This document shows positions 1 through 64,000 of a stretch of 64,000 nt of DNA, piece by piece. The notes under the pieces were generated by a model that saw nothing but the letters and a program-made list of their open reading frames with translations, ran no database searches and was not told where the DNA came from. The stretch is from Salinivirgaceae bacterium (lineage in GTDB: Bacteria; Bacteroidota; Bacteroidia; Bacteroidales; SZUA-534): assembly GCA_017557605.1 (NCBI GenBank), contig JAFYYJ010000005.1:1-64000 (forward strand), read 5' to 3'. Numbering within the stretch: the stretch's first letter is position 1; every line of letters begins with the position of its first letter. A program made the translations under genes and the position numbers.

Positions 1-2415
1 AACGGCGTAATCTTGGTAACATCAACAAAAGGTAATTTGAACCAAGAAGCAACCGCCACATATAGTGGTTATGTGGGGGCGAAAACCGTTTTCTCGAAAT
101 ATCCGATGATGAATGGCGAACAACTTAAAAAAATGCGTGAAGTTGCTGACTACAGCGGCAAAGATGGCTCTCTGATGGAGCAAGAAGACAACGCTAACAC
201 TGACTGGCAAGATGAAATCTACGCCCCTGGTCTGGTTACAAACCACGACCTTTCAATTGTAGGCGGTACAAAATCGGCAACTTACAGTTTCGGCGGAGGT
301 TATTATAAAGAAGAGTCGGTTCTTCCGGGACAAAACTATTCTCGTCTGTCGGCACGTGCGGCAATCGACCAAAAGGTTGGCAAGTTCCTGCGCTTTGGCT
401 TCACAAGCAGCAACAACTATTCAATTACCAATGGCGCAAACCTTGGCTTATACAGCGTTCTGACAGCATCACCTCTTGTTAGCCCCACTGATAAAGACGG
501 CAATCAACGACGTGTAATGCAACTGCCAGAAGACAAGTATTGGATAACAACACGCAGTACCATTGAAGAACTTGTTGACAACGAGAAATGGGTGAACAAA
601 AACACCGATTATGGCACCTATAATAGTTTTTACGGTGAAATTTCGGCACCATTTATCGAAGGTTTGAAATATCGCGTGAATGTTGGTTTGAACTTCAAAT
701 ATTCGGAGTCAGGTAACTTCCAAGCCAAAGGTGTTTTCTCTGACAATGCCGAATCTCCCTCTACAGCATCACAAAGTAAAGCAACTACATACAACTGGGC
801 TGTTGAGCACTTGCTGACATTCGACCGCACTTTCGGCGCACACACTATTAACGCCGTAGGTCTCTTCTCGGCTGAGAAATCGCTTTACTATAGTTCGAAT
901 ATATCAGCCAAGAACCTTCCTTCTGACTATATGCTGTACTACAACATTGCCCAAGCTCCTGTTGAGGATTTGAATTTCAATCCTTCGTGGCAAGGTTATA
1001 GCGATTCTGGCTTGAGGTCAATGATGGGTCGTGTAATGTATTCATACGATGACCGCTACATGTTGACGGTTGCTGTCCGCAAAGATGAATCATCACGCTT
1101 GGCAAAAGACAACAATGCACACACCTACCCCGCAATCTCAGCAGGTTGGAACGTCGCAAAAGAGAGCTTTATGGATAATGTTGATTATCTGAACACTCTC
1201 AAACTACGCGTTGGATACGGCGAGACTTCGAACCAGTCAGTTGAACCTTATAAGACACTTGGTCTGCTCTCGCAACGCACCACAAACCTTGGTGACATTC
1301 AAACAAATGGTTACTATGTATCTGAACTTCCGAACCCGAATCTTGGTTGGGAATACTCAAAAACCATGAACTATGGTGTTGATTTCGGATTCTTCAAGAA
1401 CCGCTTGAGCGGTAGTTTCGAATACTATGTTCAAAAAACTCACGATGTGCTCCTGCGTGTCAACCTGCCGGCAACAACTGGTGTTAATAGCATTATGAGC
1501 AACATCGGTAAGACAGAGAACAAAGGTTTCGAGTTGAACTTGAACGGCATCATCCTCGACAACTACAACGGTTTGACTTGGGAGGCCGGACTCAACATGT
1601 ATCGTAACAAGAACACATTAGTCGCTTTGGCTTCTGGCGTTAAGGAAGATAAAGGCAACTGGTGGTTCGTCGGACACCCGATTGACGTAATATACGACTA
1701 CGAGAAAGTTGGTTTGTGGCAGGAGGCTGACGCCGACATTATGGCTATTGAGGAGCCGCAAGCTGAACCGGGCGACATCCGCGTCAAATACACTGGTGAT
1801 TTTGACGCTAACGGACTTCCTGTTCGCCAAATTAATGATGACGACCGCCAAATCATGGAGATGGACCCGAAATTCCAAGGTGGTTTCAATACTCGTTTGA
1901 GCTACAAAGGATTTGATTTGAACGTAATTGGCGCATACAAAGTTGGTGGCAAACTCATCTGCTCTCTCTACGCTGCTAACGGCTATCTGAATATGCTTTC
2001 CGGCCGCCGCAACAACGTTGATGTTGACTATTGGACTCCTGAAAACACTGGTGCAAAATATCCGAAACCAGGCGGTTTAACCAGCAGCAACAACCCGAAA
2101 TACGGAAACTCACTCGGATACTTCAGCGCAACATATTGCAAAATCCGCACTATCACCCTTGGCTACAACATGGAAAGCGCCAATTGGAATTGGATGGAAA
2201 CAGCAGGCATTCAGAGAATCCGCATCTACGGAACCGTTCAGAATCCGTTTGTTATTGCATCTAAATTCCACAAAGAGACAGGTCTCGACCCAGAAACCAA
2301 CTCTTATGGCAACGAGAATATGGCATCGGGCGCATACCAACGCCGTTTGCTGACAATCGGTACAAACACCCCGCAAACTCGCAGCTTCCTTTTTGGTTTG
2401 AACGTTACATTTTAA
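1..2415 (+). CDS. SusC/RagA-type TonB-dependent outer-membrane porin (5' end outside window)
   Basis: The reading frame is already open at base 1, where it reads NGVILVTSTKGN. This is the conserved end of the TonB-plug domain of SusC proteins, so the true start lies left of the window. About 800 residues of 22-strand beta-barrel follow, ending in the typical aromatic C-terminus (FGLNVTF). SusC proteins import oligosaccharides or peptides across the outer membrane with their SusD lid, driven by TonB/ExbBD. The susD-like gene follows after 12 bases, so the two are surely co-transcribed. The substrate cannot be read from the sequence, and no glycoside hydrolase, sulfatase or sensor gene lies downstream. 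A TTG at base 13 is internal and not a real start. Confidence 0.95.
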   Translation, partial: NGVILVTSTKGNLNQEATATYSGYVGAKTVFSKYPMMNGEQLKKMREVADYSGKDGSLMEQEDNANTDWQDEIYAPGLVTNHDLSIVGGTKSATYSFGGGYYKEESVLPGQNYSRLSARAAIDQKVGKFLRFGFTSSNNYSITNGANLGLYSVLTASPLVSPTDKDGNQRRVMQLPEDKYWITTRSTIEELVDNEKWVNKNTDYGTYNSFYGEISAPFIEGLKYRVNVGLNFKYSESGNFQAKGVFSDNAESPSTASQSKATTYNWAVEHLLTFDRTFGAHTINAVGLFSAEKSLYYSSNISAKNLPSDYMLYYNIAQAPVEDLNFNPSWQGYSDSGLRSMMGRVMYSYDDRYMLTVAVRKDESSRLAKDNNAHTYPAISAGWNVAKESFMDNVDYLNTLKLRVGYGETSNQSVEPYKTLGLLSQRTTNLGDIQTNGYYVSELPNPNLGWEYSKTMNYGVDFGFFKNRLSGSFEYYVQKTHDVLLRVNLPATTGVNSIMSNIGKTENKGFELNLNGIILDNYNGLTWEAGLNMYRNKNTLVALASGVKEDKGNWWFVGHPIDVIYDYEKVGLWQEADADIMAIEEPQAEPGDIRVKYTGDFDANGLPVRQINDDDRQIMEMDPKFQGGFNTRLSYKGFDLNVIGAYKVGGKLICSLYAANGYLNMLSGRRNNVDVDYWTPENTGAKYPKPGGLTSSNNPKYGNSLGYFSATYCKIRTITLGYNMESANWNWMETAGIQRIRIYGTVQNPFVIASKFHKETGLDPETNSYGNENMASGAYQRRLLTIGTNTPQTRSFLFGLNVTF

Positions 2416-2427
2416 AAAATTACAGAG

Positions 2428-4410
2428 ATGAAAAAGAACAATATAATAACATTGCTTAGCGCCGCAGTAGCTGTGTCGCTGGGCTTCAGTAGCTGCTCTG
2501 ACGTTCTTGAAGAGCACCCTCGTGCCATCTTCACTCCTGATTTCTTTGGTACAGACCAAGGAATCAGCGGCGGCTTGGACAACATGTACAACAACCTGCG
2601 TAACATGTATGGTCAGGGCTACTACTACAGTGCTGTTGAAACCGGTACCGATGAATTCACATGGGGCGAAAGCGCCGATGCTAACTTCAAAGATGCCGAC
2701 CACTCTGAAGGCGCAGCCATTCTGAACTCACAAAACAGCCGCGCCGATGTCATCTGGCAGCCGATGATTACCAACATCAACTCGGCAAACCAATTGATTG
2801 AATATGGTCAAACCGCTTCACCGGAACTCATTGCTGAAGCATATTTCTTCCGTGCGTTTGACTATTTCTTGTTGGTTCAAACATTCGGTGGTGTTCCATT
2901 GGATTTTGGTTCGGGCGAACTCAAACCTAACGACCAACCAGTGCGTTCATCGGTCCGCAACAATGTTGCAGAAGTTTACACAAGATGTATTCTTCCCGAC
3001 TTGGAATATGCAGCTGACAACTTGCCGGAATCGCCCCGCGCAGCAGGTACTGCCTCAAAAACTCTTGCCAAACTATATTTGGCAAAAGCTTACCTGACCT
3101 ATGGCTGGTGGCTCGAGAATCCCAAAAACATTCCGACTTATCCTGCAGTTAACGGACAACTGAACGGCCCGCGTACTGACCCCAACGGAAAATCTCCAGC
3201 GGATTATTTCCAATTAGCATACAATGTTGCACTTGAGGCCATAAACAACCCTGGCCCTTACGCTTTGCAGGAGACATTCTACGATATGTGCATCGCTTCA
3301 AACGAGCGCAATCCAGAGATGATGCTTTGGGCCGACCACACTGAGAAAAGTGAACTATTCAACGGTGGCAGCCTGACCTATGGTTCTGGTGGCGCTCCTG
3401 ACAACTTCGCTTTCTGGATGTGCAACTGGAACTACCCGACCGTAGTCGCATTTGCAAGCACTGAGTTGGATGAAAAAGGTAAAATGACAGAGCCTATTAA
3501 CCCTGTTGCCCGCGAGGCAAAACAAGGCTACGGCCGTCCTTGGACACGTATGGCTCCAACCTACAATGTGTTTACTGAAACATTTGCCGACAAAACTCAC
3601 GACTCACGTTACGATGCAACATTCCAAACTGTTTATCGTGCCAACTGGAACCAAGACGGAAAAACTTATGAGCAAGTTTATTGCGCCAATGGTATGCCAA
3701 TAAAAATTGGAGACGCCGTTCTCACCTTCCTTGGCGAGGACACCGAAGGCATTGATTATGCTGATGTTGCCACTAATGGCGGTGACAAAGGTCTTGGCGT
3801 TATGGCTGGTGAATCGAGCTATGTTGTCGACCCGCAACACTTCAGCCGCTTGCGCTATCCTGGTCCGTTCAAAATCAGCGACCAACGCACCGACTATGAT
3901 AGCAAGACATCTCTTGGCAGTCCAAATGCTGGCAGTGTCCGCCCATACTACATCGCAAAATTCTCTGAGCTTTACCTTGTAGCGGCCGAAGCAGCCGTTA
4001 AAGGCGCAACCGGAGAAAAATCGGCTCGTGACCTTGTGAACGTACTACGCGCACGTGCTGGCAAATGGAGTTACAGCGTGGCTGGAGCAAAAGCCGTCAG
4101 CTTCGATTACAGCAAAGAGATGACCGACGCCACTCCTGCCTCAATCGACATTGATTACATTCTGGCAGAACGTTCTCGCGAGTTCTTTGGTGAAGGATAT
4201 CGTTGGTATGACCTTGTCCGCACACAAACTTGGATTGAAAAAGCCAAGACATATAAGATTTGTGGCTCAAAAGTCACAGATACAGAGCTTGTAGAATACA
4301 CTCGCGACCTTGACGAGCATCTCTACTTGTTCCCAATTCCACAAGGCCAACTTGACGGATTAGAGATGAGCGAAGAGGAAATAGCAGCTTATCAAAATCC
4401 AGGATACTAA
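2428..4410 (+). CDS. SusD/RagB-type nutrient-binding outer-membrane lipoprotein
   Basis: A 660-residue SusD-family protein, longer than the usual 500-580. The N-terminus is a lipoprotein signal peptide with Cys23 (GFSSC) followed by SDVLEE; acidic residues after the Cys fit the surface-export signal of Bacteroidota lipoproteins. The SusD N-terminal TPR-type region is visible around residues 125-210 (AEAYFFRAFDYFLLVQTFG, KTLAKLYLAKAYLTYG). The C-terminal RagB/SusD signature is also present (AKFSELYLVAAEAA, then AERSREFFGEGYRWYDLVRT), as is the typical LFPIPQGQ ending. It should act as the surface lid that captures substrate for the SusC porin encoded just upstream. The substrate is unknown. 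Confidence 0.95.
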   Translation: MKKNNIITLLSAAVAVSLGFSSCSDVLEEHPRAIFTPDFFGTDQGISGGLDNMYNNLRNMYGQGYYYSAVETGTDEFTWGESADANFKDADHSEGAAILNSQNSRADVIWQPMITNINSANQLIEYGQTASPELIAEAYFFRAFDYFLLVQTFGGVPLDFGSGELKPNDQPVRSSVRNNVAEVYTRCILPDLEYAADNLPESPRAAGTASKTLAKLYLAKAYLTYGWWLENPKNIPTYPAVNGQLNGPRTDPNGKSPADYFQLAYNVALEAINNPGPYALQETFYDMCIASNERNPEMMLWADHTEKSELFNGGSLTYGSGGAPDNFAFWMCNWNYPTVVAFASTELDEKGKMTEPINPVAREAKQGYGRPWTRMAPTYNVFTETFADKTHDSRYDATFQTVYRANWNQDGKTYEQVYCANGMPIKIGDAVLTFLGEDTEGIDYADVATNGGDKGLGVMAGESSYVVDPQHFSRLRYPGPFKISDQRTDYDSKTSLGSPNAGSVRPYYIAKFSELYLVAAEAAVKGATGEKSARDLVNVLRARAGKWSYSVAGAKAVSFDYSKEMTDATPASIDIDYILAERSREFFGEGYRWYDLVRTQTWIEKAKTYKICGSKVTDTELVEYTRDLDEHLYLFPIPQGQLDGLEMSEEEIAAYQNPGY

Positions 4411-4426
4411 ATAATTGTGTTAGTGA

Positions 4427-4460
4427 AAACTATCAGGTGTTTCGGCATCTGATAGTTTTT
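4427..4460 (+). terminator. Intrinsic terminator after the susCD pair
   Basis: A stem of about 14 bp (AAAACTATCAGGTG paired with CATCTGATAGTTTT, one G-T pair) has a short TTTCG-type loop and runs into a T-rich end. It begins about 17 bases after the susD stop codon, so it probably ends the susCD transcript. Confidence 0.8.
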
Positions 4461-4553
4461 ATCGAGAAGAAAAACAGAACATTTTCATAAAAAGAGTTTT
4501 TTCCCGATTAGAGTTGTTTGTCTGCTGCCCGGCAATCACCGACAGCAGGCTTG

Positions 4554-4587
4554 AAGGGGCTGCCGGTAACAGCCTCTTCTTTTTTTG
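4554..4587 (+). terminator. Second intrinsic terminator downstream of susCD
   Basis: The hairpin AAGGGGCTG / CAGCCTCTT has a 7-base loop and is followed by CTTTTTTT. It is a back-up to the terminator about 100 bases upstream. The 298-base gap between susD and the next gene holds this, the first terminator and the opposite-strand hairpin at 4643-4670, and no gene that I can support. Confidence 0.7.
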
Positions 4588-4642
4588 CTCCAGCATTAAG
4601 CCGAAGCTATTGATATAAACAATTCTTCATACCACAGAAAGC

Positions 4643-4670
4643 AAAAAGGCGGAAGTTGATTCCGCCTTTG
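4643..4670 (-). terminator. Terminator of the acyl-ACP synthetase gene
   Basis: A perfect 9-bp stem (AAAGGCGGA / TCCGCCTTT) with a 7-base loop. Read on the minus strand it is followed by TTTTTGC. It lies about 40 bases past the stop codon of the minus-strand gene. Confidence 0.75.
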
Positions 4671-4708
4671 CATTTTCTATATCTGAACCGTAATTCGTTA
4701 CTAATCTC

Positions 4709-7171
4709 TCACTTCTTCAAACTCCGCCCTATTCTATTCTTAACCGCCTCGCTCAGCGACTCGTAGGTGTAGCCCTTAGGATAGACCGGCTGAAGGAATT
4801 TCACGTTTATCTTCGAGAATAAGCGTGGCAGATGCTTGCCGCGAGGAAGAGCCTCGTATGCGCCGCTAATAGCTACCGGAACAATAGGCACGTTCAATTC
4901 GGCGCTCAGAATGGCGAAAGTCTTTTTGAACTCGCCCATCATACCGTCTTTGGTGCGTGTGCCCTCAGGGAAGATTATGATGTTGCGGCCACGCTTCAGC
5001 ACTTCGGCCATTTTTTGAATCGACTCCTTTAACTCATTATGCAAATCCATGACAATCACATTGTTGCGGCGAGCCATAAACTGCAGGAAACGGTTGTTGA
5101 CGTGCTTCTTCTTGGCATAGAAATAGGTGTTGCGCATTGTGCGCCGTTTGATGAACGAAGCTACAAACAGTCCGTCGAAGAAGCTCTGATGGTTGGGCGC
5201 AATAATGCACGGCCCTTGCGGAATCTGTTCGGCTCCTTCGCCGTTGAACCTGAAAATCAGCTTGAACAAGCCTTTACTTGCGTTCTTTATAACTCCCTGG
5301 AATATAGATGTTTTGGGCAGTGTGAGTTGCACTTTCTCCTTCAGAATCGACGACCAATTGATAGTTTCAATCTGAAGTTTGGTCTTGTTCTTCTCCACAT
5401 AATTGGCAATGGCCTCAACATCTTGAAAAGCAACAAGTTCAGCTTCGGTCATCGTCACGCCGTACGATTGTGCAATGAACTCAAGCAAACCAATCTTGCC
5501 AAGCGAATCGAGAGCCGCATCGTACTCAATATGATGATTTGCAAGCACTTTCACATTAGCCTGCTCCTCAATGAATTTCTTTATCGACTTATAAACCTCA
5601 AAATCAGGCTCTTTATACGGCTTACGGTCTTTCGCCTCCATATCGACAAACTGCTGCAGCTTGTATCGTTGGATTTTCCCGAGGTTGGTACGCGGCAGCT
5701 CTTTGTCAATAATCGTGAACTGCATTATGCGCTTGTACGACGACTGCTTGTCGTTGAAGCCGGGGAAGAACTGCTCTTTGAAGAATTTTCTGACATCGGT
5801 AATGCCGGCAGCCTGCGCCTCAGCTTCGTTAACTGACAGTAACGCATGCAGCATGCCTTTGTGCTCAATCACAGCAACCTCCTTAATCATTGCCGATGAC
5901 TCCATAACCTTTTCTTCAAGCTCTACCGGATTGATATTCTTTCCGTTAGGCAGAACGATGATTTCCTTTTTGCGACCAGTTATATAGAGATAGCCTTTTT
6001 TGTCAACATAGCCAATGTCGCCAGTGTATAGCCAGCCGTCGCGCAGAATTTCGGCGGTTTCTTCGGGGCGGTTGTAATAGCCTTGCATAATGTTGGGACC
6101 TTTTGCAACTATCTCACCGTCGCGGATTTCAAGTTGCACGCTTTCAAGCCGTTGACCAGGTGTTCCGACACGCTCGCGCCCTGGACGGTTGAATGTTATC
6201 ATTGGAGCGGCCTCGCTCATTCCGTAGCCTTCCAAAACTGTGAATCCTAATGTCTTATAGAAACGGCCTGTTTCAAGAGGCAGCGAGGCGCCACCGCAAA
6301 CCATTATCTGCACATTGCCGCCAAACGTCTGGTGCACCTTGTTGAACACAATGCGCCCTATGTGTTTGTTCGGCCTGATTGACAGCAGTTTATATAGCAA
6401 TCGGGCTGGTGCTTGTTCGTATATCTTCAGCTTAACGGCTTTGTGAATCATCTCGTAAAGCCTTGGCACACCGATTATTATGGCAACACGGTTTTTGCTC
6501 AGCGTCTCCATTAGGTCGGCACTCTGCATCGACGGTGACATAACAACAGTTGCGCCAATGTTGAACGGCATTATCAGAGAGCCCATAAGCGGCAGAACGT
6601 GGTGCAACGGCAACAGTATCAGCACATTGCGGTCGGGTGTATAAATACCAACCCTCTCACCTACCTCAATGCAGTTGGCGCGCAGGTTCTGGAACGACAG
6701 CATCACGCCCTTGGGATTGCCCGTTGTACCCGATGTGTAAACAATTATCGCTGTTTTATTGTCGGGATAGTCGCGTGTAATATATTCCGATTCAGCAACC
6801 TGTGGCAATTCAATTTCATCAAGGCAGACAAACTCCGGCTTATACTGAAGTTGGCGGCTAGCCTCTATAATGGTTTCTTTTTTGCCGTTGCTATAGTAAA
6901 CCACGCCCGGACGACTGTCGTTGAGCATGTAAGCCACATCGTCAACCGATGCTGTATGGTCAATCGGAACAACAATCTTTCCGTTGAGCCAACCTGAATA
7001 AAAAGCGAAAATCCACTCTGAACGGTTCTCCGACACTATGGCCACCTTGTCGCTTTCAATGTTGCGCGACATTGCGGCATATTGCTGTATAAGTTTCTGT
7101 ATTTCGGCGTAAGTGTATGTGTGCCATTTGGTTACAATGGCAGGCTTCTGAAGATTTGCAAAATCAATCAT
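4709..7171 (-). CDS. Three-domain acyl-ACP synthetase / acyl carrier / 1-acylglycerol-3-phosphate acyltransferase
   Basis: An 820-residue fusion. Residues 1-510 are an AMP-forming adenylation domain: P-loop YTSGTTGNPKG at 145-155, LYTGDIG at 381-387, A10 lysine Lys499 in NLGKIQR. Residues 520-595 look like an acyl carrier protein with DSLGKIGL, Ser556 being the likely phosphopantetheine site. Residues 630-820 are a PlsC-type acyltransferase with the HX4D box (His661, Asp666) and FPEGTR at 734-739. It probably activates free fatty acids, loads them on the built-in carrier and passes them to lysophospholipid. E. coli Aas does similar work with the opposite domain order and no internal carrier. 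It is likely cytosolic and membrane-associated. Single gene with its own terminator. Confidence 0.9.
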   Translation of the reverse strand: MIDFANLQKPAIVTKWHTYTYAEIQKLIQQYAAMSRNIESDKVAIVSENRSEWIFAFYSGWLNGKIVVPIDHTASVDDVAYMLNDSRPGVVYYSNGKKETIIEASRQLQYKPEFVCLDEIELPQVAESEYITRDYPDNKTAIIVYTSGTTGNPKGVMLSFQNLRANCIEVGERVGIYTPDRNVLILLPLHHVLPLMGSLIMPFNIGATVVMSPSMQSADLMETLSKNRVAIIIGVPRLYEMIHKAVKLKIYEQAPARLLYKLLSIRPNKHIGRIVFNKVHQTFGGNVQIMVCGGASLPLETGRFYKTLGFTVLEGYGMSEAAPMITFNRPGRERVGTPGQRLESVQLEIRDGEIVAKGPNIMQGYYNRPEETAEILRDGWLYTGDIGYVDKKGYLYITGRKKEIIVLPNGKNINPVELEEKVMESSAMIKEVAVIEHKGMLHALLSVNEAEAQAAGITDVRKFFKEQFFPGFNDKQSSYKRIMQFTIIDKELPRTNLGKIQRYKLQQFVDMEAKDRKPYKEPDFEVYKSIKKFIEEQANVKVLANHHIEYDAALDSLGKIGLLEFIAQSYGVTMTEAELVAFQDVEAIANYVEKNKTKLQIETINWSSILKEKVQLTLPKTSIFQGVIKNASKGLFKLIFRFNGEGAEQIPQGPCIIAPNHQSFFDGLFVASFIKRRTMRNTYFYAKKKHVNNRFLQFMARRNNVIVMDLHNELKESIQKMAEVLKRGRNIIIFPEGTRTKDGMMGEFKKTFAILSAELNVPIVPVAISGAYEALPRGKHLPRLFSKINVKFLQPVYPKGYTYESLSEAVKNRIGRSLKK

Positions 7172-7365
7172 CTGTCATTCATCATTTTAAACTTATTTAA
7201 ACCGACAAAAACTGTGCCGCAAACGGCTCTGCGCGCATTTTTTAAGAACATTTCCGACCGCAAATCCACTTTCGACATAAAGCGCAATTAATCAAGATAT
7301 TATAAGACAGCATCTTTTTTTCAAACAATTAAGATTTTATCAGATTTTTTTAAAATAAATGGGTT

Positions 7366-7373
7366 TACTTTGC
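7366..7373 (+). promoter_or_regulatory. Probable -7 element for the arginine decarboxylase gene
   Basis: TACTTTGC resembles the Bacteroidota -7 element (TAnnTTTG) with one base fewer. It lies 40 bases before the ATG at 7413 and inside the open frame that could otherwise start at 7359, which argues against that earlier start. No clear TTTG -33 box is seen. The 240 bases between the two divergent genes otherwise hold only promoter-like AT-rich DNA. Confidence 0.45.
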
Positions 7374-7412
7374 GGCTCAAAACGAAACAAAATTTTATGC
7401 AGTAAATCAGAA

Positions 7413-8825
7413 ATGAAAAATACCTATTTTGATTTGGTAGAACAAAGCTACTACTTCCCGCAAGAGGGTTTCGACCTTAAAGACGGATACTTAGCTTTCC
7501 ACGGAATATCGCTTAAATACCTGATTGAAAAATACGGAACGCCATTCAAACTTGTATATCTGCCGCGCATCGGCGAACAGATTAAGAAAGCGAGAAATTT
7601 GTTCAACCGAGCTATTAACGCCAATCATTACACAGGTAAGTACCAATACTGCTACTGCACCAAATGCTGCCACTTCCACCATGTGGTGAGCGCCGCGCTC
7701 AAGCACAATGTCAACCTCGAAACCAGCTCGGCTTTCGACATCGATTTGCTTGAGAAACTCTATCACAAAGGCGAACTCGACAAGTCACGCACAATAATCC
7801 ATAACGGCTATAAATCAGATGATTACATAAAAAAGATACTGCATATTCAGTCGCTCGGTTTCGAGAACAGCATCATCATTCTCGACTCGGCCAAGGAGCT
7901 GCAGCGCATCATTGATATTGCCGGCGACCGTAAACTGAAAGTGGGCCTACGCATGGCCATTGACGAGGAGTCGCAGAGCGCATACTACACTTCTAGACTC
8001 GGCATCCGTCACACTGAGATTCTGAGCTACTACAAATCGAAAATCAAAGACAACCCGAACATCGAGCTTAAGATGCTGCATTTCTTTGTTGATTCGGGCA
8101 TAAAAGACAGTCTCTACTATTGGGGCGAGTTCAACAAGGCCGTGAAGCTCTACTGCGAGCTGCGCAAGCAATGCGACACACTCGACAGCCTCGACCTTGG
8201 CGGCGGTTTCCCAATCCGCAACCACCTGGGCTTTGAGTACGACTACGAGTATATGATTCGCGAGATTGTGAAGGTGATAAAAGACGCCTGCATCAACGCC
8301 AGCATCCCAGACCCCGACATCTACACCGAGTTCGGAAAATACACTGTAGGCGAAAGCGGAGCCATTATCTTCCAGGTTATTGAACAGAAACAACAAAACG
8401 ATAAGGAACGCTGGTACATCATCAACAACAGCCTGATGAACACCATTCCCGACGCATGGTCGATTTGCGAGAAGTTCATTCTTCTGCCTATCAACAAATG
8501 GGAGAACGAGTACGCAAAAGTCAATATAGGCGGCATCAGCTGCGACCACTCCGACTACTACAACTCGGAGGATATGAACCAAGAGGTGCTGTTGCCAACT
8601 TTCAACGACAAAGACAAGGAGCCACTCTATCTTGGTTTCTTCCACACTGGCGCCTATCAAGACTCGATAAGCGGCTACGGCGGCATCAAGCACTGCCTAA
8701 TACCCGCACCAAAGCACGTGATTGTTGACCGCGACGAGAAAGGCAACTTCATTGATTATGTATTCCGCAACGAACAATCAGTCAATGAAATGCTGAATAT
8801 TTTAGGATACAACGACAAAATGTAA
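7413..8825 (+). CDS. Arginine decarboxylase, Bacteroidota short type (PLP fold III)
   Basis: A 470-residue protein when started at the ATG at 7413; an upstream in-frame ATG at 7359 falls in the promoter. It matches the Flavobacterium/Bacteroides arginine decarboxylase family along its length. Features are YCTK with Lys84 as the likely PLP lysine, an ETSSAFDID stretch, a YTSRLGI stretch, the phosphate-binding loop LDLGGGFPIR and the C-terminal GFFHTGAYQ motif. It should convert arginine to agmatine, the first step of the cytosolic polyamine route in these bacteria. The deoxyhypusine-synthase-like gene follows after 30 bases, supporting a joint role in polyamine metabolism. Diaminopimelate or carboxynorspermidine decarboxylase is less likely. 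Confidence 0.88.
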   Translation: MKNTYFDLVEQSYYFPQEGFDLKDGYLAFHGISLKYLIEKYGTPFKLVYLPRIGEQIKKARNLFNRAINANHYTGKYQYCYCTKCCHFHHVVSAALKHNVNLETSSAFDIDLLEKLYHKGELDKSRTIIHNGYKSDDYIKKILHIQSLGFENSIIILDSAKELQRIIDIAGDRKLKVGLRMAIDEESQSAYYTSRLGIRHTEILSYYKSKIKDNPNIELKMLHFFVDSGIKDSLYYWGEFNKAVKLYCELRKQCDTLDSLDLGGGFPIRNHLGFEYDYEYMIREIVKVIKDACINASIPDPDIYTEFGKYTVGESGAIIFQVIEQKQQNDKERWYIINNSLMNTIPDAWSICEKFILLPINKWENEYAKVNIGGISCDHSDYYNSEDMNQEVLLPTFNDKDKEPLYLGFFHTGAYQDSISGYGGIKHCLIPAPKHVIVDRDEKGNFIDYVFRNEQSVNEMLNILGYNDKM

Positions 8826-8855
8826 TTCACATAAAAACTTTAAAACTTTTCTGAT

Positions 8856-9839
8856 ATGGAAAACAAAGGACCTATATCACAATTCATCAAGCATCACTAT
8901 CGCCACTTCAATTCGGCCTGCATAGTTGATGCTGCTGAGGCTTACGACGCCCACATGAAAAAAGGCGGAAAAATGATGCTGGCTATGGCTGGTGCAATGA
9001 GTACCGCAGAAATTGGTCTGTCGCTTGCCGAAATGATTCGTCAGGACAAGATTCAGATTGTGTGCTGCTCAGCCAACAACCTTGAAGAAGACGTGATGAA
9101 CCTTGTGGCTCACAACCACTACTACCGCGTGCCTAACTACCGCGACCTTACTCCGGAACAGGAGCACGAGTTGCTTAACAATCACTACAACCGTGTTACC
9201 GACACTTGCATCCCTGAGGAAGAGGCTTTCCGCCGTTTGGAGGACCACTTGGTTGAAATCTGGAAAGATATGAAAGCCAAAGGCGAGCGTCTGTTTGCAT
9301 GGGAGGTTATCTACCGTCTGTTGCGCAGCGGCGTTCTGGAGCAATACTACGAGATTGACCCGAAAGACAGCTGGGTTCTGGCCGCTTGCGAGAAAAACAT
9401 TCCTATCATCGTTCCTGCATGGGAAGACTGCACAACAGCAAACATCTACACCGCACACTGCATCCGTGGTGAGTTCGACGCTTCTAAATCAATGATTAAG
9501 AACGGTATCGAGACAATGATTTTCCTTACCAACTGGTACAAGGAGAATGCAACCGGCGCTGGTGTAGGCTTCTTCCAGATTGGCGGCGGTACTGCTGGCG
9601 ATTTCCCAATCTGCGTTGTCCCAATGATGGAGCAAGACCTTGGCTGGAAGGGCACTCCGCTATGGTCGTACTTCTGCCAGATAAGCGACTGCACCACATC
9701 GTATGGTTCATACTCAGGCGCAGTTCCAAACGAAAAGATTACCTGGGGAAAACTTTCGAAAGACACGCCAAGATTCATCATCGAATCGGACGCCACAATA
9801 GTAGCACCGCTGCTTTTCGCTTATCAGCTTGGCTGGTAA
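8856..9839 (+). CDS. Deoxyhypusine-synthase-like protein (probable polyamine aminobutyl transferase)
   Basis: A 327-residue member of the deoxyhypusine synthase family. It has an NAD-binding region with MAGAMSTAEIG and NNLEED, DSWVLAACEKNIPIIVPAWED, GGGTAGDFP, and near the C-terminus EKITWGKL with Lys299 at the position of the lysine that carries the aminobutyl group in the eukaryotic enzyme. Bacteria lack eIF5A, so modification of eIF5A is not expected; studied bacterial relatives make homospermidine or related polyamines, which fits its place after arginine decarboxylase. It is cytosolic and likely NAD-dependent. The product of this enzyme is inferred, not shown. Confidence 0.88.
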   Translation: MENKGPISQFIKHHYRHFNSACIVDAAEAYDAHMKKGGKMMLAMAGAMSTAEIGLSLAEMIRQDKIQIVCCSANNLEEDVMNLVAHNHYYRVPNYRDLTPEQEHELLNNHYNRVTDTCIPEEEAFRRLEDHLVEIWKDMKAKGERLFAWEVIYRLLRSGVLEQYYEIDPKDSWVLAACEKNIPIIVPAWEDCTTANIYTAHCIRGEFDASKSMIKNGIETMIFLTNWYKENATGAGVGFFQIGGGTAGDFPICVVPMMEQDLGWKGTPLWSYFCQISDCTTSYGSYSGAVPNEKITWGKLSKDTPRFIIESDATIVAPLLFAYQLGW

Positions 9840-9860
9840 AAGGACTGCCGCGTATGGCAA

Positions 9861-9894
9861 AAAAAAATCCCGGCTTTTCAGTCGGGATTTTTTT
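9861..9894. terminator. Bidirectional terminator between convergent genes
   Basis: AAAAAATCCCG and CGGGATTTTTT form an 11-bp stem with an 8-9 base loop and T-runs on both strands. It lies between the convergent deoxyhypusine-synthase-like and SlyD genes and can serve both. Confidence 0.85.
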
Positions 9895-9907
9895 ATGTCA
9901 TTTCATA

Positions 9908-10453
9908 TTAGCAACATCCACCATTGCAACTGCAGCCTTCATTGTTGCTACCGCATCCGCCTCCGCAACCGCCACAGCCACCGTTTAGTTCTTCCGGTTT
10001 GGGGTCGCGCACCTCAATTATCTTTCCTTTGAAATGCAAGTCGGCACCAGCCAACGGATGATTGAAGTCCATTTTCACAGCCTTATCGGTTGATGACAGA
10101 ACAACACCGTGCAGACGGTTGCCTTGCGAATCCATCATCGGAATGGTGCTACCCACAGCAATCAGTTTCTCATCCACTTTACCTTTCTCATCTTGGAAGA
10201 CATGAATTGGCACATCAACAATGGCCTCCTCGGTAACCTGACCGTAAGCCTGGTCGGCTGTCAGAACAAAGTCGAAAAGCTCGCCTTGCTCCTTGCCTGC
10301 AAGGTTCTTCTCAAAATGCGGCAGCATCCGCCCTGCCCCGAACAGAAATGTCAATGGGCGGTCTTTCTCACAAACTTCTATCAGTTTGGCATCAGCGTCA
10401 TCGTATTTCAACTCGTATGTCACTGAAACAATTTTTCCGTTTTCTACTTTCAT
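9908..10453 (-). CDS. slyD: SlyD-type FKBP peptidyl-prolyl isomerase with metal-binding tail
   Basis: A 181-residue FKBP of the SlyD class. The FKBP part (1-70 and 125-150) is split by the insert-in-flap chaperone domain. LTFLFGAGRMLPHFEKNLAG and GEL.DF.L...AYG are the usual SlyD landmarks. From about residue 153 the tail is made of Gly, Cys and Asn (CGGCGGGCG, CSCNGGCC), a likely Ni/Zn-binding tail as in E. coli SlyD, though here it is Cys-rich rather than His-rich. It acts in the cytosol as a folding helper and possibly in metal supply. It is a single gene. Confidence 0.92.
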   Translation of the reverse strand: MKVENGKIVSVTYELKYDDADAKLIEVCEKDRPLTFLFGAGRMLPHFEKNLAGKEQGELFDFVLTADQAYGQVTEEAIVDVPIHVFQDEKGKVDEKLIAVGSTIPMMDSQGNRLHGVVLSSTDKAVKMDFNHPLAGADLHFKGKIIEVRDPKPEELNGGCGGCGGGCGSNNEGCSCNGGCC

Positions 10454-10536
10454 TTTCGTATCATTTTAATAATGCGCAAAGAAAAGAGTTTTTCCGACTC
10501 CAACCCTATCACCTTGCAATTATAATTGGACTAAAA

Positions 10537-10569
10537 ACAAAAACGGCCTTTCCGGTTTTGGAAAGGCCG
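10537..10569 (-). terminator. Terminator of the TPR protein gene
   Basis: A perfect 10-bp stem (CGGCCTTTCC / GGAAAGGCCG) with a 6-base loop is followed on the minus strand by TTTTTG. It sits just after the TPR gene stop codon. Confidence 0.85.
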
Positions 10570-10590
10570 CCCTGATTTACTGATTATCAA

Positions 10591-11766
10591 TTATTGAGCT
10601 TTGCTAAGCTCCTCATTTATAGCTTTATACTTATCAACATACTCCGGATGCGAACTTTGCAGCTTGTAGTAGCACTCTTTCAGCACCTGCATAGTCGATT
10701 TATCTTGCGGGTTGATAGAGTGAGCTTTCTCGAAGAACGGAACAGACTCGTTCATTTTGTCGTAAGCTGATTGAATGGCTGCATCGTACTCTTTCTGCTT
10801 GTTCATCGGAATGTCGTTGGCTTTTTTCGAAATCTCAACAGCCTGGTTGAACACCTGAATTCCGCGGTTATACCATGGGTCGAAATAATTCGGGTCTATT
10901 TCGATGGCTTTTTCATAAGCTTGTTTTGCCTCCTCTGGTTTGTTTATTTTATCGAGCAACGAGCCTTTTGCAAAATGGTAAGTTTTGTTTTTGGGGTCTT
11001 TCTCAATAGCCTGGTCCAGATAGCTAAGGGCCTTATCTGCCTGATTCTTATAGATGTAATGGTTAATAAGCTCAACCATTATGCCTTTGCTGTCTTCTGG
11101 GGCTGTTTCAATACCACGCTCCAATGTTGCCACAAATGCTGCGGTGTCACCCAATGTTCTTTCAATATTGGCCAGCGACACAAACACTTGACCTATATTG
11201 TAACGAATGTCAATCGATTTGTTGTAATAGTATTTGGCTTTGCTGTACATCTTGGCCTGCTCGGCAACCCATCCGGCATTGTATATCACCACCGAGTCTT
11301 TTTTGGTCGGTTCAACAATACTGTCTATCTCAAGCGATATTTCGAAACACTCAAGAGAGCTTGCATAATCTTTCTTGTCGCTGTAATCGATAGCATTGTT
11401 GATGACAACACCCGACAGAGAGACGAATGTCAATTGGTTTTTAAGTTGTTTCTGCAAAGCACCTTTGGTATCAAGTGCCATAGCTTTGCGGTACGATTCC
11501 ATTGCTACCTGAACCGGTTTGTCTGACAAAGCTTTTACATTCGGGTCTTTCGACTCGGCTATTCCCATATACACATCGCCACGAACCATCCATGTTTTAG
11601 CCTGCTCTTTGGTTTTTTCGTGCTGAATTGCCATTTCAATATTTTCCTTTGCCTTGGCAAATTCTTTTTGTTTGACAAAGTTGGTTGCGCTAACCACTTT
11701 TCCTGATTGTGCCGCAGCTGTTGTGCCAATAGCGGCCATCATCAACAATAATCCTAAACGTTTCAT
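10591..11766 (-). CDS. Periplasmic tetratricopeptide-repeat protein
   Basis: A 391-residue protein with a Sec signal peptide (MKRLGLLLMMAAIGTTAAAQ, cut after AAAQ). Several TPR units follow: around residues 30-60, 180-225, and clear ones at about 240-310 (ALSYLDQAIEKDPKNKTYHF, then AKQAYEKAIEIDPNYFDPWYNRG). TPR proteins of this kind in Bacteroidota are periplasmic scaffolds; no catalytic domain is present and the partner is unknown. It has its own -7 element and terminator, so it is probably monocistronic. It lies downstream of gyrA on the same strand but is separated from it by the gyrA terminator. Confidence 0.8.
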   Translation of the reverse strand: MKRLGLLLMMAAIGTTAAAQSGKVVSATNFVKQKEFAKAKENIEMAIQHEKTKEQAKTWMVRGDVYMGIAESKDPNVKALSDKPVQVAMESYRKAMALDTKGALQKQLKNQLTFVSLSGVVINNAIDYSDKKDYASSLECFEISLEIDSIVEPTKKDSVVIYNAGWVAEQAKMYSKAKYYYNKSIDIRYNIGQVFVSLANIERTLGDTAAFVATLERGIETAPEDSKGIMVELINHYIYKNQADKALSYLDQAIEKDPKNKTYHFAKGSLLDKINKPEEAKQAYEKAIEIDPNYFDPWYNRGIQVFNQAVEISKKANDIPMNKQKEYDAAIQSAYDKMNESVPFFEKAHSINPQDKSTMQVLKECYYKLQSSHPEYVDKYKAINEELSKAQ

Positions 11767-11798
11767 TATAATTTTATTTTAAAGGTTTTTCGAATGAA

Positions 11799-11806
11799 CA
11801 AAGATA
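11799..11806 (-). promoter_or_regulatory. -7 promoter element of the TPR gene
   Basis: On the minus strand the bases read TATCTTTG, a full match to the Bacteroidota -7 consensus TAnnTTTG, about 33 bases before the start codon. No good TTTG -33 box is visible at the expected distance. Confidence 0.6.
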
Positions 11807-11859
11807 GTTATCCTATTGATAGTTGCGCTAAAGGTGAGGATTTTTTTGTTTGAATATCA

Positions 11860-11893
11860 AAAAAAAAACAGCCGCAACATAATGCTGCGGCTG
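11860..11893 (-). terminator. Terminator of gyrA
   Basis: The hairpin CAGCCGCA / TGCGGCTG with a 9-base loop is followed on the minus strand by a run of T residues. It is 25 bases after the gyrA stop codon. Confidence 0.85.
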
Positions 11894-11917
11894 TCTCGCT
11901 ATCCAAACTTTGCTTTT

Positions 11918-14440
11918 TTATTGTTCGCTTTGTGTTTCGGCTTCGCCGTCGTTTGCAGCGTCGCTCTGGCCTTCAGCTGCATCTGGCGCAACCTCATCCT
12001 CGTCTTGATGCGGAACCACCTCAACGGCGGCAATGGCATCGTTAGGACGCAACTTGATAAGTTTGACACCCTGTGTGGCACGGCCCATAACCCTCAGCTC
12101 GGCAACCGTCTGGCGGATTGTCAGACCGTTCTTGGTGATAATCATCAAGTCGTCGGTATCGACAACACCCATAATGGCAACCAAATCGCCAGTCTTATCG
12201 GTTATGTTCAGTGTCTTGACACCCTTGGCGCCTCGACGGGTTATGCGGTAATCGTCGATGTCGGAACGTTTGCCGAAGCCGTTCTCCGACACTACCAAGA
12301 TGTCGTGCTTCTCCTCGCCCATGTTGACAACACCAACCACCACATCATCATCGACAAGCGTAACACCCTTGACTCCTGTTGCGGTGCGTCCCATCGGACG
12401 AATGTCACTCTCGTTGAAGCGGACAGCCTTACCGCTCTTCACACCGAGAATAATCTCGTCTTTTCCTTCGGTGAGTGCGGCTGCCAGCAACTGGTCGTCT
12501 TCGCGGATGTTGACCGCATTAACACCATTCTGACGCGGACGAGAGTAAGCCTCAAGCGACGTCTTCTTGACAATACCTTGTTTTGTCACCAATAATATAT
12601 AGTGGTTGTTAATGTATTCGGCATCGGTGAGCGTCTTCACATTGATGTAAGCCATTACGCTGTCATCAGCCGAGAGCTGCAACAGGTTCTGAATGGCGCG
12701 ACCCTTCGATGTGCGTGTGCCCTCGGGTATCTCATAAACCTTGAGCCAGAAGCAACGGCCAAGCTTAGTGAAGAACAGCATTGTGCTGTGCATATTGGCG
12801 CTGTATAGATGCTCAATAAAATCCTCGTCGCGAGTGCTGCCACCCTTCGAGCCTACTCCACCACGACCTTGTGTCTTGAACTCGGTGAGCGATGTGCGTT
12901 TGATGTAGCCCATGTGCGAAATTGTTATCACAACATCCTCATCGGCATAGAAATCTTCAGGATTGAACTCGCCTGCATCAGGAACAATCTCAGTACGACG
13001 TGCATCACCATATTTTTCCTTCATTTCGATGAGTTCGTCCTTGATTATCTGCATACGCAACTCCTTGCTTTCCAAGATTGCTTTCAGATGCTCAATCTCC
13101 TTGCAAAGCTCATCGTAGTCGTTGCGCAGCTTGTCCTGCTCAAGATTTGCCAACGAACCAAGTCGCATATCGACAATGGCTTTGGCCTGAATCTCATCTA
13201 AGCTGAAACGCTCCATAAGTTTCGGTTGAGCCTCTTCTGAGTTTCTCGACCCGCGAATAATGGCAATCACCTCATCAATGTTGTCGCAGGCGATAATCAA
13301 GCCCTCAAGTATGTGAGCACGTTCCTCAGCTTTACGCAGATTATAGCGAGTGCGGCGTGTAACCACATCGTGACGGTGGTCGATGAAATGAACGAGCAAT
13401 TCCTTAAGTGTCAGCGTGTAAGGACGCCCGTCAACCAAAGCCACATTGTTCACGCTGAACGACGATTGCAACTCTGTGTATTTGTAAAGTTTGTTCAGAA
13501 CAACTGTCGGCATCACATCTTTGCGCAAGTCGTAAACAATGCGCATACCCTCGCGGTCCGACTCGTCGTTCAAGTTTGTTATGCCGTCAATCTTCTTTTC
13601 GTTTACAAGGTCGGCGGTGTGCTTAATCATCTCGGCCTTGTTCACATTGTATGGAATCTCGGTTATGATGATGCGCGACTTGCCGTGCTCGGTGTTTTCA
13701 ATTTCGACTTTTCCGCGAATAACGATGCGGCCTCGGCCTGTCTCGTAAGCCTCGCGGATGCCCTGCATACCATAAATAATACCACCCGTCGGGAAGTCGG
13801 GGCCTTTTATGTAATGCATCAGTTCCTCAAGTGTTATGTCGGGGTTGTCGATAGTGGCGCAAAGTCCGTCAACCACCTCGCCCAAATTGTGTGTCGGCAT
13901 ATTGGTAGCCATACCCACTGCGATACCCGACGCACCATTGACCAACAGGTTTGGTATCTTTGTCGGCAGAACGGTAGGCTCCTGACGGCTGTCATCAAAG
14001 TTGTTTACCATATCAACTGTTTCCTTGTCGATATCGGCAACCATCTCCTCTGCAATCTTCGACATGCGCACTTCTGTGTAACGCATGGCTGCGGGGCTAT
14101 CACCGTCTATCGAGCCGAAGTTACCCTGGCCATCGACAAGTGTGTAGCGCATCGCCCAATCTTGAGCCATACGCACCACGGTACCGTATATTGACGAGTC
14201 GCCGTGCGGGTGGTATTTACCCATCACATCGCCGACGATTCTGGCCGATTTCTTATAAGCTGCGTTTGAATGGTTTCCCGCCTCGTCCATGCCGAAAAGC
14301 ACACGGCGGTGCACCGGTTTCATACCGTCGCGCACATCGGGCAGTGCGCGTGAAACTATAACCGACATTGAATAATCGATGTACGATTCTCGCATCTCCT
14401 TTTCAATGTCGACTTTTATAATATTCTCTCCTTCACCCAT
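11918..14440 (-). CDS. gyrA: DNA gyrase subunit A
   Basis: An 840-residue GyrA, the usual length for Bacteroidota. Residues 30-130 contain [11 protein letters not shown], the helix at 79-90 that governs quinolone binding (HGDSSIYG), and MRYTE with catalytic Tyr121 that forms the covalent DNA link. The C-terminal half has the six-bladed DNA-wrapping domain, including the GyrA-box-like region [10 protein letters not shown]. The tail is rich in Glu, Asp and Ala. Ser82 (E. coli Ser83 position) is the sensitive-type residue; position 86 (E. coli Asp87) is Gly. The subunit pairs with GyrB, not in this window, to introduce negative supercoils. It is divergent from clpC. Confidence 0.97.
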
Positions 14441-14636
14441 TTATGTTGTTTTTATTTAGTGATTCATATTTTTTGAAAAGCGCATAAAAGTAGCATTTTG
14501 CACCAACTATACCCCGAAAAAGCCATCCGAAAAAGCAAGAAATTATCAACTAAAAAAAGGTATGGTTGTTGATAACGAAACTGAGTTTTTTTGTCATTAA
14601 GCAAGATGCGCACACTCTTTTTTTTAATTAAATCCT

Positions 14637-14644
14637 TACATTCG
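14637..14644 (+). promoter_or_regulatory. Possible -7 element of clpC
   Basis: TACATTCG differs from TAnnTTTG at one base. It lies 23 bases before the ATG at 14668, which would give a short leader and would exclude the in-frame TTG at 14647 as start. Confidence 0.4.
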
Positions 14645-14667
14645 CCTTGTTAAAAAAAACATCAGCA

Positions 14668-17217
14668 ATGAGTTCGAAATTCTCACAAAAAATCAATAAC
14701 ATATTGATTTACAGCAAAGAGGAAGCTATCAGACTGAACAACAGCTACATTGGTCCTGAGCATCTTTTTTTAGGCATCCTGCGCGACGGCGAGGGTATTG
14801 CCATTGATGCGCTGAATGCCGCCGGTGTTGATTTGCCGACGCTAAAATCGGACATAGAGTCTCATATTCAAGAACATACGAAGACATCGGTAGCCAACGA
14901 CAACCTTCCTCTGCTAAAAAGTTCGGAGCATATTCTGGCCATCATATTTTTAGAGGCACGCGCCATGAAAAGCGACACCGTCGACACGGGGCACCTTCTG
15001 CTTTCCATTCTGCGCAACGAGTCGTGCATCATAACCACTCTGCTCAACGAACAAGGTATAAACTATCAGAAAATCAAATCAATAATAACACAGCCTGCCG
15101 GTGAGAAGAAAAACAGCAAGGTGAAAAACCTGTTTGATGACGATGACGAAGACGAAGATGTTCCGTTCAGAAAAGAGCCTGACAAACCGACTTCACAAGG
15201 CGGCAGCCACTCCAAAAGCAACTCCGACACACCGGTGATTGACAGTTTCGGCATCGACTTGACAAAAGCCGCCGAAGAGAACCGCCTCGACCCAATTGTT
15301 GGCCGCGAGACTGAAATTGAGCGACTTGCGCAGATTCTGAGCCGCCGCAAGAAGAACAACCCCGTGCTGATTGGCGAACCTGGTGTGGGTAAATCAGCAA
15401 TAGCCGAAGGCATGGCCATTCGCATAGTGCAAAAGCGCGTGTCGCGGATTCTGTTCGGCAAGCGCATTATTGCCCTGGACATAGCCTCTATAGTGGCCGG
15501 CACCAAGTACCGCGGCCAGTTCGAGGAGCGTATGAAAGCGCTGCTTAACGAGTTGCAGCACAACCCCAACGTTATTCTGTTCATCGACGAGATACACACC
15601 ATTGTTGGCGCGGGTGGCGCAAGCGGTTCGCTCGATGCCGCAAACATGCTGAAACCTGCTTTGGCGCGTGGCGAGATTCAGTGCATCGGCGCAACCACGC
15701 TCGACGAGTACCGCCAATACATTGAAAAGGACGGCGCCCTTGAACGCCGCTTCCAGAAGGTTATGGTTGAGCCGACGTCGGCCGAGGAGACTCGCGAGAT
15801 TCTGAACAACATCAAAGCCCGCTACGAGGAGCACCACAACGTAACATACAGCGACGAAGCGCTTGACGCCTGCGTGAAGCTGACAACCCGATATATAACC
15901 GACCGTCATCTGCCCGACAAGGCCATCGATGCCCTTGACGAGGCTGGCTCGCGCGTCCACATATCCAACATCCACGTTCCCAAGCAGATAACCGACTTGG
16001 AAAAGAGCATAGAGGAGATACGCGAGAAGAAAGTGGCTGCCGTAAAGCAACAAAAGTTTGAGGAAGCGGCCAACTATCGCGACAACGAGAAGCGCACCAT
16101 TGAACAGCTTGAAAATGAGAAGAAACAATGGGAAGAAGACCTTATTAAGCACCGCGAGGTGGTTACCGCTGACAATGTGGCCGAAGTTGTAGCCATGATG
16201 ACCGGCGTACCCGTTCAGCGCATTGCGCAGACTGAAGGCAACCGCCTGCTCAAAATGGGCGAAGAGCTGAAAGGCAGCGTTGTTGGTCAAGACGATGCCA
16301 TTGCAAAGATTGTCAAGGCGATACAACGAAACCGCGCCGGTCTGAAAGACCCGAACAAACCAATCGGCACGTTCATATTCCTTGGTCCGACTGGCGTTGG
16401 TAAAACACAATTAGCCAAAGTGTTATCGAAATATTTGTTCGACAGCAACGACGCTCTAATCCGCATCGATATGAGCGAATACATGGAGAAGTTTAGCGTT
16501 TCGCGACTTGTTGGTGCGCCTCCGGGATACGTAGGTTACGAGGAGGGCGGCCAACTGACTGAAAAAGTGCGCCGCAAACCATACTCGGTGGTTCTGCTCG
16601 ACGAGATTGAGAAGGCTCACCCCGACGTGTTCCACATTCTGCTGCAAGTGCTTGACGAGGGTCGATTGACCGACAGCCTTGGCCGCCGCATCGATTTCCG
16701 CAACACCATTATTATAATGACTTCGAACATCGGTTCAAGGCAGTTAAAAGATTTTGGCACCGGCATCGGCTTCTCAACAACATCGCGCCAAAATGCGTCG
16801 AACGAATTGGCTAAAGGTGTGATTGAGAAGGCTTTGAAGAATGCTTTCGCACCTGAATTCCTGAACCGAATCGATGATGTGATAATGTTCAACCAACTCA
16901 CTAAAGACGACATCCACAAGATTATCGACATTGAGTTGAAAGGACTGTTCGAGCGCGTTGCACAAATGGGCTACACTCTTGAGATTAAACCAGAGGCCAA
17001 AGACTGGCTGGCCGACAAGGGCTACGACGCGCAGTACGGCGCCCGTCCGCTGAAACGAGCCATTCAGAAATACATAGAGGACGAAATGGCCGAGGTAATT
17101 CTGAAAGCCGAAATCAGCAACGGCGACAAAATTGAATGCGTCTACGACAAGGAGAAAGACTGCCTGACATTTAAAATAGGCAATAAGGACAAATCGGCAA
17201 AAAAAACTGAAGAATAG
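14668..17217 (+). CDS. clpC: ClpC-type AAA+ unfoldase of the Clp protease
   Basis: An 849-residue protein from the ATG at 14668. The N-terminal Clp repeat domain covers residues 1-145. The first AAA+ module has Walker A GEPGVGKS and Walker B ILFIDEIH; a short UVR-like coiled region (KQQKFEEAANYRDNE) follows, as in ClpC and not ClpA. The second AAA+ module has GPTGVGKTQ and VVLLDEIEKAHPDVF. A 40-residue acidic and charged linker between the N-domain and first AAA+ module (DDDDEDEDVPF) is lineage-specific. It forms a hexamer that unfolds substrates for ClpP (not in window) or acts as a chaperone. Ends at a palindromic terminator. Confidence 0.95.
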   Translation: MSSKFSQKINNILIYSKEEAIRLNNSYIGPEHLFLGILRDGEGIAIDALNAAGVDLPTLKSDIESHIQEHTKTSVANDNLPLLKSSEHILAIIFLEARAMKSDTVDTGHLLLSILRNESCIITTLLNEQGINYQKIKSIITQPAGEKKNSKVKNLFDDDDEDEDVPFRKEPDKPTSQGGSHSKSNSDTPVIDSFGIDLTKAAEENRLDPIVGRETEIERLAQILSRRKKNNPVLIGEPGVGKSAIAEGMAIRIVQKRVSRILFGKRIIALDIASIVAGTKYRGQFEERMKALLNELQHNPNVILFIDEIHTIVGAGGASGSLDAANMLKPALARGEIQCIGATTLDEYRQYIEKDGALERRFQKVMVEPTSAEETREILNNIKARYEEHHNVTYSDEALDACVKLTTRYITDRHLPDKAIDALDEAGSRVHISNIHVPKQITDLEKSIEEIREKKVAAVKQQKFEEAANYRDNEKRTIEQLENEKKQWEEDLIKHREVVTADNVAEVVAMMTGVPVQRIAQTEGNRLLKMGEELKGSVVGQDDAIAKIVKAIQRNRAGLKDPNKPIGTFIFLGPTGVGKTQLAKVLSKYLFDSNDALIRIDMSEYMEKFSVSRLVGAPPGYVGYEEGGQLTEKVRRKPYSVVLLDEIEKAHPDVFHILLQVLDEGRLTDSLGRRIDFRNTIIIMTSNIGSRQLKDFGTGIGFSTTSRQNASNELAKGVIEKALKNAFAPEFLNRIDDVIMFNQLTKDDIHKIIDIELKGLFERVAQMGYTLEIKPEAKDWLADKGYDAQYGARPLKRAIQKYIEDEMAEVILKAEISNGDKIECVYDKEKDCLTFKIGNKDKSAKKTEE

Positions 17218-17234
17218 TCATTTGCTTACTCAAT

Positions 17235-17272
17235 AACGAAAAAGCCTTCCGCATGCGGAAGGCTTTTTCGTT
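17235..17272. terminator. Perfect 38-bp palindromic bidirectional terminator
   Basis: AACGAAAAAGCCTTCCGCA and its exact complement form an uninterrupted 38-base palindrome centred on GCATGC, between the convergent clpC and htrA genes. GC-rich core and flanking A/T runs allow termination in both directions. Confidence 0.9.
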
Positions 17273-17304
17273 AAAATCAAAATTCAACAAATCAAATCTT
17301 TACA

Positions 17305-18735
17305 TCAAATTCCGAAAGCATAGTACGAAATGCTGCCATTGGGGTAAACACCTTCAAGATAGATTCCGCCAGTGGTGTTTTGCAGAATCAGACGCAAATC
17401 ATCGACAGAATAAATAGGTTTGCGGTTGACCGATGTTATTATAAATCCCTGTTTGACACCAGCCTGCGCGAATTTTCCGTCAGAAAGCGCGACAATCTCC
17501 ACGCCACCTTTAATCCTCAGGCCCGAAGCCGTTTGTGGCGTAACCGTGCGGATGCTGGCGCCCAAAAGTTCGGTTGTCTCGCCTGCTTTCTGCAACGATG
17601 TGCCACCTTCTATGTTACGCAATGTCAGCATTATATCCTGTGTCTTGTTGTTGCGCATAATAGTAATATTCACCTGCTGTCCGGGACGGTACTGCCCTAT
17701 CTGCTCCTGCAATTCCGACACTTTGTTCACCTCAACTCCGTTTACCTTCAAAATCACGTCGCCAGCCTTGATACCTGCATCCTGCGCCGCACCTCCATTG
17801 GTGACTGCGTTCACATAAACACCCTTCAAAATGGTCACTTTATTTTTTTGCGCCATATCTGAAGTTACATCGCTGATACTGATGCCGATAAACGCACGCT
17901 GTACCGTGCCGAACTCCATTAGGTCAGATACCGTCTTTTTGGCAATTCGCTCGGGCACGGCAAACGAATAACCCGAGAAAGTACCTGTCGGACTGGCAAT
18001 TGCAGTAATTATGCCCACCAGCTGTCCTTCGATGTTGACAAGCGCGCCACCACTGTTTCCGGGGTTGACAGCCGCATCAGTCTGAATAAACGCCTCAATA
18101 GCTGAGCTTTTGTTTATAATATTGATACTGCGGGCTTTAGCGCTAACAATGCCGGCGGTCACTGTCGATGCCAGATTGAATGGGTTGCCAATAGCCAGTA
18201 CCCACTCTCCCACTTGCAACTTGTCGGAATCACCCCACGGAATGAACGGGAAATTGTCGCCCTCAATCTTAATCAAGGCGATGTCGGTTGTTGGGTCTGC
18301 ACCAATTACTTTAGCGGTAAAAGTGCGTTTATCATCAAGCGTTACCTCAAGAGCATCAGCACCTTCGATAACATGATTGTTGGTTACGATGTAGCCGTCG
18401 CGCGAGATGATAACACCGCTACCCGAGGCCACTATTGGCATCTGCTCCTGGTAGCTCGGCTTGCCAAAAAGAAAGTTGTAGATTGGGTTCTCGTAAGCTG
18501 CTTGCTGACTGCGTATTTTTACGTGAACCACCGCATCAACCGTGCTGCTTGCCGCCGTGCGGAAATCCACCATACCCGAATAATTTACCTGCATTGGCCG
18601 CGCCACACGCTCGGTTGAATCACCTTGCTGATATTGAGCAACTTCGGAACCATCATTGCGATTGACTAACGCATAAGTAATGGAGCCACCCAAAACAGCG
18701 GCAACCATCAAACCAAAAAACTTTTTCTTATCCAT
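17305..18735 (-). CDS. HtrA/DegP-family periplasmic serine protease
   Basis: A 476-residue protein with an uncleaved or cleavable N-terminal membrane segment (residues 5-24). The trypsin-like domain has the complete triad: His121 (TNNHVIEG), Asp151 (TTDIALIK) and Ser228 (NPGNSGGA). Two PDZ domains follow, about 275-365 and 385-470; the first carries GVYVNAV, AGIKAGDVILKVNG. It degrades or refolds damaged envelope proteins in the periplasm. DegQ/DegP-type naming cannot be decided from sequence alone. It is probably monocistronic, with a weak -7-like element (TTTCTTTG, 18774-18781, minus strand). Confidence 0.95.
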   Translation of the reverse strand: MDKKKFFGLMVAAVLGGSITYALVNRNDGSEVAQYQQGDSTERVARPMQVNYSGMVDFRTAASSTVDAVVHVKIRSQQAAYENPIYNFLFGKPSYQEQMPIVASGSGVIISRDGYIVTNNHVIEGADALEVTLDDKRTFTAKVIGADPTTDIALIKIEGDNFPFIPWGDSDKLQVGEWVLAIGNPFNLASTVTAGIVSAKARSINIINKSSAIEAFIQTDAAVNPGNSGGALVNIEGQLVGIITAIASPTGTFSGYSFAVPERIAKKTVSDLMEFGTVQRAFIGISISDVTSDMAQKNKVTILKGVYVNAVTNGGAAQDAGIKAGDVILKVNGVEVNKVSELQEQIGQYRPGQQVNITIMRNNKTQDIMLTLRNIEGGTSLQKAGETTELLGASIRTVTPQTASGLRIKGGVEIVALSDGKFAQAGVKQGFIITSVNRKPIYSVDDLRLILQNTTGGIYLEGVYPNGSISYYAFGI

Positions 18736-18906
18736 AGCTTTAAATATTTAACGTTCTTTTTCCGAAAAACAGACAAAGAAACGGCGCTTTTTTCAAATTG
18801 TTGCAGTTAAAAACGGGTTTAACTTAACATTAACACATTGATTGCCACACAACAAAGTTTAAAACCGAGAAAAAGTCGAAAAAATGAAAATAAGCGTGCC
18901 AATATG

Positions 18907-18937
18907 TTTGATTTAAAAAAAAGTTGGCTTACTTTAG
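18907..18937 (+). promoter_or_regulatory. Promoter of the SiaB-like/SiaC-like operon
   Basis: TTTG (18907-18910), 19 bases, then TACTTTAG (18930-18937; one mismatch to TAnnTTTG). The spacing equals the Bacteroidota sigma-ABfr consensus. Transcription would begin about 10 bases before the ATG at 18956, leaving a very short leader. Confidence 0.7.
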
Positions 18938-18955
18938 TCCGATTAATTTTACGTT

Positions 18956-20068
18956 ATGGACAGCCATAATAGCGATAACAATTTTGCATTTGATTTATTC
19001 GAGGATATGCAACAAAACAACCTCAACTATATCTATAGGGGGGTGTTCACGCAAAACATAACCGACAACATTCTGCTGCTTACCGAAGCATGCATGAACA
19101 GCGCCGGCGAGGACTCGAAGATTATCAAACGCGTTTTCACTATTCTGGTCGAAGGCCTGCAGAATGTAACCCGCCATCAGGGAATTGACGGCGAGGAATC
19201 ATCGCCAAACCAGTCTGGTATCTTTATCATTCAGAATCAAGGCGATAAGTATTACATAACGACAGGCAACCCCATTCAAAAAGAAAACATACCGACGCTC
19301 ATAAAACAGCTCGACAAAATCAACAGCCTTGCTCCCGATGAGTTGAAAGCCTTCTACAAAGAGGTTTTGAACAACAACATCATATCGAACAAAGGCGGCG
19401 CCGGACTTGGACTGATTGAAATGGCTCGCAAATCGGGCAACAAACTTGATTTCGATTTTTCGGATATAAACGACAGATACTCATATTTTTACATGGGCAC
19501 CACTGTCTTGCTCAACGATAACGCCACGCTAGAAACGTCGGAGCATTCAATGGAGGCCATCAAGCAAATCCACAAGACAATAAACGAGCAAAACATTGCC
19601 TTGATTTTCAATGGAATGCATACCCAGGACAGTCTGTTGCACATTATATCGATAATGGAGGAGCACTTCAGCAATGTGGAGATGAAAAAGAGGAAAAACC
19701 TGATTTATGTCATCATCGAAATGTTGCAGAACACTGTGAAACACGGATTTAAGCACGACGGACACTCGACAAAAGCCGTGTTCTTCATCAGCCACAACAA
19801 CTCCACATATCAGTTCAACTCGGTGAACTACATACCAAACGAGAAAGTAGCCAGTGTGCTGGACACAATTGTAAAGATTAACGCAATGAGCGACAAGGAG
19901 TTGAATGAATCGTACGACAAGAATCTTAGCGAGTCGGTTAGCGACACAAGAGAAGTGAAGGGATTGGGACTTACCGAGATAAGGCTCAGAACCCACAACC
20001 CCATACAATGTGTAACTTCAAAATACGACGACAAACTGTCGGTGATATTCATACAGGCCACAATCTAA
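18956..20068 (+). CDS. Tandem SiaB-family (DUF6272) histidine-kinase-like protein
   Basis: A 370-residue cytosolic protein made of two similar halves, each resembling the GHKL-type ATPase SiaB. Half one (about 15-190) has an N-box at 61-75 (Glu66, Asn70, then TRH) and a glycine-rich ATP-lid motif GGAGLGLIEMA at 147-157. Half two (about 200-370) has the matching N-box at 251-264 (Glu255, Asn259, then VKHG) and GLGLTEIR at 336-343. SiaB phosphorylates SiaC in Pseudomonas, and the SiaC-like gene begins on the very next base here. Normal SiaB is about 180-200 residues, so this is a duplication-fusion in which both ATP sites look intact. No SiaA phosphatase or SiaD cyclase gene is nearby. Confidence 0.82.
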   Translation: MDSHNSDNNFAFDLFEDMQQNNLNYIYRGVFTQNITDNILLLTEACMNSAGEDSKIIKRVFTILVEGLQNVTRHQGIDGEESSPNQSGIFIIQNQGDKYYITTGNPIQKENIPTLIKQLDKINSLAPDELKAFYKEVLNNNIISNKGGAGLGLIEMARKSGNKLDFDFSDINDRYSYFYMGTTVLLNDNATLETSEHSMEAIKQIHKTINEQNIALIFNGMHTQDSLLHIISIMEEHFSNVEMKKRKNLIYVIIEMLQNTVKHGFKHDGHSTKAVFFISHNNSTYQFNSVNYIPNEKVASVLDTIVKINAMSDKELNESYDKNLSESVSDTREVKGLGLTEIRLRTHNPIQCVTSKYDDKLSVIFIQATI

Positions 20069-20443
20069 ATGGAAATCTACAAAGTTAGCGGCAACGAAAG
20101 CACCCCCGACATCTGTCTCGACCAAAAAAGGGGAATATTCATTTTTAACGGCTGCTCACTTCCCGAAAACGCAACAATCATCTACGCTCCAGTAATAAAG
20201 TGGTTTGAGGAATACATTAAGAACCCTAACGATGAAACTCTGCTCGACATCCGGTTCGAATACATCAATTCGTCGTCGATAAAACAACTTGCCAAACTAT
20301 TTGTTCTGCTAGAAAACATCATCACCAAAGGCGGCAAATTGCAGGTCAGGTGGCACTTTGCGGCCGAAGACCCCGACACAAAAGCATACGGCGAACATTT
20401 GTCAAAACTGGTATCGTACCCCATAGTATTAGTTAGCGACTAA
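20069..20443 (+). CDS. SiaC-family (DUF1987) regulatory phosphoprotein
   Basis: A 124-residue protein that fits the SiaC family. It shows IFNGCSLPENA, a YAPVIKWFEEYI helix and FEYINSSSIKQL. In Pseudomonas SiaC the kinase SiaB phosphorylates Thr68 in a YFNTSS-type motif; here residue 68 is Ser (N67-S68-S69-S70), still able to carry phosphate. It should toggle between kinase-bound and effector-bound states. The usual effector, the diguanylate cyclase SiaD, is absent from the window, so its target is unknown. It abuts the kinase gene with no spacer and is followed by the DUF2179 membrane protein 20 bases later. Confidence 0.82.
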   Translation: MEIYKVSGNESTPDICLDQKRGIFIFNGCSLPENATIIYAPVIKWFEEYIKNPNDETLLDIRFEYINSSSIKQLAKLFVLLENIITKGGKLQVRWHFAAEDPDTKAYGEHLSKLVSYPIVLVSD

Positions 20444-20463
20444 GCCAAACAACTATCGCTCAA

Positions 20464-21027
20464 ATGTTTGACTACTACTCATATATTATCCTTCCGTTTC
20501 TGATTTTCTGCGCACGCGTAACCGATGTGAGCATTGGCACAGTACGTATCATTCTGGTGGCAAAAGGGTATAAGAAACTTGCTCCGCTAACCGGCTTCTT
20601 CGAGACGCTGATTTGGATTGTCGCCATCAGCAACATCATCCAAAACATCGACAACTGGGCGTGCTACATAGGCTATGCCGCGGGATTCGGCACTGGCAAT
20701 TTTGTGGGAATGATAATTGAGGAGAAAATGGCCCTGGGACACGAGCTGATTCGTATAATAACTGCAAATAACTACACAGCCTTGGCCGACAGTCTGACAG
20801 AAAATGGCTTTGGCGTCACATACACAAACGCCGAGGACAAAAACGGGCCTGTCGGTATTCTGTATGTGATAACAACCCGCAAAATGGCCAACAAAGTGGT
20901 TAGCATTGTGAACGAGCAAGACCCCTCGGCTATATACACCATCGAGTCAATCAGGCACGTGAACAAAGACATCTATTACGGTCAGGAAAAAATCAAAGAC
21001 AGGAAACTGTTGCTGAAATACAAATAG
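20464..21027 (+). CDS. DUF2179 / UPF0316-type membrane protein
   Basis: A 187-residue protein with about three membrane helices in the first 90 residues, including ARVTDVSIGTVRIILVAKG, the family signature of UPF0316 (DUF5698), and then a soluble DUF2179 ferredoxin-like domain (about 100-170) with VYVITT.K- and VNEQDPSAIYTIESIRHV-like stretches. The function of the family is not established; DUF2179 domains are thought to bind small ligands in related YitT-type proteins. Its position, 20 bases after the SiaC-like gene on the same strand, allows co-transcription with the signalling pair, but this may be chance. Confidence 0.85.
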   Translation: MFDYYSYIILPFLIFCARVTDVSIGTVRIILVAKGYKKLAPLTGFFETLIWIVAISNIIQNIDNWACYIGYAAGFGTGNFVGMIIEEKMALGHELIRIITANNYTALADSLTENGFGVTYTNAEDKNGPVGILYVITTRKMANKVVSIVNEQDPSAIYTIESIRHVNKDIYYGQEKIKDRKLLLKYK

Positions 21028-21040
21028 GAAGTTCAGCTAT

Positions 21041-22231
21041 TTATAATGGCGCAAACTCCGGATTCACTGATTCCTTAATACTGATACACTCCATCTCGAC
21101 AAGCCACGTTGGACGGCACACCGCAGCCCAAACTATCACTTTAGGTATATTCGGGAATCGTTCTTCATGCATCTGCTTGACAATCTGATAATCAGCAATA
21201 TCGCGCAGATAAACAATCATCTGCACCACATTCCCGAAATTGTGCTGCCGCTCGGCAAGCAAAGCCTCAACATTCTCCCACATGCGTTTGGTCTGGTTGC
21301 GTATATCGCCCACATTCAGCACGTTACCATGATTGTCGATGCTGGCGGTGCCGCTGATGAAAAGCTGCTGGCGGTCGCCGTATGTCATGCAGACTCCGCG
21401 CTCAAAGGTTACGCCGTACTCATACGTCGGGTTCAAGTGCGAAGGTGCGTACAAATAGCTCATTTGGTTCTTTTTCAAGCCCTTGACTGCGTAAGCATCA
21501 AGCATAACCTTAACACCAGCATCGGCATGCGAGCCTTGAATACCGGTACTTGCAATGTAATGCGTAGCGGGAGTCATGCCCATTTGCTCAAAATTGTCGC
21601 GGCGGCCACGCACCACGCCTGCGTAATTAGTGTCAATATCACGAACAAAGAACCATGTGCGCACACAGTTGTCGGCAATATGGCATTTGTGAAGCGCCAA
21701 ATCCCCCTCATAACCCTCAAGCAAAGCCCGTGTCTGTTGTTCCGAGCTTCCTCCCGACATGTGCCGATAACCCGTCCAATAATGTGTGCAGTCGTTGTGC
21801 TTGTATGAAAATGTGCCGTTGCCATCACGCTGCGGAACGGAAATGCCCTCCTGCAAATAAACCCACAAAGCCACCTTTGAACCGTCGAGTGGCTGCTGCT
21901 GCACTATTGAAACCGCACAAGGTGAGAACTCCGACACCAAATCCTCAACAGTTGCCGCCTGCTTGCCCGCATCGCTTAAGAAATAACGCTTGAAAACCGC
22001 ATGAGCACGGCTACCGAACCAATTCCCCTCAATATCACGCAATGCCTTGTGCAAGCTGTCAAGCTGTTCGCAAAACGAACCTGCCAAGCGTGTGCTGTGC
22101 AACATTATATTATGTTCGCTGATTCCGCTCTCGGCTCGGAAAGTTGATATTTCAGCATTAGCGCCAAAATCTGAATACGTATGTGTGTCAAATTCTATCA
22201 ATCCGTTTTCCCTTTCCATTTGAACGGTCAA
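21041..22231 (-). CDS. Two-domain Rid-family / chorismatase-like protein
   Basis: A 396-residue protein. The C-terminal part (about 280-390) is a Rid/YjgF fold: FISGTASIDNHGNVLNVGD, then QTKRMWENVEALL, VQMIVYLRDIADY and PTWLVEMECISI. The first 270 residues form a second domain also seen in chorismatases of the FkbO/Hyg5 type, which are double YjgF-like folds and share an SGTASI motif. It may therefore hydrolyse chorismate or a related metabolite, or may be a plain imine deaminase; the active residues were not checked against a structure. A TAAATTTG on the minus strand (22229-22236) would favour the internal ATG at 22219 as start. It is a single gene. Confidence 0.7.
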   Translation of the reverse strand: MTVQMERENGLIEFDTHTYSDFGANAEISTFRAESGISEHNIMLHSTRLAGSFCEQLDSLHKALRDIEGNWFGSRAHAVFKRYFLSDAGKQAATVEDLVSEFSPCAVSIVQQQPLDGSKVALWVYLQEGISVPQRDGNGTFSYKHNDCTHYWTGYRHMSGGSSEQQTRALLEGYEGDLALHKCHIADNCVRTWFFVRDIDTNYAGVVRGRRDNFEQMGMTPATHYIASTGIQGSHADAGVKVMLDAYAVKGLKKNQMSYLYAPSHLNPTYEYGVTFERGVCMTYGDRQQLFISGTASIDNHGNVLNVGDIRNQTKRMWENVEALLAERQHNFGNVVQMIVYLRDIADYQIVKQMHEERFPNIPKVIVWAAVCRPTWLVEMECISIKESVNPEFAPL

Positions 22232-22344
22232 ATTTAATCAAACTATCGGTATCGCCTTTCGGAACTTTTCTTTGTTACGCTTGATTTATGACTGAAGACC
22301 TTTAATTACTTGACCGCTATCATAAAAAAACACGGCGAATGACT

Positions 22345-22376
22345 ATTGTGCGATATGGTTTTTCGAGGCATATTTG
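22345..22376 (+). promoter_or_regulatory. Candidate promoter of an intergenic small RNA
   Basis: ATTG (22345-22348), 20 bases, then CATATTTG (22369-22376). Each box has one mismatch to TTTG and TAnnTTTG, at the right spacing. No plus-strand protein gene follows; a strong terminator does, about 60 bases downstream. Confidence 0.4.
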
Positions 22377-22382
22377 CAATGC

Positions 22383-22470
22383 CTGATAGGGCAAAAGAAA
22401 GTAGTTTTTTTTCATAAGGTTTGGGTTAATTGATTGAAAGGGGAGTTCGCTCCCCTTTCAAATTTTTATT
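22383..22470 (+). ncRNA. Candidate small RNA of about 85-90 nt
   Basis: This lies in the 290-base gap between the Rid-like gene and rsmD. It is bounded by the promoter-like sequence above and a strong rho-independent terminator. No open reading frame of note lies inside and it matches no RNA family I recognise. The transcript start is inferred as about 7 bases past the -7 box. Alternatives are a terminator for read-through from the plus-strand DUF2179 gene 1.4 kb upstream, which is unlikely, or a processed leader. Confidence 0.35.
22434..22470 (+). terminator. Strong intrinsic terminator without an upstream protein gene
   Basis: A perfect 12-bp stem (TTGAAAGGGGAG / CTCCCCTTTCAA) with a TTCG tetraloop is followed by ATTTTTATT on the plus strand. 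The minus-strand side is not T-rich, so the signal works for plus-strand RNA. Confidence 0.8.
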
Positions 22471-22521
22471 TGCAGACAATCAACATTATCCAAGTCGGCC
22501 ACTTGGCAATTTCAATCTCTT

Positions 22522-23058
22522 TTATACAGTGTGGAAAAAGCTGAAATTGACAGCTCCATAATGCTTATGCTGGAAAAACTGCGGCATAGCCGAAAAATCG
22601 TTGGCGGCCGAATGCTCCATAATAAATATGCCTTCGGGATTTAGCATTTCAGCACTAAGCACCATCTCGGGTATCTGCGGAAGCTGCGGCAAGTCGTATG
22701 GAGGGTCGGCAAAAATCAAATCAAACTTCTCTCCTACATTCTTCAAATACTTTAAAACATCGGCACGCAAAACCTTAACCCCACTGAATTTCAAATCGGC
22801 AACAGTTTTTTTTATAAAACTGAAATGATTGTAGTTCAACTCTATGCAAGTAACATCGGTGCATCCGCGCGAGGCGAACTCGTATGTTATACCGCCCGTT
22901 CCGCCAAAAAGGTCGAGCACCTTAATTTCTTCGATTGTCACCAGATTCTCGATAATGTTGAAAAGGCTCTCTTTGGCCATATCGGTTGTGGGACGCGCCT
23001 TGAAATTACTTGGCGGCACAATCACCCTATGCCTATATACTCCGCTTATTATCCGCAT
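22522..23058 (-). CDS. rsmD: 16S rRNA guanine-966 N2-methyltransferase
   Basis: A 178-residue protein starting at MRIISGVYRHRV (ATG at 23058); the frame stays open further upstream, but that stretch overlaps the DUF3822 gene and has no family match. RsmD landmarks are RPTTDMAKESLFNII, the SAM-binding LDLFGGTGGI and the catalytic FADPPYDLP. It methylates G966 of 16S rRNA in the assembling 30S subunit. The start codon lies within the end of the upstream gene (10-base overlap), so the three genes from 24534 to 22522 form one operon. Confidence 0.93.
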   Translation of the reverse strand: MRIISGVYRHRVIVPPSNFKARPTTDMAKESLFNIIENLVTIEEIKVLDLFGGTGGITYEFASRGCTDVTCIELNYNHFSFIKKTVADLKFSGVKVLRADVLKYLKNVGEKFDLIFADPPYDLPQLPQIPEMVLSAEMLNPEGIFIMEHSAANDFSAMPQFFQHKHYGAVNFSFFHTV

Positions 23059-23915
23059 TGGTAGAGGTTTATCATATTGGTGAAATAATGCGACGGCACC
23101 TCGTTGAAGCCATATGCATACTCGAAATGCGACGGACGGACAAAATAGCTGATATTCTTTATGTACTTCTTCATCGACTCCATAATCTGATTGTCCGATG
23201 ACAACATTCCGCACACCGAAACCGGTATTGTCAATGGCGGCAACTTCAGATTATCGACTGCATTCAGGAAGAAATAATTGAAATCGGCAACCGATTTGTA
23301 ACTGAACGTGTTGAACAGCACGATGTCGCGCCCGTCAATCAGAACAAAGTCGAAAATAGCCGGATAGATGTTCACCAACACTCGCTTTCCGTTATCTTCC
23401 ATTTTGCTTTTCAAAGTCAGCTCCTCAATAACCGGCACCGACTGATGATAGAACTTGGCATTGGGAAAACGCGTCTGGAAAAAACCGCTTAACACACTTG
23501 GCACACTGAATATAACATACGTCGAGTTACCGAATATGTAATTGGTGTGCAGCTCCTGCCCCGCTTTTAGCTCCTGATTGAACTTGAAATAATCACTCTG
23601 GCTACCCTCGGAATAAAAAGCCGACGGAACAAAGGTATAATCTGGCGTGGCATAAAGAATTTTAACATGATTGAAACGGCATTGCAACAACGGCTCGCTA
23701 TCAATAATCTCACCTATCAGTTTCACAAGTGTGCGGTACGATGTTATGCGGTTGAAAGCGTAATGCGCCAGCGCCACATATTTATTACACGTACGGTCGA
23801 GCACCGAAAATGAAAATCCCTTCAGGAAAACCTGAAGGGATAGATGATATTTATCAACATCGGTATAATCAAACGACTTGTCTATGAAATGGATATTCTG
23901 CATATCCCCAGACAT
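23049..23915 (-). CDS. DUF3822 family protein
   Basis: A 288-residue protein of the Bacteroidota-specific DUF3822 family, which is thought to have an actin-like (ASKHA) fold. Visible landmarks are the FSYKSVADFNYFFLNAV stretch and FPNAKFYHQSVPVIEEL near the middle. No signal peptide. Its function is unknown; the constant pairing with rsmD in this phylum suggests a role near translation or ribosome maturation, but that is inference. It starts 4 bases after the stop codon of the upstream gene. Confidence 0.82.
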   Translation of the reverse strand: MSGDMQNIHFIDKSFDYTDVDKYHLSLQVFLKGFSFSVLDRTCNKYVALAHYAFNRITSYRTLVKLIGEIIDSEPLLQCRFNHVKILYATPDYTFVPSAFYSEGSQSDYFKFNQELKAGQELHTNYIFGNSTYVIFSVPSVLSGFFQTRFPNAKFYHQSVPVIEELTLKSKMEDNGKRVLVNIYPAIFDFVLIDGRDIVLFNTFSYKSVADFNYFFLNAVDNLKLPPLTIPVSVCGMLSSDNQIMESMKKYIKNISYFVRPSHFEYAYGFNEVPSHYFTNMINLYQCG

Positions 23916-23919
23916 TTAG

Positions 23920-24534
23920 TTATTCCCAGTTGCCGGCACCGTTGTTAACCTCGGTAATCGAACCAACTTTCAAGCCTTTGTAATCCAATCCGTCGTTAAG
24001 GTTGATTATCTGTTGCTCGTCCATACCGGTAAGTATGTATTTGCTTGGTGCAGAAGCCTCAAACACTTTCACTTTCAGCTTCGATGCGGTTTCAATCACA
24101 CCTTTCTTCAAGGTAAACTCACGACCTTGAGCGTAAGGTATGTAGCGCAACGAATCGATTTGATAGTTTTTCGGGAACAAAGTATCGATAACGGCAATCT
24201 TGGTTGTGTCGCGGATAATCATTCCCTTTGCAATAGCCTCTTTTTCAGTTATCTGACCAAGCAATTCCTCAGGAATCTCACCAATCTTACGCACAACGGC
24301 TATCTGACCGTTTTTCACAAAATCGATAAGAGTGTCGAAACTTGCGGTGTAGTCGCCGTTCATTTCCTTAAAGGCACCCTCGGCCTTGCGTATGTCTTTC
24401 AGCCTTTGGATTGTTTCAGCGTAACGTTTCTGTTGTTCCTTCTGGAAAGTGATAGGTTCGTTGACGCTTTGCACAGTAACATAGAAGAGATATACGATAA
24501 GTAATCCCAACAAAACTTGAATTGTAGCTTTCAT
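23920..24534 (-). CDS. Conserved membrane-anchored protein of unknown function
   Basis: A 204-residue protein with one N-terminal membrane helix (MKATIQVLLGLLIVYLFYVTV) followed by a periplasmic region. The start of the soluble part (KRYAETIQRLKDIRKAEGAFKEMNGDY) looks like the long helix of a pseudopilin-type fold, but no pilin cleavage motif is present. I do not recognise a named domain. It is first in an operon with DUF3822 and rsmD. It probably faces the periplasm; no catalytic motif is seen. Confidence 0.7.
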   Translation of the reverse strand: MKATIQVLLGLLIVYLFYVTVQSVNEPITFQKEQQKRYAETIQRLKDIRKAEGAFKEMNGDYTASFDTLIDFVKNGQIAVVRKIGEIPEELLGQITEKEAIAKGMIIRDTTKIAVIDTLFPKNYQIDSLRYIPYAQGREFTLKKGVIETASKLKVKVFEASAPSKYILTGMDEQQIINLNDGLDYKGLKVGSITEVNNGAGNWE

Positions 24535-24628
24535 TATAATATAAATATTTAATAATTAGTCATTTACCAAGGAGACTAGAACTCGCTTGACAGCTTAACC
24601 CACGCGAAATCCGTCGCCCAAACGTGTG

Positions 24629-24636
24629 CAAATATA
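24629..24636 (-). promoter_or_regulatory. -7 element of the unknown/DUF3822/rsmD operon
   Basis: On the minus strand TATATTTG is a full match to TAnnTTTG, about 95 bases before the ATG at 24534. No clear -33 box. Confidence 0.5.
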
Positions 24637-24744
24637 AAATTAATTTTAGGTGTGTTCTACTTATTATTCGATTTTTGTTGCGCAACTGTGTTTTTTCGGC
24701 TTCACTCCTTTGGCAATCACGTTTGTTTTGTTTTTGTTCGCAGT

Positions 24745-26178
24745 ATGATAAATGACATCGGCAACAAACTGATAAATGAGTTGGGTGTAATTCCGACGGA
24801 CGACCAGAACAACTTGATTTCCAAGCTGTCAGAATTCGTTGCCAGCTATTACAGCCCCGATTTCCGCGACCATGTCTTTATAATACGCGGATACGCCGGC
24901 ACCGGCAAAACATCGATTGTGGCGGCTATGGTAAAGGCTCTTCCGAAAGTTGGACTCAAATCGGTGCTACTCGCTCCCACCGGACGCGCCGCCAAAGTGC
25001 TATCGCACTATTCGGGGCATCCGGCGTTCACCATTCACAAAAAAATCTATCGGCAGAAATCATCAACCAACGGCTTTGGCGACTTTGTGCTCGACAAGAA
25101 TCCGCACAAACGCACCATATTTATAGTAGACGAGGCCTCGATGATTTCGAACAACGCAGCTGAGAACTCGGTGTTCGGCTCGGGCAAGTTGCTTGATGAC
25201 CTTTTCGAATACGTTTACAGCGGCGATATGTGCAAGATAATACTTGTAGGCGACACCGCACAGCTCCCTCCCGTCGGACTTGACATAAGCCCAGCACTCG
25301 ACAGCAAAGCCATAGATGACATAGGTTTCAGTGTCAGCCAAATAGAGCTGAAGCAAGTTGTGCGACAAGCCGGGCAATCGGGCATCCTGCACAACGCCAC
25401 CTACCTGCGACAAGCAATAGCGGCCGGCGAAAAAGGCTATCCGCAGCTCACCACCAAAAACTTTGCCGACGTAAGGCGGATAAAAGGCGGCGAGCTGATT
25501 GAAACTATCGAAAACTGCTACGACAAATCGGGCATCGAGAACACGATAGTGCTGTGCCGCTCTAACAAAACCGCTAACCTATACAACGAAGGCATACGCC
25601 GGCGCATTTTATGGCACGATGAGGAGATTGCCCGTGGCGACCTGCTTATGATTGTGAAAAACAACTATTTCTGGCTGTCGGAAGAAGAACAGAAAACAAC
25701 ACCGTTCCTCGCCAACGGTGACATTGCCGAGATAACACGCGTTGGGAAATACAGGGAACTGTACGGCTTCCGCTTTGCCGAAGTCGACCTTCGCATAATA
25801 GATTACGACCTCGAGATACACACATATATATTATTAGACACACTGACATCGGAAGCGCCTGCACTGACAAGTGAGCAGAACATGCGGCTGTTCAACGCCG
25901 TTATGGAGGACTACGCCGACATTGGCAACAAACGAGAGCGCATCAAAAAAGTGAAGGAAAACCCGTACTTCAACGCACTGCAAGTGAAATTCTGCTATGC
26001 CATAACATGCCACAAGGCGCAGGGCGGACAATGGCAGAATGTGTTTATCGACCACGGCTGGCTGACGGAGGATATGGTGAACACCGAGTTTATGCGCTGG
26101 CTCTACACAGCCTTCACCCGCCCAACTCAGCAGCTCTACCTTGTCAACTTCAGCGACAATTTTTTCAAGAGTGAATGA
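24745..26178 (+). CDS. RecD-like / Dda-like superfamily 1 DNA helicase
   Basis: A 477-residue SF1B helicase from the ATG at 24745; an earlier TTG-type start at 24652 adds only a hydrophobic stretch without homology. Motifs are Walker A GYAGTGKTS (motif I), LAPTGRAAKVL (Ia), VDEASM (II), VGDTAQLPPVG (III), and near the end ITCHKAQGGQW (V) and TAFTRPTQQLYLV (VI). It lacks RecB-type nuclease and RecC-contact regions, so it is a stand-alone helicase rather than RecD of RecBCD. It likely acts 5' to 3' on DNA during repair or replication restart. It is divergent from the rsmD operon. Confidence 0.9.
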   Translation: MINDIGNKLINELGVIPTDDQNNLISKLSEFVASYYSPDFRDHVFIIRGYAGTGKTSIVAAMVKALPKVGLKSVLLAPTGRAAKVLSHYSGHPAFTIHKKIYRQKSSTNGFGDFVLDKNPHKRTIFIVDEASMISNNAAENSVFGSGKLLDDLFEYVYSGDMCKIILVGDTAQLPPVGLDISPALDSKAIDDIGFSVSQIELKQVVRQAGQSGILHNATYLRQAIAAGEKGYPQLTTKNFADVRRIKGGELIETIENCYDKSGIENTIVLCRSNKTANLYNEGIRRRILWHDEEIARGDLLMIVKNNYFWLSEEEQKTTPFLANGDIAEITRVGKYRELYGFRFAEVDLRIIDYDLEIHTYILLDTLTSEAPALTSEQNMRLFNAVMEDYADIGNKRERIKKVKENPYFNALQVKFCYAITCHKAQGGQWQNVFIDHGWLTEDMVNTEFMRWLYTAFTRPTQQLYLVNFSDNFFKSE

Positions 26179-26272
26179 CAATTGCCGCAAAAAAGCTTAT
26201 TTTGTACAATGTAGAGTATAAAGTTAAAATTCCATTAATCTATCAATCAGTTAATCAATAAATCAATCAATT

Positions 26273-26644
26273 ATGAGCAAACCAAGAGTTCTAATAGTCG
26301 ACGATATTTTAGTGAACAGGATGCTGTTGTCGGACATAGCCTCATCGATAGGATGCGAGTGCTCGACAGCCAAAAACGGCAAAGAGGCCTACGACATGAT
26401 AATCGAATCGGATTTTGACATGGTGCTTATGGACATTGAGATGCCTGTGATGAACGGCCTTGAGACGACAAGCGCTATCAGAAAAATCGAAGGTCGCAAA
26501 TCGCAGATTCCGGTTATAGCACTGACTGCCCACGACCCTGCCGACTTTTTCAGCGAATTTTCGGCTTGCGGCTTCAACGAGCTGATTACCAAACCATATC
26601 TGATTACAAAAATCCAGAAATTAGTTAACGATTTCTGCAAATAA
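26273..26644 (+). CDS. Single-domain response regulator (CheY-like receiver)
   Basis: A 123-residue receiver domain only. The acid pocket is Asp10-Asp11, the phosphorylation site is Asp54 (LMDIEMPVMNG), and a KPY motif carries the conserved lysine near residue 108. The sequence style (VDDILVNRMLL, DVVLMDIEMPVMNGLE) is like receivers attached to hybrid kinases. No kinase or output gene is adjacent, so the partner kinase is elsewhere. The upstream 90 bases are rich in AATCAAT repeats and carry no clear promoter. Confidence 0.92.
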   Translation: MSKPRVLIVDDILVNRMLLSDIASSIGCECSTAKNGKEAYDMIIESDFDMVLMDIEMPVMNGLETTSAIRKIEGRKSQIPVIALTAHDPADFFSEFSACGFNELITKPYLITKIQKLVNDFCK

Positions 26645-26753
26645 ATACGCCAAGACACAAGACACAAAATCTCATCAAATAACTAAATATCAATATATTG
26701 GTGTTAAAAAAGAAAATTTTACGCTTTTTGTTTCAACATTATAATTATTAGCC

Positions 26754-26761
26754 TATATTTG
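26754..26761 (+). promoter_or_regulatory. -7 element of the HU gene
   Basis: TATATTTG is a full TAnnTTTG match, 50 bases before the HU start. A TTTG lies at 26727-26730, 23 bases upstream, slightly more than the usual 19-21. Confidence 0.6.
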
Positions 26762-26811
26762 CCAACACTTTTCAAGATTTTTTAATTTATTGATAATAAA
26801 AGATTTTAGCT

Positions 26812-27096
26812 ATGACAAAAGCAGACATCGTTAACGAAATCTCAAAGAACACAGGGATTGAGAAAGTAACAGTTCAAAAAACTGTAGAGGCATTAATGGA
26901 TAACATCAAATCATCGTTGGAGAACGGTGAGAATGTTTATCTGAGAGGATTTGGCAGCTTTGCTTTGAAGAAAAGAGCAAAGAAGACTGCCCGCAACATT
27001 TCGAAGAACACTTCTTTGGTTATTCCGGAGCACTTCATCCCCTCGTTCAAACCAGCTAAAACTTTCAAGACAAACGTAAAATCGAACGTTAAATAA
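26812..27096 (+). CDS. HU-family nucleoid DNA-binding protein
   Basis: A 94-residue HU/IHF fold. MTKADIVNEISKNTGIEK is the N-terminal helix pair, ENVYLRGFGSFALKKR the body, and residues 60-82 the DNA-contacting beta arm, with PEHFIPSFKPAK near its end. HU bends and compacts DNA. It is followed 20 bases later by a 29-codon basic protein and then by RNase E/G, an arrangement I associate with Bacteroidales. Confidence 0.95.
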   Translation: MTKADIVNEISKNTGIEKVTVQKTVEALMDNIKSSLENGENVYLRGFGSFALKKRAKKTARNISKNTSLVIPEHFIPSFKPAKTFKTNVKSNVK

Positions 27097-27116
27097 CAAC
27101 TTTAAATATTACGATT

Positions 27117-27206
27117 ATGCCAAACGGTAAAAAACATAAAAGGCACAAAATGGCGACTCACAAGCGCAAAAAACGCCTTCGCAAGAATCGTCATAAGAAG
27201 AAATAA
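27117..27206 (+). CDS. 29-residue basic protein, AURKAIP1/COX24 (bS22-like) type
   Basis: ATG at 27117, 29 codons, TAA at 27204-27206. The product is about 60% Lys, Arg and His (MPNGKKHKRHKMATHKRKK followed by RLRKNRHKKK). The core KRHKMATHKRKKRLR fits the COX24/AURKAIP1 small-domain pattern also seen in mycobacterial ribosomal protein bS22, so a ribosome- or RNA-bound role is likely. It lies between HU and RNase E/G, ends just before a terminator, and has no signal peptide. The family assignment rests on pattern memory only. Confidence 0.75.
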   Translation: MPNGKKHKRHKMATHKRKKRLRKNRHKKK

Positions 27207-27225
27207 TTTTTCTCTAAGATGAAAT

Positions 27226-27269
27226 AACAATAAACCTTCTGAGCAACCTCTTAAGGTTTATTGTTTTTA
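27226..27269 (+). terminator. Terminator after the HU / small basic protein genes
   Basis: A 13-bp stem (AACAATAAACCTT / AAGGTTTATTGTT) with a 14-base loop is followed by TTTAT. It separates the HU transcript from the RNase E/G gene. Confidence 0.75.
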
Positions 27270-27346
27270 TAGACATTAGGTTCCAAAAATACGGCAGCGG
27301 AACAAAAGATACAAAACCGCCGTAATCCGTGTAAAAGATAAGAAAG

Positions 27347-28894
27347 GTGAGCAAGGAATTGGTAATAAACGCAACCCCTTCGGAGGTTGTTACTGCACTT
27401 GTCGAAGACAAGGTATTGGTTGAACTGAACAGAGAGAAGAATAACAACAACTTCTCTGTCGGCGATATCTATCTGGGAAAAGTGAAAAAAATAATGTCGG
27501 GATTGAACGCCGCATTTGTCGATGTCGGCTACGACAAAGACGCTTTTCTGCACTACCTTGACCTTGGCCCACAATTCCGCTCGATAAACAAATACGTGCT
27601 CAGCTACATTGAGCACAAGAATCCGCTCACATCGATAAGCAATTTCGACATGGAGCCGGACATCGACAAGCACGGAAAGATTGGTCAGGTACTGCATGAC
27701 GGACAGCCGGTGCTGGTACAGATTGCCAAAGAGCCGATTTCGACCAAGGGGCCGCGCCTGACATCGGAAATATCAATAGCCGGGCGCAATCTGGTGCTGA
27801 TGCCTTTCTCCGACAAGGTTTCGGTGTCGCAGAAGATACAATCGAAAGCCGAACGCGAGCGTCTGCGCGGCATCATCCACAGCATACGCCCAAAGAACTA
27901 CGGAGTGATTGTGCGCACCGTGGCCGAAGGCAGCAACATATCGGACCTTGACGCCGAACTGCGCAGCCTGGTTGAGAAATGGCAGAACGCCTTCCAAAAC
28001 CTGAAAAACGCTTCACCGAAGCTGTTCATTGGCGAGCTCGACCGCACAACAGCAATGCTGCGCGACTTTTTCAATCCCGATTTCAACGAGATTCACATAA
28101 ACGACCCGAAGCTGTACGAAGCCACCAAAGAGTATATAAGAGGCATTGCGCCCGACCGCGAGAAGATTGTCAAACTCTACGACGGCGCGCAACCAATTTT
28201 CGAGCATTTCGGGCTGGAGAAACAGATTAAATCGCTGTTCGGAAAGACCGTAGCGCTGCAGAAAGGCGCTTATCTGGTTATTGAACGCACTGAGGCTCTG
28301 CACGTTATAGACGTCAACTCGGGCAACCGCACACAAAACAGCACCAACCAAGAGGAGAACGCAATTGATGTGAACATGGTGGCTGCGGCCGAGATTGCAC
28401 GCCAGCTTCGCCTGCGTGATTTGGGCGGCATCATTGTCATCGATTTTATCGACATGCACACCGCCGAAAACAAGCAGAAACTCTACGAATACATGAAGGA
28501 GTGCATGCAGAACGACCGCGCGCGTCACCACGTGCTGCCGCTAAGCAAGTTCTGCCTGATACAGATAACACGCCAGCGTGTGCGCCCCGAGACAACTGTG
28601 AGCACATTGGAGAAATGCCCGTCGTGCAACGGCTCGGGCGAGGTTACTCCCACCCTGCTCATCATCGACGAGTTGGAAAACATCATACGCTGGGGAATGC
28701 AGAAATACAAGAACAAACCTATCACACTGGCCGTTCATCCGTTCATTGCCGCCTATCTGAACAAAGGTCTGTTCTCGATTAAGCTGCACTGGAGACTGAA
28801 ATATCTGCACCGGCTGAAAGTAAAAGCCGCCAACTCGCACACTTTCCTCGAGTATGCGTTCTTAGACAAGAACAACGAGAAAATTTACTTGTAA
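27347..28894 (+). CDS. rng: Ribonuclease E/G family endoribonuclease
   Basis: A 515-residue RNase G-length protein with a GTG start; no ATG near the start fits, and a Val/GTG start is common for this gene in Bacteroidota. The S1 RNA-binding domain is at 35-125 (GDIYLGKVKKIMSGLNAAFVDVG), then the RNase H-like and DNase I-like catalytic part with HVIDVNSGN holding a metal-binding Asp, IVIDFIDM and the Zn-link CPSCNGSG. It cuts single-stranded RNA 5' of AU-rich sites during rRNA maturation and mRNA decay. It lacks the C-terminal degradosome scaffold of RNase E. Confidence 0.95.
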   Translation: MSKELVINATPSEVVTALVEDKVLVELNREKNNNNFSVGDIYLGKVKKIMSGLNAAFVDVGYDKDAFLHYLDLGPQFRSINKYVLSYIEHKNPLTSISNFDMEPDIDKHGKIGQVLHDGQPVLVQIAKEPISTKGPRLTSEISIAGRNLVLMPFSDKVSVSQKIQSKAERERLRGIIHSIRPKNYGVIVRTVAEGSNISDLDAELRSLVEKWQNAFQNLKNASPKLFIGELDRTTAMLRDFFNPDFNEIHINDPKLYEATKEYIRGIAPDREKIVKLYDGAQPIFEHFGLEKQIKSLFGKTVALQKGAYLVIERTEALHVIDVNSGNRTQNSTNQEENAIDVNMVAAAEIARQLRLRDLGGIIVIDFIDMHTAENKQKLYEYMKECMQNDRARHHVLPLSKFCLIQITRQRVRPETTVSTLEKCPSCNGSGEVTPTLLIIDELENIIRWGMQKYKNKPITLAVHPFIAAYLNKGLFSIKLHWRLKYLHRLKVKAANSHTFLEYAFLDKNNEKIYL

Positions 28895-28920
28895 CAGTCA
28901 TTCACCGATTTAAAGACATA

Positions 28921-28962
28921 AAAAACGGTCGCACCAGAGAGCTGATGCGACCGTTTTGTTTT
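28921..28962. terminator. Bidirectional terminator
   Basis: An 11-bp stem (AAACGGTCGCA / TGCGACCGTTT) with a 12-base loop is followed by TGTTTT on the plus strand and flanked by AAAA on the left, so it can also stop the convergent peptidase gene. Confidence 0.85.
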
Positions 28963-28984
28963 ATCGGCAATCGGCAGTTGCCGG

Positions 28985-30700
28985 CTATTTTTCAGCTTTG
29001 TTCACACGCCTTGCCATTTTAACAGCACGCGGATTGCTGGCTTTATAAAGCTGATAGTGAGCCAATTTCTTCTCAAGACGTCCATTTTTCTTGTCGGCAA
29101 GCAGCATGGCGCTAATCTCACCCGGAGTGTAGGCATTCTCGTTGCCCTTGCATACAGGCGTCTGATTCGGGGTGTCGGCATACTTGGCCGGACGTTTGGC
29201 CTTGCCGCTTTTGAAGTTGTTCTCAAGCTCGTCTTGCATGACACCATTGACAAAGGTAAGAGGCTTGCCGTCTTCAGCGGTTATGAAGTAGAAGTTGTTG
29301 TCCTCGTTGCCCTCAGCTATCACGCCATAAGCATCGGCAATAACCACCAGATAATATTTACCGTCGACCGACTTTGGCATTTGGTAATGAATCTGGAATC
29401 CATCATCACCATACTCCTCGTAACCGACCATTTGACCGGCCGCAGTGTTGGTATTGTTCCACCATGCGCCCGCAAGTGCGGTATTGTCCTCATACTCATC
29501 GTTGTCGCCCGGCTCACCAAACTCATCGGTATAATAATCGTGATAGATAATCTGATAATCGTTGGCGTCGAAGGCGTTGTAGTACATATAGACCACCGAC
29601 CAGCGCTGCGAGGCCAAAACGGCCTTGTCGCCCGAGTTGAATACGCTGTAGGTGAAATAGCGTGAGTTAGGGTTGTCCATATCGTCGGAGTCGTCATCGT
29701 CCCAGTCAATGGCGCTATAGGCCAACAGGTCGTAGCCCGATGTCAAATCGGCTTGGGCAATGGCACCGGCGCTTGCCGAAACCGAATTCTCGTTTTGAGC
29801 CACAAAAGCGGCAAAACAGAAACTCTTGATGAAGAAATTGTAATCGACCCAAATGCTACCTTTGTCGCCCCACGAGGTGCCCCACGAGTTACGCACGCGG
29901 AAAGCCTGGCGCTCGTTGTCATAGCCCGACAGAACCATTGCATGGTAGGCGTGCTGCATTCCCTTCTGCAGGTAGGTGTCGTAACTGATTATGGCTGAGC
30001 TGTTCCACTGCATGAAACGGTCGCCCAGCTTGGCTCCTATCACCACCGGACGGCCCTCGTCAAGATAGTATTTGAAGTTTTCGACAGTCATACCCTGCTT
30101 GGCGTCGCTGTCGGCAATCTTACGGTAGTTGGCAAGTTTGGCATTGGCCGCGCCTTTAGGCGAGCGTACGTTTTTGCAGTCGAGCGATGTGTATGGCACA
30201 TCCTGTAGTGAAGCCGCGCCTGTCGATATAAGAGCTGTAAGCGCTGTCTCGAAACTTGTTCCGTCGCAGCCTTTCTTGTTCGATTTCGATGTCACGCCTG
30301 CCCACAAATCGGCCGGGCTTGTCTGATAGGCCGGGCTTGAGAGCTGTGTCGAGGTCCAGCCTTTGTCAATACCGTCAAGGGCGGTTTTCATGGCATAGCC
30401 AGCGGCCCATGCCACGCAAGTGCCGTACTGTCCCTGGTCGCCAATGGGCGGGTATTTGCTTTCGAGGCTCACCGCGTCGGCAAGCGTCTCCTCATCGACA
30501 TCAACAACCACAATATCCTGCGGTATATCCTCAAGATGCTCGTCGTCGAACAGCCAACCGGTAACCAATTCGGCAAGCAGGTAGTTCACAATTTCAGCAA
30601 CCTCCTCTTCCGTACAACTTTGGAATGTCATTCCGGAACAAAGGATTAGCGGGGTCATCGCATAACATAAAATGCGTTTCATCATCTTTTTCATAATCAC
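28985..30700 (-). CDS. Papain-family (C1) cysteine peptidase, predicted surface lipoprotein
   Basis: A 571-residue protein. Signal peptide with lipobox Cys29 (FQSC) followed by TEEE, an acidic stretch like the surface-export signal of Bacteroidota lipoproteins. The C1 catalytic domain spans about 80-300: Gln89 and Cys95 (GDQGQYGTCVAWAAG), His253 (QHAYHAMVLSGYD) and Asn271 (RNSWGTSWGDKG). The C-terminal part (about 320-500) looks like a beta-sandwich of CARDB type (TYSVFNSGDKAV, VVIADAYGVIAEGNEDNN) with a DDDDSDDMD acidic loop, perhaps Ca-binding. It probably degrades extracellular peptides or host proteins. The gene for a second lipoprotein ends at its first base, so both are co-transcribed. 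Confidence 0.88.
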   Translation of the reverse strand: MIMKKMMKRILCYAMTPLILCSGMTFQSCTEEEVAEIVNYLLAELVTGWLFDDEHLEDIPQDIVVVDVDEETLADAVSLESKYPPIGDQGQYGTCVAWAAGYAMKTALDGIDKGWTSTQLSSPAYQTSPADLWAGVTSKSNKKGCDGTSFETALTALISTGAASLQDVPYTSLDCKNVRSPKGAANAKLANYRKIADSDAKQGMTVENFKYYLDEGRPVVIGAKLGDRFMQWNSSAIISYDTYLQKGMQHAYHAMVLSGYDNERQAFRVRNSWGTSWGDKGSIWVDYNFFIKSFCFAAFVAQNENSVSASAGAIAQADLTSGYDLLAYSAIDWDDDDSDDMDNPNSRYFTYSVFNSGDKAVLASQRWSVVYMYYNAFDANDYQIIYHDYYTDEFGEPGDNDEYEDNTALAGAWWNNTNTAAGQMVGYEEYGDDGFQIHYQMPKSVDGKYYLVVIADAYGVIAEGNEDNNFYFITAEDGKPLTFVNGVMQDELENNFKSGKAKRPAKYADTPNQTPVCKGNENAYTPGEISAMLLADKKNGRLEKKLAHYQLYKASNPRAVKMARRVNKAEK

Positions 30701-31534
30701 CTATTTAATTATTTGAATTGAGTTAGATAAGTCGATAGAGTCGGCCTGAACAGCGCGGCCGTAGAACACAACGTTCTCAAAATTAGGCTTTTTGGCGAAC
30801 TCGGTCTTCACAAACTCGGCATCGCCGCCAAAGCGCGACATCAGCATCATGCATGAACCGCCAAAAACCGTGTAGTTGAACATGGCGCGGCCGCCCGTGC
30901 GAAGCAGCGACAAATCGGCATAGCCGTTGCATTTGACTGAGTTGAAAAGAAAACTGTCGTCGACTGACAGATTCTGCAGCCTAACAAAACCTGCAAACTC
31001 TGAATTTGACATGTTGAGTGTACCGCGCACCTTGGCCGCCTGCATCTCGAAACTGGACTCTGCCTTGATGTATGAGAAGACGCCGTTGGCGGTCCAAGCT
31101 GTCATTCCGTTGAATGAGACCGGCTTGCGGAAGGTTGTTTTCTGGAAATTGACCACGCCCGAAACCTCAATATTGTCGAAGTTGACGGTGTCGCGAAAAT
31201 CGCACTCCTGGAATACAAGATTGCGCCCGAAACAGGTCTGCACCTCGGCTCCGCTCATATTGGAGGTTGCCGTTACCTTGCCCATAAAGACACAGCCCGA
31301 GAAAAAGACAGTGCTCTCGATTTTGGTGCGCAAAACGGTGCCGCTGAACAATTCGGGCTTCAAGGCGTCGGCAAAGTTCAAATCGCCGAAAATGACCTTG
31401 TTGGCCATTTGCACAGGTTTGCCCTTTTGTATCATCTTAATGATGTCGGAGGCGTTAACGTTCTTATTATCAGCGTGTGTACACGATACAAAGCATACGC
31501 ACATACAAGCAATCAGTAATTTTATTTTTCTCAT
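30701..31534 (-). CDS. Lipoprotein with pentapeptide-like repeats
   Basis: A 277-residue lipoprotein (signal peptide with FVSC, Cys18). The mature part is built from loosely pentameric repeats such as CDFRDTVNFDNIEVSGVV, FQKTTFRKPVSFNG and NMSNSEFAGFVRLQN, with aromatic or Leu at every fifth position, as expected of a right-handed quadrilateral beta-helix. Typical A(D/N)LXX repeats are imperfect, so this may be a divergent pentapeptide or a YjbI-like helix. No enzyme motif. It lies immediately upstream of the papain-like peptidase with no spacer, suggesting a shared surface complex or a regulator of the peptidase. Confidence 0.7.
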   Translation of the reverse strand: MRKIKLLIACMCVCFVSCTHADNKNVNASDIIKMIQKGKPVQMANKVIFGDLNFADALKPELFSGTVLRTKIESTVFFSGCVFMGKVTATSNMSGAEVQTCFGRNLVFQECDFRDTVNFDNIEVSGVVNFQKTTFRKPVSFNGMTAWTANGVFSYIKAESSFEMQAAKVRGTLNMSNSEFAGFVRLQNLSVDDSFLFNSVKCNGYADLSLLRTGGRAMFNYTVFGGSCMMLMSRFGGDAEFVKTEFAKKPNFENVVFYGRAVQADSIDLSNSIQIIK

Positions 31535-31559
31535 AGAGAATCCGTTTTTGTTAGAAGAA

Positions 31560-31567
31560 CAAATGTA
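31560..31567 (-). promoter_or_regulatory. -7 element of the lipoprotein/peptidase operon
   Basis: On the minus strand TACATTTG matches TAnnTTTG fully and lies 26 bases before the ATG at 31534. Confidence 0.6.
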
Positions 31568-31633
31568 TTAGAAAATCTGAAATATTGTTGCCTTGTTATG
31601 ACAAACAGAAAGCCGGGCGCCCCCACCTATATT

Positions 31634-31668
31634 GCAAAAAAACTGCCGTGCTATCTCTAGCACGGCAG
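31634..31668 (-). terminator. Terminator of the fibre-like protein gene
   Basis: A perfect 10-bp stem (CTGCCGTGCT / AGCACGGCAG) with a 6-base loop is followed on the minus strand by TTTTTTTGC. It ends the upstream fibre-like gene and insulates the lipoprotein operon. Confidence 0.85.
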
Positions 31669-31698
31669 GGGATTTTATTGTTCATTCAAGATATGTCT

Positions 31699-33033
31699 CT
31701 AACTTGTGGGACCATTAATAGAAATCTCAATTGTACAATCTTCGCCTGGCAGAGCAAAAATCCATTTTTGGTTAGTTCTATCTCCGTTTTTAAACAACAA
31801 ATACATTCTGTCGTTAAGAAACTCATCCGAGCCTGTGCCAAAGCCATTATTTTCGGTGTCGGAGTCATGCCAACCACTATTATATCCTTCACCATTTACC
31901 TTTATTAAGAAACCGTCGCCAGCATCTTTTTTGATATTCAAGAAGATAACGCTGTAAGCCGGCATTTTATACACTTTCTCAATAGGCTCTGGTTTTGTTC
32001 CTTTTGATTCAAACACCATATCGAAGAGTTTAATGGTTGTTCCGACAGCACTATGATTAGCTTGAGCATATTCGTACATTTTAACGGTTACGTTTATCAT
32101 CGGCACATCAGTTTTTTTGGCGTAAGCGCTCAAATCGGGTGCTGCCGGGATTGTGGGTCTATCGGTCAAATCGTTGTAGCTGCCAGTAGTGGCAACGGTG
32201 GCAAGGTCGGCTATCTTTGAATAAACGTTGAGAGTGTCGTTTAGTTTAGCCTTGGTTGCGTATGTCGCGGCCACATCGGCTGTTTTTGCATAAACTTTGA
32301 GGGTGTCCTTTAACTTGGCTGTGGTGGCGTATGTCGCGGCTACATCGGCTGTTTTTGCATAAACGGTAAGGTCAACCGATTCAGTACTTCCACCGCTCAA
32401 AACATAATTTTCGAAAGTCTCCTTGGTAACATAATCGTTTGCCACACTGCTTTTAAGCGCAAAGTTGTTGAGTGTGTCTTTAGTGGCATAACCGCTCAGA
32501 TTTACAGTTGTCGGAATTTCGGTTTTAAGTGCGTAAGTAGAAAGCAATTCCTGAATATCGGCTTGTTTCAGATAATCAGCCAAACCAAGAATGGTGCTCA
32601 AATCGCTCGCTTTCAGACTGCTGAGCAATTTCACATAGTCGATTTCGCCAGCCTGCTCGGCATAGAGAGCGTAGGGCACGCTGAGCAACTGAGCTGTGCC
32701 GGTGCCATATGGTGTTACAGTTTCGAGGTTGTAGATAGCCTCAGGCAGGTTCCATTTGAAGTCAGAGAATTTCTGGCTGCTCTCGCCTTGGCCGACAACA
32801 AGTGTCAAAAGACCGTTGGCGTTAGTTTTGGCGCTGTGTTTCTCGGTGTAGGTCTGCACCGGCAAACCTTTTATTTCGGCTTTCAAAGTCAGAGTTACGT
32901 CAACCGTCTGGTTGGCAACTAAGGCGTTCTGCGCGTCACGCACAACAGCCTGATAACTGAAGCCCTGCGGGGCTTGGGCAAATGTTGCCACCGATAATAG
33001 CAGGGCAGCAACGATTGTTGTAATTTTTCGCAT
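31699..33033 (-). CDS. Secreted fibre-like repeat protein with tail-fibre motifs
   Basis: A 444-residue exported protein (signal peptide ending TFAQ). Residues 22-125 form an N-terminal domain common to Bacteroidota surface fibres (GFSYQAVVRDAQNALV ... LLSVPYALYAEQAG). The middle has short coiled or beta-helical units, with two 23-residue near-identical repeats at 224-246 and 247-269 (VYAKTADVAATYATTAKLKD and copy), then SYNDLTDRPTIP (285-296), a motif I associate with phage and virus tail fibres. The last 125 residues form a globular head (INVTVKMYEYAQANH onward). It is likely a trimeric surface fibre or adhesin. No T9SS tail is visible. Confidence 0.7.
   Translation of the reverse strand: MRKITTIVAALLLSVATFAQAPQGFSYQAVVRDAQNALVANQTVDVTLTLKAEIKGLPVQTYTEKHSAKTNANGLLTLVVGQGESSQKFSDFKWNLPEAIYNLETVTPYGTGTAQLLSVPYALYAEQAGEIDYVKLLSSLKASDLSTILGLADYLKQADIQELLSTYALKTEIPTTVNLSGYATKDTLNNFALKSSVANDYVTKETFENYVLSGGSTESVDLTVYAKTADVAATYATTAKLKDTLKVYAKTADVAATYATKAKLNDTLNVYSKIADLATVATTGSYNDLTDRPTIPAAPDLSAYAKKTDVPMINVTVKMYEYAQANHSAVGTTIKLFDMVFESKGTKPEPIEKVYKMPAYSVIFLNIKKDAGDGFLIKVNGEGYNSGWHDSDTENNGFGTGSDEFLNDRMYLLFKNGDRTNQKWIFALPGEDCTIEISINGPTS
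32227..32364 (-). repeat. Two tandem 69-bp repeats inside the fibre-like gene
   Basis: Two adjacent 69-base units encode the two 23-residue repeats. The stretch around GCGTATGTCGCGGC and ACATCGGCTGTTTTTGCATA recurs with a few changes exactly 69 bases apart. In-frame unit length allows copy-number change without a frameshift. A weaker third unit (VYSKIADLATVATTG) follows. Confidence 0.8.
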
Positions 33034-33105
33034 GATTTTAATTATTTAAATTGTTAGTTATTAATTATTTAATTGTTATAATTATAGTTTTAGTTATCGT
33101 CTTCG

Positions 33106-33579
33106 TTATCGTTTCACAATCCTGAACGTTTTCAACGCCTTGTTGCCGTCATCAACACGCAGCATATAAACGCCCTGCGCATAGCGCCCCATGTCGATAG
33201 CGGTTTGCGGCTCGACAATGTCGGCGGCGGCTATGGTTCGGCCGTTGGCATCGGTCAGTGTGTAATGCAGAGCGGCTGCATCGGTGTCAACAACACTCAG
33301 TGTTAGCCAATCGGCTGTCGGGTTAGGATAAACCTCGGCCTCAAGGTTGATTTGCGTGTTTTCGATACCATTTACAATAGAAATCTCGTAGGCTTGCTGC
33401 ACTCCCGGAGCCACGCTTCCGGCATCAGACGATGCTGGTGCCACAAAAGTCTGCCCAACAGTGAAGCTCACAGTGCCAGCCTCGCCACCAGCTGTGGCTA
33501 TGGTTGTCTGCGCTTGGCAATGCGCCGTGCAAGCAAGCAGGGCAATTGCCGGAATTAATTTTAGCATTTTGTTTTTCAT
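33106..33579 (-). CDS. Small exported protein with T9SS C-terminal sorting domain
   Basis: A 157-residue protein from the ATG at 33579 (two codons inside the longest frame). Signal peptide ends about HCQAQ. The C-terminal 75 residues are a type A sorting domain of the type IX secretion system: EVYPNPTADWLTLSV, then YTLTDANGRTI and the typical GVYMLRV, LKTFRIVKR ending. The short N-terminal region is rich in Gly, Ala, Ser and Val and shows no enzyme motif. It would cross the outer membrane by T9SS and be anchored to or released from the surface; none of the T9SS machinery genes is in this window. Confidence 0.88.
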   Translation of the reverse strand: MKNKMLKLIPAIALLACTAHCQAQTTIATAGGEAGTVSFTVGQTFVAPASSDAGSVAPGVQQAYEISIVNGIENTQINLEAEVYPNPTADWLTLSVVDTDAAALHYTLTDANGRTIAAADIVEPQTAIDMGRYAQGVYMLRVDDGNKALKTFRIVKR

Positions 33580-33647
33580 AGGCATAACAATTATTGTTTA
33601 ATAGAATTATTAAATTACTATCTGTTTGTTTTTAGGCTTGAGCACGG

Positions 33648-33655
33648 CAAATTTA
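33648..33655 (-). promoter_or_regulatory. -7 element of the T9SS cargo gene
   Basis: On the minus strand TAAATTTG matches TAnnTTTG fully, with TTTA (one mismatch to TTTG) 21 bases upstream. The leader would be about 60 bases. Confidence 0.55.
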
Positions 33656-33795
33656 GATTATTTGCGGATACGGCGATAAAAAAATGAAGCCGAATGGCGG
33701 GAAAACGGGCAAAATCTTATCAACAGCTGTTAAATGTCTGATATAAAATTTTTTCTCAAAACTTTTGATTAATTTCGCGGCTCAAAATTCAAGTA

Positions 33796-35757
33796 ATGAG
33801 CACATTTACCGATTTCGGCCTTAACAGCAATATTATCAAGGCTATAAGCGAGTTAGGATTTGAAAATCCGACACCTATTCAAGAAAAGACAATACCGGCA
33901 ATCATCAGTTCAACCGACGATGTTATCGCCTTGGCGCAAACCGGAACCGGAAAAACAGCCGGATTCGGCCTGCCCATTTTGCAGATGCTCGACACGCAGG
34001 CCGACGAGGTTCAGGTGCTCATACTCTGCCCCACCCGCGAGCTCTGTTTGCAGATAACCAACGATATCACAAAATTTGCCAAATATATTGACGGACTGGC
34101 AATTACAGCCGTTTACGGCGGAGCCGGCATCATGCCGCAAATAAAGCAGCTGCGCAGCGGAGCGCACATTGTGGTGGGCACTCCGGGCCGCGTGCTCGAC
34201 ATGATAAACCGCGGCGCGCTGAAGGTTGAGCATATCAAATGGCTTGTGCTTGACGAGGCCGACGAGATGCTCGACATGGGCTTCAAAGATAGCCTCGATG
34301 ACATTCTGAGCACCACGCCCAACAGCCGCCAGACTTTGCTGTTCTCGGCCACTATGCCCGACGGCGTGCGCGACATTGCTATGAACTACATGCACAATCC
34401 TGTTGAGATTGAAGTGGGCAAACGCAACTCGGGAGCCGAAAACGTGCGCCACGAATATTATATAGTGAAGGCCGCCGACCGCTATCTGGCGCTCAAACGA
34501 CTGGCCGACATCAACCCTAACATCTACGGCATTGTCTTCTGCCGCACCCGCACCGAGACCAAGGAGGTTGCCGACAAACTGATTCAGGACGGCTACAACG
34601 CCGACGCCCTGCATGGCGACCTTGCCCAAGCCCAGCGCGACGCTGTGATGAACCGCTTCCGCAACAAATCGCTGCAGCTGCTCATCGCTACCGATGTGGC
34701 CGCCCGCGGACTCGATGTCAACGACCTGACACACGTTATCAACTACAACCTGCCCGACGACCCCGAAGTGTATATCCACCGCAGCGGACGAACAGGCCGA
34801 GCCGGAAAATCGGGCGTGTCGATAACCATTGTCCACACGCGCGAAACCCGCAAAATCAAGAATCTTGAGAAACTTGTGGGCAAACCGTTCGAACTGAAAA
34901 AAGTGCCCAACGGCGCCGAGATTTGCGAGAAACGGCTCTACACCCTGCTCGACAAGATTGAGCGCGTTGAGGTGAACGAGGAGGAGATTGCCGCATATCT
35001 GCCGCAGGCTATCAAAAAGTTGTCGTGGCTCGACAAAGACGAACTCATAAAACGCTTTGTATCAGTGGAGTTCAACCGGTTTATTGAGTATTACAAATCG
35101 GCCCGCGACCTGAACGTTGAACCGGGCAAAAAAGAGAAAGGCGACGACGGCGAACCCAAGGAGCGCAAAGAGCGCAAACGCCGCAACGACGAAGACTACA
35201 CCCGTCTGTTCATCAACGTGGGCACCAAGCGGGGACTGTCGGTTCCGCGCCTGCTCGGCCTCATCAACGACGCCACACGCGACAAGAGCATCGACATTGG
35301 CCGCATCGACCTGCAGCGCAACTTCTCGTTCTTCGAGATTGAAAACGACGCCGTGCAAAAGGTGCTGAACGCAATGGCTACAACCACTTACGACAACGAG
35401 CCGGTTGAGGTGAACACAGCCGCATCAACCGACGGCGAAAACCGCAAGAAAGGCAAAGGCGAGCGCCGCAAGCAACGTGACGAAAACGACGAGCCGAAAA
35501 TCAAAATCGAAAAGAAGAAATTTACCGGCAAGACACTCGACGATTTCAACTTCGACTTCTTTAACGAGAACCGCGAGCAGCGTAAGAAAAGCCACGGCTA
35601 CGACTTTTCGGCCTTCGACCCTGATTTTGAGGAACATCGGAACAAGAAAAAGAAGAAAAGCAACGACGCACCGGTCAAAAAGAAAAAGAAGGATAAGGAG
35701 CGTAAAAAGCCTTTCAAAAACCGCAAGGACATCAACCGAAAGCACGGTCGCAAATAA
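33796..35757 (+). CDS. DEAD-box RNA helicase with DbpA-type RNA-binding domain
   Basis: A 653-residue DEAD-box protein. The RecA-like core has the Q motif (FGLNSNIIKAISELGF.NPTPIQ), motif I AQTGTGKT, DEAD (LVLDEADEMLDMG), SAT, and HRSGRTGRAGKSG. Residues 470-545 (RLFINVGTKRGLSVPRLLGLI) form the DbpA-type RNA-binding domain that in E. coli recognises 23S rRNA hairpin 92. The last 100 residues are Lys/Arg-rich and disordered, ending in runs of KKKKK. It is probably involved in 50S subunit assembly or cold response. CsdA/DeaD naming is also used for this family in Bacteroidota. Confidence 0.93.
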   Translation: MSTFTDFGLNSNIIKAISELGFENPTPIQEKTIPAIISSTDDVIALAQTGTGKTAGFGLPILQMLDTQADEVQVLILCPTRELCLQITNDITKFAKYIDGLAITAVYGGAGIMPQIKQLRSGAHIVVGTPGRVLDMINRGALKVEHIKWLVLDEADEMLDMGFKDSLDDILSTTPNSRQTLLFSATMPDGVRDIAMNYMHNPVEIEVGKRNSGAENVRHEYYIVKAADRYLALKRLADINPNIYGIVFCRTRTETKEVADKLIQDGYNADALHGDLAQAQRDAVMNRFRNKSLQLLIATDVAARGLDVNDLTHVINYNLPDDPEVYIHRSGRTGRAGKSGVSITIVHTRETRKIKNLEKLVGKPFELKKVPNGAEICEKRLYTLLDKIERVEVNEEEIAAYLPQAIKKLSWLDKDELIKRFVSVEFNRFIEYYKSARDLNVEPGKKEKGDDGEPKERKERKRRNDEDYTRLFINVGTKRGLSVPRLLGLINDATRDKSIDIGRIDLQRNFSFFEIENDAVQKVLNAMATTTYDNEPVEVNTAASTDGENRKKGKGERRKQRDENDEPKIKIEKKKFTGKTLDDFNFDFFNENREQRKKSHGYDFSAFDPDFEEHRNKKKKKSNDAPVKKKKKDKERKKPFKNRKDINRKHGRK

Positions 35758-35781
35758 TTGGCACACAGCGGTATAAAGCCG

Positions 35782-36864
35782 TCACAAAGTAACACCTATC
35801 CCCCACTCGATAAACTCGGCACGACCGCCGTTGGCCTTAATCGAGACATTGGCAAAAATATTTTTCTGCGGATAGAAACGCACTCCGGCGCGCTCGTAAA
35901 AAGGCAGCGAATACTCATTAACGTGCGCCACGTAGAAGCCCAGCCCAACATTGATGCGCAGGCGGCCGGCTATCAAATCGGAGTTTGCAAAAACTGCCGG
36001 CGTTGTCAGATATTTGAGCGGAACCGGCTTATCCTTAGGATATTTCTCTTTCACATAACCATTATAGAAAACATCCAAACCAAGCCCCAAGGTGCGAGTG
36101 TAGCTCATCCGCCGCGATAGCGCCATGGAAAGTGTTGTGTTATAGAATCTTCCCTTGTTTTTCGTCTCGCAGATTCCGGTAGCGCACATAACATTGAACT
36201 CATAACGCTTGGTGATTTCTGGAGTGGCAAGCTTATGAAACTCCAACTTTCTTTTTGAAGGAAGATACGAAGCTATAATATTGACGCTCAGCATATTCAT
36301 TCCCCAATTCGGCATTTTCATTCCACCGTTCGAAAAGTGGTGGAACGACAATCCGCCGCCAAGTTCCCAACGTTCGGTAAGCTGATATTTGTAGCGGGCC
36401 GAGAAGCCGACAAAAGCGTTCAAATCGCTGCCAATGGCAAGATTATCGGGGTTGGCAACAGAATCGAACTCATTAAAATGGAACGACAGTCCGAGGCTCC
36501 AGCTTGTCGAGACTACCGATTTGCTACCCCGGTAGGCCGGAATCTCCATAAATCCGAACACCGCCAGCGGGTGCCCAATCTCTTTCTTCTGAAACTCCGA
36601 AGCATAGAAGCCGACACCCATAAACGGATATTTCAGCTTCTGTTGCCAATAGTTGCTACCTGTGGTCTGTGCGCCAAACCGCAGCTCGCCAGCAAAAAAC
36701 GGCTTGTCGCACATGGGTTTCATCTCCTCGTGATGAGCCTGTATGCGACCTGCTACACTAACAAACTCAATTTTAGGCACTGCCCTACAGCTGTCGGTCT
36801 GTGCCGAAGCGGAGCCTGCGCATAAAGCAAAACAAACTGATATGCAAGCTATTATCGACCTCAT
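35782..36864 (-). CDS. PagL/acyloxyacyl-hydrolase-like outer-membrane protein
   Basis: A 360-residue exported protein (signal peptide ending SASAQ). Alternating beta-strand character continues to the C-terminus, and the motif FHHFSNGGMKMPNWGMN near residues 174-190 fits the PagL lipid A deacylase active-site region (His-x-Ser-Asn). It is about twice the length of PagL, as is usual in the Bacteroidota branch of this family. It may remove an acyl chain from lipid A in the outer membrane. The catalytic Glu was not located with confidence. It overlaps the upstream phosphoesterase stop by four bases, so the two are translationally coupled. Confidence 0.75.
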   Translation of the reverse strand: MRSIIACISVCFALCAGSASAQTDSCRAVPKIEFVSVAGRIQAHHEEMKPMCDKPFFAGELRFGAQTTGSNYWQQKLKYPFMGVGFYASEFQKKEIGHPLAVFGFMEIPAYRGSKSVVSTSWSLGLSFHFNEFDSVANPDNLAIGSDLNAFVGFSARYKYQLTERWELGGGLSFHHFSNGGMKMPNWGMNMLSVNIIASYLPSKRKLEFHKLATPEITKRYEFNVMCATGICETKNKGRFYNTTLSMALSRRMSYTRTLGLGLDVFYNGYVKEKYPKDKPVPLKYLTTPAVFANSDLIAGRLRINVGLGFYVAHVNEYSLPFYERAGVRFYPQKNIFANVSIKANGGRAEFIEWGIGVTL

Positions 36865-37355
36865 GATTTATCCTTCTCCCATATTTCGAGGTCGCGGATG
36901 TTGCTGCCGTCAATAGTGAAACGCAACATTGTGCGCTTCTTGTGAAAACCGTAGATTCCGGCGGCTCCCGGATTCAGATTCAGGCATTGCATCTGCTTGT
37001 CGTACATTACTTTAAGAATATGAGAATGGCCGCTGACAAATAATTGCGGACGCTCTGCCTGAAGCAGACCGCGCACCTTGGGTTCGTAATGTCCCGGATA
37101 ACCGCCAATGTGCGTCATCAGCACTTTAACCTGCTCAACCTGAAACAATTGCACCTCAGGCACAACCTGACGAACTTGCGCCCCGTCGATATTGCCATAG
37201 ACGGCCGTGGTCGGTTTAAATTGCTGTAAATCATCAAGAAGTTGAATATTACCAATGTCACCGGCATGCCAAACCTGGTCAACGGGCTCAAGAAAAAGCC
37301 GCATCCGCTCATCGAAGCATGCGTGCGTATCCGATAACAGACCAATTCTAACCAT
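36861..37355 (-). CDS. YfcE/MJ0936-family metallophosphoesterase
   Basis: A 164-residue calcineurin-like phosphoesterase from the ATG at 37355; the open frame continues 102 codons further back but that part overlaps the divergent rsmE region and has no homology. Motifs: LSDTHACFD (Asp and His metal ligands), WHAGDIGN, VYGNID, MTHIGGYPG and VSGHSHIL. It binds two metal ions and hydrolyses phosphodiesters; the natural substrate is unknown. It is divergent from rsmE and coupled to the PagL-like gene downstream. Confidence 0.9.
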   Translation of the reverse strand: MVRIGLLSDTHACFDERMRLFLEPVDQVWHAGDIGNIQLLDDLQQFKPTTAVYGNIDGAQVRQVVPEVQLFQVEQVKVLMTHIGGYPGHYEPKVRGLLQAERPQLFVSGHSHILKVMYDKQMQCLNLNPGAAGIYGFHKKRTMLRFTIDGSNIRDLEIWEKDKS

Positions 37356-37430
37356 ATCCGCAAAAATAGCAATTTGCCGATAGACGCTTGACCAAAGGAT
37401 AATTTTGCGTTTATTTGCGAAAAAAAAGCG

Positions 37431-38135
37431 ATGCACATTTTCTACACACCATTGATTACTGACGGAAAATGCACCTTGTCGGAGGAGGAATCGAAGCATT
37501 GCGTAAGGGTGCTGCGGCTTGCCAACGGCGACTGCGTGACGCTGATTGACGGCAGCGGCGGCTACTATGAGGCCGAAATTGAAGACGCCAACCCAAAACG
37601 CTGCACCATAGCCATAAAAAAGAAAACCGAAAATTACGGCCAGCGCAACTATAAGATACATATAGCATTAGCACCGACAAAAAACATCGACCGCTCCGAG
37701 TGGTTTGTCGAGAAAGCTGTCGAAATGGGCATCGACGCAATTACACCGCTCATCTGCCAACGCTCCGAGCGCACATCCGTCAACACCGACAGACTTGAAA
37801 AAATCATACTGTCGGCCATGAAACAATCGGTCAAGGCATACAAGCCAGTGCTCAACCCTCCCACTCCGTTCAAGAAATTTGTGAGCGAACCGCGCACCGG
37901 GCAAAAGCTTATTGCACACTGCATTGAATCGGACAAGGTGTCGCTGAAATCAATGGTCGGAACCGGTAGCGAATACACCGTTCTGATTGGGCCGGAGGGC
38001 GACTTCTCACCCGAGGAGGTTGAGCTGGCCATGCAAAACGGCTACCAATGCGTCCACCTGGGGCCATACCGCCTCCGCACCGAAACGGCCGGAATAGCTG
38101 CCTGCCACACAATCAACCTGATGAAACAAGAATGA
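37431..38135 (+). CDS. rsmE: 16S rRNA uridine-1498 N3-methyltransferase
   Basis: A 234-residue SPOUT-fold methyltransferase. The N-terminal PUA-like domain (1-70) begins MHIFYTPLI and has HCVRVLRL. The C-terminal knot carries IGPEGDFSPEEVELA and LGPYRLRTETAGIAA, both typical of RsmE. It methylates U1498 of 16S rRNA in the 30S subunit. The stop codon overlaps the start of the DUF4159 gene (ATGA). Confidence 0.95.
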   Translation: MHIFYTPLITDGKCTLSEEESKHCVRVLRLANGDCVTLIDGSGGYYEAEIEDANPKRCTIAIKKKTENYGQRNYKIHIALAPTKNIDRSEWFVEKAVEMGIDAITPLICQRSERTSVNTDRLEKIILSAMKQSVKAYKPVLNPPTPFKKFVSEPRTGQKLIAHCIESDKVSLKSMVGTGSEYTVLIGPEGDFSPEEVELAMQNGYQCVHLGPYRLRTETAGIAACHTINLMKQE

Positions 38136-38782
38136 AACGACTGCTCGCCTCTATAGCATTTATTCTGCTGGTTTTCAGCCTTAGCGCGCAACCTGTCCGC
38201 ATAGCTTTGCTCAAATACAACGGCGGCGGCGACTGGTACGCCAACCCCACATCGCTGCCAAACCTGATTGAGTTCTGCAACAAAAACATCGGCACCAGCA
38301 TTAATCCGGAGCCAGCCACAGTGGATGTCGGCAGCCACGACATATTCAACTATCCGCTCATCCACCTAACCGGCCACGGCAACATCATTTTTTCGGATTC
38401 CGATGTGCAGAACCTGCGCAAATATCTAATGGCCGGCGGATTCCTCCACATCGACGACAACTACGGCATCGACCAGTATGTGCGCCGCGAGATGCACAAG
38501 GTATTCCCCGACAAGGATTTTATCGAGCTGCCTTTCAGCCACGACATCTACCACACTGCATATCAGTTCGATAACGGTCTGCCCAAAATCCACGAACACG
38601 ACAACCAGCCTCCGCAGGGATTCGGCATTTTTGTCGACGGGCGGCTTGTCTGCTTCTACACACACGAGTGTGACTTAGGCGACGGCTGGGAGGACACCAG
38701 CGTCCACAACGACCCGCTCGAAAAACACCTTGAAGCTCTGCGCATGGGCGCCAACATTGTGAGCTACGTGTTCAGCCACTAA
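38132..38782 (+). CDS. Exported DUF4159 protein
   Basis: A 216-residue protein from the ATG at 38132, which overlaps the rsmE stop by four bases. Signal peptide ends FSLSAQ. The DUF4159 core shows KYNGGGDWYANPTSLPNLI, LIHLTGHGNI, GGFLHIDDNYGID and EVFP-like KVFPDKDFIELPFSH, a glutamine-amidotransferase-like fold also found at the end of larger BatA-type proteins. It is probably periplasmic. Function is unknown; linkage to rsmE is common in Bacteroidales. Confidence 0.88.
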   Translation: MKRLLASIAFILLVFSLSAQPVRIALLKYNGGGDWYANPTSLPNLIEFCNKNIGTSINPEPATVDVGSHDIFNYPLIHLTGHGNIIFSDSDVQNLRKYLMAGGFLHIDDNYGIDQYVRREMHKVFPDKDFIELPFSHDIYHTAYQFDNGLPKIHEHDNQPPQGFGIFVDGRLVCFYTHECDLGDGWEDTSVHNDPLEKHLEALRMGANIVSYVFSH

Positions 38783-38827
38783 ATTTACTGACTGAATAAT
38801 TGATTAATTGAAGGACTGAAGGATTTT

Positions 38828-39283
38828 TCAGAAACCGAGCACAGGTGTTATGGCCTCCTCGATGAGCAATCCGATGCAGCCTTTGGTTTCGGGCGCGACA
38901 TCGCTGCGGTTGGGTGCCGATATGATTAATTCGACATGGGTTGTCTTGCGGCACGAAAACTCAAGAAAAGTATTGAAATCCTCATCAGAATTGTCATACA
39001 GTACACTATTGTCGTCGCGAATCTGGAACGACACAATACCACTGTAAAGCGAATCGGAACAAAGAGTCATGCGGTAATCCTTGCCGCTGAAAATCTCGAA
39101 GAGAATGCAACGACTATCGCCTGGTTTAAGAGCAAAACTTGTTGATTTACTGCTTACTGCGTAATGCACATAAGGATTATCCTGAAGCGGGCAGCAGTTT
39201 GTTCTATGGAAATCGAAACAGTTTTGTGCGGATAAGCTCAAAGCCGCAACAATACACAAAACCGATAGCCCGACACGTAACAT
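38828..39283 (-). CDS. Small secreted protein, copy B of a tandem pair
   Basis: A 151-residue exported protein (signal peptide ending SLSAQ) related to the 173-residue protein encoded just upstream. Shared landmarks are CF.F.R..C near the mature start, the GKDYRM-LC block, LYDNSDEDFNT and the C-terminal GCIGLLIEEAITP.LGF. The mature part is probably a beta-sandwich with one disulfide. No function is known to me. Its ATG overlaps the stop of copy A by one base, so the pair is translationally coupled. Confidence 0.75.
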   Translation of the reverse strand: MLRVGLSVLCIVAALSLSAQNCFDFHRTNCCPLQDNPYVHYAVSSKSTSFALKPGDSRCILFEIFSGKDYRMTLCSDSLYSGIVSFQIRDDNSVLYDNSDEDFNTFLEFSCRKTTHVELIISAPNRSDVAPETKGCIGLLIEEAITPVLGF

Positions 39284-39804
39284 CAGAAACCTTTAGGTGG
39301 CGTAATCATGTGCTCGACAAGAATACCGACGCAACCCATTTCCGTGTCTTTGCGGACAAATATCAAATCAGAGTTGTTTTCGGCATCGGCAAGAGCGCTG
39401 TTACCGGGTACCTCTATCTCGACAAAAACCTCGCGCGTCTGTGTAACTGTAAATTCAAACTCTGTGGCAAAATTGTCTTCCGAATTGTCGTACAGGGTAT
39501 TTTCGTTTTCAGCATCGATAATACGCATTATGATGCCTTCGCCCAAAACACGGTCGTGGCAGAACGACACGCGGTAGTCGCGGCCATTGTAGATGTTTAT
39601 TCTAACACGCGAAGTCTGGCCTTTGACAAACAGCGCACTGCGCGACTCGTCAGTCATCTTATAATATACATTTTCGCTTCGGCTGCAGCTATCGCGCTGA
39701 TAACCAAAACATTTACGCATCGAATAATCGTTGGTTTGCCCGAAGCTAAATATCGGGAGCATAAGCAACAAGGCTAATGACAATTTCAGTGTTTTAATAT
39801 TCAT
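39283..39804 (-). CDS. Small secreted protein, copy A of a tandem pair
   Basis: A 173-residue exported protein (signal peptide ending FSFGQ). It shares the frame C.GYQRDSC, GRDYRVSFCHD, TLYDNSEDNFATEFEF and GCVGILVEHMITPPKGF with copy B, so the two arose by duplication. The mature region is all-beta in character, with no lipobox and no sorting tail. Its role is unknown. The pair lies between the DUF4159 gene and the Crp-type regulator. Confidence 0.75.
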   Translation of the reverse strand: MNIKTLKLSLALLLMLPIFSFGQTNDYSMRKCFGYQRDSCSRSENVYYKMTDESRSALFVKGQTSRVRINIYNGRDYRVSFCHDRVLGEGIIMRIIDAENENTLYDNSEDNFATEFEFTVTQTREVFVEIEVPGNSALADAENNSDLIFVRKDTEMGCVGILVEHMITPPKGF

Positions 39805-39953
39805 TTCACCAATTTGAAATTACACATTTGCGGCAAGTAGAACCTGCCATTATCAAACCACAAAATTATATCTTTTAGAATAAAAATTTGAAATCTGACA
39901 CAATATTTGTCAAGGGCTTTTAACCGTTTGTCAATCAGTCGGAACAGCCTGTT

Positions 39954-40622
39954 TTAGCCGAATTCGCTTAGATTTTCAAGCAATTGTTTGCTGACAATCT
40001 TAAAGTTTTTGCCTTCAATATTGACAATTTTATCGTTGTGAAGCTCTTTCAGAATTCTGATAGCGCTCTCGGTTGACATTCCGCAGAAATCAGCAATATC
40101 GCGGCGAGTAAGCTGCATGTTGAACTCGTCAGCATGATAGACTTCCTCTGCAAAATACAATATAGCATCGGCAATTCGACCATTCAACTGCTTCTGTGTC
40201 AAGCTGATGATACGTTCAAGGCTATCGCCAGTCTCCTGGTTGAGTTGTGCAATAACCTTCTCGGCAAAATTCTGGTTCTCGCGGATGAGTTTCTTCACCA
40301 CATCGGCATTGATTGACATCACCGACGACTGCCCGAGGCTTGCAACCGTGAAATGATATGTTCCTTTGTTATATAGCGACGAAAGGCCAATTATCTCGCC
40401 CGGCCTGACAAAACGCATTATAAGATTCTCATCTTTATACTCCTTGTACGATTTCATCATTCCGTTCTCCACAAAGTAGAGATTTGAAGCGAAAGCGCCT
40501 TGTTTACAGATAGTTTCGGCCTTGTTGTAATTCAAGTGTACAGTGTTACTGACAACCAGTTTCCATTGGTCATCAGTCAGATAATCGAACCAAGGCGAAA
40601 ATTGTTCCTTACTGAGTAACAT
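39954..40622 (-). CDS. Crp/Fnr-family transcription regulator
   Basis: A 222-residue protein. The cyclic-nucleotide-binding-type beta-roll covers residues 20-130 (CKQGAFASNLYFVENGMMKSY, FVRPGEIIGLSSLY); a winged helix follows at 150-222 with recognition region TRRDIADFCGMSTESAIRILKEL. The phosphate-binding RxS of CRP and the Fe-S cysteines of FNR are not evident, so its signal is unknown; related Bacteroidota proteins respond to redox or nitrosative cues. It is monocistronic, and a weak TAATTTG element (40644-40650, minus strand) lies just upstream. Confidence 0.9.
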   Translation of the reverse strand: MLLSKEQFSPWFDYLTDDQWKLVVSNTVHLNYNKAETICKQGAFASNLYFVENGMMKSYKEYKDENLIMRFVRPGEIIGLSSLYNKGTYHFTVASLGQSSVMSINADVVKKLIRENQNFAEKVIAQLNQETGDSLERIISLTQKQLNGRIADAILYFAEEVYHADEFNMQLTRRDIADFCGMSTESAIRILKELHNDKIVNIEGKNFKIVSKQLLENLSEFG

Positions 40623-40780
40623 ATATCATTTTTTTAGTTGAGCCAAATTATAAATATTTTTCTAAAAAAGCAATTGTGTGAAAGTAAGCATACTTTTCTG
40701 AAAAAAAAACACATTTCGGCATAAAATTGATTTTTGCAGAAAAAGGAGTGACAAATGATATACAAATTGACAAACTGAAT

Positions 40781-40788
40781 TATATTTG
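40781..40788 (+). promoter_or_regulatory. -7 element of the receiver / ABC-F / nth transcript
   Basis: TATATTTG is a full TAnnTTTG match, 53 bases before the ATG at 40842. The -33 region is not clear. Confidence 0.6.
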
Positions 40789-40841
40789 TAAACGTATATG
40801 GCGACAGTTGCCGCAATCAGATAATCAGTAAAAAGACAGTT

Positions 40842-41216
40842 ATGAAAGACGAAAAATCCGCTATTCTGTTGGTTGACGACTCTTCAACAAACAACCTACT
40901 GCTGCAAACCGTCTTGGAGAAAAACGGGTTTACAACTGAAGTGGCTTTCACTGGTAAAGACGCACTTAAAATATTAAAGAAGAAGAAGATATCCATTATC
41001 TTACTCGACTTGATGATGCCCGGAATGTCGGGGCAGGAAGTGCTTGAGGCTGTGAAAAACAACCCTGAGACAGCACAGATTCCGGTTCTGGTTGTCAGCG
41101 CCTATAACGACAGGACTGAAAAAGAACGAGTTATGGGTATGGGAGCCAATTTCTTCTTTGAGAAGCCACTGCGCCTCAACGAAGTGGTTGACAAAGTGAA
41201 AGAGATACTCGGCTAA
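40842..41216 (+). CDS. Single-domain response regulator
   Basis: A 124-residue receiver domain. Acid pocket Asp12-Asp13, phospho-acceptor Asp56 (ILLDLMMPGMSG), and FFEKP near residue 108 with the conserved Lys. It has no output domain. The next gene (ABC-F) starts 17 bases after, so they may share a transcript though a functional link is doubtful. The cognate kinase is not in the window. Confidence 0.92.
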   Translation: MKDEKSAILLVDDSSTNNLLLQTVLEKNGFTTEVAFTGKDALKILKKKKISIILLDLMMPGMSGQEVLEAVKNNPETAQIPVLVVSAYNDRTEKERVMGMGANFFFEKPLRLNEVVDKVKEILG

Positions 41217-41233
41217 CCGCTGCCGCTCACCCA

Positions 41234-43093
41234 ATGAACTACCTGCAAGCTGAAGGCATTACAAAATCGTATGGCGACAACGTGCTCTACACCAACATCA
41301 GCCTAAGTGTTGAGAAAGAGCAGCGTGTGGCTATAGTGGCCAACAACGGCGCGGGAAAAACATCGCTGCTACGCATTCTGGCAGGCGCCGACACACCCGA
41401 CAGCGGCAGCGTGACAGTCCGCAACGACCTGCGGATTGGATACCTTGAGCAAGACCCTCAACTGAACACAGAACTCACTGTGCTTGAGGAAGTTTTCGAA
41501 ACATCAGACACCACACTGCAAATCATCAAAGAGTACGAATTAGCCTGCCTTGACAATAACGCCGAACGCCTTGCCAACGCCACAAGCGCAATGGACGCCG
41601 CCAAAGCGTGGAACTACGAATCGCGCATCAAGCAGATTGTCTCACAACTGAATATCAACAACTTTGAACAGAAAGTCGGGCAACTGTCGGGCGGACAGAA
41701 AAAGCGTCTGGCGCTTGCCAAAACACTGATTGACGAGCCCGACATTCTGATTCTTGACGAGCCGACCAACCACTTGGACCTCAATATGATAGAGTGGCTC
41801 GAAGCGTTCTTGAACTCATCGAAACAGACGCTGATAATGGTAACGCACGACCGTTACTTTCTCGACCGCGTGTGCGACATCATCTACGAAATCGACGACA
41901 AACAGATATTCAAATACCGAGGCAACTACTCCTATTTCCTGTCCAAACGCGAGGAACGCATCTATAACCAGAACAGCGAGATAGAGAAGGCTCTGCAACT
42001 CTACAAGAAAGAACTTGAATGGATTCGGCGAATGCCGCAGGCACGCGGAACCAAGGCCAAATACCGCATCGACGCGTTCGAAGACATCAAGGCCACGGCC
42101 TTCAAAAGCACCAAGAGCGAGTCGATGCAAATCGACATAAAAGGCTCACGGTTAGGCACTAAAATCATCGATTTGTTCAGCATCGACAAGCGTTTTGGTG
42201 ACAAGGTGCTGCTCGACGATTTCACATACCAATTCCGACGCGGCGAGAAGATTGGCGTGGTGGGCCAAAACGGCATCGGCAAAACGACGCTGCTGAACAT
42301 CATCACAGGCAACGAACCCTGTGACCGCGGCCGAATCGAAATCGGGACGACCATAAAAATGGGCTATTACCGTCAGGAAGAAGTGCGTTTCGACCCCAAC
42401 AAGCGTGTTATTGAGGTGATTCAGGACGTGGCCGAGGACATTGCCGTTGGCGACGGTCTGCGCCTCTCGCCCACTCAATTTCTGAACTATTTTCTGTTTC
42501 CGCACTCAATGCACTACGCCTACGTGAGCAAGCTGAGCGGCGGCGAGCGCAAGCGCCTCTACTTAATGACGGTGCTTATGCGGAACCCCAATTTTCTGAT
42601 TTTGGACGAGCCAACAAATGACCTCGACATTGTGACACTCAATGTCTTAGAAGATTTTCTGTCGAAATATGACGGCTGCGTGCTGATTGTGTCGCACGAC
42701 CGTTTTTTTATGGACAAGGTTGTTGACCATTTGTTTGTGTTTGAGGGAAATGGAAAAGTGAAAGACTTCCCTGGCAACTACACGCAGTACCGCGAGTGGA
42801 AGAGCCAACAAACCAAAGCCGAAGTGGCCGCCGCAAAGCCCGAACAGCCGCAGAAAACCAAGGAACGCCCCGAAGCCAAACGCCGAATGACCTTCAAAGA
42901 AAAGAAGGAATTTGAGCAACTTGAGGCTGATATTGAGCAACTTGAGACCGAGAAAAGTGAGATTGAAGCCGCACTGTCGGGCGGTGAGAGCGACGCCAAG
43001 CGGATAACCGAACTGTCGGCCCGCTTCGATGAGATTTCGCGCCTTCTTGACGAGAAAACTGACCGTTGGATTGAACTAAGCGAATTCGCCTAA
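41234..43093 (+). CDS. ABC-F family ATPase (Uup/EttA-like)
   Basis: A 619-residue soluble protein with two ABC domains and no membrane segments. Domain 1: Walker A NNGAGKTS, signature LSGGQKKRLALA, Walker B LILDEPTNHLDL. Domain 2: QNGIGKTT, LSGGERKRLYLM, ILDEPTNDLDI. The linker (about 245-300) and C-terminal coiled coil (about 530-619) are those of Uup-like ABC-F proteins, which act on ribosomes or DNA. It is not a transporter. It is followed after 4 bases by nth. Confidence 0.93.
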   Translation: MNYLQAEGITKSYGDNVLYTNISLSVEKEQRVAIVANNGAGKTSLLRILAGADTPDSGSVTVRNDLRIGYLEQDPQLNTELTVLEEVFETSDTTLQIIKEYELACLDNNAERLANATSAMDAAKAWNYESRIKQIVSQLNINNFEQKVGQLSGGQKKRLALAKTLIDEPDILILDEPTNHLDLNMIEWLEAFLNSSKQTLIMVTHDRYFLDRVCDIIYEIDDKQIFKYRGNYSYFLSKREERIYNQNSEIEKALQLYKKELEWIRRMPQARGTKAKYRIDAFEDIKATAFKSTKSESMQIDIKGSRLGTKIIDLFSIDKRFGDKVLLDDFTYQFRRGEKIGVVGQNGIGKTTLLNIITGNEPCDRGRIEIGTTIKMGYYRQEEVRFDPNKRVIEVIQDVAEDIAVGDGLRLSPTQFLNYFLFPHSMHYAYVSKLSGGERKRLYLMTVLMRNPNFLILDEPTNDLDIVTLNVLEDFLSKYDGCVLIVSHDRFFMDKVVDHLFVFEGNGKVKDFPGNYTQYREWKSQQTKAEVAAAKPEQPQKTKERPEAKRRMTFKEKKEFEQLEADIEQLETEKSEIEAALSGGESDAKRITELSARFDEISRLLDEKTDRWIELSEFA

Positions 43094-43097
43094 CCAT

Positions 43098-43748
43098 ATG
43101 CCTATGAAACTTGAAGAACGATACGACAACGTTATAAGCTGGTTCAAGGCCAATATGCCAACTGCTGAAACCGAGCTCCACTACTCCAACGCATTTGAGT
43201 TGCTGGTGGCCGTAATTCTTTCAGCCCAATGCACCGACAAGCGTGTAAATATGATAACACCAGCCCTATTTACCCGCTATCCCGACGCGCAGACTATGGC
43301 TCAAGGCTCGGTTGAGGACATTTTCGAGTTGATAAAGAGTTGCTCGTTCCCGAACAACAAGGCGAGCCATTTGTGGGGAATGGCAAAAATGCTGACAGAG
43401 AAATTCAACGGCATTGTTCCCGACGACATTGAACAATTACAGCAACTTCCCGGCGTTGGCCGAAAAACCGCAAACGTGATTCTGTCGGTTATTTTCAACA
43501 AACCAGCTTTGGCCGTTGATACACATGTGTTCCGTGTGGCGGCACGCATCGGCCTGACTAGCAATGCAAAACGCCCCATTGACACAGAGCAACAACTTGT
43601 GAGCCACATAGCCCCGGAACTGCTACCAATAGCCCACCACTGGCTTATACTGCACGGTCGTTATGTTTGCACCGCACGGAAACCACATTGCTCCGAGTGC
43701 GGACTGCACGATTTTTGCTTATATTTCGAAGAAAATCAGAAGAGATGA
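43098..43748 (+). CDS. nth: Endonuclease III
   Basis: A 216-residue DNA glycosylase/AP lyase. The helix-hairpin-helix LPGVGRKTANVI holds catalytic Lys123, Asp141 lies in VDTHVFRVAARIGL, and the C-terminal C-x6-C-x2-C-x5-C binds a 4Fe-4S cluster. It removes oxidised pyrimidines in base-excision repair. The start may be ATG 43098 or 43104. The stop overlaps the start of a small lipoprotein gene. Confidence 0.95.
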   Translation: MPMKLEERYDNVISWFKANMPTAETELHYSNAFELLVAVILSAQCTDKRVNMITPALFTRYPDAQTMAQGSVEDIFELIKSCSFPNNKASHLWGMAKMLTEKFNGIVPDDIEQLQQLPGVGRKTANVILSVIFNKPALAVDTHVFRVAARIGLTSNAKRPIDTEQQLVSHIAPELLPIAHHWLILHGRYVCTARKPHCSECGLHDFCLYFEENQKR

Positions 43749-43873
43749 AACCGAACAGAATAAGAATCGCAACATATTCATTATTAATAATATGCCTACT
43801 ATTGGCATCGTGCGCGACACAAAAAAAACACTATAAAGGCTACGCTCCTTGCCCCTGCGAGAATAATCATTGA
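43745..43873 (+). CDS. 42-residue small lipoprotein
   Basis: ATG at 43745 overlaps the nth stop (ATGA). The product is a short lipoprotein precursor: hydrophobic segment YSLLIICLLLASC with lipobox Cys23, then a 19-residue mature tail with YKGYAPCPCENNH. Similar tiny lipoproteins with a CPC tail occur in Bacteroidales but no function is known to me. The short length makes it easy to miss; the start coupling and lipobox support it. Confidence 0.6.
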   Translation: MKPNRIRIATYSLLIICLLLASCATQKKHYKGYAPCPCENNH

Positions 43874-43981
43874 TTAACTCGGCAAACGGTGAACAAATTG
43901 CGCATTTTTATTCCCGCTTATCGAGTTCGATATTAATTGTGTTTTTAACTTTACAAGCCGAAAAAATAACATTTGATTGAT

Positions 43982-45475
43982 ATGAGCGCAAAAATCGGTT
44001 TTGACAACGACAAATATCTGAGCATGCAGTCGGCGCACATTGAGGAGCGCATAAAGGAATTTGGCGACAAACTATATCTGGAGATTGGTGGAAAACTCTT
44101 CGACGACTACCACGCATCGCGTGTGCTTCCTGGCTTCCAGCCCGACTCAAAAATGCAGATGCTTTTGAAGCTGAAAGACAAGATTGAAATTGTCATCGCC
44201 ATTAATTCCGAAGACATTGAAGCCAACAAGATACGGGCCGACTACGGAATAACCTATGACGAGGATGTTTTGCGCCTGATTGACGAATTCAACAGTGTTG
44301 GATTGTTTGTCGGCAGCGTCTGTCTGACAAAATTCAACAAACAACACTCAGCTATCCGCTTCGAAAACAAACTAAAATCGCTCGGTATTGCATCATATCA
44401 CCACTATGTCATTGAAGGATACCCAAATAACATAGGACTGATTGTTTCTGATGAGGGCTACGGCCGCAACGAATATATCCAGACAAGCCGCCCGCTTATT
44501 GTGGTGACTGCTCCTGGTCCCGGCAGCGGCAAACTGGCCACATGCCTGTCGCAGCTTTACCACGAGCACAAACGCGGCATCAACGCCGGATACGCCAAAT
44601 TTGAGACGTTCCCTATTTGGAACATTCCATTGAAACATCCTGTCAATCTTGCTTACGAGGCTGCCACCGCCGACCTTAACGACGTCAACATTATCGACTC
44701 GTTCCACTTTGAGGCCTATGGCGAAACTACAGTCAACTACAACCGCGACGTGGAAGCGTTTTCGGTTCTAAACGCCACGTTTGAAATGATTTACGGGAAA
44801 AGTCCGTACAAGAGTCCTACAGATATGGGCGTGAATATGGCCGGCTACTGCATTGTTGATGACGATGTCTGCAAAGAGGCCTCGAAACACGAGATTATCC
44901 GCCGTTACTACAAATGCCTTTGCGACCGCAAACGCTACGGAGAGAGCAAAGACAACCTGACGAAACTAGAATCGCTGTTGTATCAAGCGCACATAAAGCC
45001 AACTGATTATAAGGTTGTTGACGCGGCACTCAAAAAAGAGGCAGCCACTGGCGGACGCCCCGCTGCAGCCATTGAGTTACCCAACGGCACCATTGTTACC
45101 GGCAAGACAACCGACCTGCTCGGTCCACTCTCTGCAGCATTACTGAATGCCTTGAAGGAACTTGGCAACATCGACCAGTCGTTTAACCTCGTATCGAGAC
45201 TTGCAATAGAGCCTATTCAAACGTTGAAAACCGAATACTTGGGAAGTTCGAACCCGCGTCTGCACACCGACGAGATTCTGATTGCGTTGTCATCGTCAGC
45301 CGCACATAACGAGCTGGCGGAAAGAGCAATGCAGCAATTGCCAAAGCTGAAAGGCTCCACAGCTCACGCTTCCGTAATGGTCAGCTCTGTTGATGAATCA
45401 ACATTCAAAAAATTGGGGATAACTCTAACTTACGAGCCTAAATTCGAACAGACTCGCAACTACCACAAGCATTAA
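43982..45475 (+). CDS. DUF1846 family protein
   Basis: A 497-residue cytosolic protein from the ATG at 43982 (MSAKIGFDNDKYLSMQSAHI); the longer frame adds three residues. It matches the DUF1846 family across its length: KIEIVIAINSEDIEANKIRADYGITYDEDV, VTAPGPGSGKLATCLSQLYHEH (a P-loop-like glycine-rich stretch) and FPIWNIPLKHPVNLAYEAATADL. Family structures exist but a biochemical role is not settled. It is monocistronic. Confidence 0.9.
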   Translation: MSAKIGFDNDKYLSMQSAHIEERIKEFGDKLYLEIGGKLFDDYHASRVLPGFQPDSKMQMLLKLKDKIEIVIAINSEDIEANKIRADYGITYDEDVLRLIDEFNSVGLFVGSVCLTKFNKQHSAIRFENKLKSLGIASYHHYVIEGYPNNIGLIVSDEGYGRNEYIQTSRPLIVVTAPGPGSGKLATCLSQLYHEHKRGINAGYAKFETFPIWNIPLKHPVNLAYEAATADLNDVNIIDSFHFEAYGETTVNYNRDVEAFSVLNATFEMIYGKSPYKSPTDMGVNMAGYCIVDDDVCKEASKHEIIRRYYKCLCDRKRYGESKDNLTKLESLLYQAHIKPTDYKVVDAALKKEAATGGRPAAAIELPNGTIVTGKTTDLLGPLSAALLNALKELGNIDQSFNLVSRLAIEPIQTLKTEYLGSSNPRLHTDEILIALSSSAAHNELAERAMQQLPKLKGSTAHASVMVSSVDESTFKKLGITLTYEPKFEQTRNYHKH

Positions 45476-45526
45476 AAGAAAGGAATGCTATCGCTTGGGG
45501 AATTTTGGGAAGAAGGCGATTTGCTT

Positions 45527-45550
45527 ATAAGCACTTATTGTGCTTATTTT
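45527..45550 (+). terminator. Weak terminator after the DUF1846 gene
   Basis: An 8-bp stem (ATAAGCAC / GTGCTTAT) with a 5-base loop and TTTC after it. The stem is AT-rich, so the call is tentative. Confidence 0.45.
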
Positions 45551-45566
45551 CACAAGAACAACGTGT

Positions 45567-45938
45567 TCAATACGTTCTGACACTCGGTAAGTACGCGTCC
45601 TCCAAGTGCTCGACACTTACAACGTTACCATTATCGTGAAGGACATTTATTATATCGAAACGAGCGTTCTCTTGCCGATTAAATTGACAAACATAGCCAT
45701 CGGCAGCTTTAATAATTAGACTCTGCTTCCTAATGCTAACGGCCTCACTTGGCGACACGATAAAACCAACCGAACGTGTTTTCACCTCAACAAATGCTAT
45801 GGTATCATCTTTTTGAGCAATAATATCCACTTCAAGATGACCAACACGATAATTGCGCTCCAGTATTTTGTAGCCTTTTTCAATCAAAAGATTGGCAGCA
45901 GTATTCTCACCAAGTTCACCTATTTCTCTTTTGGTCAT
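45567..45938 (-). CDS. UPF0102 / YraN-family nuclease-like protein
   Basis: A 123-residue YraN family protein with the restriction-endonuclease-like core: GELGENTAANLLIEKGYKILERNYR, EVDIIAQKDDTIAFVEVKTR (acidic D...EVK metal site) and VSIRKQSLIIKAA. Often linked to DNA uptake or recombination genes, its function is not established. It lies at the distal end of the glycan locus and is probably unrelated to it. Confidence 0.93.
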   Translation of the reverse strand: MTKREIGELGENTAANLLIEKGYKILERNYRVGHLEVDIIAQKDDTIAFVEVKTRSVGFIVSPSEAVSIRKQSLIIKAADGYVCQFNRQENARFDIINVLHDNGNVVSVEHLEDAYLPSVRTY

Positions 45939-45960
45939 TTATTGGGTATTCGGGGATTGA

Positions 45961-47835
45961 TTAATCGCAATTGCAAGTTGCTGAGGCATGACTGCTAGCG
46001 TTTGGCTCAACTTTCTCCTTCACCTCCACAAACGGCAAGAACGACAAGAATGCAAACAACGGGAAACTGAAATGGCTGCTGCCGCTGAACATACTGAAGA
46101 ACATGCAACACAGATACATTATGAAAAAGATGCCCAACTCCTTGCGCCGCTTCCAATAGAGCCACAAACTCATTATCAAGAAGATAACATACACCACTCC
46201 GCCAATAATTCCCGAATAAAGAAATGACGAAATAATTGGATTGTGAGGAAAATCATGGCGATTGGGATTATTATAGAACTTTTCTCCATACCATTCCAAA
46301 TACTTGAATCCCTGACCAAAAATCTTTTGTTGCGTGGTGTAGCGTGTTTGCCAAAGTTCAAGAGCGTATCGCCAGCGGGCTGTGCGGGGGGCTGTAAAAT
46401 AGTTTATCGAATCCTTCGAATAATATTTGTGAATCACACTATCGGGCAGTTGGTCGACATAACGAGGAAGGCCGGTAGTGTCATCACAAGTCATACAGAT
46501 ATCTTTTACTTCAATCGTGGAGCCGGCTTGTAATGCATTCAAAAAACAAATTGGATTCATTTGTTCTTCTTGAAATTTATAAGATACCGAACATCTATAC
46601 CAAATACTGTCAATCGGTTCTATCATTTTAGGCAAATTACGCTTATAGCCATCACCTTCATATACCATCCAACCTACAAAAAAAGGATTTGACGGACCTT
46701 CTAAAACTCTATAAACAAATGATATCTTATATGTCACATTATTATGATAAACAATTGGACGACCTTTATAATACACTTGCCAATAACCATTAGAGCACCC
46801 CCTTGAAATTCGGATAACATTGTTTCCACATTCATCTTGAATTAATCCAAAATAAAGGCAATCATAATCAGTTCTAATCGGTCTCCAAGCATCAAGTCCA
46901 TGCCTTTGTAAATCACCATTAAAGAACAGATTGTTAGTATCGGTCATAACTTGTTTGGAATAATACTTTCCACACTGTTTTATATTGAATTCCGGAAACG
47001 ATTCTTCTCTATCTAGAAACGTATGCAATTTGTAATACCTGTTTTTTAAATTAATCGGCATATCTGGGAGGTATTCAAAAAACGCCGAAGCGGCAAACAA
47101 ACCTATTACAAATACTAGCAATAATGAACTATTATAAAGAAAGACCTTTCTATATTCACTTTTTTTTAACACTGTGATTATTACCAACAAAATCAAAACA
47201 AGAGAAACATACAAGACATATGCTCGACGAGAAATACTTGCACCAATATTGATAATTGATATTAATACAATAATAAAAACCGAAACTTTTTGAATTTTAC
47301 GTTGCTGAAATAACCATGCCGACAAAACTAGAACTACAATAAAAAGCGACGAATAGAAATTATTATCCCTAACCAACGGGAAACCATCACCTTCAAAAAA
47401 CACGTTATAAAACGATAATGATATTCCTACCATTGATAACACGAAGCGTATAATTGCAATGCAACCAGCAAAAACTATAAGCCTCACAATCCATTTCAAA
47501 AATGCATCAGATTTATCATCGGCATAATATAATTTTGAGAATAGTATAAAATATACCATAAATACAATGTTCACGCTTTCTTTTACAACATTGCTTAATG
47601 GCGAAAAATGTATAAAAAACAACAAGAGCACCAACGAAGGCAACAACATCATCTTATTATGAGGTCTTACAACACCTTGTTTAAACAACATATACATCGT
47701 GTACAAGAAACACGGTACAAGTGTTAGAAAAAACAAATACTTATAGCCTATAAACACTGTGCGGCAAAAAAATAATGCCATACAAAGAGGCATTATTTTT
47801 TCAATATGTTTTGATTTTTTATTCTGCATGGACAA
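45961..47835 (-). CDS. O-antigen ligase-like membrane protein with a carbohydrate-binding-like insert
   Basis: A 624-residue polytopic protein of the O-antigen ligase/Wzy family. About ten membrane helices lie in the first 260 residues and two to three at 540-605. PHNPIISSFLYSGIIGG near 530-546 is the family's conserved His region. Between, the large periplasmic loop (260-530) contains about 150 residues (301-450) that read like a carbohydrate-binding jelly roll (LFFNGDLQ, VIRISRG, YKISFVYRVLEG, WYRCSVSYKF, IEVKDICM). Such an insert is unusual for a ligase. It likely joins the finished glycan to its acceptor or polymerises it. The gene is AT-rich. Confidence 0.8.
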   Translation of the reverse strand: MSMQNKKSKHIEKIMPLCMALFFCRTVFIGYKYLFFLTLVPCFLYTMYMLFKQGVVRPHNKMMLLPSLVLLLFFIHFSPLSNVVKESVNIVFMVYFILFSKLYYADDKSDAFLKWIVRLIVFAGCIAIIRFVLSMVGISLSFYNVFFEGDGFPLVRDNNFYSSLFIVVLVLSAWLFQQRKIQKVSVFIIVLISIINIGASISRRAYVLYVSLVLILLVIITVLKKSEYRKVFLYNSSLLLVFVIGLFAASAFFEYLPDMPINLKNRYYKLHTFLDREESFPEFNIKQCGKYYSKQVMTDTNNLFFNGDLQRHGLDAWRPIRTDYDCLYFGLIQDECGNNVIRISRGCSNGYWQVYYKGRPIVYHNNVTYKISFVYRVLEGPSNPFFVGWMVYEGDGYKRNLPKMIEPIDSIWYRCSVSYKFQEEQMNPICFLNALQAGSTIEVKDICMTCDDTTGLPRYVDQLPDSVIHKYYSKDSINYFTAPRTARWRYALELWQTRYTTQQKIFGQGFKYLEWYGEKFYNNPNRHDFPHNPIISSFLYSGIIGGVVYVIFLIMSLWLYWKRRKELGIFFIMYLCCMFFSMFSGSSHFSFPLFAFLSFLPFVEVKEKVEPNASSHASATCNCD

Positions 47836-47937
47836 CCTAAATAAACTCTTTTCAGCATACTAACCATTACTTTCTGCTCATGCTTATCTATAATTTAGTT
47901 TAACCCGTTAACAAATAAAATTGTATAATTCCAACAT

Positions 47938-48978
47938 TTACAAATGTCTCACCAAATCCTTCGCCTTCTGATACTCCTGAGGATTACCAATATCTATCCA
48001 CGTGCCGTTTAGCGGATAACGGATAACCTTTTTATCGTCCAAAATCAACTTTTCTATCAAATCCGTCGCATTAAAAAACTGATTATCAGGAATCTCATTC
48101 AACGCACGGCGTTTGATGAGGTATATGCCAGCGTTGGCGTAATAATTGTATTGCGGCTTTTCCAACAGACCTTTGATGTCGCGTCCTTCCAAATCCAAAA
48201 TGCCGTATGGTATTGATATATTGTACGGCACAGCAGCAACTGACATTTCTGCGTCGTTCGACTTAAAATGAAGATAAAAATCCTCATAATCAATATTAGT
48301 GAATAGATCACTGTTCATTACCAAAATGGTGTCGTTATAGAATGTATCCACAAATTTCACAGAACCTATCGTGCCAAGGAATTTTGGCTCTCGGAAACAA
48401 TTGACCTTAATACTGTCGCGGGGAGCGGAAAAATGCTCCTCAATCTGTTCTTTCAAATAATTGACTGTAACAGATATATGCTTGATTCCATATGAAATCA
48501 GACGGTCAATGTTATGGTCGATTATAGATTTATCTCCTACAGGGAGTAACGGCTTCGGAGTTTTTTCTGTAAGAGGACGAAGTCTTTCTCCCTTACCTCC
48601 AGCCATCAATACTGCATCAATCGGTAGTCTTGTTTTATATTTATAGAGGTCAATGATATCTACAATGTGCATATTATCATCAAGAACAGGAACGAGTTTC
48701 ATTTGCAACTCTTTTTGCCGCTTGATTTTCTCTACATTGTCAATATCATTTAATGACATATACTTGAATTGTCGGTGCATTACTTTTTCTGTCTTATCGT
48801 TGACGGAAGCACCGGCAATCAACGCCCGTCTTGAATCTCCATCTGTAAGAGTTCCAACCATACAATTATTGTCATCAACGACAAAAAGTACCATAGGACC
48901 TTCTTGAATAGCGTTAATTTGCATTAACGCTTTCAGAAGTGTCTTATCTTGATGGATTATATGTGTTTGAATTACCAT
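47938..48978 (-). CDS. PtmE-like CBS-nucleotidyltransferase (GlcN/GlcNAc-1-P guanylyltransferase)
   Basis: A 346-residue protein with two CBS domains (about 1-115, FVVDDNNCMVGTLTDGDSRRAL) and a sugar-1-phosphate nucleotidyltransferase domain (about 122-346). The latter has LMAGGKGERLRPLTEKTPKPLLPVGDK, VNYLKEQIEEHF, and a C-terminal GTWIDIGNP. This is the domain order of Campylobacter PtmE, which makes the GDP-activated glucosamine used for legionaminic acid. In this locus it would supply GDP-sugar to LegB. GTP versus other NTP use is inferred from the context. It starts 5 bases after the amidotransferase stop. Confidence 0.82.
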   Translation of the reverse strand: MVIQTHIIHQDKTLLKALMQINAIQEGPMVLFVVDDNNCMVGTLTDGDSRRALIAGASVNDKTEKVMHRQFKYMSLNDIDNVEKIKRQKELQMKLVPVLDDNMHIVDIIDLYKYKTRLPIDAVLMAGGKGERLRPLTEKTPKPLLPVGDKSIIDHNIDRLISYGIKHISVTVNYLKEQIEEHFSAPRDSIKVNCFREPKFLGTIGSVKFVDTFYNDTILVMNSDLFTNIDYEDFYLHFKSNDAEMSVAAVPYNISIPYGILDLEGRDIKGLLEKPQYNYYANAGIYLIKRRALNEIPDNQFFNATDLIEKLILDDKKVIRYPLNGTWIDIGNPQEYQKAKDLVRHL

Positions 48979-48983
48979 TCAGA

Positions 48984-50096
48984 TTATCTTTCGACTTTTT
49001 TAAGAACCCATTTATCCAATGAGTTCTTTTCAAACAAGTCTGTATTATAAAGATTGTCCATTATCTTCCAAAATTCACGTTCTGAATAACCTAGGAACTC
49101 ACAAAACTCACGAACAGAACGTGGATCAAGATTACCATCATGCGCATCAATAAGTTTGAATCCTTCTTCACGCGATATCATACCATATCTTACCATACGA
49201 GACGCATAGTCTGTAGCAGATGCATGTCCAAATTTTGGATACTTTAACCATGAATGTACCAAATATGCCGGTGTATCAACCTGATCAAATTGTTCCACAT
49301 GATGTGTTCGAATCCATTCGTGAGTCAGGTCATGGAAACCAAATTTCTTTGCAAGTTCGTAGTTCTTGAAACTATTCCATGGTGTAAAATAACTTATGTA
49401 GATAGGATCTAGTTTGGCGAGTTCCTCTTGTGAAGGGGGGGCGAAAAAATTAAGATCTTTCTTACTAATGCCACAAGCCTCAATAATCTCTTCATCTGGA
49501 ATACCGCTTCCAACGCCATTATTAATCTGATCTCGTGCGGAATATGTTTCAATACCATCTACACCACCATATTCCCAGCCCACATTTTCACCATAAACTA
49601 ACAGGGGTGTATTAAATTTCAATGCCATCCAGAGAGGATATGTATAAATATAACGATCTACAAAATATGTCGGTTTTCCATATTTTTCAAAAGTATATTT
49701 CATAACCTTTTTTTGTGCCTTAATATTCGGATTAAGAATTACCAAATCACAACCAAAAGCTTCTGAAATATTTTTAATATTATGTTTACCTGCTTCCGTC
49801 ATAGGAAAGTTATCCGCGGCAGAAACCAAAAGTGGATTCATGTGCATAACTTCTTTCATCAAGTAAGTTTGGAAATGAGAATCCTTACCGCCACTGACTG
49901 CAATCATACAATCATAACCATTGGGTCCATTCATTCCGCGATATTTGGCACAAATAGTTTCAAACTCCTTCCAACGAGCATTCCAGTCTACTTTTGCTCG
50001 ATGTTCATAACTGCGACATGCGGAACATACGCCTTCTTCATCAAACTTGATACCGGGTCGTGTATCCGGCATACAACACTTTTTGCAATACTTCAT
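48984..50096 (-). CDS. PseA/WbpG-type N-acetyl sugar amidotransferase
   Basis: A 370-residue ATP-pyrophosphatase-fold enzyme. An N-terminal zinc-type knuckle (Cys4, Cys7, then Cys24, Cys27) is followed by the PP-loop SGGKDS at 68-73. ENVGWEYGG and SWLKYPKFGHASATDYASR are conserved in the family. PseA, WbpG and Campylobacter PtmG convert an N-acetyl group on a sugar to acetamidino, using ammonia from a glutaminase subunit in WbpG's case. Its place beside the legionaminic genes suggests an acetamidino-legionaminic derivative. No hisH/hisF-type glutaminase gene is in the window. Confidence 0.88.
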   Translation of the reverse strand: MKYCKKCCMPDTRPGIKFDEEGVCSACRSYEHRAKVDWNARWKEFETICAKYRGMNGPNGYDCMIAVSGGKDSHFQTYLMKEVMHMNPLLVSAADNFPMTEAGKHNIKNISEAFGCDLVILNPNIKAQKKVMKYTFEKYGKPTYFVDRYIYTYPLWMALKFNTPLLVYGENVGWEYGGVDGIETYSARDQINNGVGSGIPDEEIIEACGISKKDLNFFAPPSQEELAKLDPIYISYFTPWNSFKNYELAKKFGFHDLTHEWIRTHHVEQFDQVDTPAYLVHSWLKYPKFGHASATDYASRMVRYGMISREEGFKLIDAHDGNLDPRSVREFCEFLGYSEREFWKIMDNLYNTDLFEKNSLDKWVLKKVER

Positions 50097-50127
50097 ACAA
50101 TAAAATATTAAAGATTTGTATTTATAA

Positions 50128-50814
50128 CTATTTTTTTTCTCTCGTTATCATTTCTGCCATTTTCCAATCCCACATTGTATCTAAATCGAAGGACGACAAA
50201 TCATCCATTACATATTTTATCCTTTTTTGCATTTTGTGCATATGAGTTGTTTTCAATACTGAAGCGTTCATTACATAAATGGCTCCATTATATTCATACA
50301 CTTTTGGTGCATCTTGCCTTCTAAAGATATTGCCATCACCTTTGCAAATATTCAGAAATCCTTCTCGATTTTCTTCGAAAACACAATAATAAGGGTTAGC
50401 TGCACATTCCTTAACAGAGACAACCATGTCAACATCTTTCCTATAAAGTTCTAATGCTTCTTTCACCTGTTGTGGTGTACGGAACGGAGATGTGTTTTGT
50501 AAAAGAACAACTCTATCATAATAAACACCTTTTTTCTCATAGAAATCGAGTGCGTGAAGTAACACTTCGTAAGTGCCCGCAGCATCTGTTGCCAATTCTG
50601 CAGGGCGCACAAAAGGTACTTGAAGCCCGTATTGTTCAACAACAGAGATAATCTCTGCATCATCTGTCGACACACAAATATCAACGTCTGAACATATTGC
50701 TCGGGCACAATCTATCGTATAATAAATCAGCGGCTTCCCATCAAACAACTTAATGTTTTTTCTGGGAATACCTTTGCTGCCGCCCCTTGCAGGTATGATT
50801 ACAAGTGTATTCAT
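50128..50814 (-). CDS. CMP-nonulosonate cytidylyltransferase (LegF/NeuA-like)
   Basis: A 228-residue cytidylyltransferase. Signature IIPARGGSKGIPRKNIK at residues 6-22, VSTDDAEI, PFVRPAELATD and QNTSPFRTPQQV. It activates the nonulosonic acid as CMP-sugar; sequence alone does not separate sialic from legionaminic substrates, but the LegB and LegC genes beside it argue for legionaminic acid. Its ATG overlaps the LegG stop by four bases. Confidence 0.9.
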   Translation of the reverse strand: MNTLVIIPARGGSKGIPRKNIKLFDGKPLIYYTIDCARAICSDVDICVSTDDAEIISVVEQYGLQVPFVRPAELATDAAGTYEVLLHALDFYEKKGVYYDRVVLLQNTSPFRTPQQVKEALELYRKDVDMVVSVKECAANPYYCVFEENREGFLNICKGDGNIFRRQDAPKVYEYNGAIYVMNASVLKTTHMHKMQKRIKYVMDDLSSFDLDTMWDWKMAEMITREKK

Positions 50815-51971
50815 ATATCGTAAAAATGTTTTTTCACAAGATTATCCAACGGATATTTTGCAATGACGTCGAATATGTTTTGCAATGTGTCTGCCTTTTC
50901 GTATGGATTTTTGGCGGTGGCGGCTGCGTGTCTGAAATCATTTGACAATGCTTTTTGCAGTCCTGACTTTATGTCCTCGAATGTTGCCGCTACATCAACA
51001 ACGCTTTCGCCTCGGGCGCGTCCTTTCTGACGGTCGCCGATGTTCAATGTCGGAATCCCAAACGACGGTGCCTCCACCAATCCGCTCGACGAATTGCCGA
51101 TTACTGCCGTGGCATATCTCAACGCCGAATAATAGCGTTTTTTGCCTAACGAGGTTACTGCCAACGCCTTGCCAGCGTGTTTGTTGACATAATCTTTCAC
51201 TTTTGCAACAATTATCCGGCCGTCGGTATCGGAATTTGGCAGCGTAAACAGCAACTGATATTCATCGTTGATTTCCTCCAACGCCTTCAACAAGTAGTCG
51301 CACTGAACCGCCGCCGTGGAATTTTCCATCGTGACGGGGTGGAATGTTATCAGCAAAAACTTTTTGCCAAGGCTGAAATCCAAACTTTGTTCGAGTTCTA
51401 AGAGCGGCATTGCGGCTTCGTTCCTTATATTGTCAACGCCAAGCGAACCCACATAAAACACTCTGTCAGGCTGTTCGCCCATTTGAATAATGCGTTTGCG
51501 GTATTCTTCGGTGCTTGTGAAATGCAGGCAACTCATTTTGGTGATTGCGTGGCGTATCGAATCGTCGTATGCGCCCTCGGTGATTTCGCCGCCGTAAAGG
51601 TGCGCCACCGGTATTTTGTAAATCAGGCACGACTGCGCCGCCGCCAACATCTCATAGCGGTCGCCAAGAATCACAGCCAAATCAGGTTTCAAATCCTCCA
51701 AGGCGTCGGCGAAACCAATCGTCGCCAATCCCATAGATTTCAACGTGCCGTTAGCGGTGTCGGACGAGAGAAGCATCTCCACTTTCTTGTTGATTGCAAA
51801 ACCGTCCGCCTCTATCTCCTTGTATGTCAATCCGAACTCTGGCGAGAGGTGCATATTGGTGGCAACTATTTGAATCTCCAAATCTTGCGACGCCTTCACC
51901 ATCTGCATCAGGCGGCTCATAATGCCGTATTCTGCGCGTGTTCCTGTAAAAAAACAGATTCTGCGTTTCAT
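50811..51971 (-). CDS. Hydrolysing UDP/GDP-sugar 2-epimerase (LegG/NeuC-like)
   Basis: A 386-residue protein from the ATG at 51971, where MKRRICFFTGTRAEYG begins; the longer frame overlaps legI and has no homology. Landmarks are TGTRAEYG, ILGDRYEMLAAA, HLYGGEITEGAYDDSIRHAITKMS, GNSSSGLVEAPSFGIPTLNIGDRQKGR. It releases the nucleotide and inverts C2 of the amino sugar, giving the mannosamine-type precursor. The choice of LegG rests on context. It overlaps legI by four bases. Confidence 0.9.
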   Translation of the reverse strand: MKRRICFFTGTRAEYGIMSRLMQMVKASQDLEIQIVATNMHLSPEFGLTYKEIEADGFAINKKVEMLLSSDTANGTLKSMGLATIGFADALEDLKPDLAVILGDRYEMLAAAQSCLIYKIPVAHLYGGEITEGAYDDSIRHAITKMSCLHFTSTEEYRKRIIQMGEQPDRVFYVGSLGVDNIRNEAAMPLLELEQSLDFSLGKKFLLITFHPVTMENSTAAVQCDYLLKALEEINDEYQLLFTLPNSDTDGRIIVAKVKDYVNKHAGKALAVTSLGKKRYYSALRYATAVIGNSSSGLVEAPSFGIPTLNIGDRQKGRARGESVVDVAATFEDIKSGLQKALSNDFRHAAATAKNPYEKADTLQNIFDVIAKYPLDNLVKKHFYDI

Positions 51972-52978
51972 AATTCGATGAGTTCGTCTGTTGCGAAATC
52001 GCGTTTTGCCTTCTGTCCCAAAACCTCCTCCCAACGCATCGGCGAAATGCCGTCGCTGGGACGTTTTACGGTGAGGTTTTCGGTGGTGAAAATGTCGCCT
52101 TGCTTGATGTTTGAAGCGGCAACAATGCTTTTGCGGGCGATTGCGATGTTTTTGCGCTCCGATTCCGAAACTGTCTTATGCCCGGAGCCGAGAGCAAGTT
52201 CAATGTTTCTGATTGCCGAAACCATTGCTTTGAGTTCGTGCGGTTCGAGCGACGCCTTGTGGTCGGGTCCCTCCATATTTCGGTCGAGGGTGAAATGTTT
52301 TTCGATGATTTCTGCGCCCAACGCCACCGCCGCAATCGGAACTTCGATGCCGTTTGTGTGGTCGGAATAACCAACACGCACTCCAAAACGCTCTTTCAAC
52401 TCGTTCATTGCCAAAAGGTTGACATCCTTGAACGGTGTAGGATATTCTGTATTGCAATGCAATATTGATATTTTGTCCTTGCTCAATCCGTTGTCCATCA
52501 ACACCTTCAACGCCGCGCTGATATCTTCAATTTCGCACATTCCCGTCGAAAGTATCACCGGCTCGCCAAACTGTGCAATCTTTTTCAGATACGGATAGTT
52601 TGTGATTTCGCCAGAGGGAATTTTCCAAAGTCCGATATTTATTGAATGAAGATAATCAATGCTTTCAAAGTCAAAAGCCGTGGAGAAGAACTTGATATTT
52701 TTTTTGTTGCAATATTCAATTAATTGATTGTGGTCGGAATCTGACAACTCCAACTTTTTAAGCATTGACAATTGACTGTCATTGTCAGAATTATTAAGAT
52801 TTTTCTTTTGGTAATCGGCTTGTTTTGCGGACTTTGAAACCAATTTTTCTGATTTAAAAGTCTGAAACTTAATAATATCGACACCTGCTTCAACGGCTTT
52901 GTCTATCAATTGCTTGGCAATTTCGATTGACCCATTGTGATTGACACCTGCCTCTGCAATTATCAAAACGTGCTTCAT
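51968..52978 (-). CDS. Legionaminic/N-acetylneuraminic acid synthase (LegI/NeuB-like)
   Basis: A 336-residue NeuB family enzyme: TIM barrel (1-270) with AEAGVNHNGSIEIAKQLID, IKFQTFKSEKLV, WKIPSGEITNYPYLKKIA, VGYSDHT and IIEKHFTLDRNMEGPDHKASLEP, then a C-terminal SAF antifreeze-like domain (280-336). It condenses the hexosamine with phosphoenolpyruvate. The PSGEITN stretch is more like legionaminate than sialate synthases as I recall them, which agrees with the neighbouring legB and legC. Cytosolic. Confidence 0.92.
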   Translation of the reverse strand: MKHVLIIAEAGVNHNGSIEIAKQLIDKAVEAGVDIIKFQTFKSEKLVSKSAKQADYQKKNLNNSDNDSQLSMLKKLELSDSDHNQLIEYCNKKNIKFFSTAFDFESIDYLHSINIGLWKIPSGEITNYPYLKKIAQFGEPVILSTGMCEIEDISAALKVLMDNGLSKDKISILHCNTEYPTPFKDVNLLAMNELKERFGVRVGYSDHTNGIEVPIAAVALGAEIIEKHFTLDRNMEGPDHKASLEPHELKAMVSAIRNIELALGSGHKTVSESERKNIAIARKSIVAASNIKQGDIFTTENLTVKRPSDGISPMRWEEVLGQKAKRDFATDELIEL

Positions 52979-53610
52979 TTCTCTTTAATTTTCAAAATGG
53001 CAGGATTGCCAGAATATAATCCTTTGACCTTGATTGATTTTCTCACAAAAGAACCAGCCCCAACAATAATGTCATCATTTATTGTAATGCAATTAGACAG
53101 TACTGATTGACTACCAATAAAGCAATTATTCCCCACGTCACATTCACCGTTTACCATCGTTCCTGTCGAAACGTGACAGAAATCGCCAATCTTCACATCG
53201 TGCTCGATATTTGCCAAAGTATTTATTATACAATTACTACCGACACAAGCCCCAGCATTTACAAAAGCTTTATGCATAACCACTGTTCCTTCACCTATGG
53301 TTGCGTATTTGCTTACATAGGCATCGGAAGCAATGATAGTTGCCAATTTTCCTCCTACATTTTGTACTAATTGTGCAAGTTTATGACGCAAAGTTGATGA
53401 CTTGATTTGCCCTACTGTAATCACAAACTCCGCCTTATCCACATACTGTGGAATATCATCATCTACACCAATAACTTTATAATCTAACACCCGTGTGCCA
53501 ACCAATTCTGGCTTGTCCAAAATTCCCAATATAGTATATCCAGCACTTTCTGCAACATCTATTACAGACTTGCAATGTCCGCCGCCACCAATGAGGATGA
53601 GATGTTTCAT
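52975..53610 (-). CDS. NeuD/PglD-type acetyltransferase (LegH-like)
   Basis: A 211-residue protein. The N-terminal Rossmann part (1-75) begins LILIGGGGHCKSVIDVAE; the C-terminal left-handed beta-helix is made of hexapeptide repeats (ATIGEGTVVMHKAFVNAGACVG, IGDFCHVSTGTMVNG). PglD and LegH of this type N-acetylate the 4-amino group made by LegC; NeuD of this type may O-acetylate instead. The cluster makes the LegH role likely. It overlaps both neighbours by four bases. Confidence 0.85.
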   Translation of the reverse strand: MKHLILIGGGGHCKSVIDVAESAGYTILGILDKPELVGTRVLDYKVIGVDDDIPQYVDKAEFVITVGQIKSSTLRHKLAQLVQNVGGKLATIIASDAYVSKYATIGEGTVVMHKAFVNAGACVGSNCIINTLANIEHDVKIGDFCHVSTGTMVNGECDVGNNCFIGSQSVLSNCITINDDIIVGAGSFVRKSIKVKGLYSGNPAILKIKEK

Positions 53611-54602
53611 TTTTGTTTTTCGCCTAATAGTTTTTGTAAGACATTATGCATCACAATACCACCTATAATACTTAAAACGAACATCAACATCATCCAAGAA
53701 ATGAGTCTAAACACGCCTGAATGAATAAAAGATAAACGATATATAGGAAGCATAACAAAGACCATCATTTGTATCAAATATATTTCATAAGAACTTTTGG
53801 CAATTTTTTCTATAAAAAAAGACAGTTTACTCTTGTTAATACTTCTATAAACATACCAAAGAGCATACGTTAACAAAGTTGGAAGGTAGAAATAACAAAT
53901 CCATCTATGAGTCGCCCATCCTGAATTATAAAACAAAGGTTCTAAATCCACCTTCCAAAAACTAAAAAAAACTACAGCTATAATACTTAATATTGATAGC
54001 AAAACATTTCTAACATTTAGTATTACTCCTTCATTAACCCAAATTAAAGCTAATGGAATTAAAAATAAATATCTAATTGCCAACAATCTATATAAGACAT
54101 CCGGCAGATTAATTAAAGAAAAACAACACTCACACCCGACACTAAAGAAAAGGAACAGCCATGTCAGCTGTCTTCGTGTAAGCTTTTGAACCAAAGGATA
54201 CATTAACACAAGGATAATCGCCACTTGTATGTATATCCAAAAATAATAAGAACCAGGGCCATAACCTCCATACACAACACTGCTGATTAACACATCATAT
54301 GCTGATTGACCAGAAAACCAAAGCCTATACAATAATATAATAATTTGAATTATTACAAAAGGCACCACAATCCTTTTCAATAAAGGTGTCCATTTTATTG
54401 TAGGTTTTGTTCCTCTCTTATATGCATGAAATACTTGTATTAGAATAAACATTGGCACTTGCATATCGGCCCATACTTGAAACAAGCAATAGTTCCATAA
54501 TGAAGACGGAAAGCAATGTGCAATTACCACGCATATAATTGCATAGGCTTTCAAAAAGTCTATAAATGTATCGTATCCTGTTTTATTAAATACTAATCGC
54601 AT
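53607..54602 (-). CDS. Acyltransferase-3 family membrane protein
   Basis: A 331-residue protein with about ten membrane helices and the acyltransferase-3 (OafA/NodX-type) start FLKAYAIICVVIAHCFPSS, in which the His is likely catalytic. The C-terminal half has KIAKSSYEIYLIQMMVF. It is probably an O-acetyltransferase that decorates the glycan on the periplasmic side of the inner membrane. It is strikingly more AT-rich than the leg genes on both sides, suggesting a separate origin. The ATG at 54602 is a plausible start because hydrophobic segments begin at once. Confidence 0.85.
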   Translation of the reverse strand: MRLVFNKTGYDTFIDFLKAYAIICVVIAHCFPSSLWNYCLFQVWADMQVPMFILIQVFHAYKRGTKPTIKWTPLLKRIVVPFVIIQIIILLYRLWFSGQSAYDVLISSVVYGGYGPGSYYFWIYIQVAIILVLMYPLVQKLTRRQLTWLFLFFSVGCECCFSLINLPDVLYRLLAIRYLFLIPLALIWVNEGVILNVRNVLLSILSIIAVVFFSFWKVDLEPLFYNSGWATHRWICYFYLPTLLTYALWYVYRSINKSKLSFFIEKIAKSSYEIYLIQMMVFVMLPIYRLSFIHSGVFRLISWMMLMFVLSIIGGIVMHNVLQKLLGEKQK

Positions 54603-54681
54603 TTTTTATTTATATGACGAATCTAGCTTGGTTAAGCCTCTCTTGTCTGCAATTATTCGTATTCTCTATGCCATTATATTC

Positions 54682-55827
54682 TCATATCTTCACACTGCTC
54701 GGTATGTTCACAACCCTGTCGGCGAAATAAATCGTATTCTCCAAGCCGTCGTTTTCGCAGTTTTCAAACATCGGCAGACGGTTCATCAACTCCCAAATCG
54801 GGCGGGTCATTATACCGTTGTCGTTGCTGAATTGCAGGAACTCTTGCTGCATATCCTTGTCTTTCAGGATTATTGCGTTGAGCCAATAATTGCTGCGGCA
54901 ACCGTCGGGTTCACTGAAAAACTCCACGTCGGGAACATTCTTGAAAAATTCCTTGTACGCCGCTGCGGTCTGACGTTTGCTTTCGATGTATTTGTCAATA
55001 TTCTCCAATTGTGCGCAACCGAGGGCGGCATTGATGTTTGGCATACGGTAATTGTAGCCGATGTGGTCGTGTCGGAACTCCCAACGGTGCGGAATTTTTG
55101 CCTGCGTGGTGATGTGCTTGGCATACGCACCGAGTTTTTCGTCATTGAAAAGCATCATTCCGCCGCCGCCAGTAGTGATGGTCTTGTTGCCATTGAAACT
55201 CAACGCCCCTATCTTGCCGAATGTGCCTGTGTGTTTGCCCTTGTAAAGACTTCCAATACTCTCGGCGGCATCTTCAACGAGTTCAATATGATATTCGTTG
55301 CATACAGCCACCAATTCGTCCAAATGGACGGGATGTCCGAAAGTGTGCATCGGGACACACGCTTTTACGCGACGCTGTGTATTCTTGTTAAAACATTGAT
55401 TGTCTTTGATTTCAGCGTTCTTTTCGAGCCAATTTCTTACTGCCGCCGGCGAAAGTCCCATTGTATCCCTGTCAACATCAATGAAGACGGGAACAGCACC
55501 GATGTAACTCAAAGCGTTGCAGGTAGCAATGAAAGTCAGGGCTTGTGTCAAAACCTCGTCGCCGCGCTCCACGCCCGCCAACATCAGCGAAATGTGCAGC
55601 GCATTAGTGCCGCTCACGCAGACAACCGCCCTTTTGCAGCCCGTAAACCTTGCAATGTCTTCTTCAAATCTGTCAACGAACTTGCCTACGCTCGACACAA
55701 AAGTAGTGTCGATACATTCGTTGAGATATTTTTTCTCGTTACCCGCAAACACCGGCACCGACAGCGGGATGAAGTCGCCGCCGCCATACCATTCGCGGAT
55801 AAAGTCAGTTATTATTTTGAATTCCAT
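54682..55827 (-). CDS. LegC-type PLP aminotransferase
   Basis: A 381-residue DegT/DnrJ/EryC1 fold enzyme. The PLP lysine lies in ALSFNGNKTITTGGGGMML; other landmarks are VSSVGKFVDRFEEDIARFTG, GTNALHISLMLAG, FIDVDRDTMGL and HTFGHPVHLDEL. LegC family proteins carry an N-terminal extension like residues 1-25 here. It transaminates the 4-keto-6-deoxy sugar made by LegB to the 4-amino sugar. It starts 2 bases from the end of legB. Confidence 0.93.
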   Translation of the reverse strand: MEFKIITDFIREWYGGGDFIPLSVPVFAGNEKKYLNECIDTTFVSSVGKFVDRFEEDIARFTGCKRAVVCVSGTNALHISLMLAGVERGDEVLTQALTFIATCNALSYIGAVPVFIDVDRDTMGLSPAAVRNWLEKNAEIKDNQCFNKNTQRRVKACVPMHTFGHPVHLDELVAVCNEYHIELVEDAAESIGSLYKGKHTGTFGKIGALSFNGNKTITTGGGGMMLFNDEKLGAYAKHITTQAKIPHRWEFRHDHIGYNYRMPNINAALGCAQLENIDKYIESKRQTAAAYKEFFKNVPDVEFFSEPDGCRSNYWLNAIILKDKDMQQEFLQFSNDNGIMTRPIWELMNRLPMFENCENDGLENTIYFADRVVNIPSSVKI

Positions 55828-55829
55828 TT

Positions 55830-57038
55830 TTACATTTTTTGGTCGAGGTTCTTACCCTTTTCCTCGTGTTGGAAATTGGGAATAAAACCTTTTATTGCGT
55901 CAACAACCTGACCTTTGGTAAAATCGGGTTTGCTGAAAATGTTTTCTAATTCTGTGAAGAAACTGTCAACTTCATTCATTGGACGACGTGTGGTTTCCTC
56001 AACGACGCCGAGTGCCGAAAACCTCTGCATATTGATTTTTTCGCCCGGAACATAAAATTCCTCGTAAGCCTTTTCGCCAGTGGTGTCGCTTTTGAAATAT
56101 ACAACAGGGTATTTGTCGGAATCGTATGACATTTGGTCGGCATATTCCTTGGCGGCGTTATCATTCTGACATTCAATCTTTTGAAAGCCTTGTGCCTTTA
56201 CGAAGTCATCGCAAACCGACGAGAAAGTCAGCATTTGGTCTTCGCCGAGTTTTGGGAAGAACACTTCCCCACCTTTGCCAAGAATGCACGCCAACATACA
56301 TATTTGACCGCTTTCTTCGGGCGAAACGAAATATCTTTTTACGTCGTTTGGCGCGGCGAGAGGCTGTTTCTTTTGCAAACGGTGAATCCAACCGTCGGGC
56401 AACGAACCATTGGAGAAAGCGACGTTGGCAAACCTTGCCGTAGTTACCTTGAAATGAACGTTGTACGCCATCACCAAATCTTCCATAATTCGTTTGCTTG
56501 CGCCCATAATGTTGACGGGGTTTGCAGCCTTGTCGGTGGACACGCAGAAAAAATGTTTCGGCGGATACACGCAAAGCAAATCCATCAGTTTCTTAGCCTT
56601 GATGTCGTTGTTTTCGATGAGAGCCTGAACGGAGTATTTGTCTTTTTCGCTTCTGACGTGCTTGTGTGCCGAAAAATTGGCGACAATATCAAAACCTTTT
56701 TCTTCTCTGAAAATCCTCTCAAAAATCGGGTCGGCAAAATTCAGAGTGTAACACCTAAATTCGTCGGGACAAAACAGCCCCTTCGTAGAACGCACGTCCC
56801 TGACAAGTTCCGCCAAGCCGTTTTCATTCAAATCGACAACGACCATACTCTTGGGTTCAAACCTCAGCACCGCCTTTATGAAAGACGACCCGATAGAACC
56901 CGCACCGCCGATAACGCAAACTTTTTTGTCCTTGATTTCACGGCTCAAAGCATCTTTATTAGCCTCAATATCAGGCAAAAACATACTTTGACTGCGAAAC
57001 GTTACGCTATCAGAAATGAATTTGGAAAGATTGAACAT
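55830..57038 (-). CDS. LegB-type nucleotide-GlcNAc 4,6-dehydratase
   Basis: A 402-residue soluble short-chain dehydrogenase-type protein related to CapD/FlaA1. NAD site VIGGAGSIGSS (42-52), VVVDLNEN, NFSAHKHVRSEKD, STDKAANPVNIMGASKR with the Met/Lys replacing the classic Tyr-Lys pair, and FFPKLGEDQ. Residues 1-35 and the C-terminal 60 are LegB-like extensions. It starts the legionaminic route by removing C6 oxygen and oxidising C4; with PtmE upstream in metabolism, the substrate is likely GDP-GlcNAc rather than UDP-GlcNAc, but this is inferred. Confidence 0.9.
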   Translation of the reverse strand: MFNLSKFISDSVTFRSQSMFLPDIEANKDALSREIKDKKVCVIGGAGSIGSSFIKAVLRFEPKSMVVVDLNENGLAELVRDVRSTKGLFCPDEFRCYTLNFADPIFERIFREEKGFDIVANFSAHKHVRSEKDKYSVQALIENNDIKAKKLMDLLCVYPPKHFFCVSTDKAANPVNIMGASKRIMEDLVMAYNVHFKVTTARFANVAFSNGSLPDGWIHRLQKKQPLAAPNDVKRYFVSPEESGQICMLACILGKGGEVFFPKLGEDQMLTFSSVCDDFVKAQGFQKIECQNDNAAKEYADQMSYDSDKYPVVYFKSDTTGEKAYEEFYVPGEKINMQRFSALGVVEETTRRPMNEVDSFFTELENIFSKPDFTKGQVVDAIKGFIPNFQHEEKGKNLDQKM

Positions 57039-57134
57039 TTTGATAATTACTAATTACAAGGTTCTAATTATGCATTACTCCTCCGTACACCTTTCACCCC
57101 TTTGTCAAAGGTGGGGATGGCAAATTTAAATTGA

Positions 57135-58532
57135 TTATGACCGACTACGTAAAACTCCCATTAACCTTTCTTTGTTCTTATAAAGGAAAAACATCGAACT
57201 TCCTCCAAGAATAACTAACACTATAATTCTTGCATTGGTAAATTCATATAACAATAGCGACAAAACCGAAAATACACCAGAAACCACAACCATCATAATA
57301 ATAAATTTTGTGCTATAACAATGATGCATTCTTAAGCGAAATACCAAAATATAATGCAAAATTAACAAAATAAAATAACAACACATTGTTGTATAGGCCG
57401 CAGCTATATAGCCATATTGGGGAATAAAAATGCTATTTAAAAGTACATTCGTTGCAGCAGTCAAAGCCGTGCATATAGCCATACCTAATGTTTTCTTTTC
57501 ATATTGTTCTATATTAACATAGAGACTATACAAAAACACAAAAATACACCCCTGAATTACTGGTGGGATTACGTATTTAGCGCCAATATACTTTTCACCT
57601 CCTAGTACATATAAAATCTCTGGTGCAAAAAGCATAAAACATATAGATATCAAAACAAAAATACTTACATAAGGTTTAGAATGCTTTTTTATTTCTTCAT
57701 AATCTTTATTATTAAGTCTTTCACCTAACCATGGTGAAAAGGCCGTATTCATCGCCGTCCATATAGCACTAACAATAAATGCAACATTATACGCCATACT
57801 ATAGTATGCCGTATCATTTGCACTGCATATTTTAGTAATCATGGTTCTGTCTGAACTATTTAAAATAGTAGCTGATAACATATGAAATATGAATGGTATG
57901 CACATGGGGATAGAATACTTAATATACTGTAGTTTTCCCCCCCCTCCTTTTCTGATAAAATGTCCATACAGAATAACCGCAATCACTATTGAAGGTATTT
58001 GCCCACCTATTATTCTAGCTAACGCATTATCTTCAAGAATCCAAATAAAGAGAAAAGAAAATAATACGTTGGATACCGCAAGTACTATACTTAATAAAGC
58101 TACTATCTTATACTTGTATCTAAATTGTTCAATTTGGATAAACATATCATATGCAGGATGAACCAACGTGGTAATACACATAATGACAATGCATTTTTTA
58201 TCTAAAACGAACAGTTCGGACCAAAATGAATTTGACAATAATAGAACAGTTAGTAATAATGTGACACTCGAGCCCAAAAAGAGATTTGTTTTCACATACG
58301 AGTTTAATTCATTTTCATAATCAAATCTGGCTCTAATCAAAGATGCAGACAAGCATAGAGAACCAATTACAGTTACTATGGCAAGCCATGCATTAAAATT
58401 ATTAACTATTCCATATTCCTCGATTGATAGTATTCGTGAAAAGACAGGTGTTGTTAAAAATCCTATTCCCTTTAGAATAAAGCTACTTAGCGTATACCAT
58501 ATTGTTGCTTTTAGTACTTTATTTGTTCTCAT
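57135..58532 (-). CDS. wzx: Wzx-type polysaccharide flippase
   Basis: A 465-residue protein with about 12-14 membrane helices across the whole length. The MATE/Wzx-like start ATIWYTLSSFILKGIGFLTTPVFSRILS.EEYG is typical of the PST family. It should flip lipid-linked glycan repeat units to the periplasm. It is very AT-rich. Its start codon lies within the end of the MptE-like gene (14-base overlap). Confidence 0.9.
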   Translation of the reverse strand: MRTNKVLKATIWYTLSSFILKGIGFLTTPVFSRILSIEEYGIVNNFNAWLAIVTVIGSLCLSASLIRARFDYENELNSYVKTNLFLGSSVTLLLTVLLLSNSFWSELFVLDKKCIVIMCITTLVHPAYDMFIQIEQFRYKYKIVALLSIVLAVSNVLFSFLFIWILEDNALARIIGGQIPSIVIAVILYGHFIRKGGGGKLQYIKYSIPMCIPFIFHMLSATILNSSDRTMITKICSANDTAYYSMAYNVAFIVSAIWTAMNTAFSPWLGERLNNKDYEEIKKHSKPYVSIFVLISICFMLFAPEILYVLGGEKYIGAKYVIPPVIQGCIFVFLYSLYVNIEQYEKKTLGMAICTALTAATNVLLNSIFIPQYGYIAAAYTTMCCYFILLILHYILVFRLRMHHCYSTKFIIMMVVVSGVFSVLSLLLYEFTNARIIVLVILGGSSMFFLYKNKERLMGVLRSRS

Positions 58533-59427
58533 TTATATTTCCTCTCAAGACCTTTTCCAGTTGCATTTTGTTTACACTATCAATTAATGTATTAGGGGTC
58601 AAATTTTGAAGAATAATTTTATTTTTATTACAATAATCTGAAATCAATTCATATCTTCTAAATACCATCGCTTGATCTTCAAACAAATGACTGATACCTT
58701 CTGCCAATATCCATTTCCCCCAGCTTTTTTTTTCGTCATCTGTATCTTTATAACAATGGTCATCATTTGTTTCTCCAGTCATAATTAAATTTATGAACGG
58801 CAAAATGCCTGTTTCTTCACAGCCCAAGAGATTGATTTCATCAAATCCCATATATATAGCTATCGCTATAGCATACTGTATTACTTTATTAAACGCAGGC
58901 ATAATTTTATCTATTTGAATACGGCCTATACTTTTATAATGATTATACCCATGTAAATACCTTACATTAATATTCTTATCAATACCTTTTTTTTTTATTT
59001 CATTTGCATTTCTATACGGAACAAACAATATCAAATCCCTATATTGATATAGTTTCTTTATCTTATTAAGATAATAATCTTTTTCCAATCCACTATTGTC
59101 ATTTGATCGGAAAATAGCGTCATCTACCATCACATGAAAATTTGAATTCAATTCACTAAATTTTTCATGTTCCATAAGCATATTAACAGTAAAGACATAT
59201 TCATCTTTTAACATTCTAAAATCTAACTGATTAAGCGATGGCCCATTACCTAAAATAAAGCATCTCTTACCTTTATATATATTGTTTAATTCTAAATTTG
59301 CTTTTATATAATTCGGCTGTCGCGTAATCAAACGATAGCAGTATGAACGAAAATTAAGAATAATTCTCCAAGATAAATCTGAAGTATCTTTTCTATCTAA
59401 ATATTTGTTTATTATACTATTTATCAT
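58519..59427 (-). CDS. MptE/DUF115/sialyltransferase-like protein, possible nonulosonate transferase
   Basis: A 302-residue soluble protein. The best landmark is GKRCFILGNGPSLNQLDF followed by RMLKDEYVFTVN (53-82), a nucleotide-sugar-binding start shared by CST-type (GT42) sialyltransferases, Maf flagellin glycosyltransferases and MptE-like DUF115 proteins. No transmembrane helix is seen. In a locus that makes a CMP-nonulosonic acid, a transferase for that sugar is required, and no other gene here fits one. The call is tentative. The gene is AT-rich and overlaps both neighbours (14 and 11 bases). Confidence 0.6.
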   Translation of the reverse strand: MINSIINKYLDRKDTSDLSWRIILNFRSYCYRLITRQPNYIKANLELNNIYKGKRCFILGNGPSLNQLDFRMLKDEYVFTVNMLMEHEKFSELNSNFHVMVDDAIFRSNDNSGLEKDYYLNKIKKLYQYRDLILFVPYRNANEIKKKGIDKNINVRYLHGYNHYKSIGRIQIDKIMPAFNKVIQYAIAIAIYMGFDEINLLGCEETGILPFINLIMTGETNDDHCYKDTDDEKKSWGKWILAEGISHLFEDQAMVFRRYELISDYCNKNKIILQNLTPNTLIDSVNKMQLEKVLRGNINENK

Positions 59428-60337
59428 TTTTTCTCTCTATTTTTTTAAACTCGTCATAATTTCTTATATAATCATCAGGCTTATAGAAATCCGATGCTGC
59501 AACGCAGAGAACCGAGTCCTTTTGTAACCACAACATCTCTCTCCAAGTACACTGGTCAATCACAACTCCGATGCTCGGGTCCGAAAGTTCAATCTCTTCT
59601 CTTCCATTTTTGTTCTCAAGAATCAACTGTATCCGTCCATATGGGCAGAACAAAAGCTGTTTCAGTTCCTTGTGAGCATGAAATCCACGTCTAACGCCTT
59701 CTGGCACTTTAGAAATATAGTATATACGTTTGATTTCAAACGACACTTCGTGTGTGGCTTCAAAGAATGAGAGTTCACCTGCATCAACCGTTGGGATAGT
59801 CTTGATATGAATAACCTTACACCCTGCAACGTTTTCTGGAACTTTAATCTCATCGCCTTTGAGTACTGAATACCACTTAAGGTTATCAATGCCTTTGTAT
59901 CTTTCCAACAATTCCTCTGGAATATCAATCACTTCATGAAAATTGTGCTTATCATAGAAACGAATAGCACGTTCATTCTCTCTTGAAACACACCAATAAA
60001 CACTATCAAGATTTAGCTCATTAAATGCCTTATCAATAATAGCTTCCATTCCGAACCATGAGTAGCCCTTACTCATAGCTTCTTTCCGAACTGTTATTGC
60101 AAACTCAGCATTTCCATCTTTAATGTTCTTGAGACTCACCGTTCCCATATATTCATCAGTATCAGATGCAATAGCCAAATGAATATTCGTTTCAGATATG
60201 CTTGATGCTATGAACGACTTACAATCTTCAATTGTTTTACTGGCAAAGTTTCCACGAAGCTTTCCTACCACACTCTCGTCGTGCATCCATGCAAGCATTA
60301 AAGGTGCGTCTTCAATTCTCAACTCTCGTAAATACAT
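59417..60337 (-). CDS. GNAT acetyltransferase fused to an FdtA/QdtA-type ketoisomerase
   Basis: A 306-residue fusion. Residues 1-165 are a GNAT N-acetyltransferase (LRELRIEDAPLMLAWMHDE, YMGTVSLKNIKDGNAEFAI, ISRENERAIRFYDKHNF-like CVSRENERAIRFYDKHNF). Residues 175-300 are a cupin of the WxcM/FdtA type (FEIKRIYYISKVPEGVRRGFHAHKELKQLLF, GVVIDQCTWREM). It should isomerise dTDP-4-keto-6-deoxyglucose to the 3-keto sugar and, after the neighbouring aminotransferase, N-acylate the 3-amino group. The first and third steps thus sit in one protein. It is followed by an 11-base overlap into the MptE-like gene. Confidence 0.85.
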   Translation of the reverse strand: MYLRELRIEDAPLMLAWMHDESVVGKLRGNFASKTIEDCKSFIASSISETNIHLAIASDTDEYMGTVSLKNIKDGNAEFAITVRKEAMSKGYSWFGMEAIIDKAFNELNLDSVYWCVSRENERAIRFYDKHNFHEVIDIPEELLERYKGIDNLKWYSVLKGDEIKVPENVAGCKVIHIKTIPTVDAGELSFFEATHEVSFEIKRIYYISKVPEGVRRGFHAHKELKQLLFCPYGRIQLILENKNGREEIELSDPSIGVVIDQCTWREMLWLQKDSVLCVAASDFYKPDDYIRNYDEFKKIERKNDK

Positions 60338-60352
60338 GACAAACGTCTCTCA

Positions 60353-61447
60353 TTAAAACTCATTAATCGAATCGATTACGTACTGTATTTCTTCGTCAGT
60401 CATTCCAAAATACATCGGAATACTTAGTTCTGTTGCACTGATCTCCTCTGCGATAGGAAGCGCACCCTTTGGAATATTCATATCCTTGTAGCAATCCTGC
60501 AAATGAATTGGAATAGGATAATGCTTGTTCGTTCCGATACCTTTATCATTCAGATGCTTTTCAAGAGCATCTCTTTCTTTGCAACGAATGCCATAGATAT
60601 GCCATACAGGGACTGAATAGTCTGGGACAAACGGTGTAATCACCTTTGGGTTTCTGATGCCTTCCGTATACAACTGAGCAATCCGTCTGCGTTCCACATT
60701 CATCTTATCAAGATGAGGAAGCTTTGCGACTAAGAACGCAGCCTGAAGTTCATCAAGTCTGCTGTTATTACCTTTGTATATATGGTGATACTTATAATCG
60801 GATCCGTAGTTACCCAAGGCACGAATCTTATCAGCCAACTCTTTATTATTAGTCACAGTAGCACCAGCATCACCAAGAGCGCCAAGGTTCTTGCCTGGAT
60901 AGAAACTGAATCCTGCTGCGTCGCCGAATGTGCCGACCTTCTTTCCCTTATAAGTTGCGCCATGAGCCTGAGCACAGTCTTCTACAACCTTAAGTCCATG
61001 TTTATTCGCTATGCTCATTATCAAATCCATATCGCAGGCTTGACCATAAAGATGGACGGGCATGATGGCTTTAGTGTGTTCATTCACTGCCGCATCTATC
61101 AGCTCTGGGTTAATATTGAACGTTCTGATATCTGGCTCGACAAAAACAGGTGTTGCTCCAACATATGTAACAGCTAGAGCCGTGGCAATATATGTGTTTG
61201 ATGGAACTATGACTTCATCTCCTTCACCTATTCCGAGTGCTTTCAAAGCAAGCATAAGAGCATCCAAGCCATTTCCTACACCCACACAGTATTTAACTCC
61301 ACAATACTCTGCAAACGCCCTTTCAAACGCCTCATCCTCTTCACCTTCGATATACCAAGAGCGTGTGAACACACGGTCAAATGCTTCACGAATGTCACTA
61401 TTTAGTTCTTTCTCCATCGGGAGAAATGTTACAAATGGGATTTTCAT
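60353..61447 (-). CDS. dTDP-3-keto-sugar aminotransferase (FdtB/QdtB-like)
   Basis: A 364-residue DegT/DnrJ/EryC1-family aminotransferase. PLP lysine in [79 protein letters not shown]. The sequence style matches FdtB/QdtB, which place an amino group on C3 of the dTDP-3-keto-6-deoxyhexose. The adjacent FdtA-type cupin supports this. dTDP-glucose synthesis genes (rmlA, rmlB) must be outside the window. It overlaps the GT2 gene by four bases. Confidence 0.9.
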
Positions 61448-62433
61448 TTTCCAAGATTATTATCACAGATAATTTTTTTGATTATTGATACGTCTCTTTT
61501 CTTATAGTATTTTCTTTTTATGACATAATAGATATAGAATAACGTCTCTGGAAAATAAACAATGTCTATTGCGACTTTTTGTTTCTTGCTCCTTGCAAAT
61601 AGTCTTTTATTTATACGATACAATCTTCTTCTGTTTACTAATGATAAACTGTCAAGATGTTCCAGTTTTTCATCTCTAGCAAACAACAATTCATCTTCTT
61701 GCAGTTTTGGGTGTTTATTCTTAAACTTCCTTGCAGAAGAAACTCCTCCGTTCTCATACCATATTGAAATAATATCATAAGCAAATTCCAATTTTCCTAT
61801 CATCAAGTATTTTGCAAGAAATGGTCCATCTTCCCATAGCAAGTATCTCTCGTCAAAATATCCGATCCTTTCCAAAATACTCCTTGAAAAACACATCGCG
61901 CTTCCGGATGCCATATCATAAAATGCGGATGTAATAAAAGCACTATACTGCTTAATACTAGAATCAAATCTCTGGATTACTTTCCTTTCTGCATAATGTG
62001 GCAATAAATATAATGGTGTATATGAGCCGCGATACACCATCCTCGATGTCACTATAACATCTCTCTTTGTAGTAATAAATCGGTTGACAATGCGAGATAC
62101 TATGTTATTATCAAAAAAAACGTCTCCGCATGATAAATTGATAACGTAGTTTCCTTTTGATTTCTTATAAGCACTGTTTAAATTTTTGACAGTTCCAATA
62201 TTTAATTCATGTTGGACAATAAACCATTGAACGTTGGAGTTGGCTCTTTTTCTCAAAAACGCACGGACATCTTCGAACGGGAAAAAATCTGATCCATCGT
62301 CAGTTATGATATATTCAATGTTAGGATAATCTTGATTCACAACTGAATTAATTGTATCATACAGTCTTTCAAATCTCTGATAAGAAGCTGTTATAATACT
62401 AACAAGTGGCAGCTCACTTTTACTAGTTTGCAT
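61444..62433 (-). CDS. Family 2 glycosyltransferase
   Basis: A 329-residue GT-A fold protein. N-terminal [29 protein letters not shown] and [23 protein letters not shown] near residue 105 takes the place of the DXD metal site. Residues 270-329 are basic and may bind the membrane. No transmembrane helix. It adds one sugar to the growing repeat unit; donor and acceptor are unknown. Confidence 0.85.
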
Positions 62434-62483
62434 AATTACTCATTAATGATGCTCTGGAGCAAAAAGTTATTGTTTATTCCTTT

Positions 62484-63770
62484 CTATACTCTTGTTGTGT
62501 TTTTGTATGAACAAAAGGCGACTATTGGTGTGCCAAATATGATAAAATTTCCACCAGGATTCTCCAAACCACTTATTTTTAACAAGTACACAAATAGTAA
62601 CATCGGCAATAAAACCAGCATCGTCCTTTCAGTTTTTCCATGTATTCTATTCCAAAAAAACAAAAAATAACTTATAATAGCACTAAATAAAACCAATGTG
62701 CCTAATAACCCATATCTCCAAATACATTGAACATATCCGGAATCTATTCCTGCAATTCCAATTTTATTAGGGTCAAGGCCTGCGCCAAAAAGAAAATTAG
62801 CTGGAAATTGTAAATCTGCTTGAAAAATCTCTGTATATACACCCGCGGATCCATCCCCCTTAAATAATAAATCCAATGTTTGTGTTATTCCCCTGGACGC
62901 CCATTGTAATGTGTGTTCCGGAATAAATCGTGATATACAGATAAATAGCAAAAAAACAAATATTGCTCCATTTACATACTTCCTCATATTTTGTAAATTA
63001 AGCCGCGTCAATATGATAATGAGAATACCCATGAATGAAAGTATCAACCCTGTTCTGGTATTAAGTAGAGGCATTATTATCATAACAAGCGATAACGTTG
63101 TCAATTTTTTATTTTTATCTGAAATACCTTTTAAAAAAGATAATACTATTATTAAAGCTGTAACATATCCAAATCCATCCATTAAGTTGCTGGCAAACCC
63201 ATAGCTTCTAAGATATAAATATCTATTAACTGCTTCCGCTAATCTTTCTGATCTTACATTCTTTGTAATTGTATCAACGAATATCATTCTAATTGAAGGG
63301 AATTGCAGCGAAACAAGAACAAGCACAAGCTGTATCATTCCTGCTAAAGCAATTGCTATAAGAAAACGATTTAATGTCAAACCATAATAATTACATAGCA
63401 TCGCTAAAAATATACAAGCAATAGTAGTATGGATTATTATCAATGTATGTTGTTTAGTGAATTCTGCAATTTCTAATTGATGAGATATATCTGATATATA
63501 ATGTGCTCCCTGAAAAATATAGAAAAGAATAATATGAATACCAAATCCAAGAATCGCACACAGCAGTTCCCTTTTTAAAATAACTTTTTGTCTTTTAACA
63601 CATTGGAGTATAATAAATACAACATTGAAAACCGTAATTAGACTAAGAATACTGATGCTAGCTACTGGAGGGAGAAATAAATAAAAAAAACAGTATGCCG
63701 TCAAAAATGGCATTGGTATTTTTCCACATTTTCTCTTATTGGTTAGTGAGTCTAATTGAGCAGTATACAT
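62484..63770 (-). CDS. Wzy-like O-antigen polymerase
   Basis: A 428-residue protein with about ten to eleven membrane helices. A run of short loops with one larger periplasmic loop (about 290-345, SRFIPEHTLQWASRGIT ... GAGLDPNKIGIAGIDSGYV) is typical of Wzy. The sequence is poorly conserved, as usual for this family, so the call comes from topology and position between glycosyltransferase genes. It is very AT-rich. The locus also encodes a ligase-like protein at its other end. Confidence 0.7.
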   Translation of the reverse strand: MYTAQLDSLTNKRKCGKIPMPFLTAYCFFYLFLPPVASISILSLITVFNVVFIILQCVKRQKVILKRELLCAILGFGIHIILFYIFQGAHYISDISHQLEIAEFTKQHTLIIIHTTIACIFLAMLCNYYGLTLNRFLIAIALAGMIQLVLVLVSLQFPSIRMIFVDTITKNVRSERLAEAVNRYLYLRSYGFASNLMDGFGYVTALIIVLSFLKGISDKNKKLTTLSLVMIIMPLLNTRTGLILSFMGILIIILTRLNLQNMRKYVNGAIFVFLLFICISRFIPEHTLQWASRGITQTLDLLFKGDGSAGVYTEIFQADLQFPANFLFGAGLDPNKIGIAGIDSGYVQCIWRYGLLGTLVLFSAIISYFLFFWNRIHGKTERTMLVLLPMLLFVYLLKISGLENPGGNFIIFGTPIVAFCSYKNTTRV

Positions 63771-63890
63771 ATTTGTTCCTCACATTCTTGATGCACTATA
63801 GCGACAAACTGCATGGAATTGGCTCTTCAATTCATTCTTGCAACATTTAACATGGCCGCAAACAGTTTTCTCGCTATACATATTAATTCT

Positions 63891-64000
63891 TTATTCTAAT
63901 ACTGTTTTTAACATATTATTCGGTGAAAACTCGCCATTATAGCAATAGTTTACCTCTTCTCTGTCCATGAGCCATCCGATATCGATATCATCCGCATCCT
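63891..64000 (-). CDS. 3' end of a gene running off the right edge
   Basis: An open minus-strand frame enters from the right edge and ends at TAA (63893-63891), giving 35 residues: DADDIDIGWLMDREEV then NYCYNGEFSPNNMLKTVLE. The codon pattern looks coding and the direction matches the glycan locus. The fragment is too short to assign; a glycosyltransferase or other glycan gene is likely from context. The 120 bases between it and the Wzy-like gene hold no clear signal. Confidence 0.5.
   Translation of the reverse strand, partial: DADDIDIGWLMDREEVNYCYNGEFSPNNMLKTVLE

What the first reader, a model, noticed from the sequence alone, without database searches (positions are those of the whole stretch)
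58519..59427. Candidate nonulosonate transferase related to MptE/Maf/GT42 proteins
Seen: the GNGPSLNQLDF motif with downstream VFTVN in a soluble protein next to wzx and the leg genes. Known: this start is shared by GT42 sialyltransferases and Maf-type glycosyltransferases that move Pse or Leg sugars. Inferred: it moves the CMP-legionaminic acid made by the same locus. It would be a transferase class rarely tied to Bacteroidota capsules.
Basis: partly seen in the sequence, partly recalled or inferred. Interest (0 to 1): 0.58.

Follow-up and report, generated by a model that had tools for sequence, protein, structure and literature searches.

The report
Sialic-acid-like sugar transferase in capsule locus
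This gene most likely makes the enzyme that attaches legionaminic acid, a bacterial look-alike of our sialic acid, to a gut-type bacterium's surface sugar coat, and it belongs to a widespread but mislabelled enzyme group that seems to follow the genes for this class of sugar acids.

Summary
The ORF is real (302 aa; overlaps both operon neighbours). Its AlphaFold model (pLDDT 88.8) matches Maf (Z 14.7), MptE pterin kinase (12.4) and GT42 sialyltransferases Cst-I/II (about 12). By sequence profile it leans to GT42 (Cst-II E 1.6e-8 over ~160 residues) rather than MptE (2e-3 over 39 residues), and its genome has an ordinary FolK. Relatives sit beside CMP-sugar synthetase genes (PF02348): 15 of 19 places in 16 genomes, against 3 of 67 Wzx and 3 of 45 initiating-transferase genes. 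Among 393 Bacteroidales genomes, 54 of 61 with the family carry NeuB, against 76 of 332 without. The legionaminate-transferase reading is therefore well supported as inference. Two corrections: the family is not rare in Bacteroidota, and it is not confined to nonulosonates. Close relatives sit beside complete Kdo pathways and beside an uncharacterised aldolase-plus-cytidylyltransferase cassette, so 'CMP-ulosonate transferase' is the better name. The own locus also holds a second NeuB just outside the window, so the exact donor is open. The general idea has precedents (Maf; E. coli K15 ORF4). No enzyme activity was tested.

The parts
58519..59427 (-). candidate CMP-ulosonate (legionaminate) transferase, MptE-like/GT42-like, 302 aa; G60-L65 loop, N82, D102, H224
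57135..58532 (-). Wzx flippase (PF01943), start overlaps the candidate's stop
59417..60337 (-). GNAT + FdtA (WxcM-like) fusion; dTDP-3-amino-sugar branch, stop overlaps the candidate's start
60353..61447 (-). DegT-family sugar aminotransferase
61444..62433 (-). GT2 glycosyltransferase
62484..63770 (-). polytopic-looking protein, possibly a polymerase (Wzy); by eye, no Pfam match
55830..57038 (-). LegB-like nucleotide-sugar dehydratase (PF02719)
54682..55827 (-). LegC aminotransferase (TIGR04181, 562.9 bits over cut-off 420)
53607..54602 (-). membrane acyltransferase, PF01757
52975..53610 (-). NeuD/PglD-type acetyltransferase (TIGR03570 over cut-off)
51968..52978 (-). LegI/NeuB-type nonulosonate synthase (TIGR03569 over cut-off)
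50811..52034 (-). LegG/NeuC-type epimerase (TIGR03568 over cut-off; true start probably inside this ORF)
50128..50814 (-). CMP-nonulosonate synthetase (PF02348), the only one on this contig
48984..50096 (-). N-acetyl sugar amidotransferase (WbuX/PseA type, TIGR03573 over cut-off)
47938..48978 (-). nucleotidyltransferase PF00483, PtmE-like by its N-terminal region (name recalled)
45961..47835 (-). large polytopic-looking protein, possibly a ligase or polymerase (by eye; no Pfam match)

Best explanation
The gene encodes a cytoplasmic glycosyltransferase of the GT42/Maf/MptE fold that takes a CMP-activated ulosonic acid, here most likely the legionaminic acid derivative made by the genes 47938-57038. 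It transfers the sugar to the lipid-linked oligosaccharide begun by the PF02397 initiating transferase of the same locus (L031:12778-13419, window coordinate about 72778-73419). The adjacent Wzx would then flip the finished unit. By analogy with GT42 (recalled, not tested) the reaction would be metal-independent, the GNGPSL loop and N82 would hold CMP, and H224 (H in 82 of 108 rows) would be the candidate general base. Shown here: fold, profile kinship and genomic coupling to CMP-ulosonate synthesis. Inferred: activity, donor, acceptor, linkage and catalytic residues.
For: Model pLDDT 88.8, pTM 0.88; VIA Z 14.7 Maf, 12.1 CstII, 11.9 Cst-I, 11.1 P. multocida sialyltransferase, about 10 human GT29 enzymes; Foldseek best hit CstII 5.6e-6. 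Family profile to CstII E 1.6e-8, 1.8e-7, 3.7e-6. PF02348 within 10 kb of 15 of 19 family places in 16 genomes, against 3 of 67 Wzx and 3 of 45 initiating transferases lying away from family members. In 80 loci fetched by sequence pattern alone, 64 by a local model plus L056 by Pfam have a CMP-synthetase within 10 kb, 63 of those 64 on the same strand, and all 64 plus the window's match PF02348. 22 of 67 loci with a cassette gene have it immediately next to the homolog, 12.1 expected for another ORF of the same locus, p 0.001. Bacteroidales: NeuB in 54 of 61 genomes with the family against 76 of 332 without, Fisher 9e-23; with the query protein alone 39 of 46 against 91 of 347, 1.5e-14. The locus codes LegB, C, I, G, a CMP-synthetase and an amidotransferase, and this is the only family member in the genome.
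Against: No activity data. The query scores below Pfam's cut-off for MptE-like (29.6 against 34.6 bits) and does not hit PF06002. Residue 181, T/N/S in 103 of 108 rows, is K here only. The putative catalytic His is Y in 21 of 108 rows, and close relatives L061, L062 and L065 have Y there. Fold scores alone do not separate it from MptE. A second NeuB (L031:9706-10743) means the donor need not be CMP-Leg. 9 of 40 Bacteroidota loci show neither a CMP-synthetase nor NeuB in the DNA fetched, and 26 of 62 Bacteroidales family members have no listed NeuB within 10 kb. Four loci with full or nearly full flanks (L071, L076, L099, L130) of the 80 have no cassette gene found.
Confidence: 0.8

Rival explanations
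1. It is a CMP-ulosonate transferase, but its donor is the product of the second NeuB-type synthase of the locus (L031:9706-10743), with legionaminate moved by another enzyme such as the unassigned L031:3891-5000.
For: The second NeuB is real (PF03102 5e-79; over cut-off). The candidate's clade has mixed neighbours (NeuB, KdsA, HMGL), so donor choice is not fixed by descent. L031:3891-5000 has no Pfam or PHROG match.
Against: Only one PF02348 synthetase lies on the contig, and it sits with the leg genes. The candidate lies 5.6 kb from LegI and 10.5 kb from the second NeuB.
Confidence: 0.12
2. It is an MptE-type 6-hydroxymethylpterin diphosphokinase, as the Pfam name says.
For: Pfam MptE-like 7.3e-7; M. 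jannaschii HPPK 8sd5 Z 12.4.
Against: Profile similarity to MptE is confined to 24-45 residues at the nucleotide loop. The own genome carries a standard FolK, PF01288 1.5e-35. No neighbour in the operon was recognised as a folate gene.
Confidence: 0.03
3. It is a glycosyltransferase of the locus that uses an ordinary nucleoside-diphosphate sugar; its link to CMP genes only reflects shared loci.
For: It sits among many sugar genes; several relatives lie in loci without any CMP-synthetase found.
Against: Wzx and initiating-transferase controls in the same genomes are far less often near PF02348. In L062 the homolog is the only gene that by eye could be a glycosyltransferase near two cytidylyltransferases and an aldolase.
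Confidence: 0.05

Closest known systems
Maf flagellin glycosyltransferases (central domain pfam01973, e.g. 5mu5; C. jejuni Maf4; C. botulinum Maf)
   Same: Best fold match (Z 14.7 to residues 261-514 of 5mu5). Published to move Leg/Pse, and CbMaf also Neu5Ac and Kdo (PMC11339370 passages; PMC9298399 passages).
   Different: Stand-alone domain of 302 aa, no Maf N- or C-terminal domains; sits in a Wzx polysaccharide operon, not with flagellin; sequence kinship to Maf is weak (E 1e-4 to 0.8).
GT42 sialyltransferases Cst-I/Cst-II, P. multocida 9c08
   Same: Same fold and best profile match; CMP-sialate donors; GNGPSL and FxxN stretch aligned by hhalign.
   Different: Query does not hit PF06002; only 3 of 63 family members do; about 20% identity.
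E. coli K15 capsule ORF4, predicted alpha-Kdo transferase
   Same: Capsule-locus protein assigned by fold recognition to Maf and CstII and predicted to move a CMP-ulosonate (PMC7387560 passages).
   Different: Predicted for Kdo in a transporter-dependent capsule; its sequence was not compared with ours.
T. forsythia GtfS / TFUB4_00887 nonulosonate transferases
   Same: Bacteroidales enzymes shown by knock-out to add Pse/Leg derivatives (PMC6388019 passages).
   Different: 442-445 aa with a DXD motif, protein O-glycan; lengths and motifs as published differ from ours; not compared by sequence here.
MptE archaeal HPPK (8sd5)
   Same: Fold (Z 12.4).
   Different: Sequence similarity only at the loop; different genomic setting.

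Membership tests
CMP-ulosonate transferases as a working class (GT42/GT29/Maf fold) | sialyltransferase-type alpha/beta fold | tested here: met
CMP-ulosonate transferases as a working class (GT42/GT29/Maf fold) | genomic coupling to CMP-ulosonate synthesis above controls | tested here: met
CMP-ulosonate transferases as a working class (GT42/GT29/Maf fold) | transfer from a CMP-sugar donor | not testable with these tools
   needs enzyme assay
GT42 (Cst-I/II) | match to the family model PF06002 | tested here: not met
   (query, E up to 1: MptE-like only); 3 of 63 relatives match
GT42 (Cst-I/II) | catalytic His and CMP-binding Asn residues (recalled: H188, N31, N51) | tested here: inconclusive
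   N82 aligns with N31; H224 and D102 are conserved but their match to H188 and N51 is by eye only
Maf | central pfam01973 domain fold | tested here: met
   Z 14.7, 205 residues, rmsd 4.0
Maf | N- and C-terminal extra domains, flagellar setting | tested here: not met
   302 aa, aligned to 261-514 of 5mu5; polysaccharide operon
Pfam PF01973 MptE-like | score over the curated cut-off | tested here: not met
   29.6 against 34.6 bits; all 63 members of A2, the query included, match at E<=0.01
MptE pterin kinase | full-domain sequence similarity to MptE | tested here: not met
   only 24-45 residues at E 0.0024-0.066
MptE pterin kinase | pterin pyrophosphokinase activity | not testable with these tools
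   FolK present in genome makes it unneeded

The most novel reading that the evidence does not exclude
Stand-alone 'MptE-like' proteins of surface-polysaccharide loci form one broad, donor-switching superfamily of CMP-ulosonate transferases (legionaminate, pseudaminate, Kdo and others) across Bacteroidota, Bacillota, Spirochaetota and beyond. One recurrent cassette (a 4-hydroxy-2-oxovalerate-aldolase-like PF00682 enzyme plus a PF02348 cytidylyltransferase plus this transferase; the aldolase is in 17 of 80 loci) then marks an undescribed CMP-activated ulosonic acid. The aldolase's own C-terminal domain resembles the transferase family.
Probability: 0.5. Interest if true: 0.72.

Novelty: new variant of a known kind. 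Interest (0 to 1): 0.52.

Why it matters
Many nonulosonate-containing bacterial polysaccharides lack an assigned transferase (general knowledge). This family offers a testable one, in 61 of 393 Bacteroidales genomes examined. Its public label (pterin kinase) is already being taken at face value: PMC12102941 reads a Campylobacter coli MptE-like gene as folate metabolism (passage seen; that protein was not compared here). If the reading holds, a gene of this family next to a CMP-synthetase can be used to find new ulosonic acids.

Tried and rejected
NCBIfam and PHROGs gave no family for the candidate. Single-sequence PDB searches were uninformative (best E 0.16, a sialyltransferase; none; for L031:3891-5000 none useful). 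hhalign against a single CstII sequence aligned only about 50 residues, so the catalytic His could not be placed by alignment. No coordinates were available for a residue-level structural alignment. A KdsC model built locally drifted onto the cytidylyltransferases and was ignored. The fold search with the aldolase model was filled by its aldolase domain and says nothing on the C-terminal domain. Viral contigs: 37 loci with distant relatives were fetched but not analysed.

Rows dropped before counts: the 22 rows became 19 places (two pieces in G785:C19 merged; G787:C61:77-283 and the weak G782:C74 row dropped). Only matches over the Pfam cut-off were used: 45 of 49 PF02348 rows; 77 Wzx rows, those under the cut-off dropped; PF02397 51 of 53 (two out-of-frame pieces in G000 dropped). 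For NeuB only the 19 long matches of 28 rows were used. In the tree labels, L172 was typed as 'none' although one search shows a CMP-synthetase; the three-state count is not affected. In one search the reading frame picked for L165 is probably not the homolog's. In one search only the 150 NeuB places printed were used for distances. The four family places without a PF02348 neighbour (G782:C76, G787:C61, G792:C30, G795:C101) lie near contig ends or, for the last, start at base 179 of the contig.

Full report
What is there. The ORF at 58519-59427 (-) is intact, 302 aa, and carries GNGPSL and VFTVN as described. It overlaps its neighbours, so it is part of one operon. The GC of this gene is 27.6%, the lowest of the locus genes measured, against 47% for window 1-45000. 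The operon holds LegC, LegI, LegG and NeuD-type enzymes and an amidotransferase over NCBIfam cut-offs, a LegB-like dehydratase and a PF02348 CMP-synthetase, Wzx, GT2 and two large polytopic-looking proteins (by eye, no Pfam match). It runs on past the window (L031) to an initiating transferase PF02397, a NusG-like gene and a second NeuB. The product was not determined; the amidotransferase suggests an amidino-legionaminate (inference).

Fold and kinship. With 63 sequences from the window and the search for related loci, AlphaFold gave pLDDT 88.8 and pTM 0.88. VIA ranks Maf first (Z 14.7, 205 residues), then MptE/HPPK (12.4), CstII (12.1), Cst-I (11.9), the P. multocida sialyltransferase (11.1) and human GT29 sialyltransferases (about 10). 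Rows differing by under 1 are tied, so fold alone does not tell transferase from kinase. Sequence profiles do lean: CstII-type chains reach 3.7e-6 with the 15-row close set, 1.8e-7 with 63 rows and 1.6e-8 with 45 rows. MptE reached 0.0024 at best, over 24-45 residues. The genome has a normal FolK.

Distribution. In 393 Bacteroidales genomes the query protein matches in 46 and the family profile in 61. In 395 genomes of the phylum the query matches in 19. It has no match in the two congeners listed. The closest relatives (30-40% identity) are in rumen-type Bacillota, a Treponema, Selenomonadaceae, Flavobacteriaceae and a Patescibacteria genome, which with the low GC suggests horizontal transfer (inference).

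Genomic coupling. In the 16 genomes of the window and its closest relatives, 15 of 19 family places have PF02348 within 10 kb. Controls away from family members: 3 of 67 Wzx places and 3 of 45 initiating transferases (Fisher 1e-10 and 2e-8). PF01943 also takes in non-capsule flippases, so the Wzx control is diluted; PF02397 is the stricter one. NeuB itself is near only 6 of 19. In the 80 pattern-fetched loci, 64 carry a PF02348 gene by the local model, all verified by Pfam, and L056 one more by Pfam. NeuB models hit 24 loci, KdsA 10 and PF00682 aldolase 17; all 17 aldolases match PF00682. L061 has Kdo-8-P synthase, KpsF/KdsD-type isomerase and KdsC-type phosphatase, each over an NCBIfam cut-off, and L073 Kdo-8-P synthase and phosphatase. 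L064, L066, L067 and L068 have pseudaminate synthases over cut-off. Thus the shared partner is CMP activation of a 2-keto-3-deoxy acid, and the sugar varies. On the tree the query sits in an 11-row clade (SH-aLRT 97) with NeuB, KdsA and aldolase neighbours, and the three synthase types change at least 15 times over 66 rows. Of 40 Bacteroidota loci, 29 have a CMP-synthetase, 2 more NeuB alone and 9 neither.

Mechanism. A CMP-legionaminate transferase acting on the lipid-linked unit before Wzx is the simplest reading. N82 matches CstII N31 by alignment (the residue number is recalled); D102 and H224 are proposed by conservation only. K181 is odd for the family. The second NeuB leaves the donor open.

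Prior knowledge. Maf proteins with this domain are held to move Leg, and C. botulinum Maf also Neu5Ac and Kdo (PMC11339370 and PMC9298399, passages read). E. coli K15 ORF4 was predicted an alpha-Kdo transferase from Maf and CstII fold matches (PMC7387560, passages). T. forsythia uses a 445-aa transferase described with other motifs (PMC6388019, passages). A search for PF01973, pfam01973, MptE-like or DUF115 found 20 papers, none of which, by title and abstract start, treats stand-alone MptE-like proteins as polysaccharide transferases (passages of PMC4000134, PMC3219624 and PMC12102941 were read; PMC4000134 labels a Clostridium DUF115 fusion 'glycosyltransferase' in a table of a sugar gene cluster). 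Other searches. Subscription journals and preprints are not covered.

Noticed in passing
L031:5058-10743 (window coordinate about 65058-70743): LuxC acyl reductase, LuxE, a thioesterase and an AMP-ligase next to a second NeuB, a PglD-type acetyltransferase and a FabG-like SDR, with no second CMP-synthetase on the contig: perhaps an acyl or aldehyde precursor for an unusual second ulosonic acid.
   Followed up: partly
L057:10796-13037, L058:7041-9280, L062:8211-9933, L126:10677-12932 and 13 further loci: Recurrent 4-hydroxy-2-oxovalerate-aldolase-like PF00682 enzyme, in most cases beside PF02348 cytidylyltransferases and an MptE-like transferase: an undescribed CMP-ulosonate pathway.
   Followed up: partly
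L057:12498-13037, L058:8738-9280, L126:12393-12932: The C-terminal domain of these aldolases matches the transferase family profile (hhalign probability 95, E 2e-8 for one comparison) with a GPGKS-like loop: possibly a degenerate second transferase-fold domain.
   Followed up: partly
L061, L073, L116, L131, L124: Kdo-8-phosphate synthase genes next to MptE-like proteins in Bacilli, Lachnospiraceae and Clostridiales records, hinting at Kdo in Gram-positive surface polymers (L124 and L131 by local model only).
   Followed up: partly
L071, L075, L077, L079, L081, L099: MptE-like domains inside very large proteins (850-2000 aa) of mostly Alphaproteobacteria and a Gammaproteobacterium, sometimes two per protein.
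   Followed up: no
L175-L211: 37 viral contigs carry distant relatives of the transferase.
   Followed up: no
L031:3891-5000: 369-aa protein without Pfam, PHROG or useful PDB match between the polymerase-like gene and the Lux cassette; by eye perhaps a GT-B transferase.
   Followed up: partly
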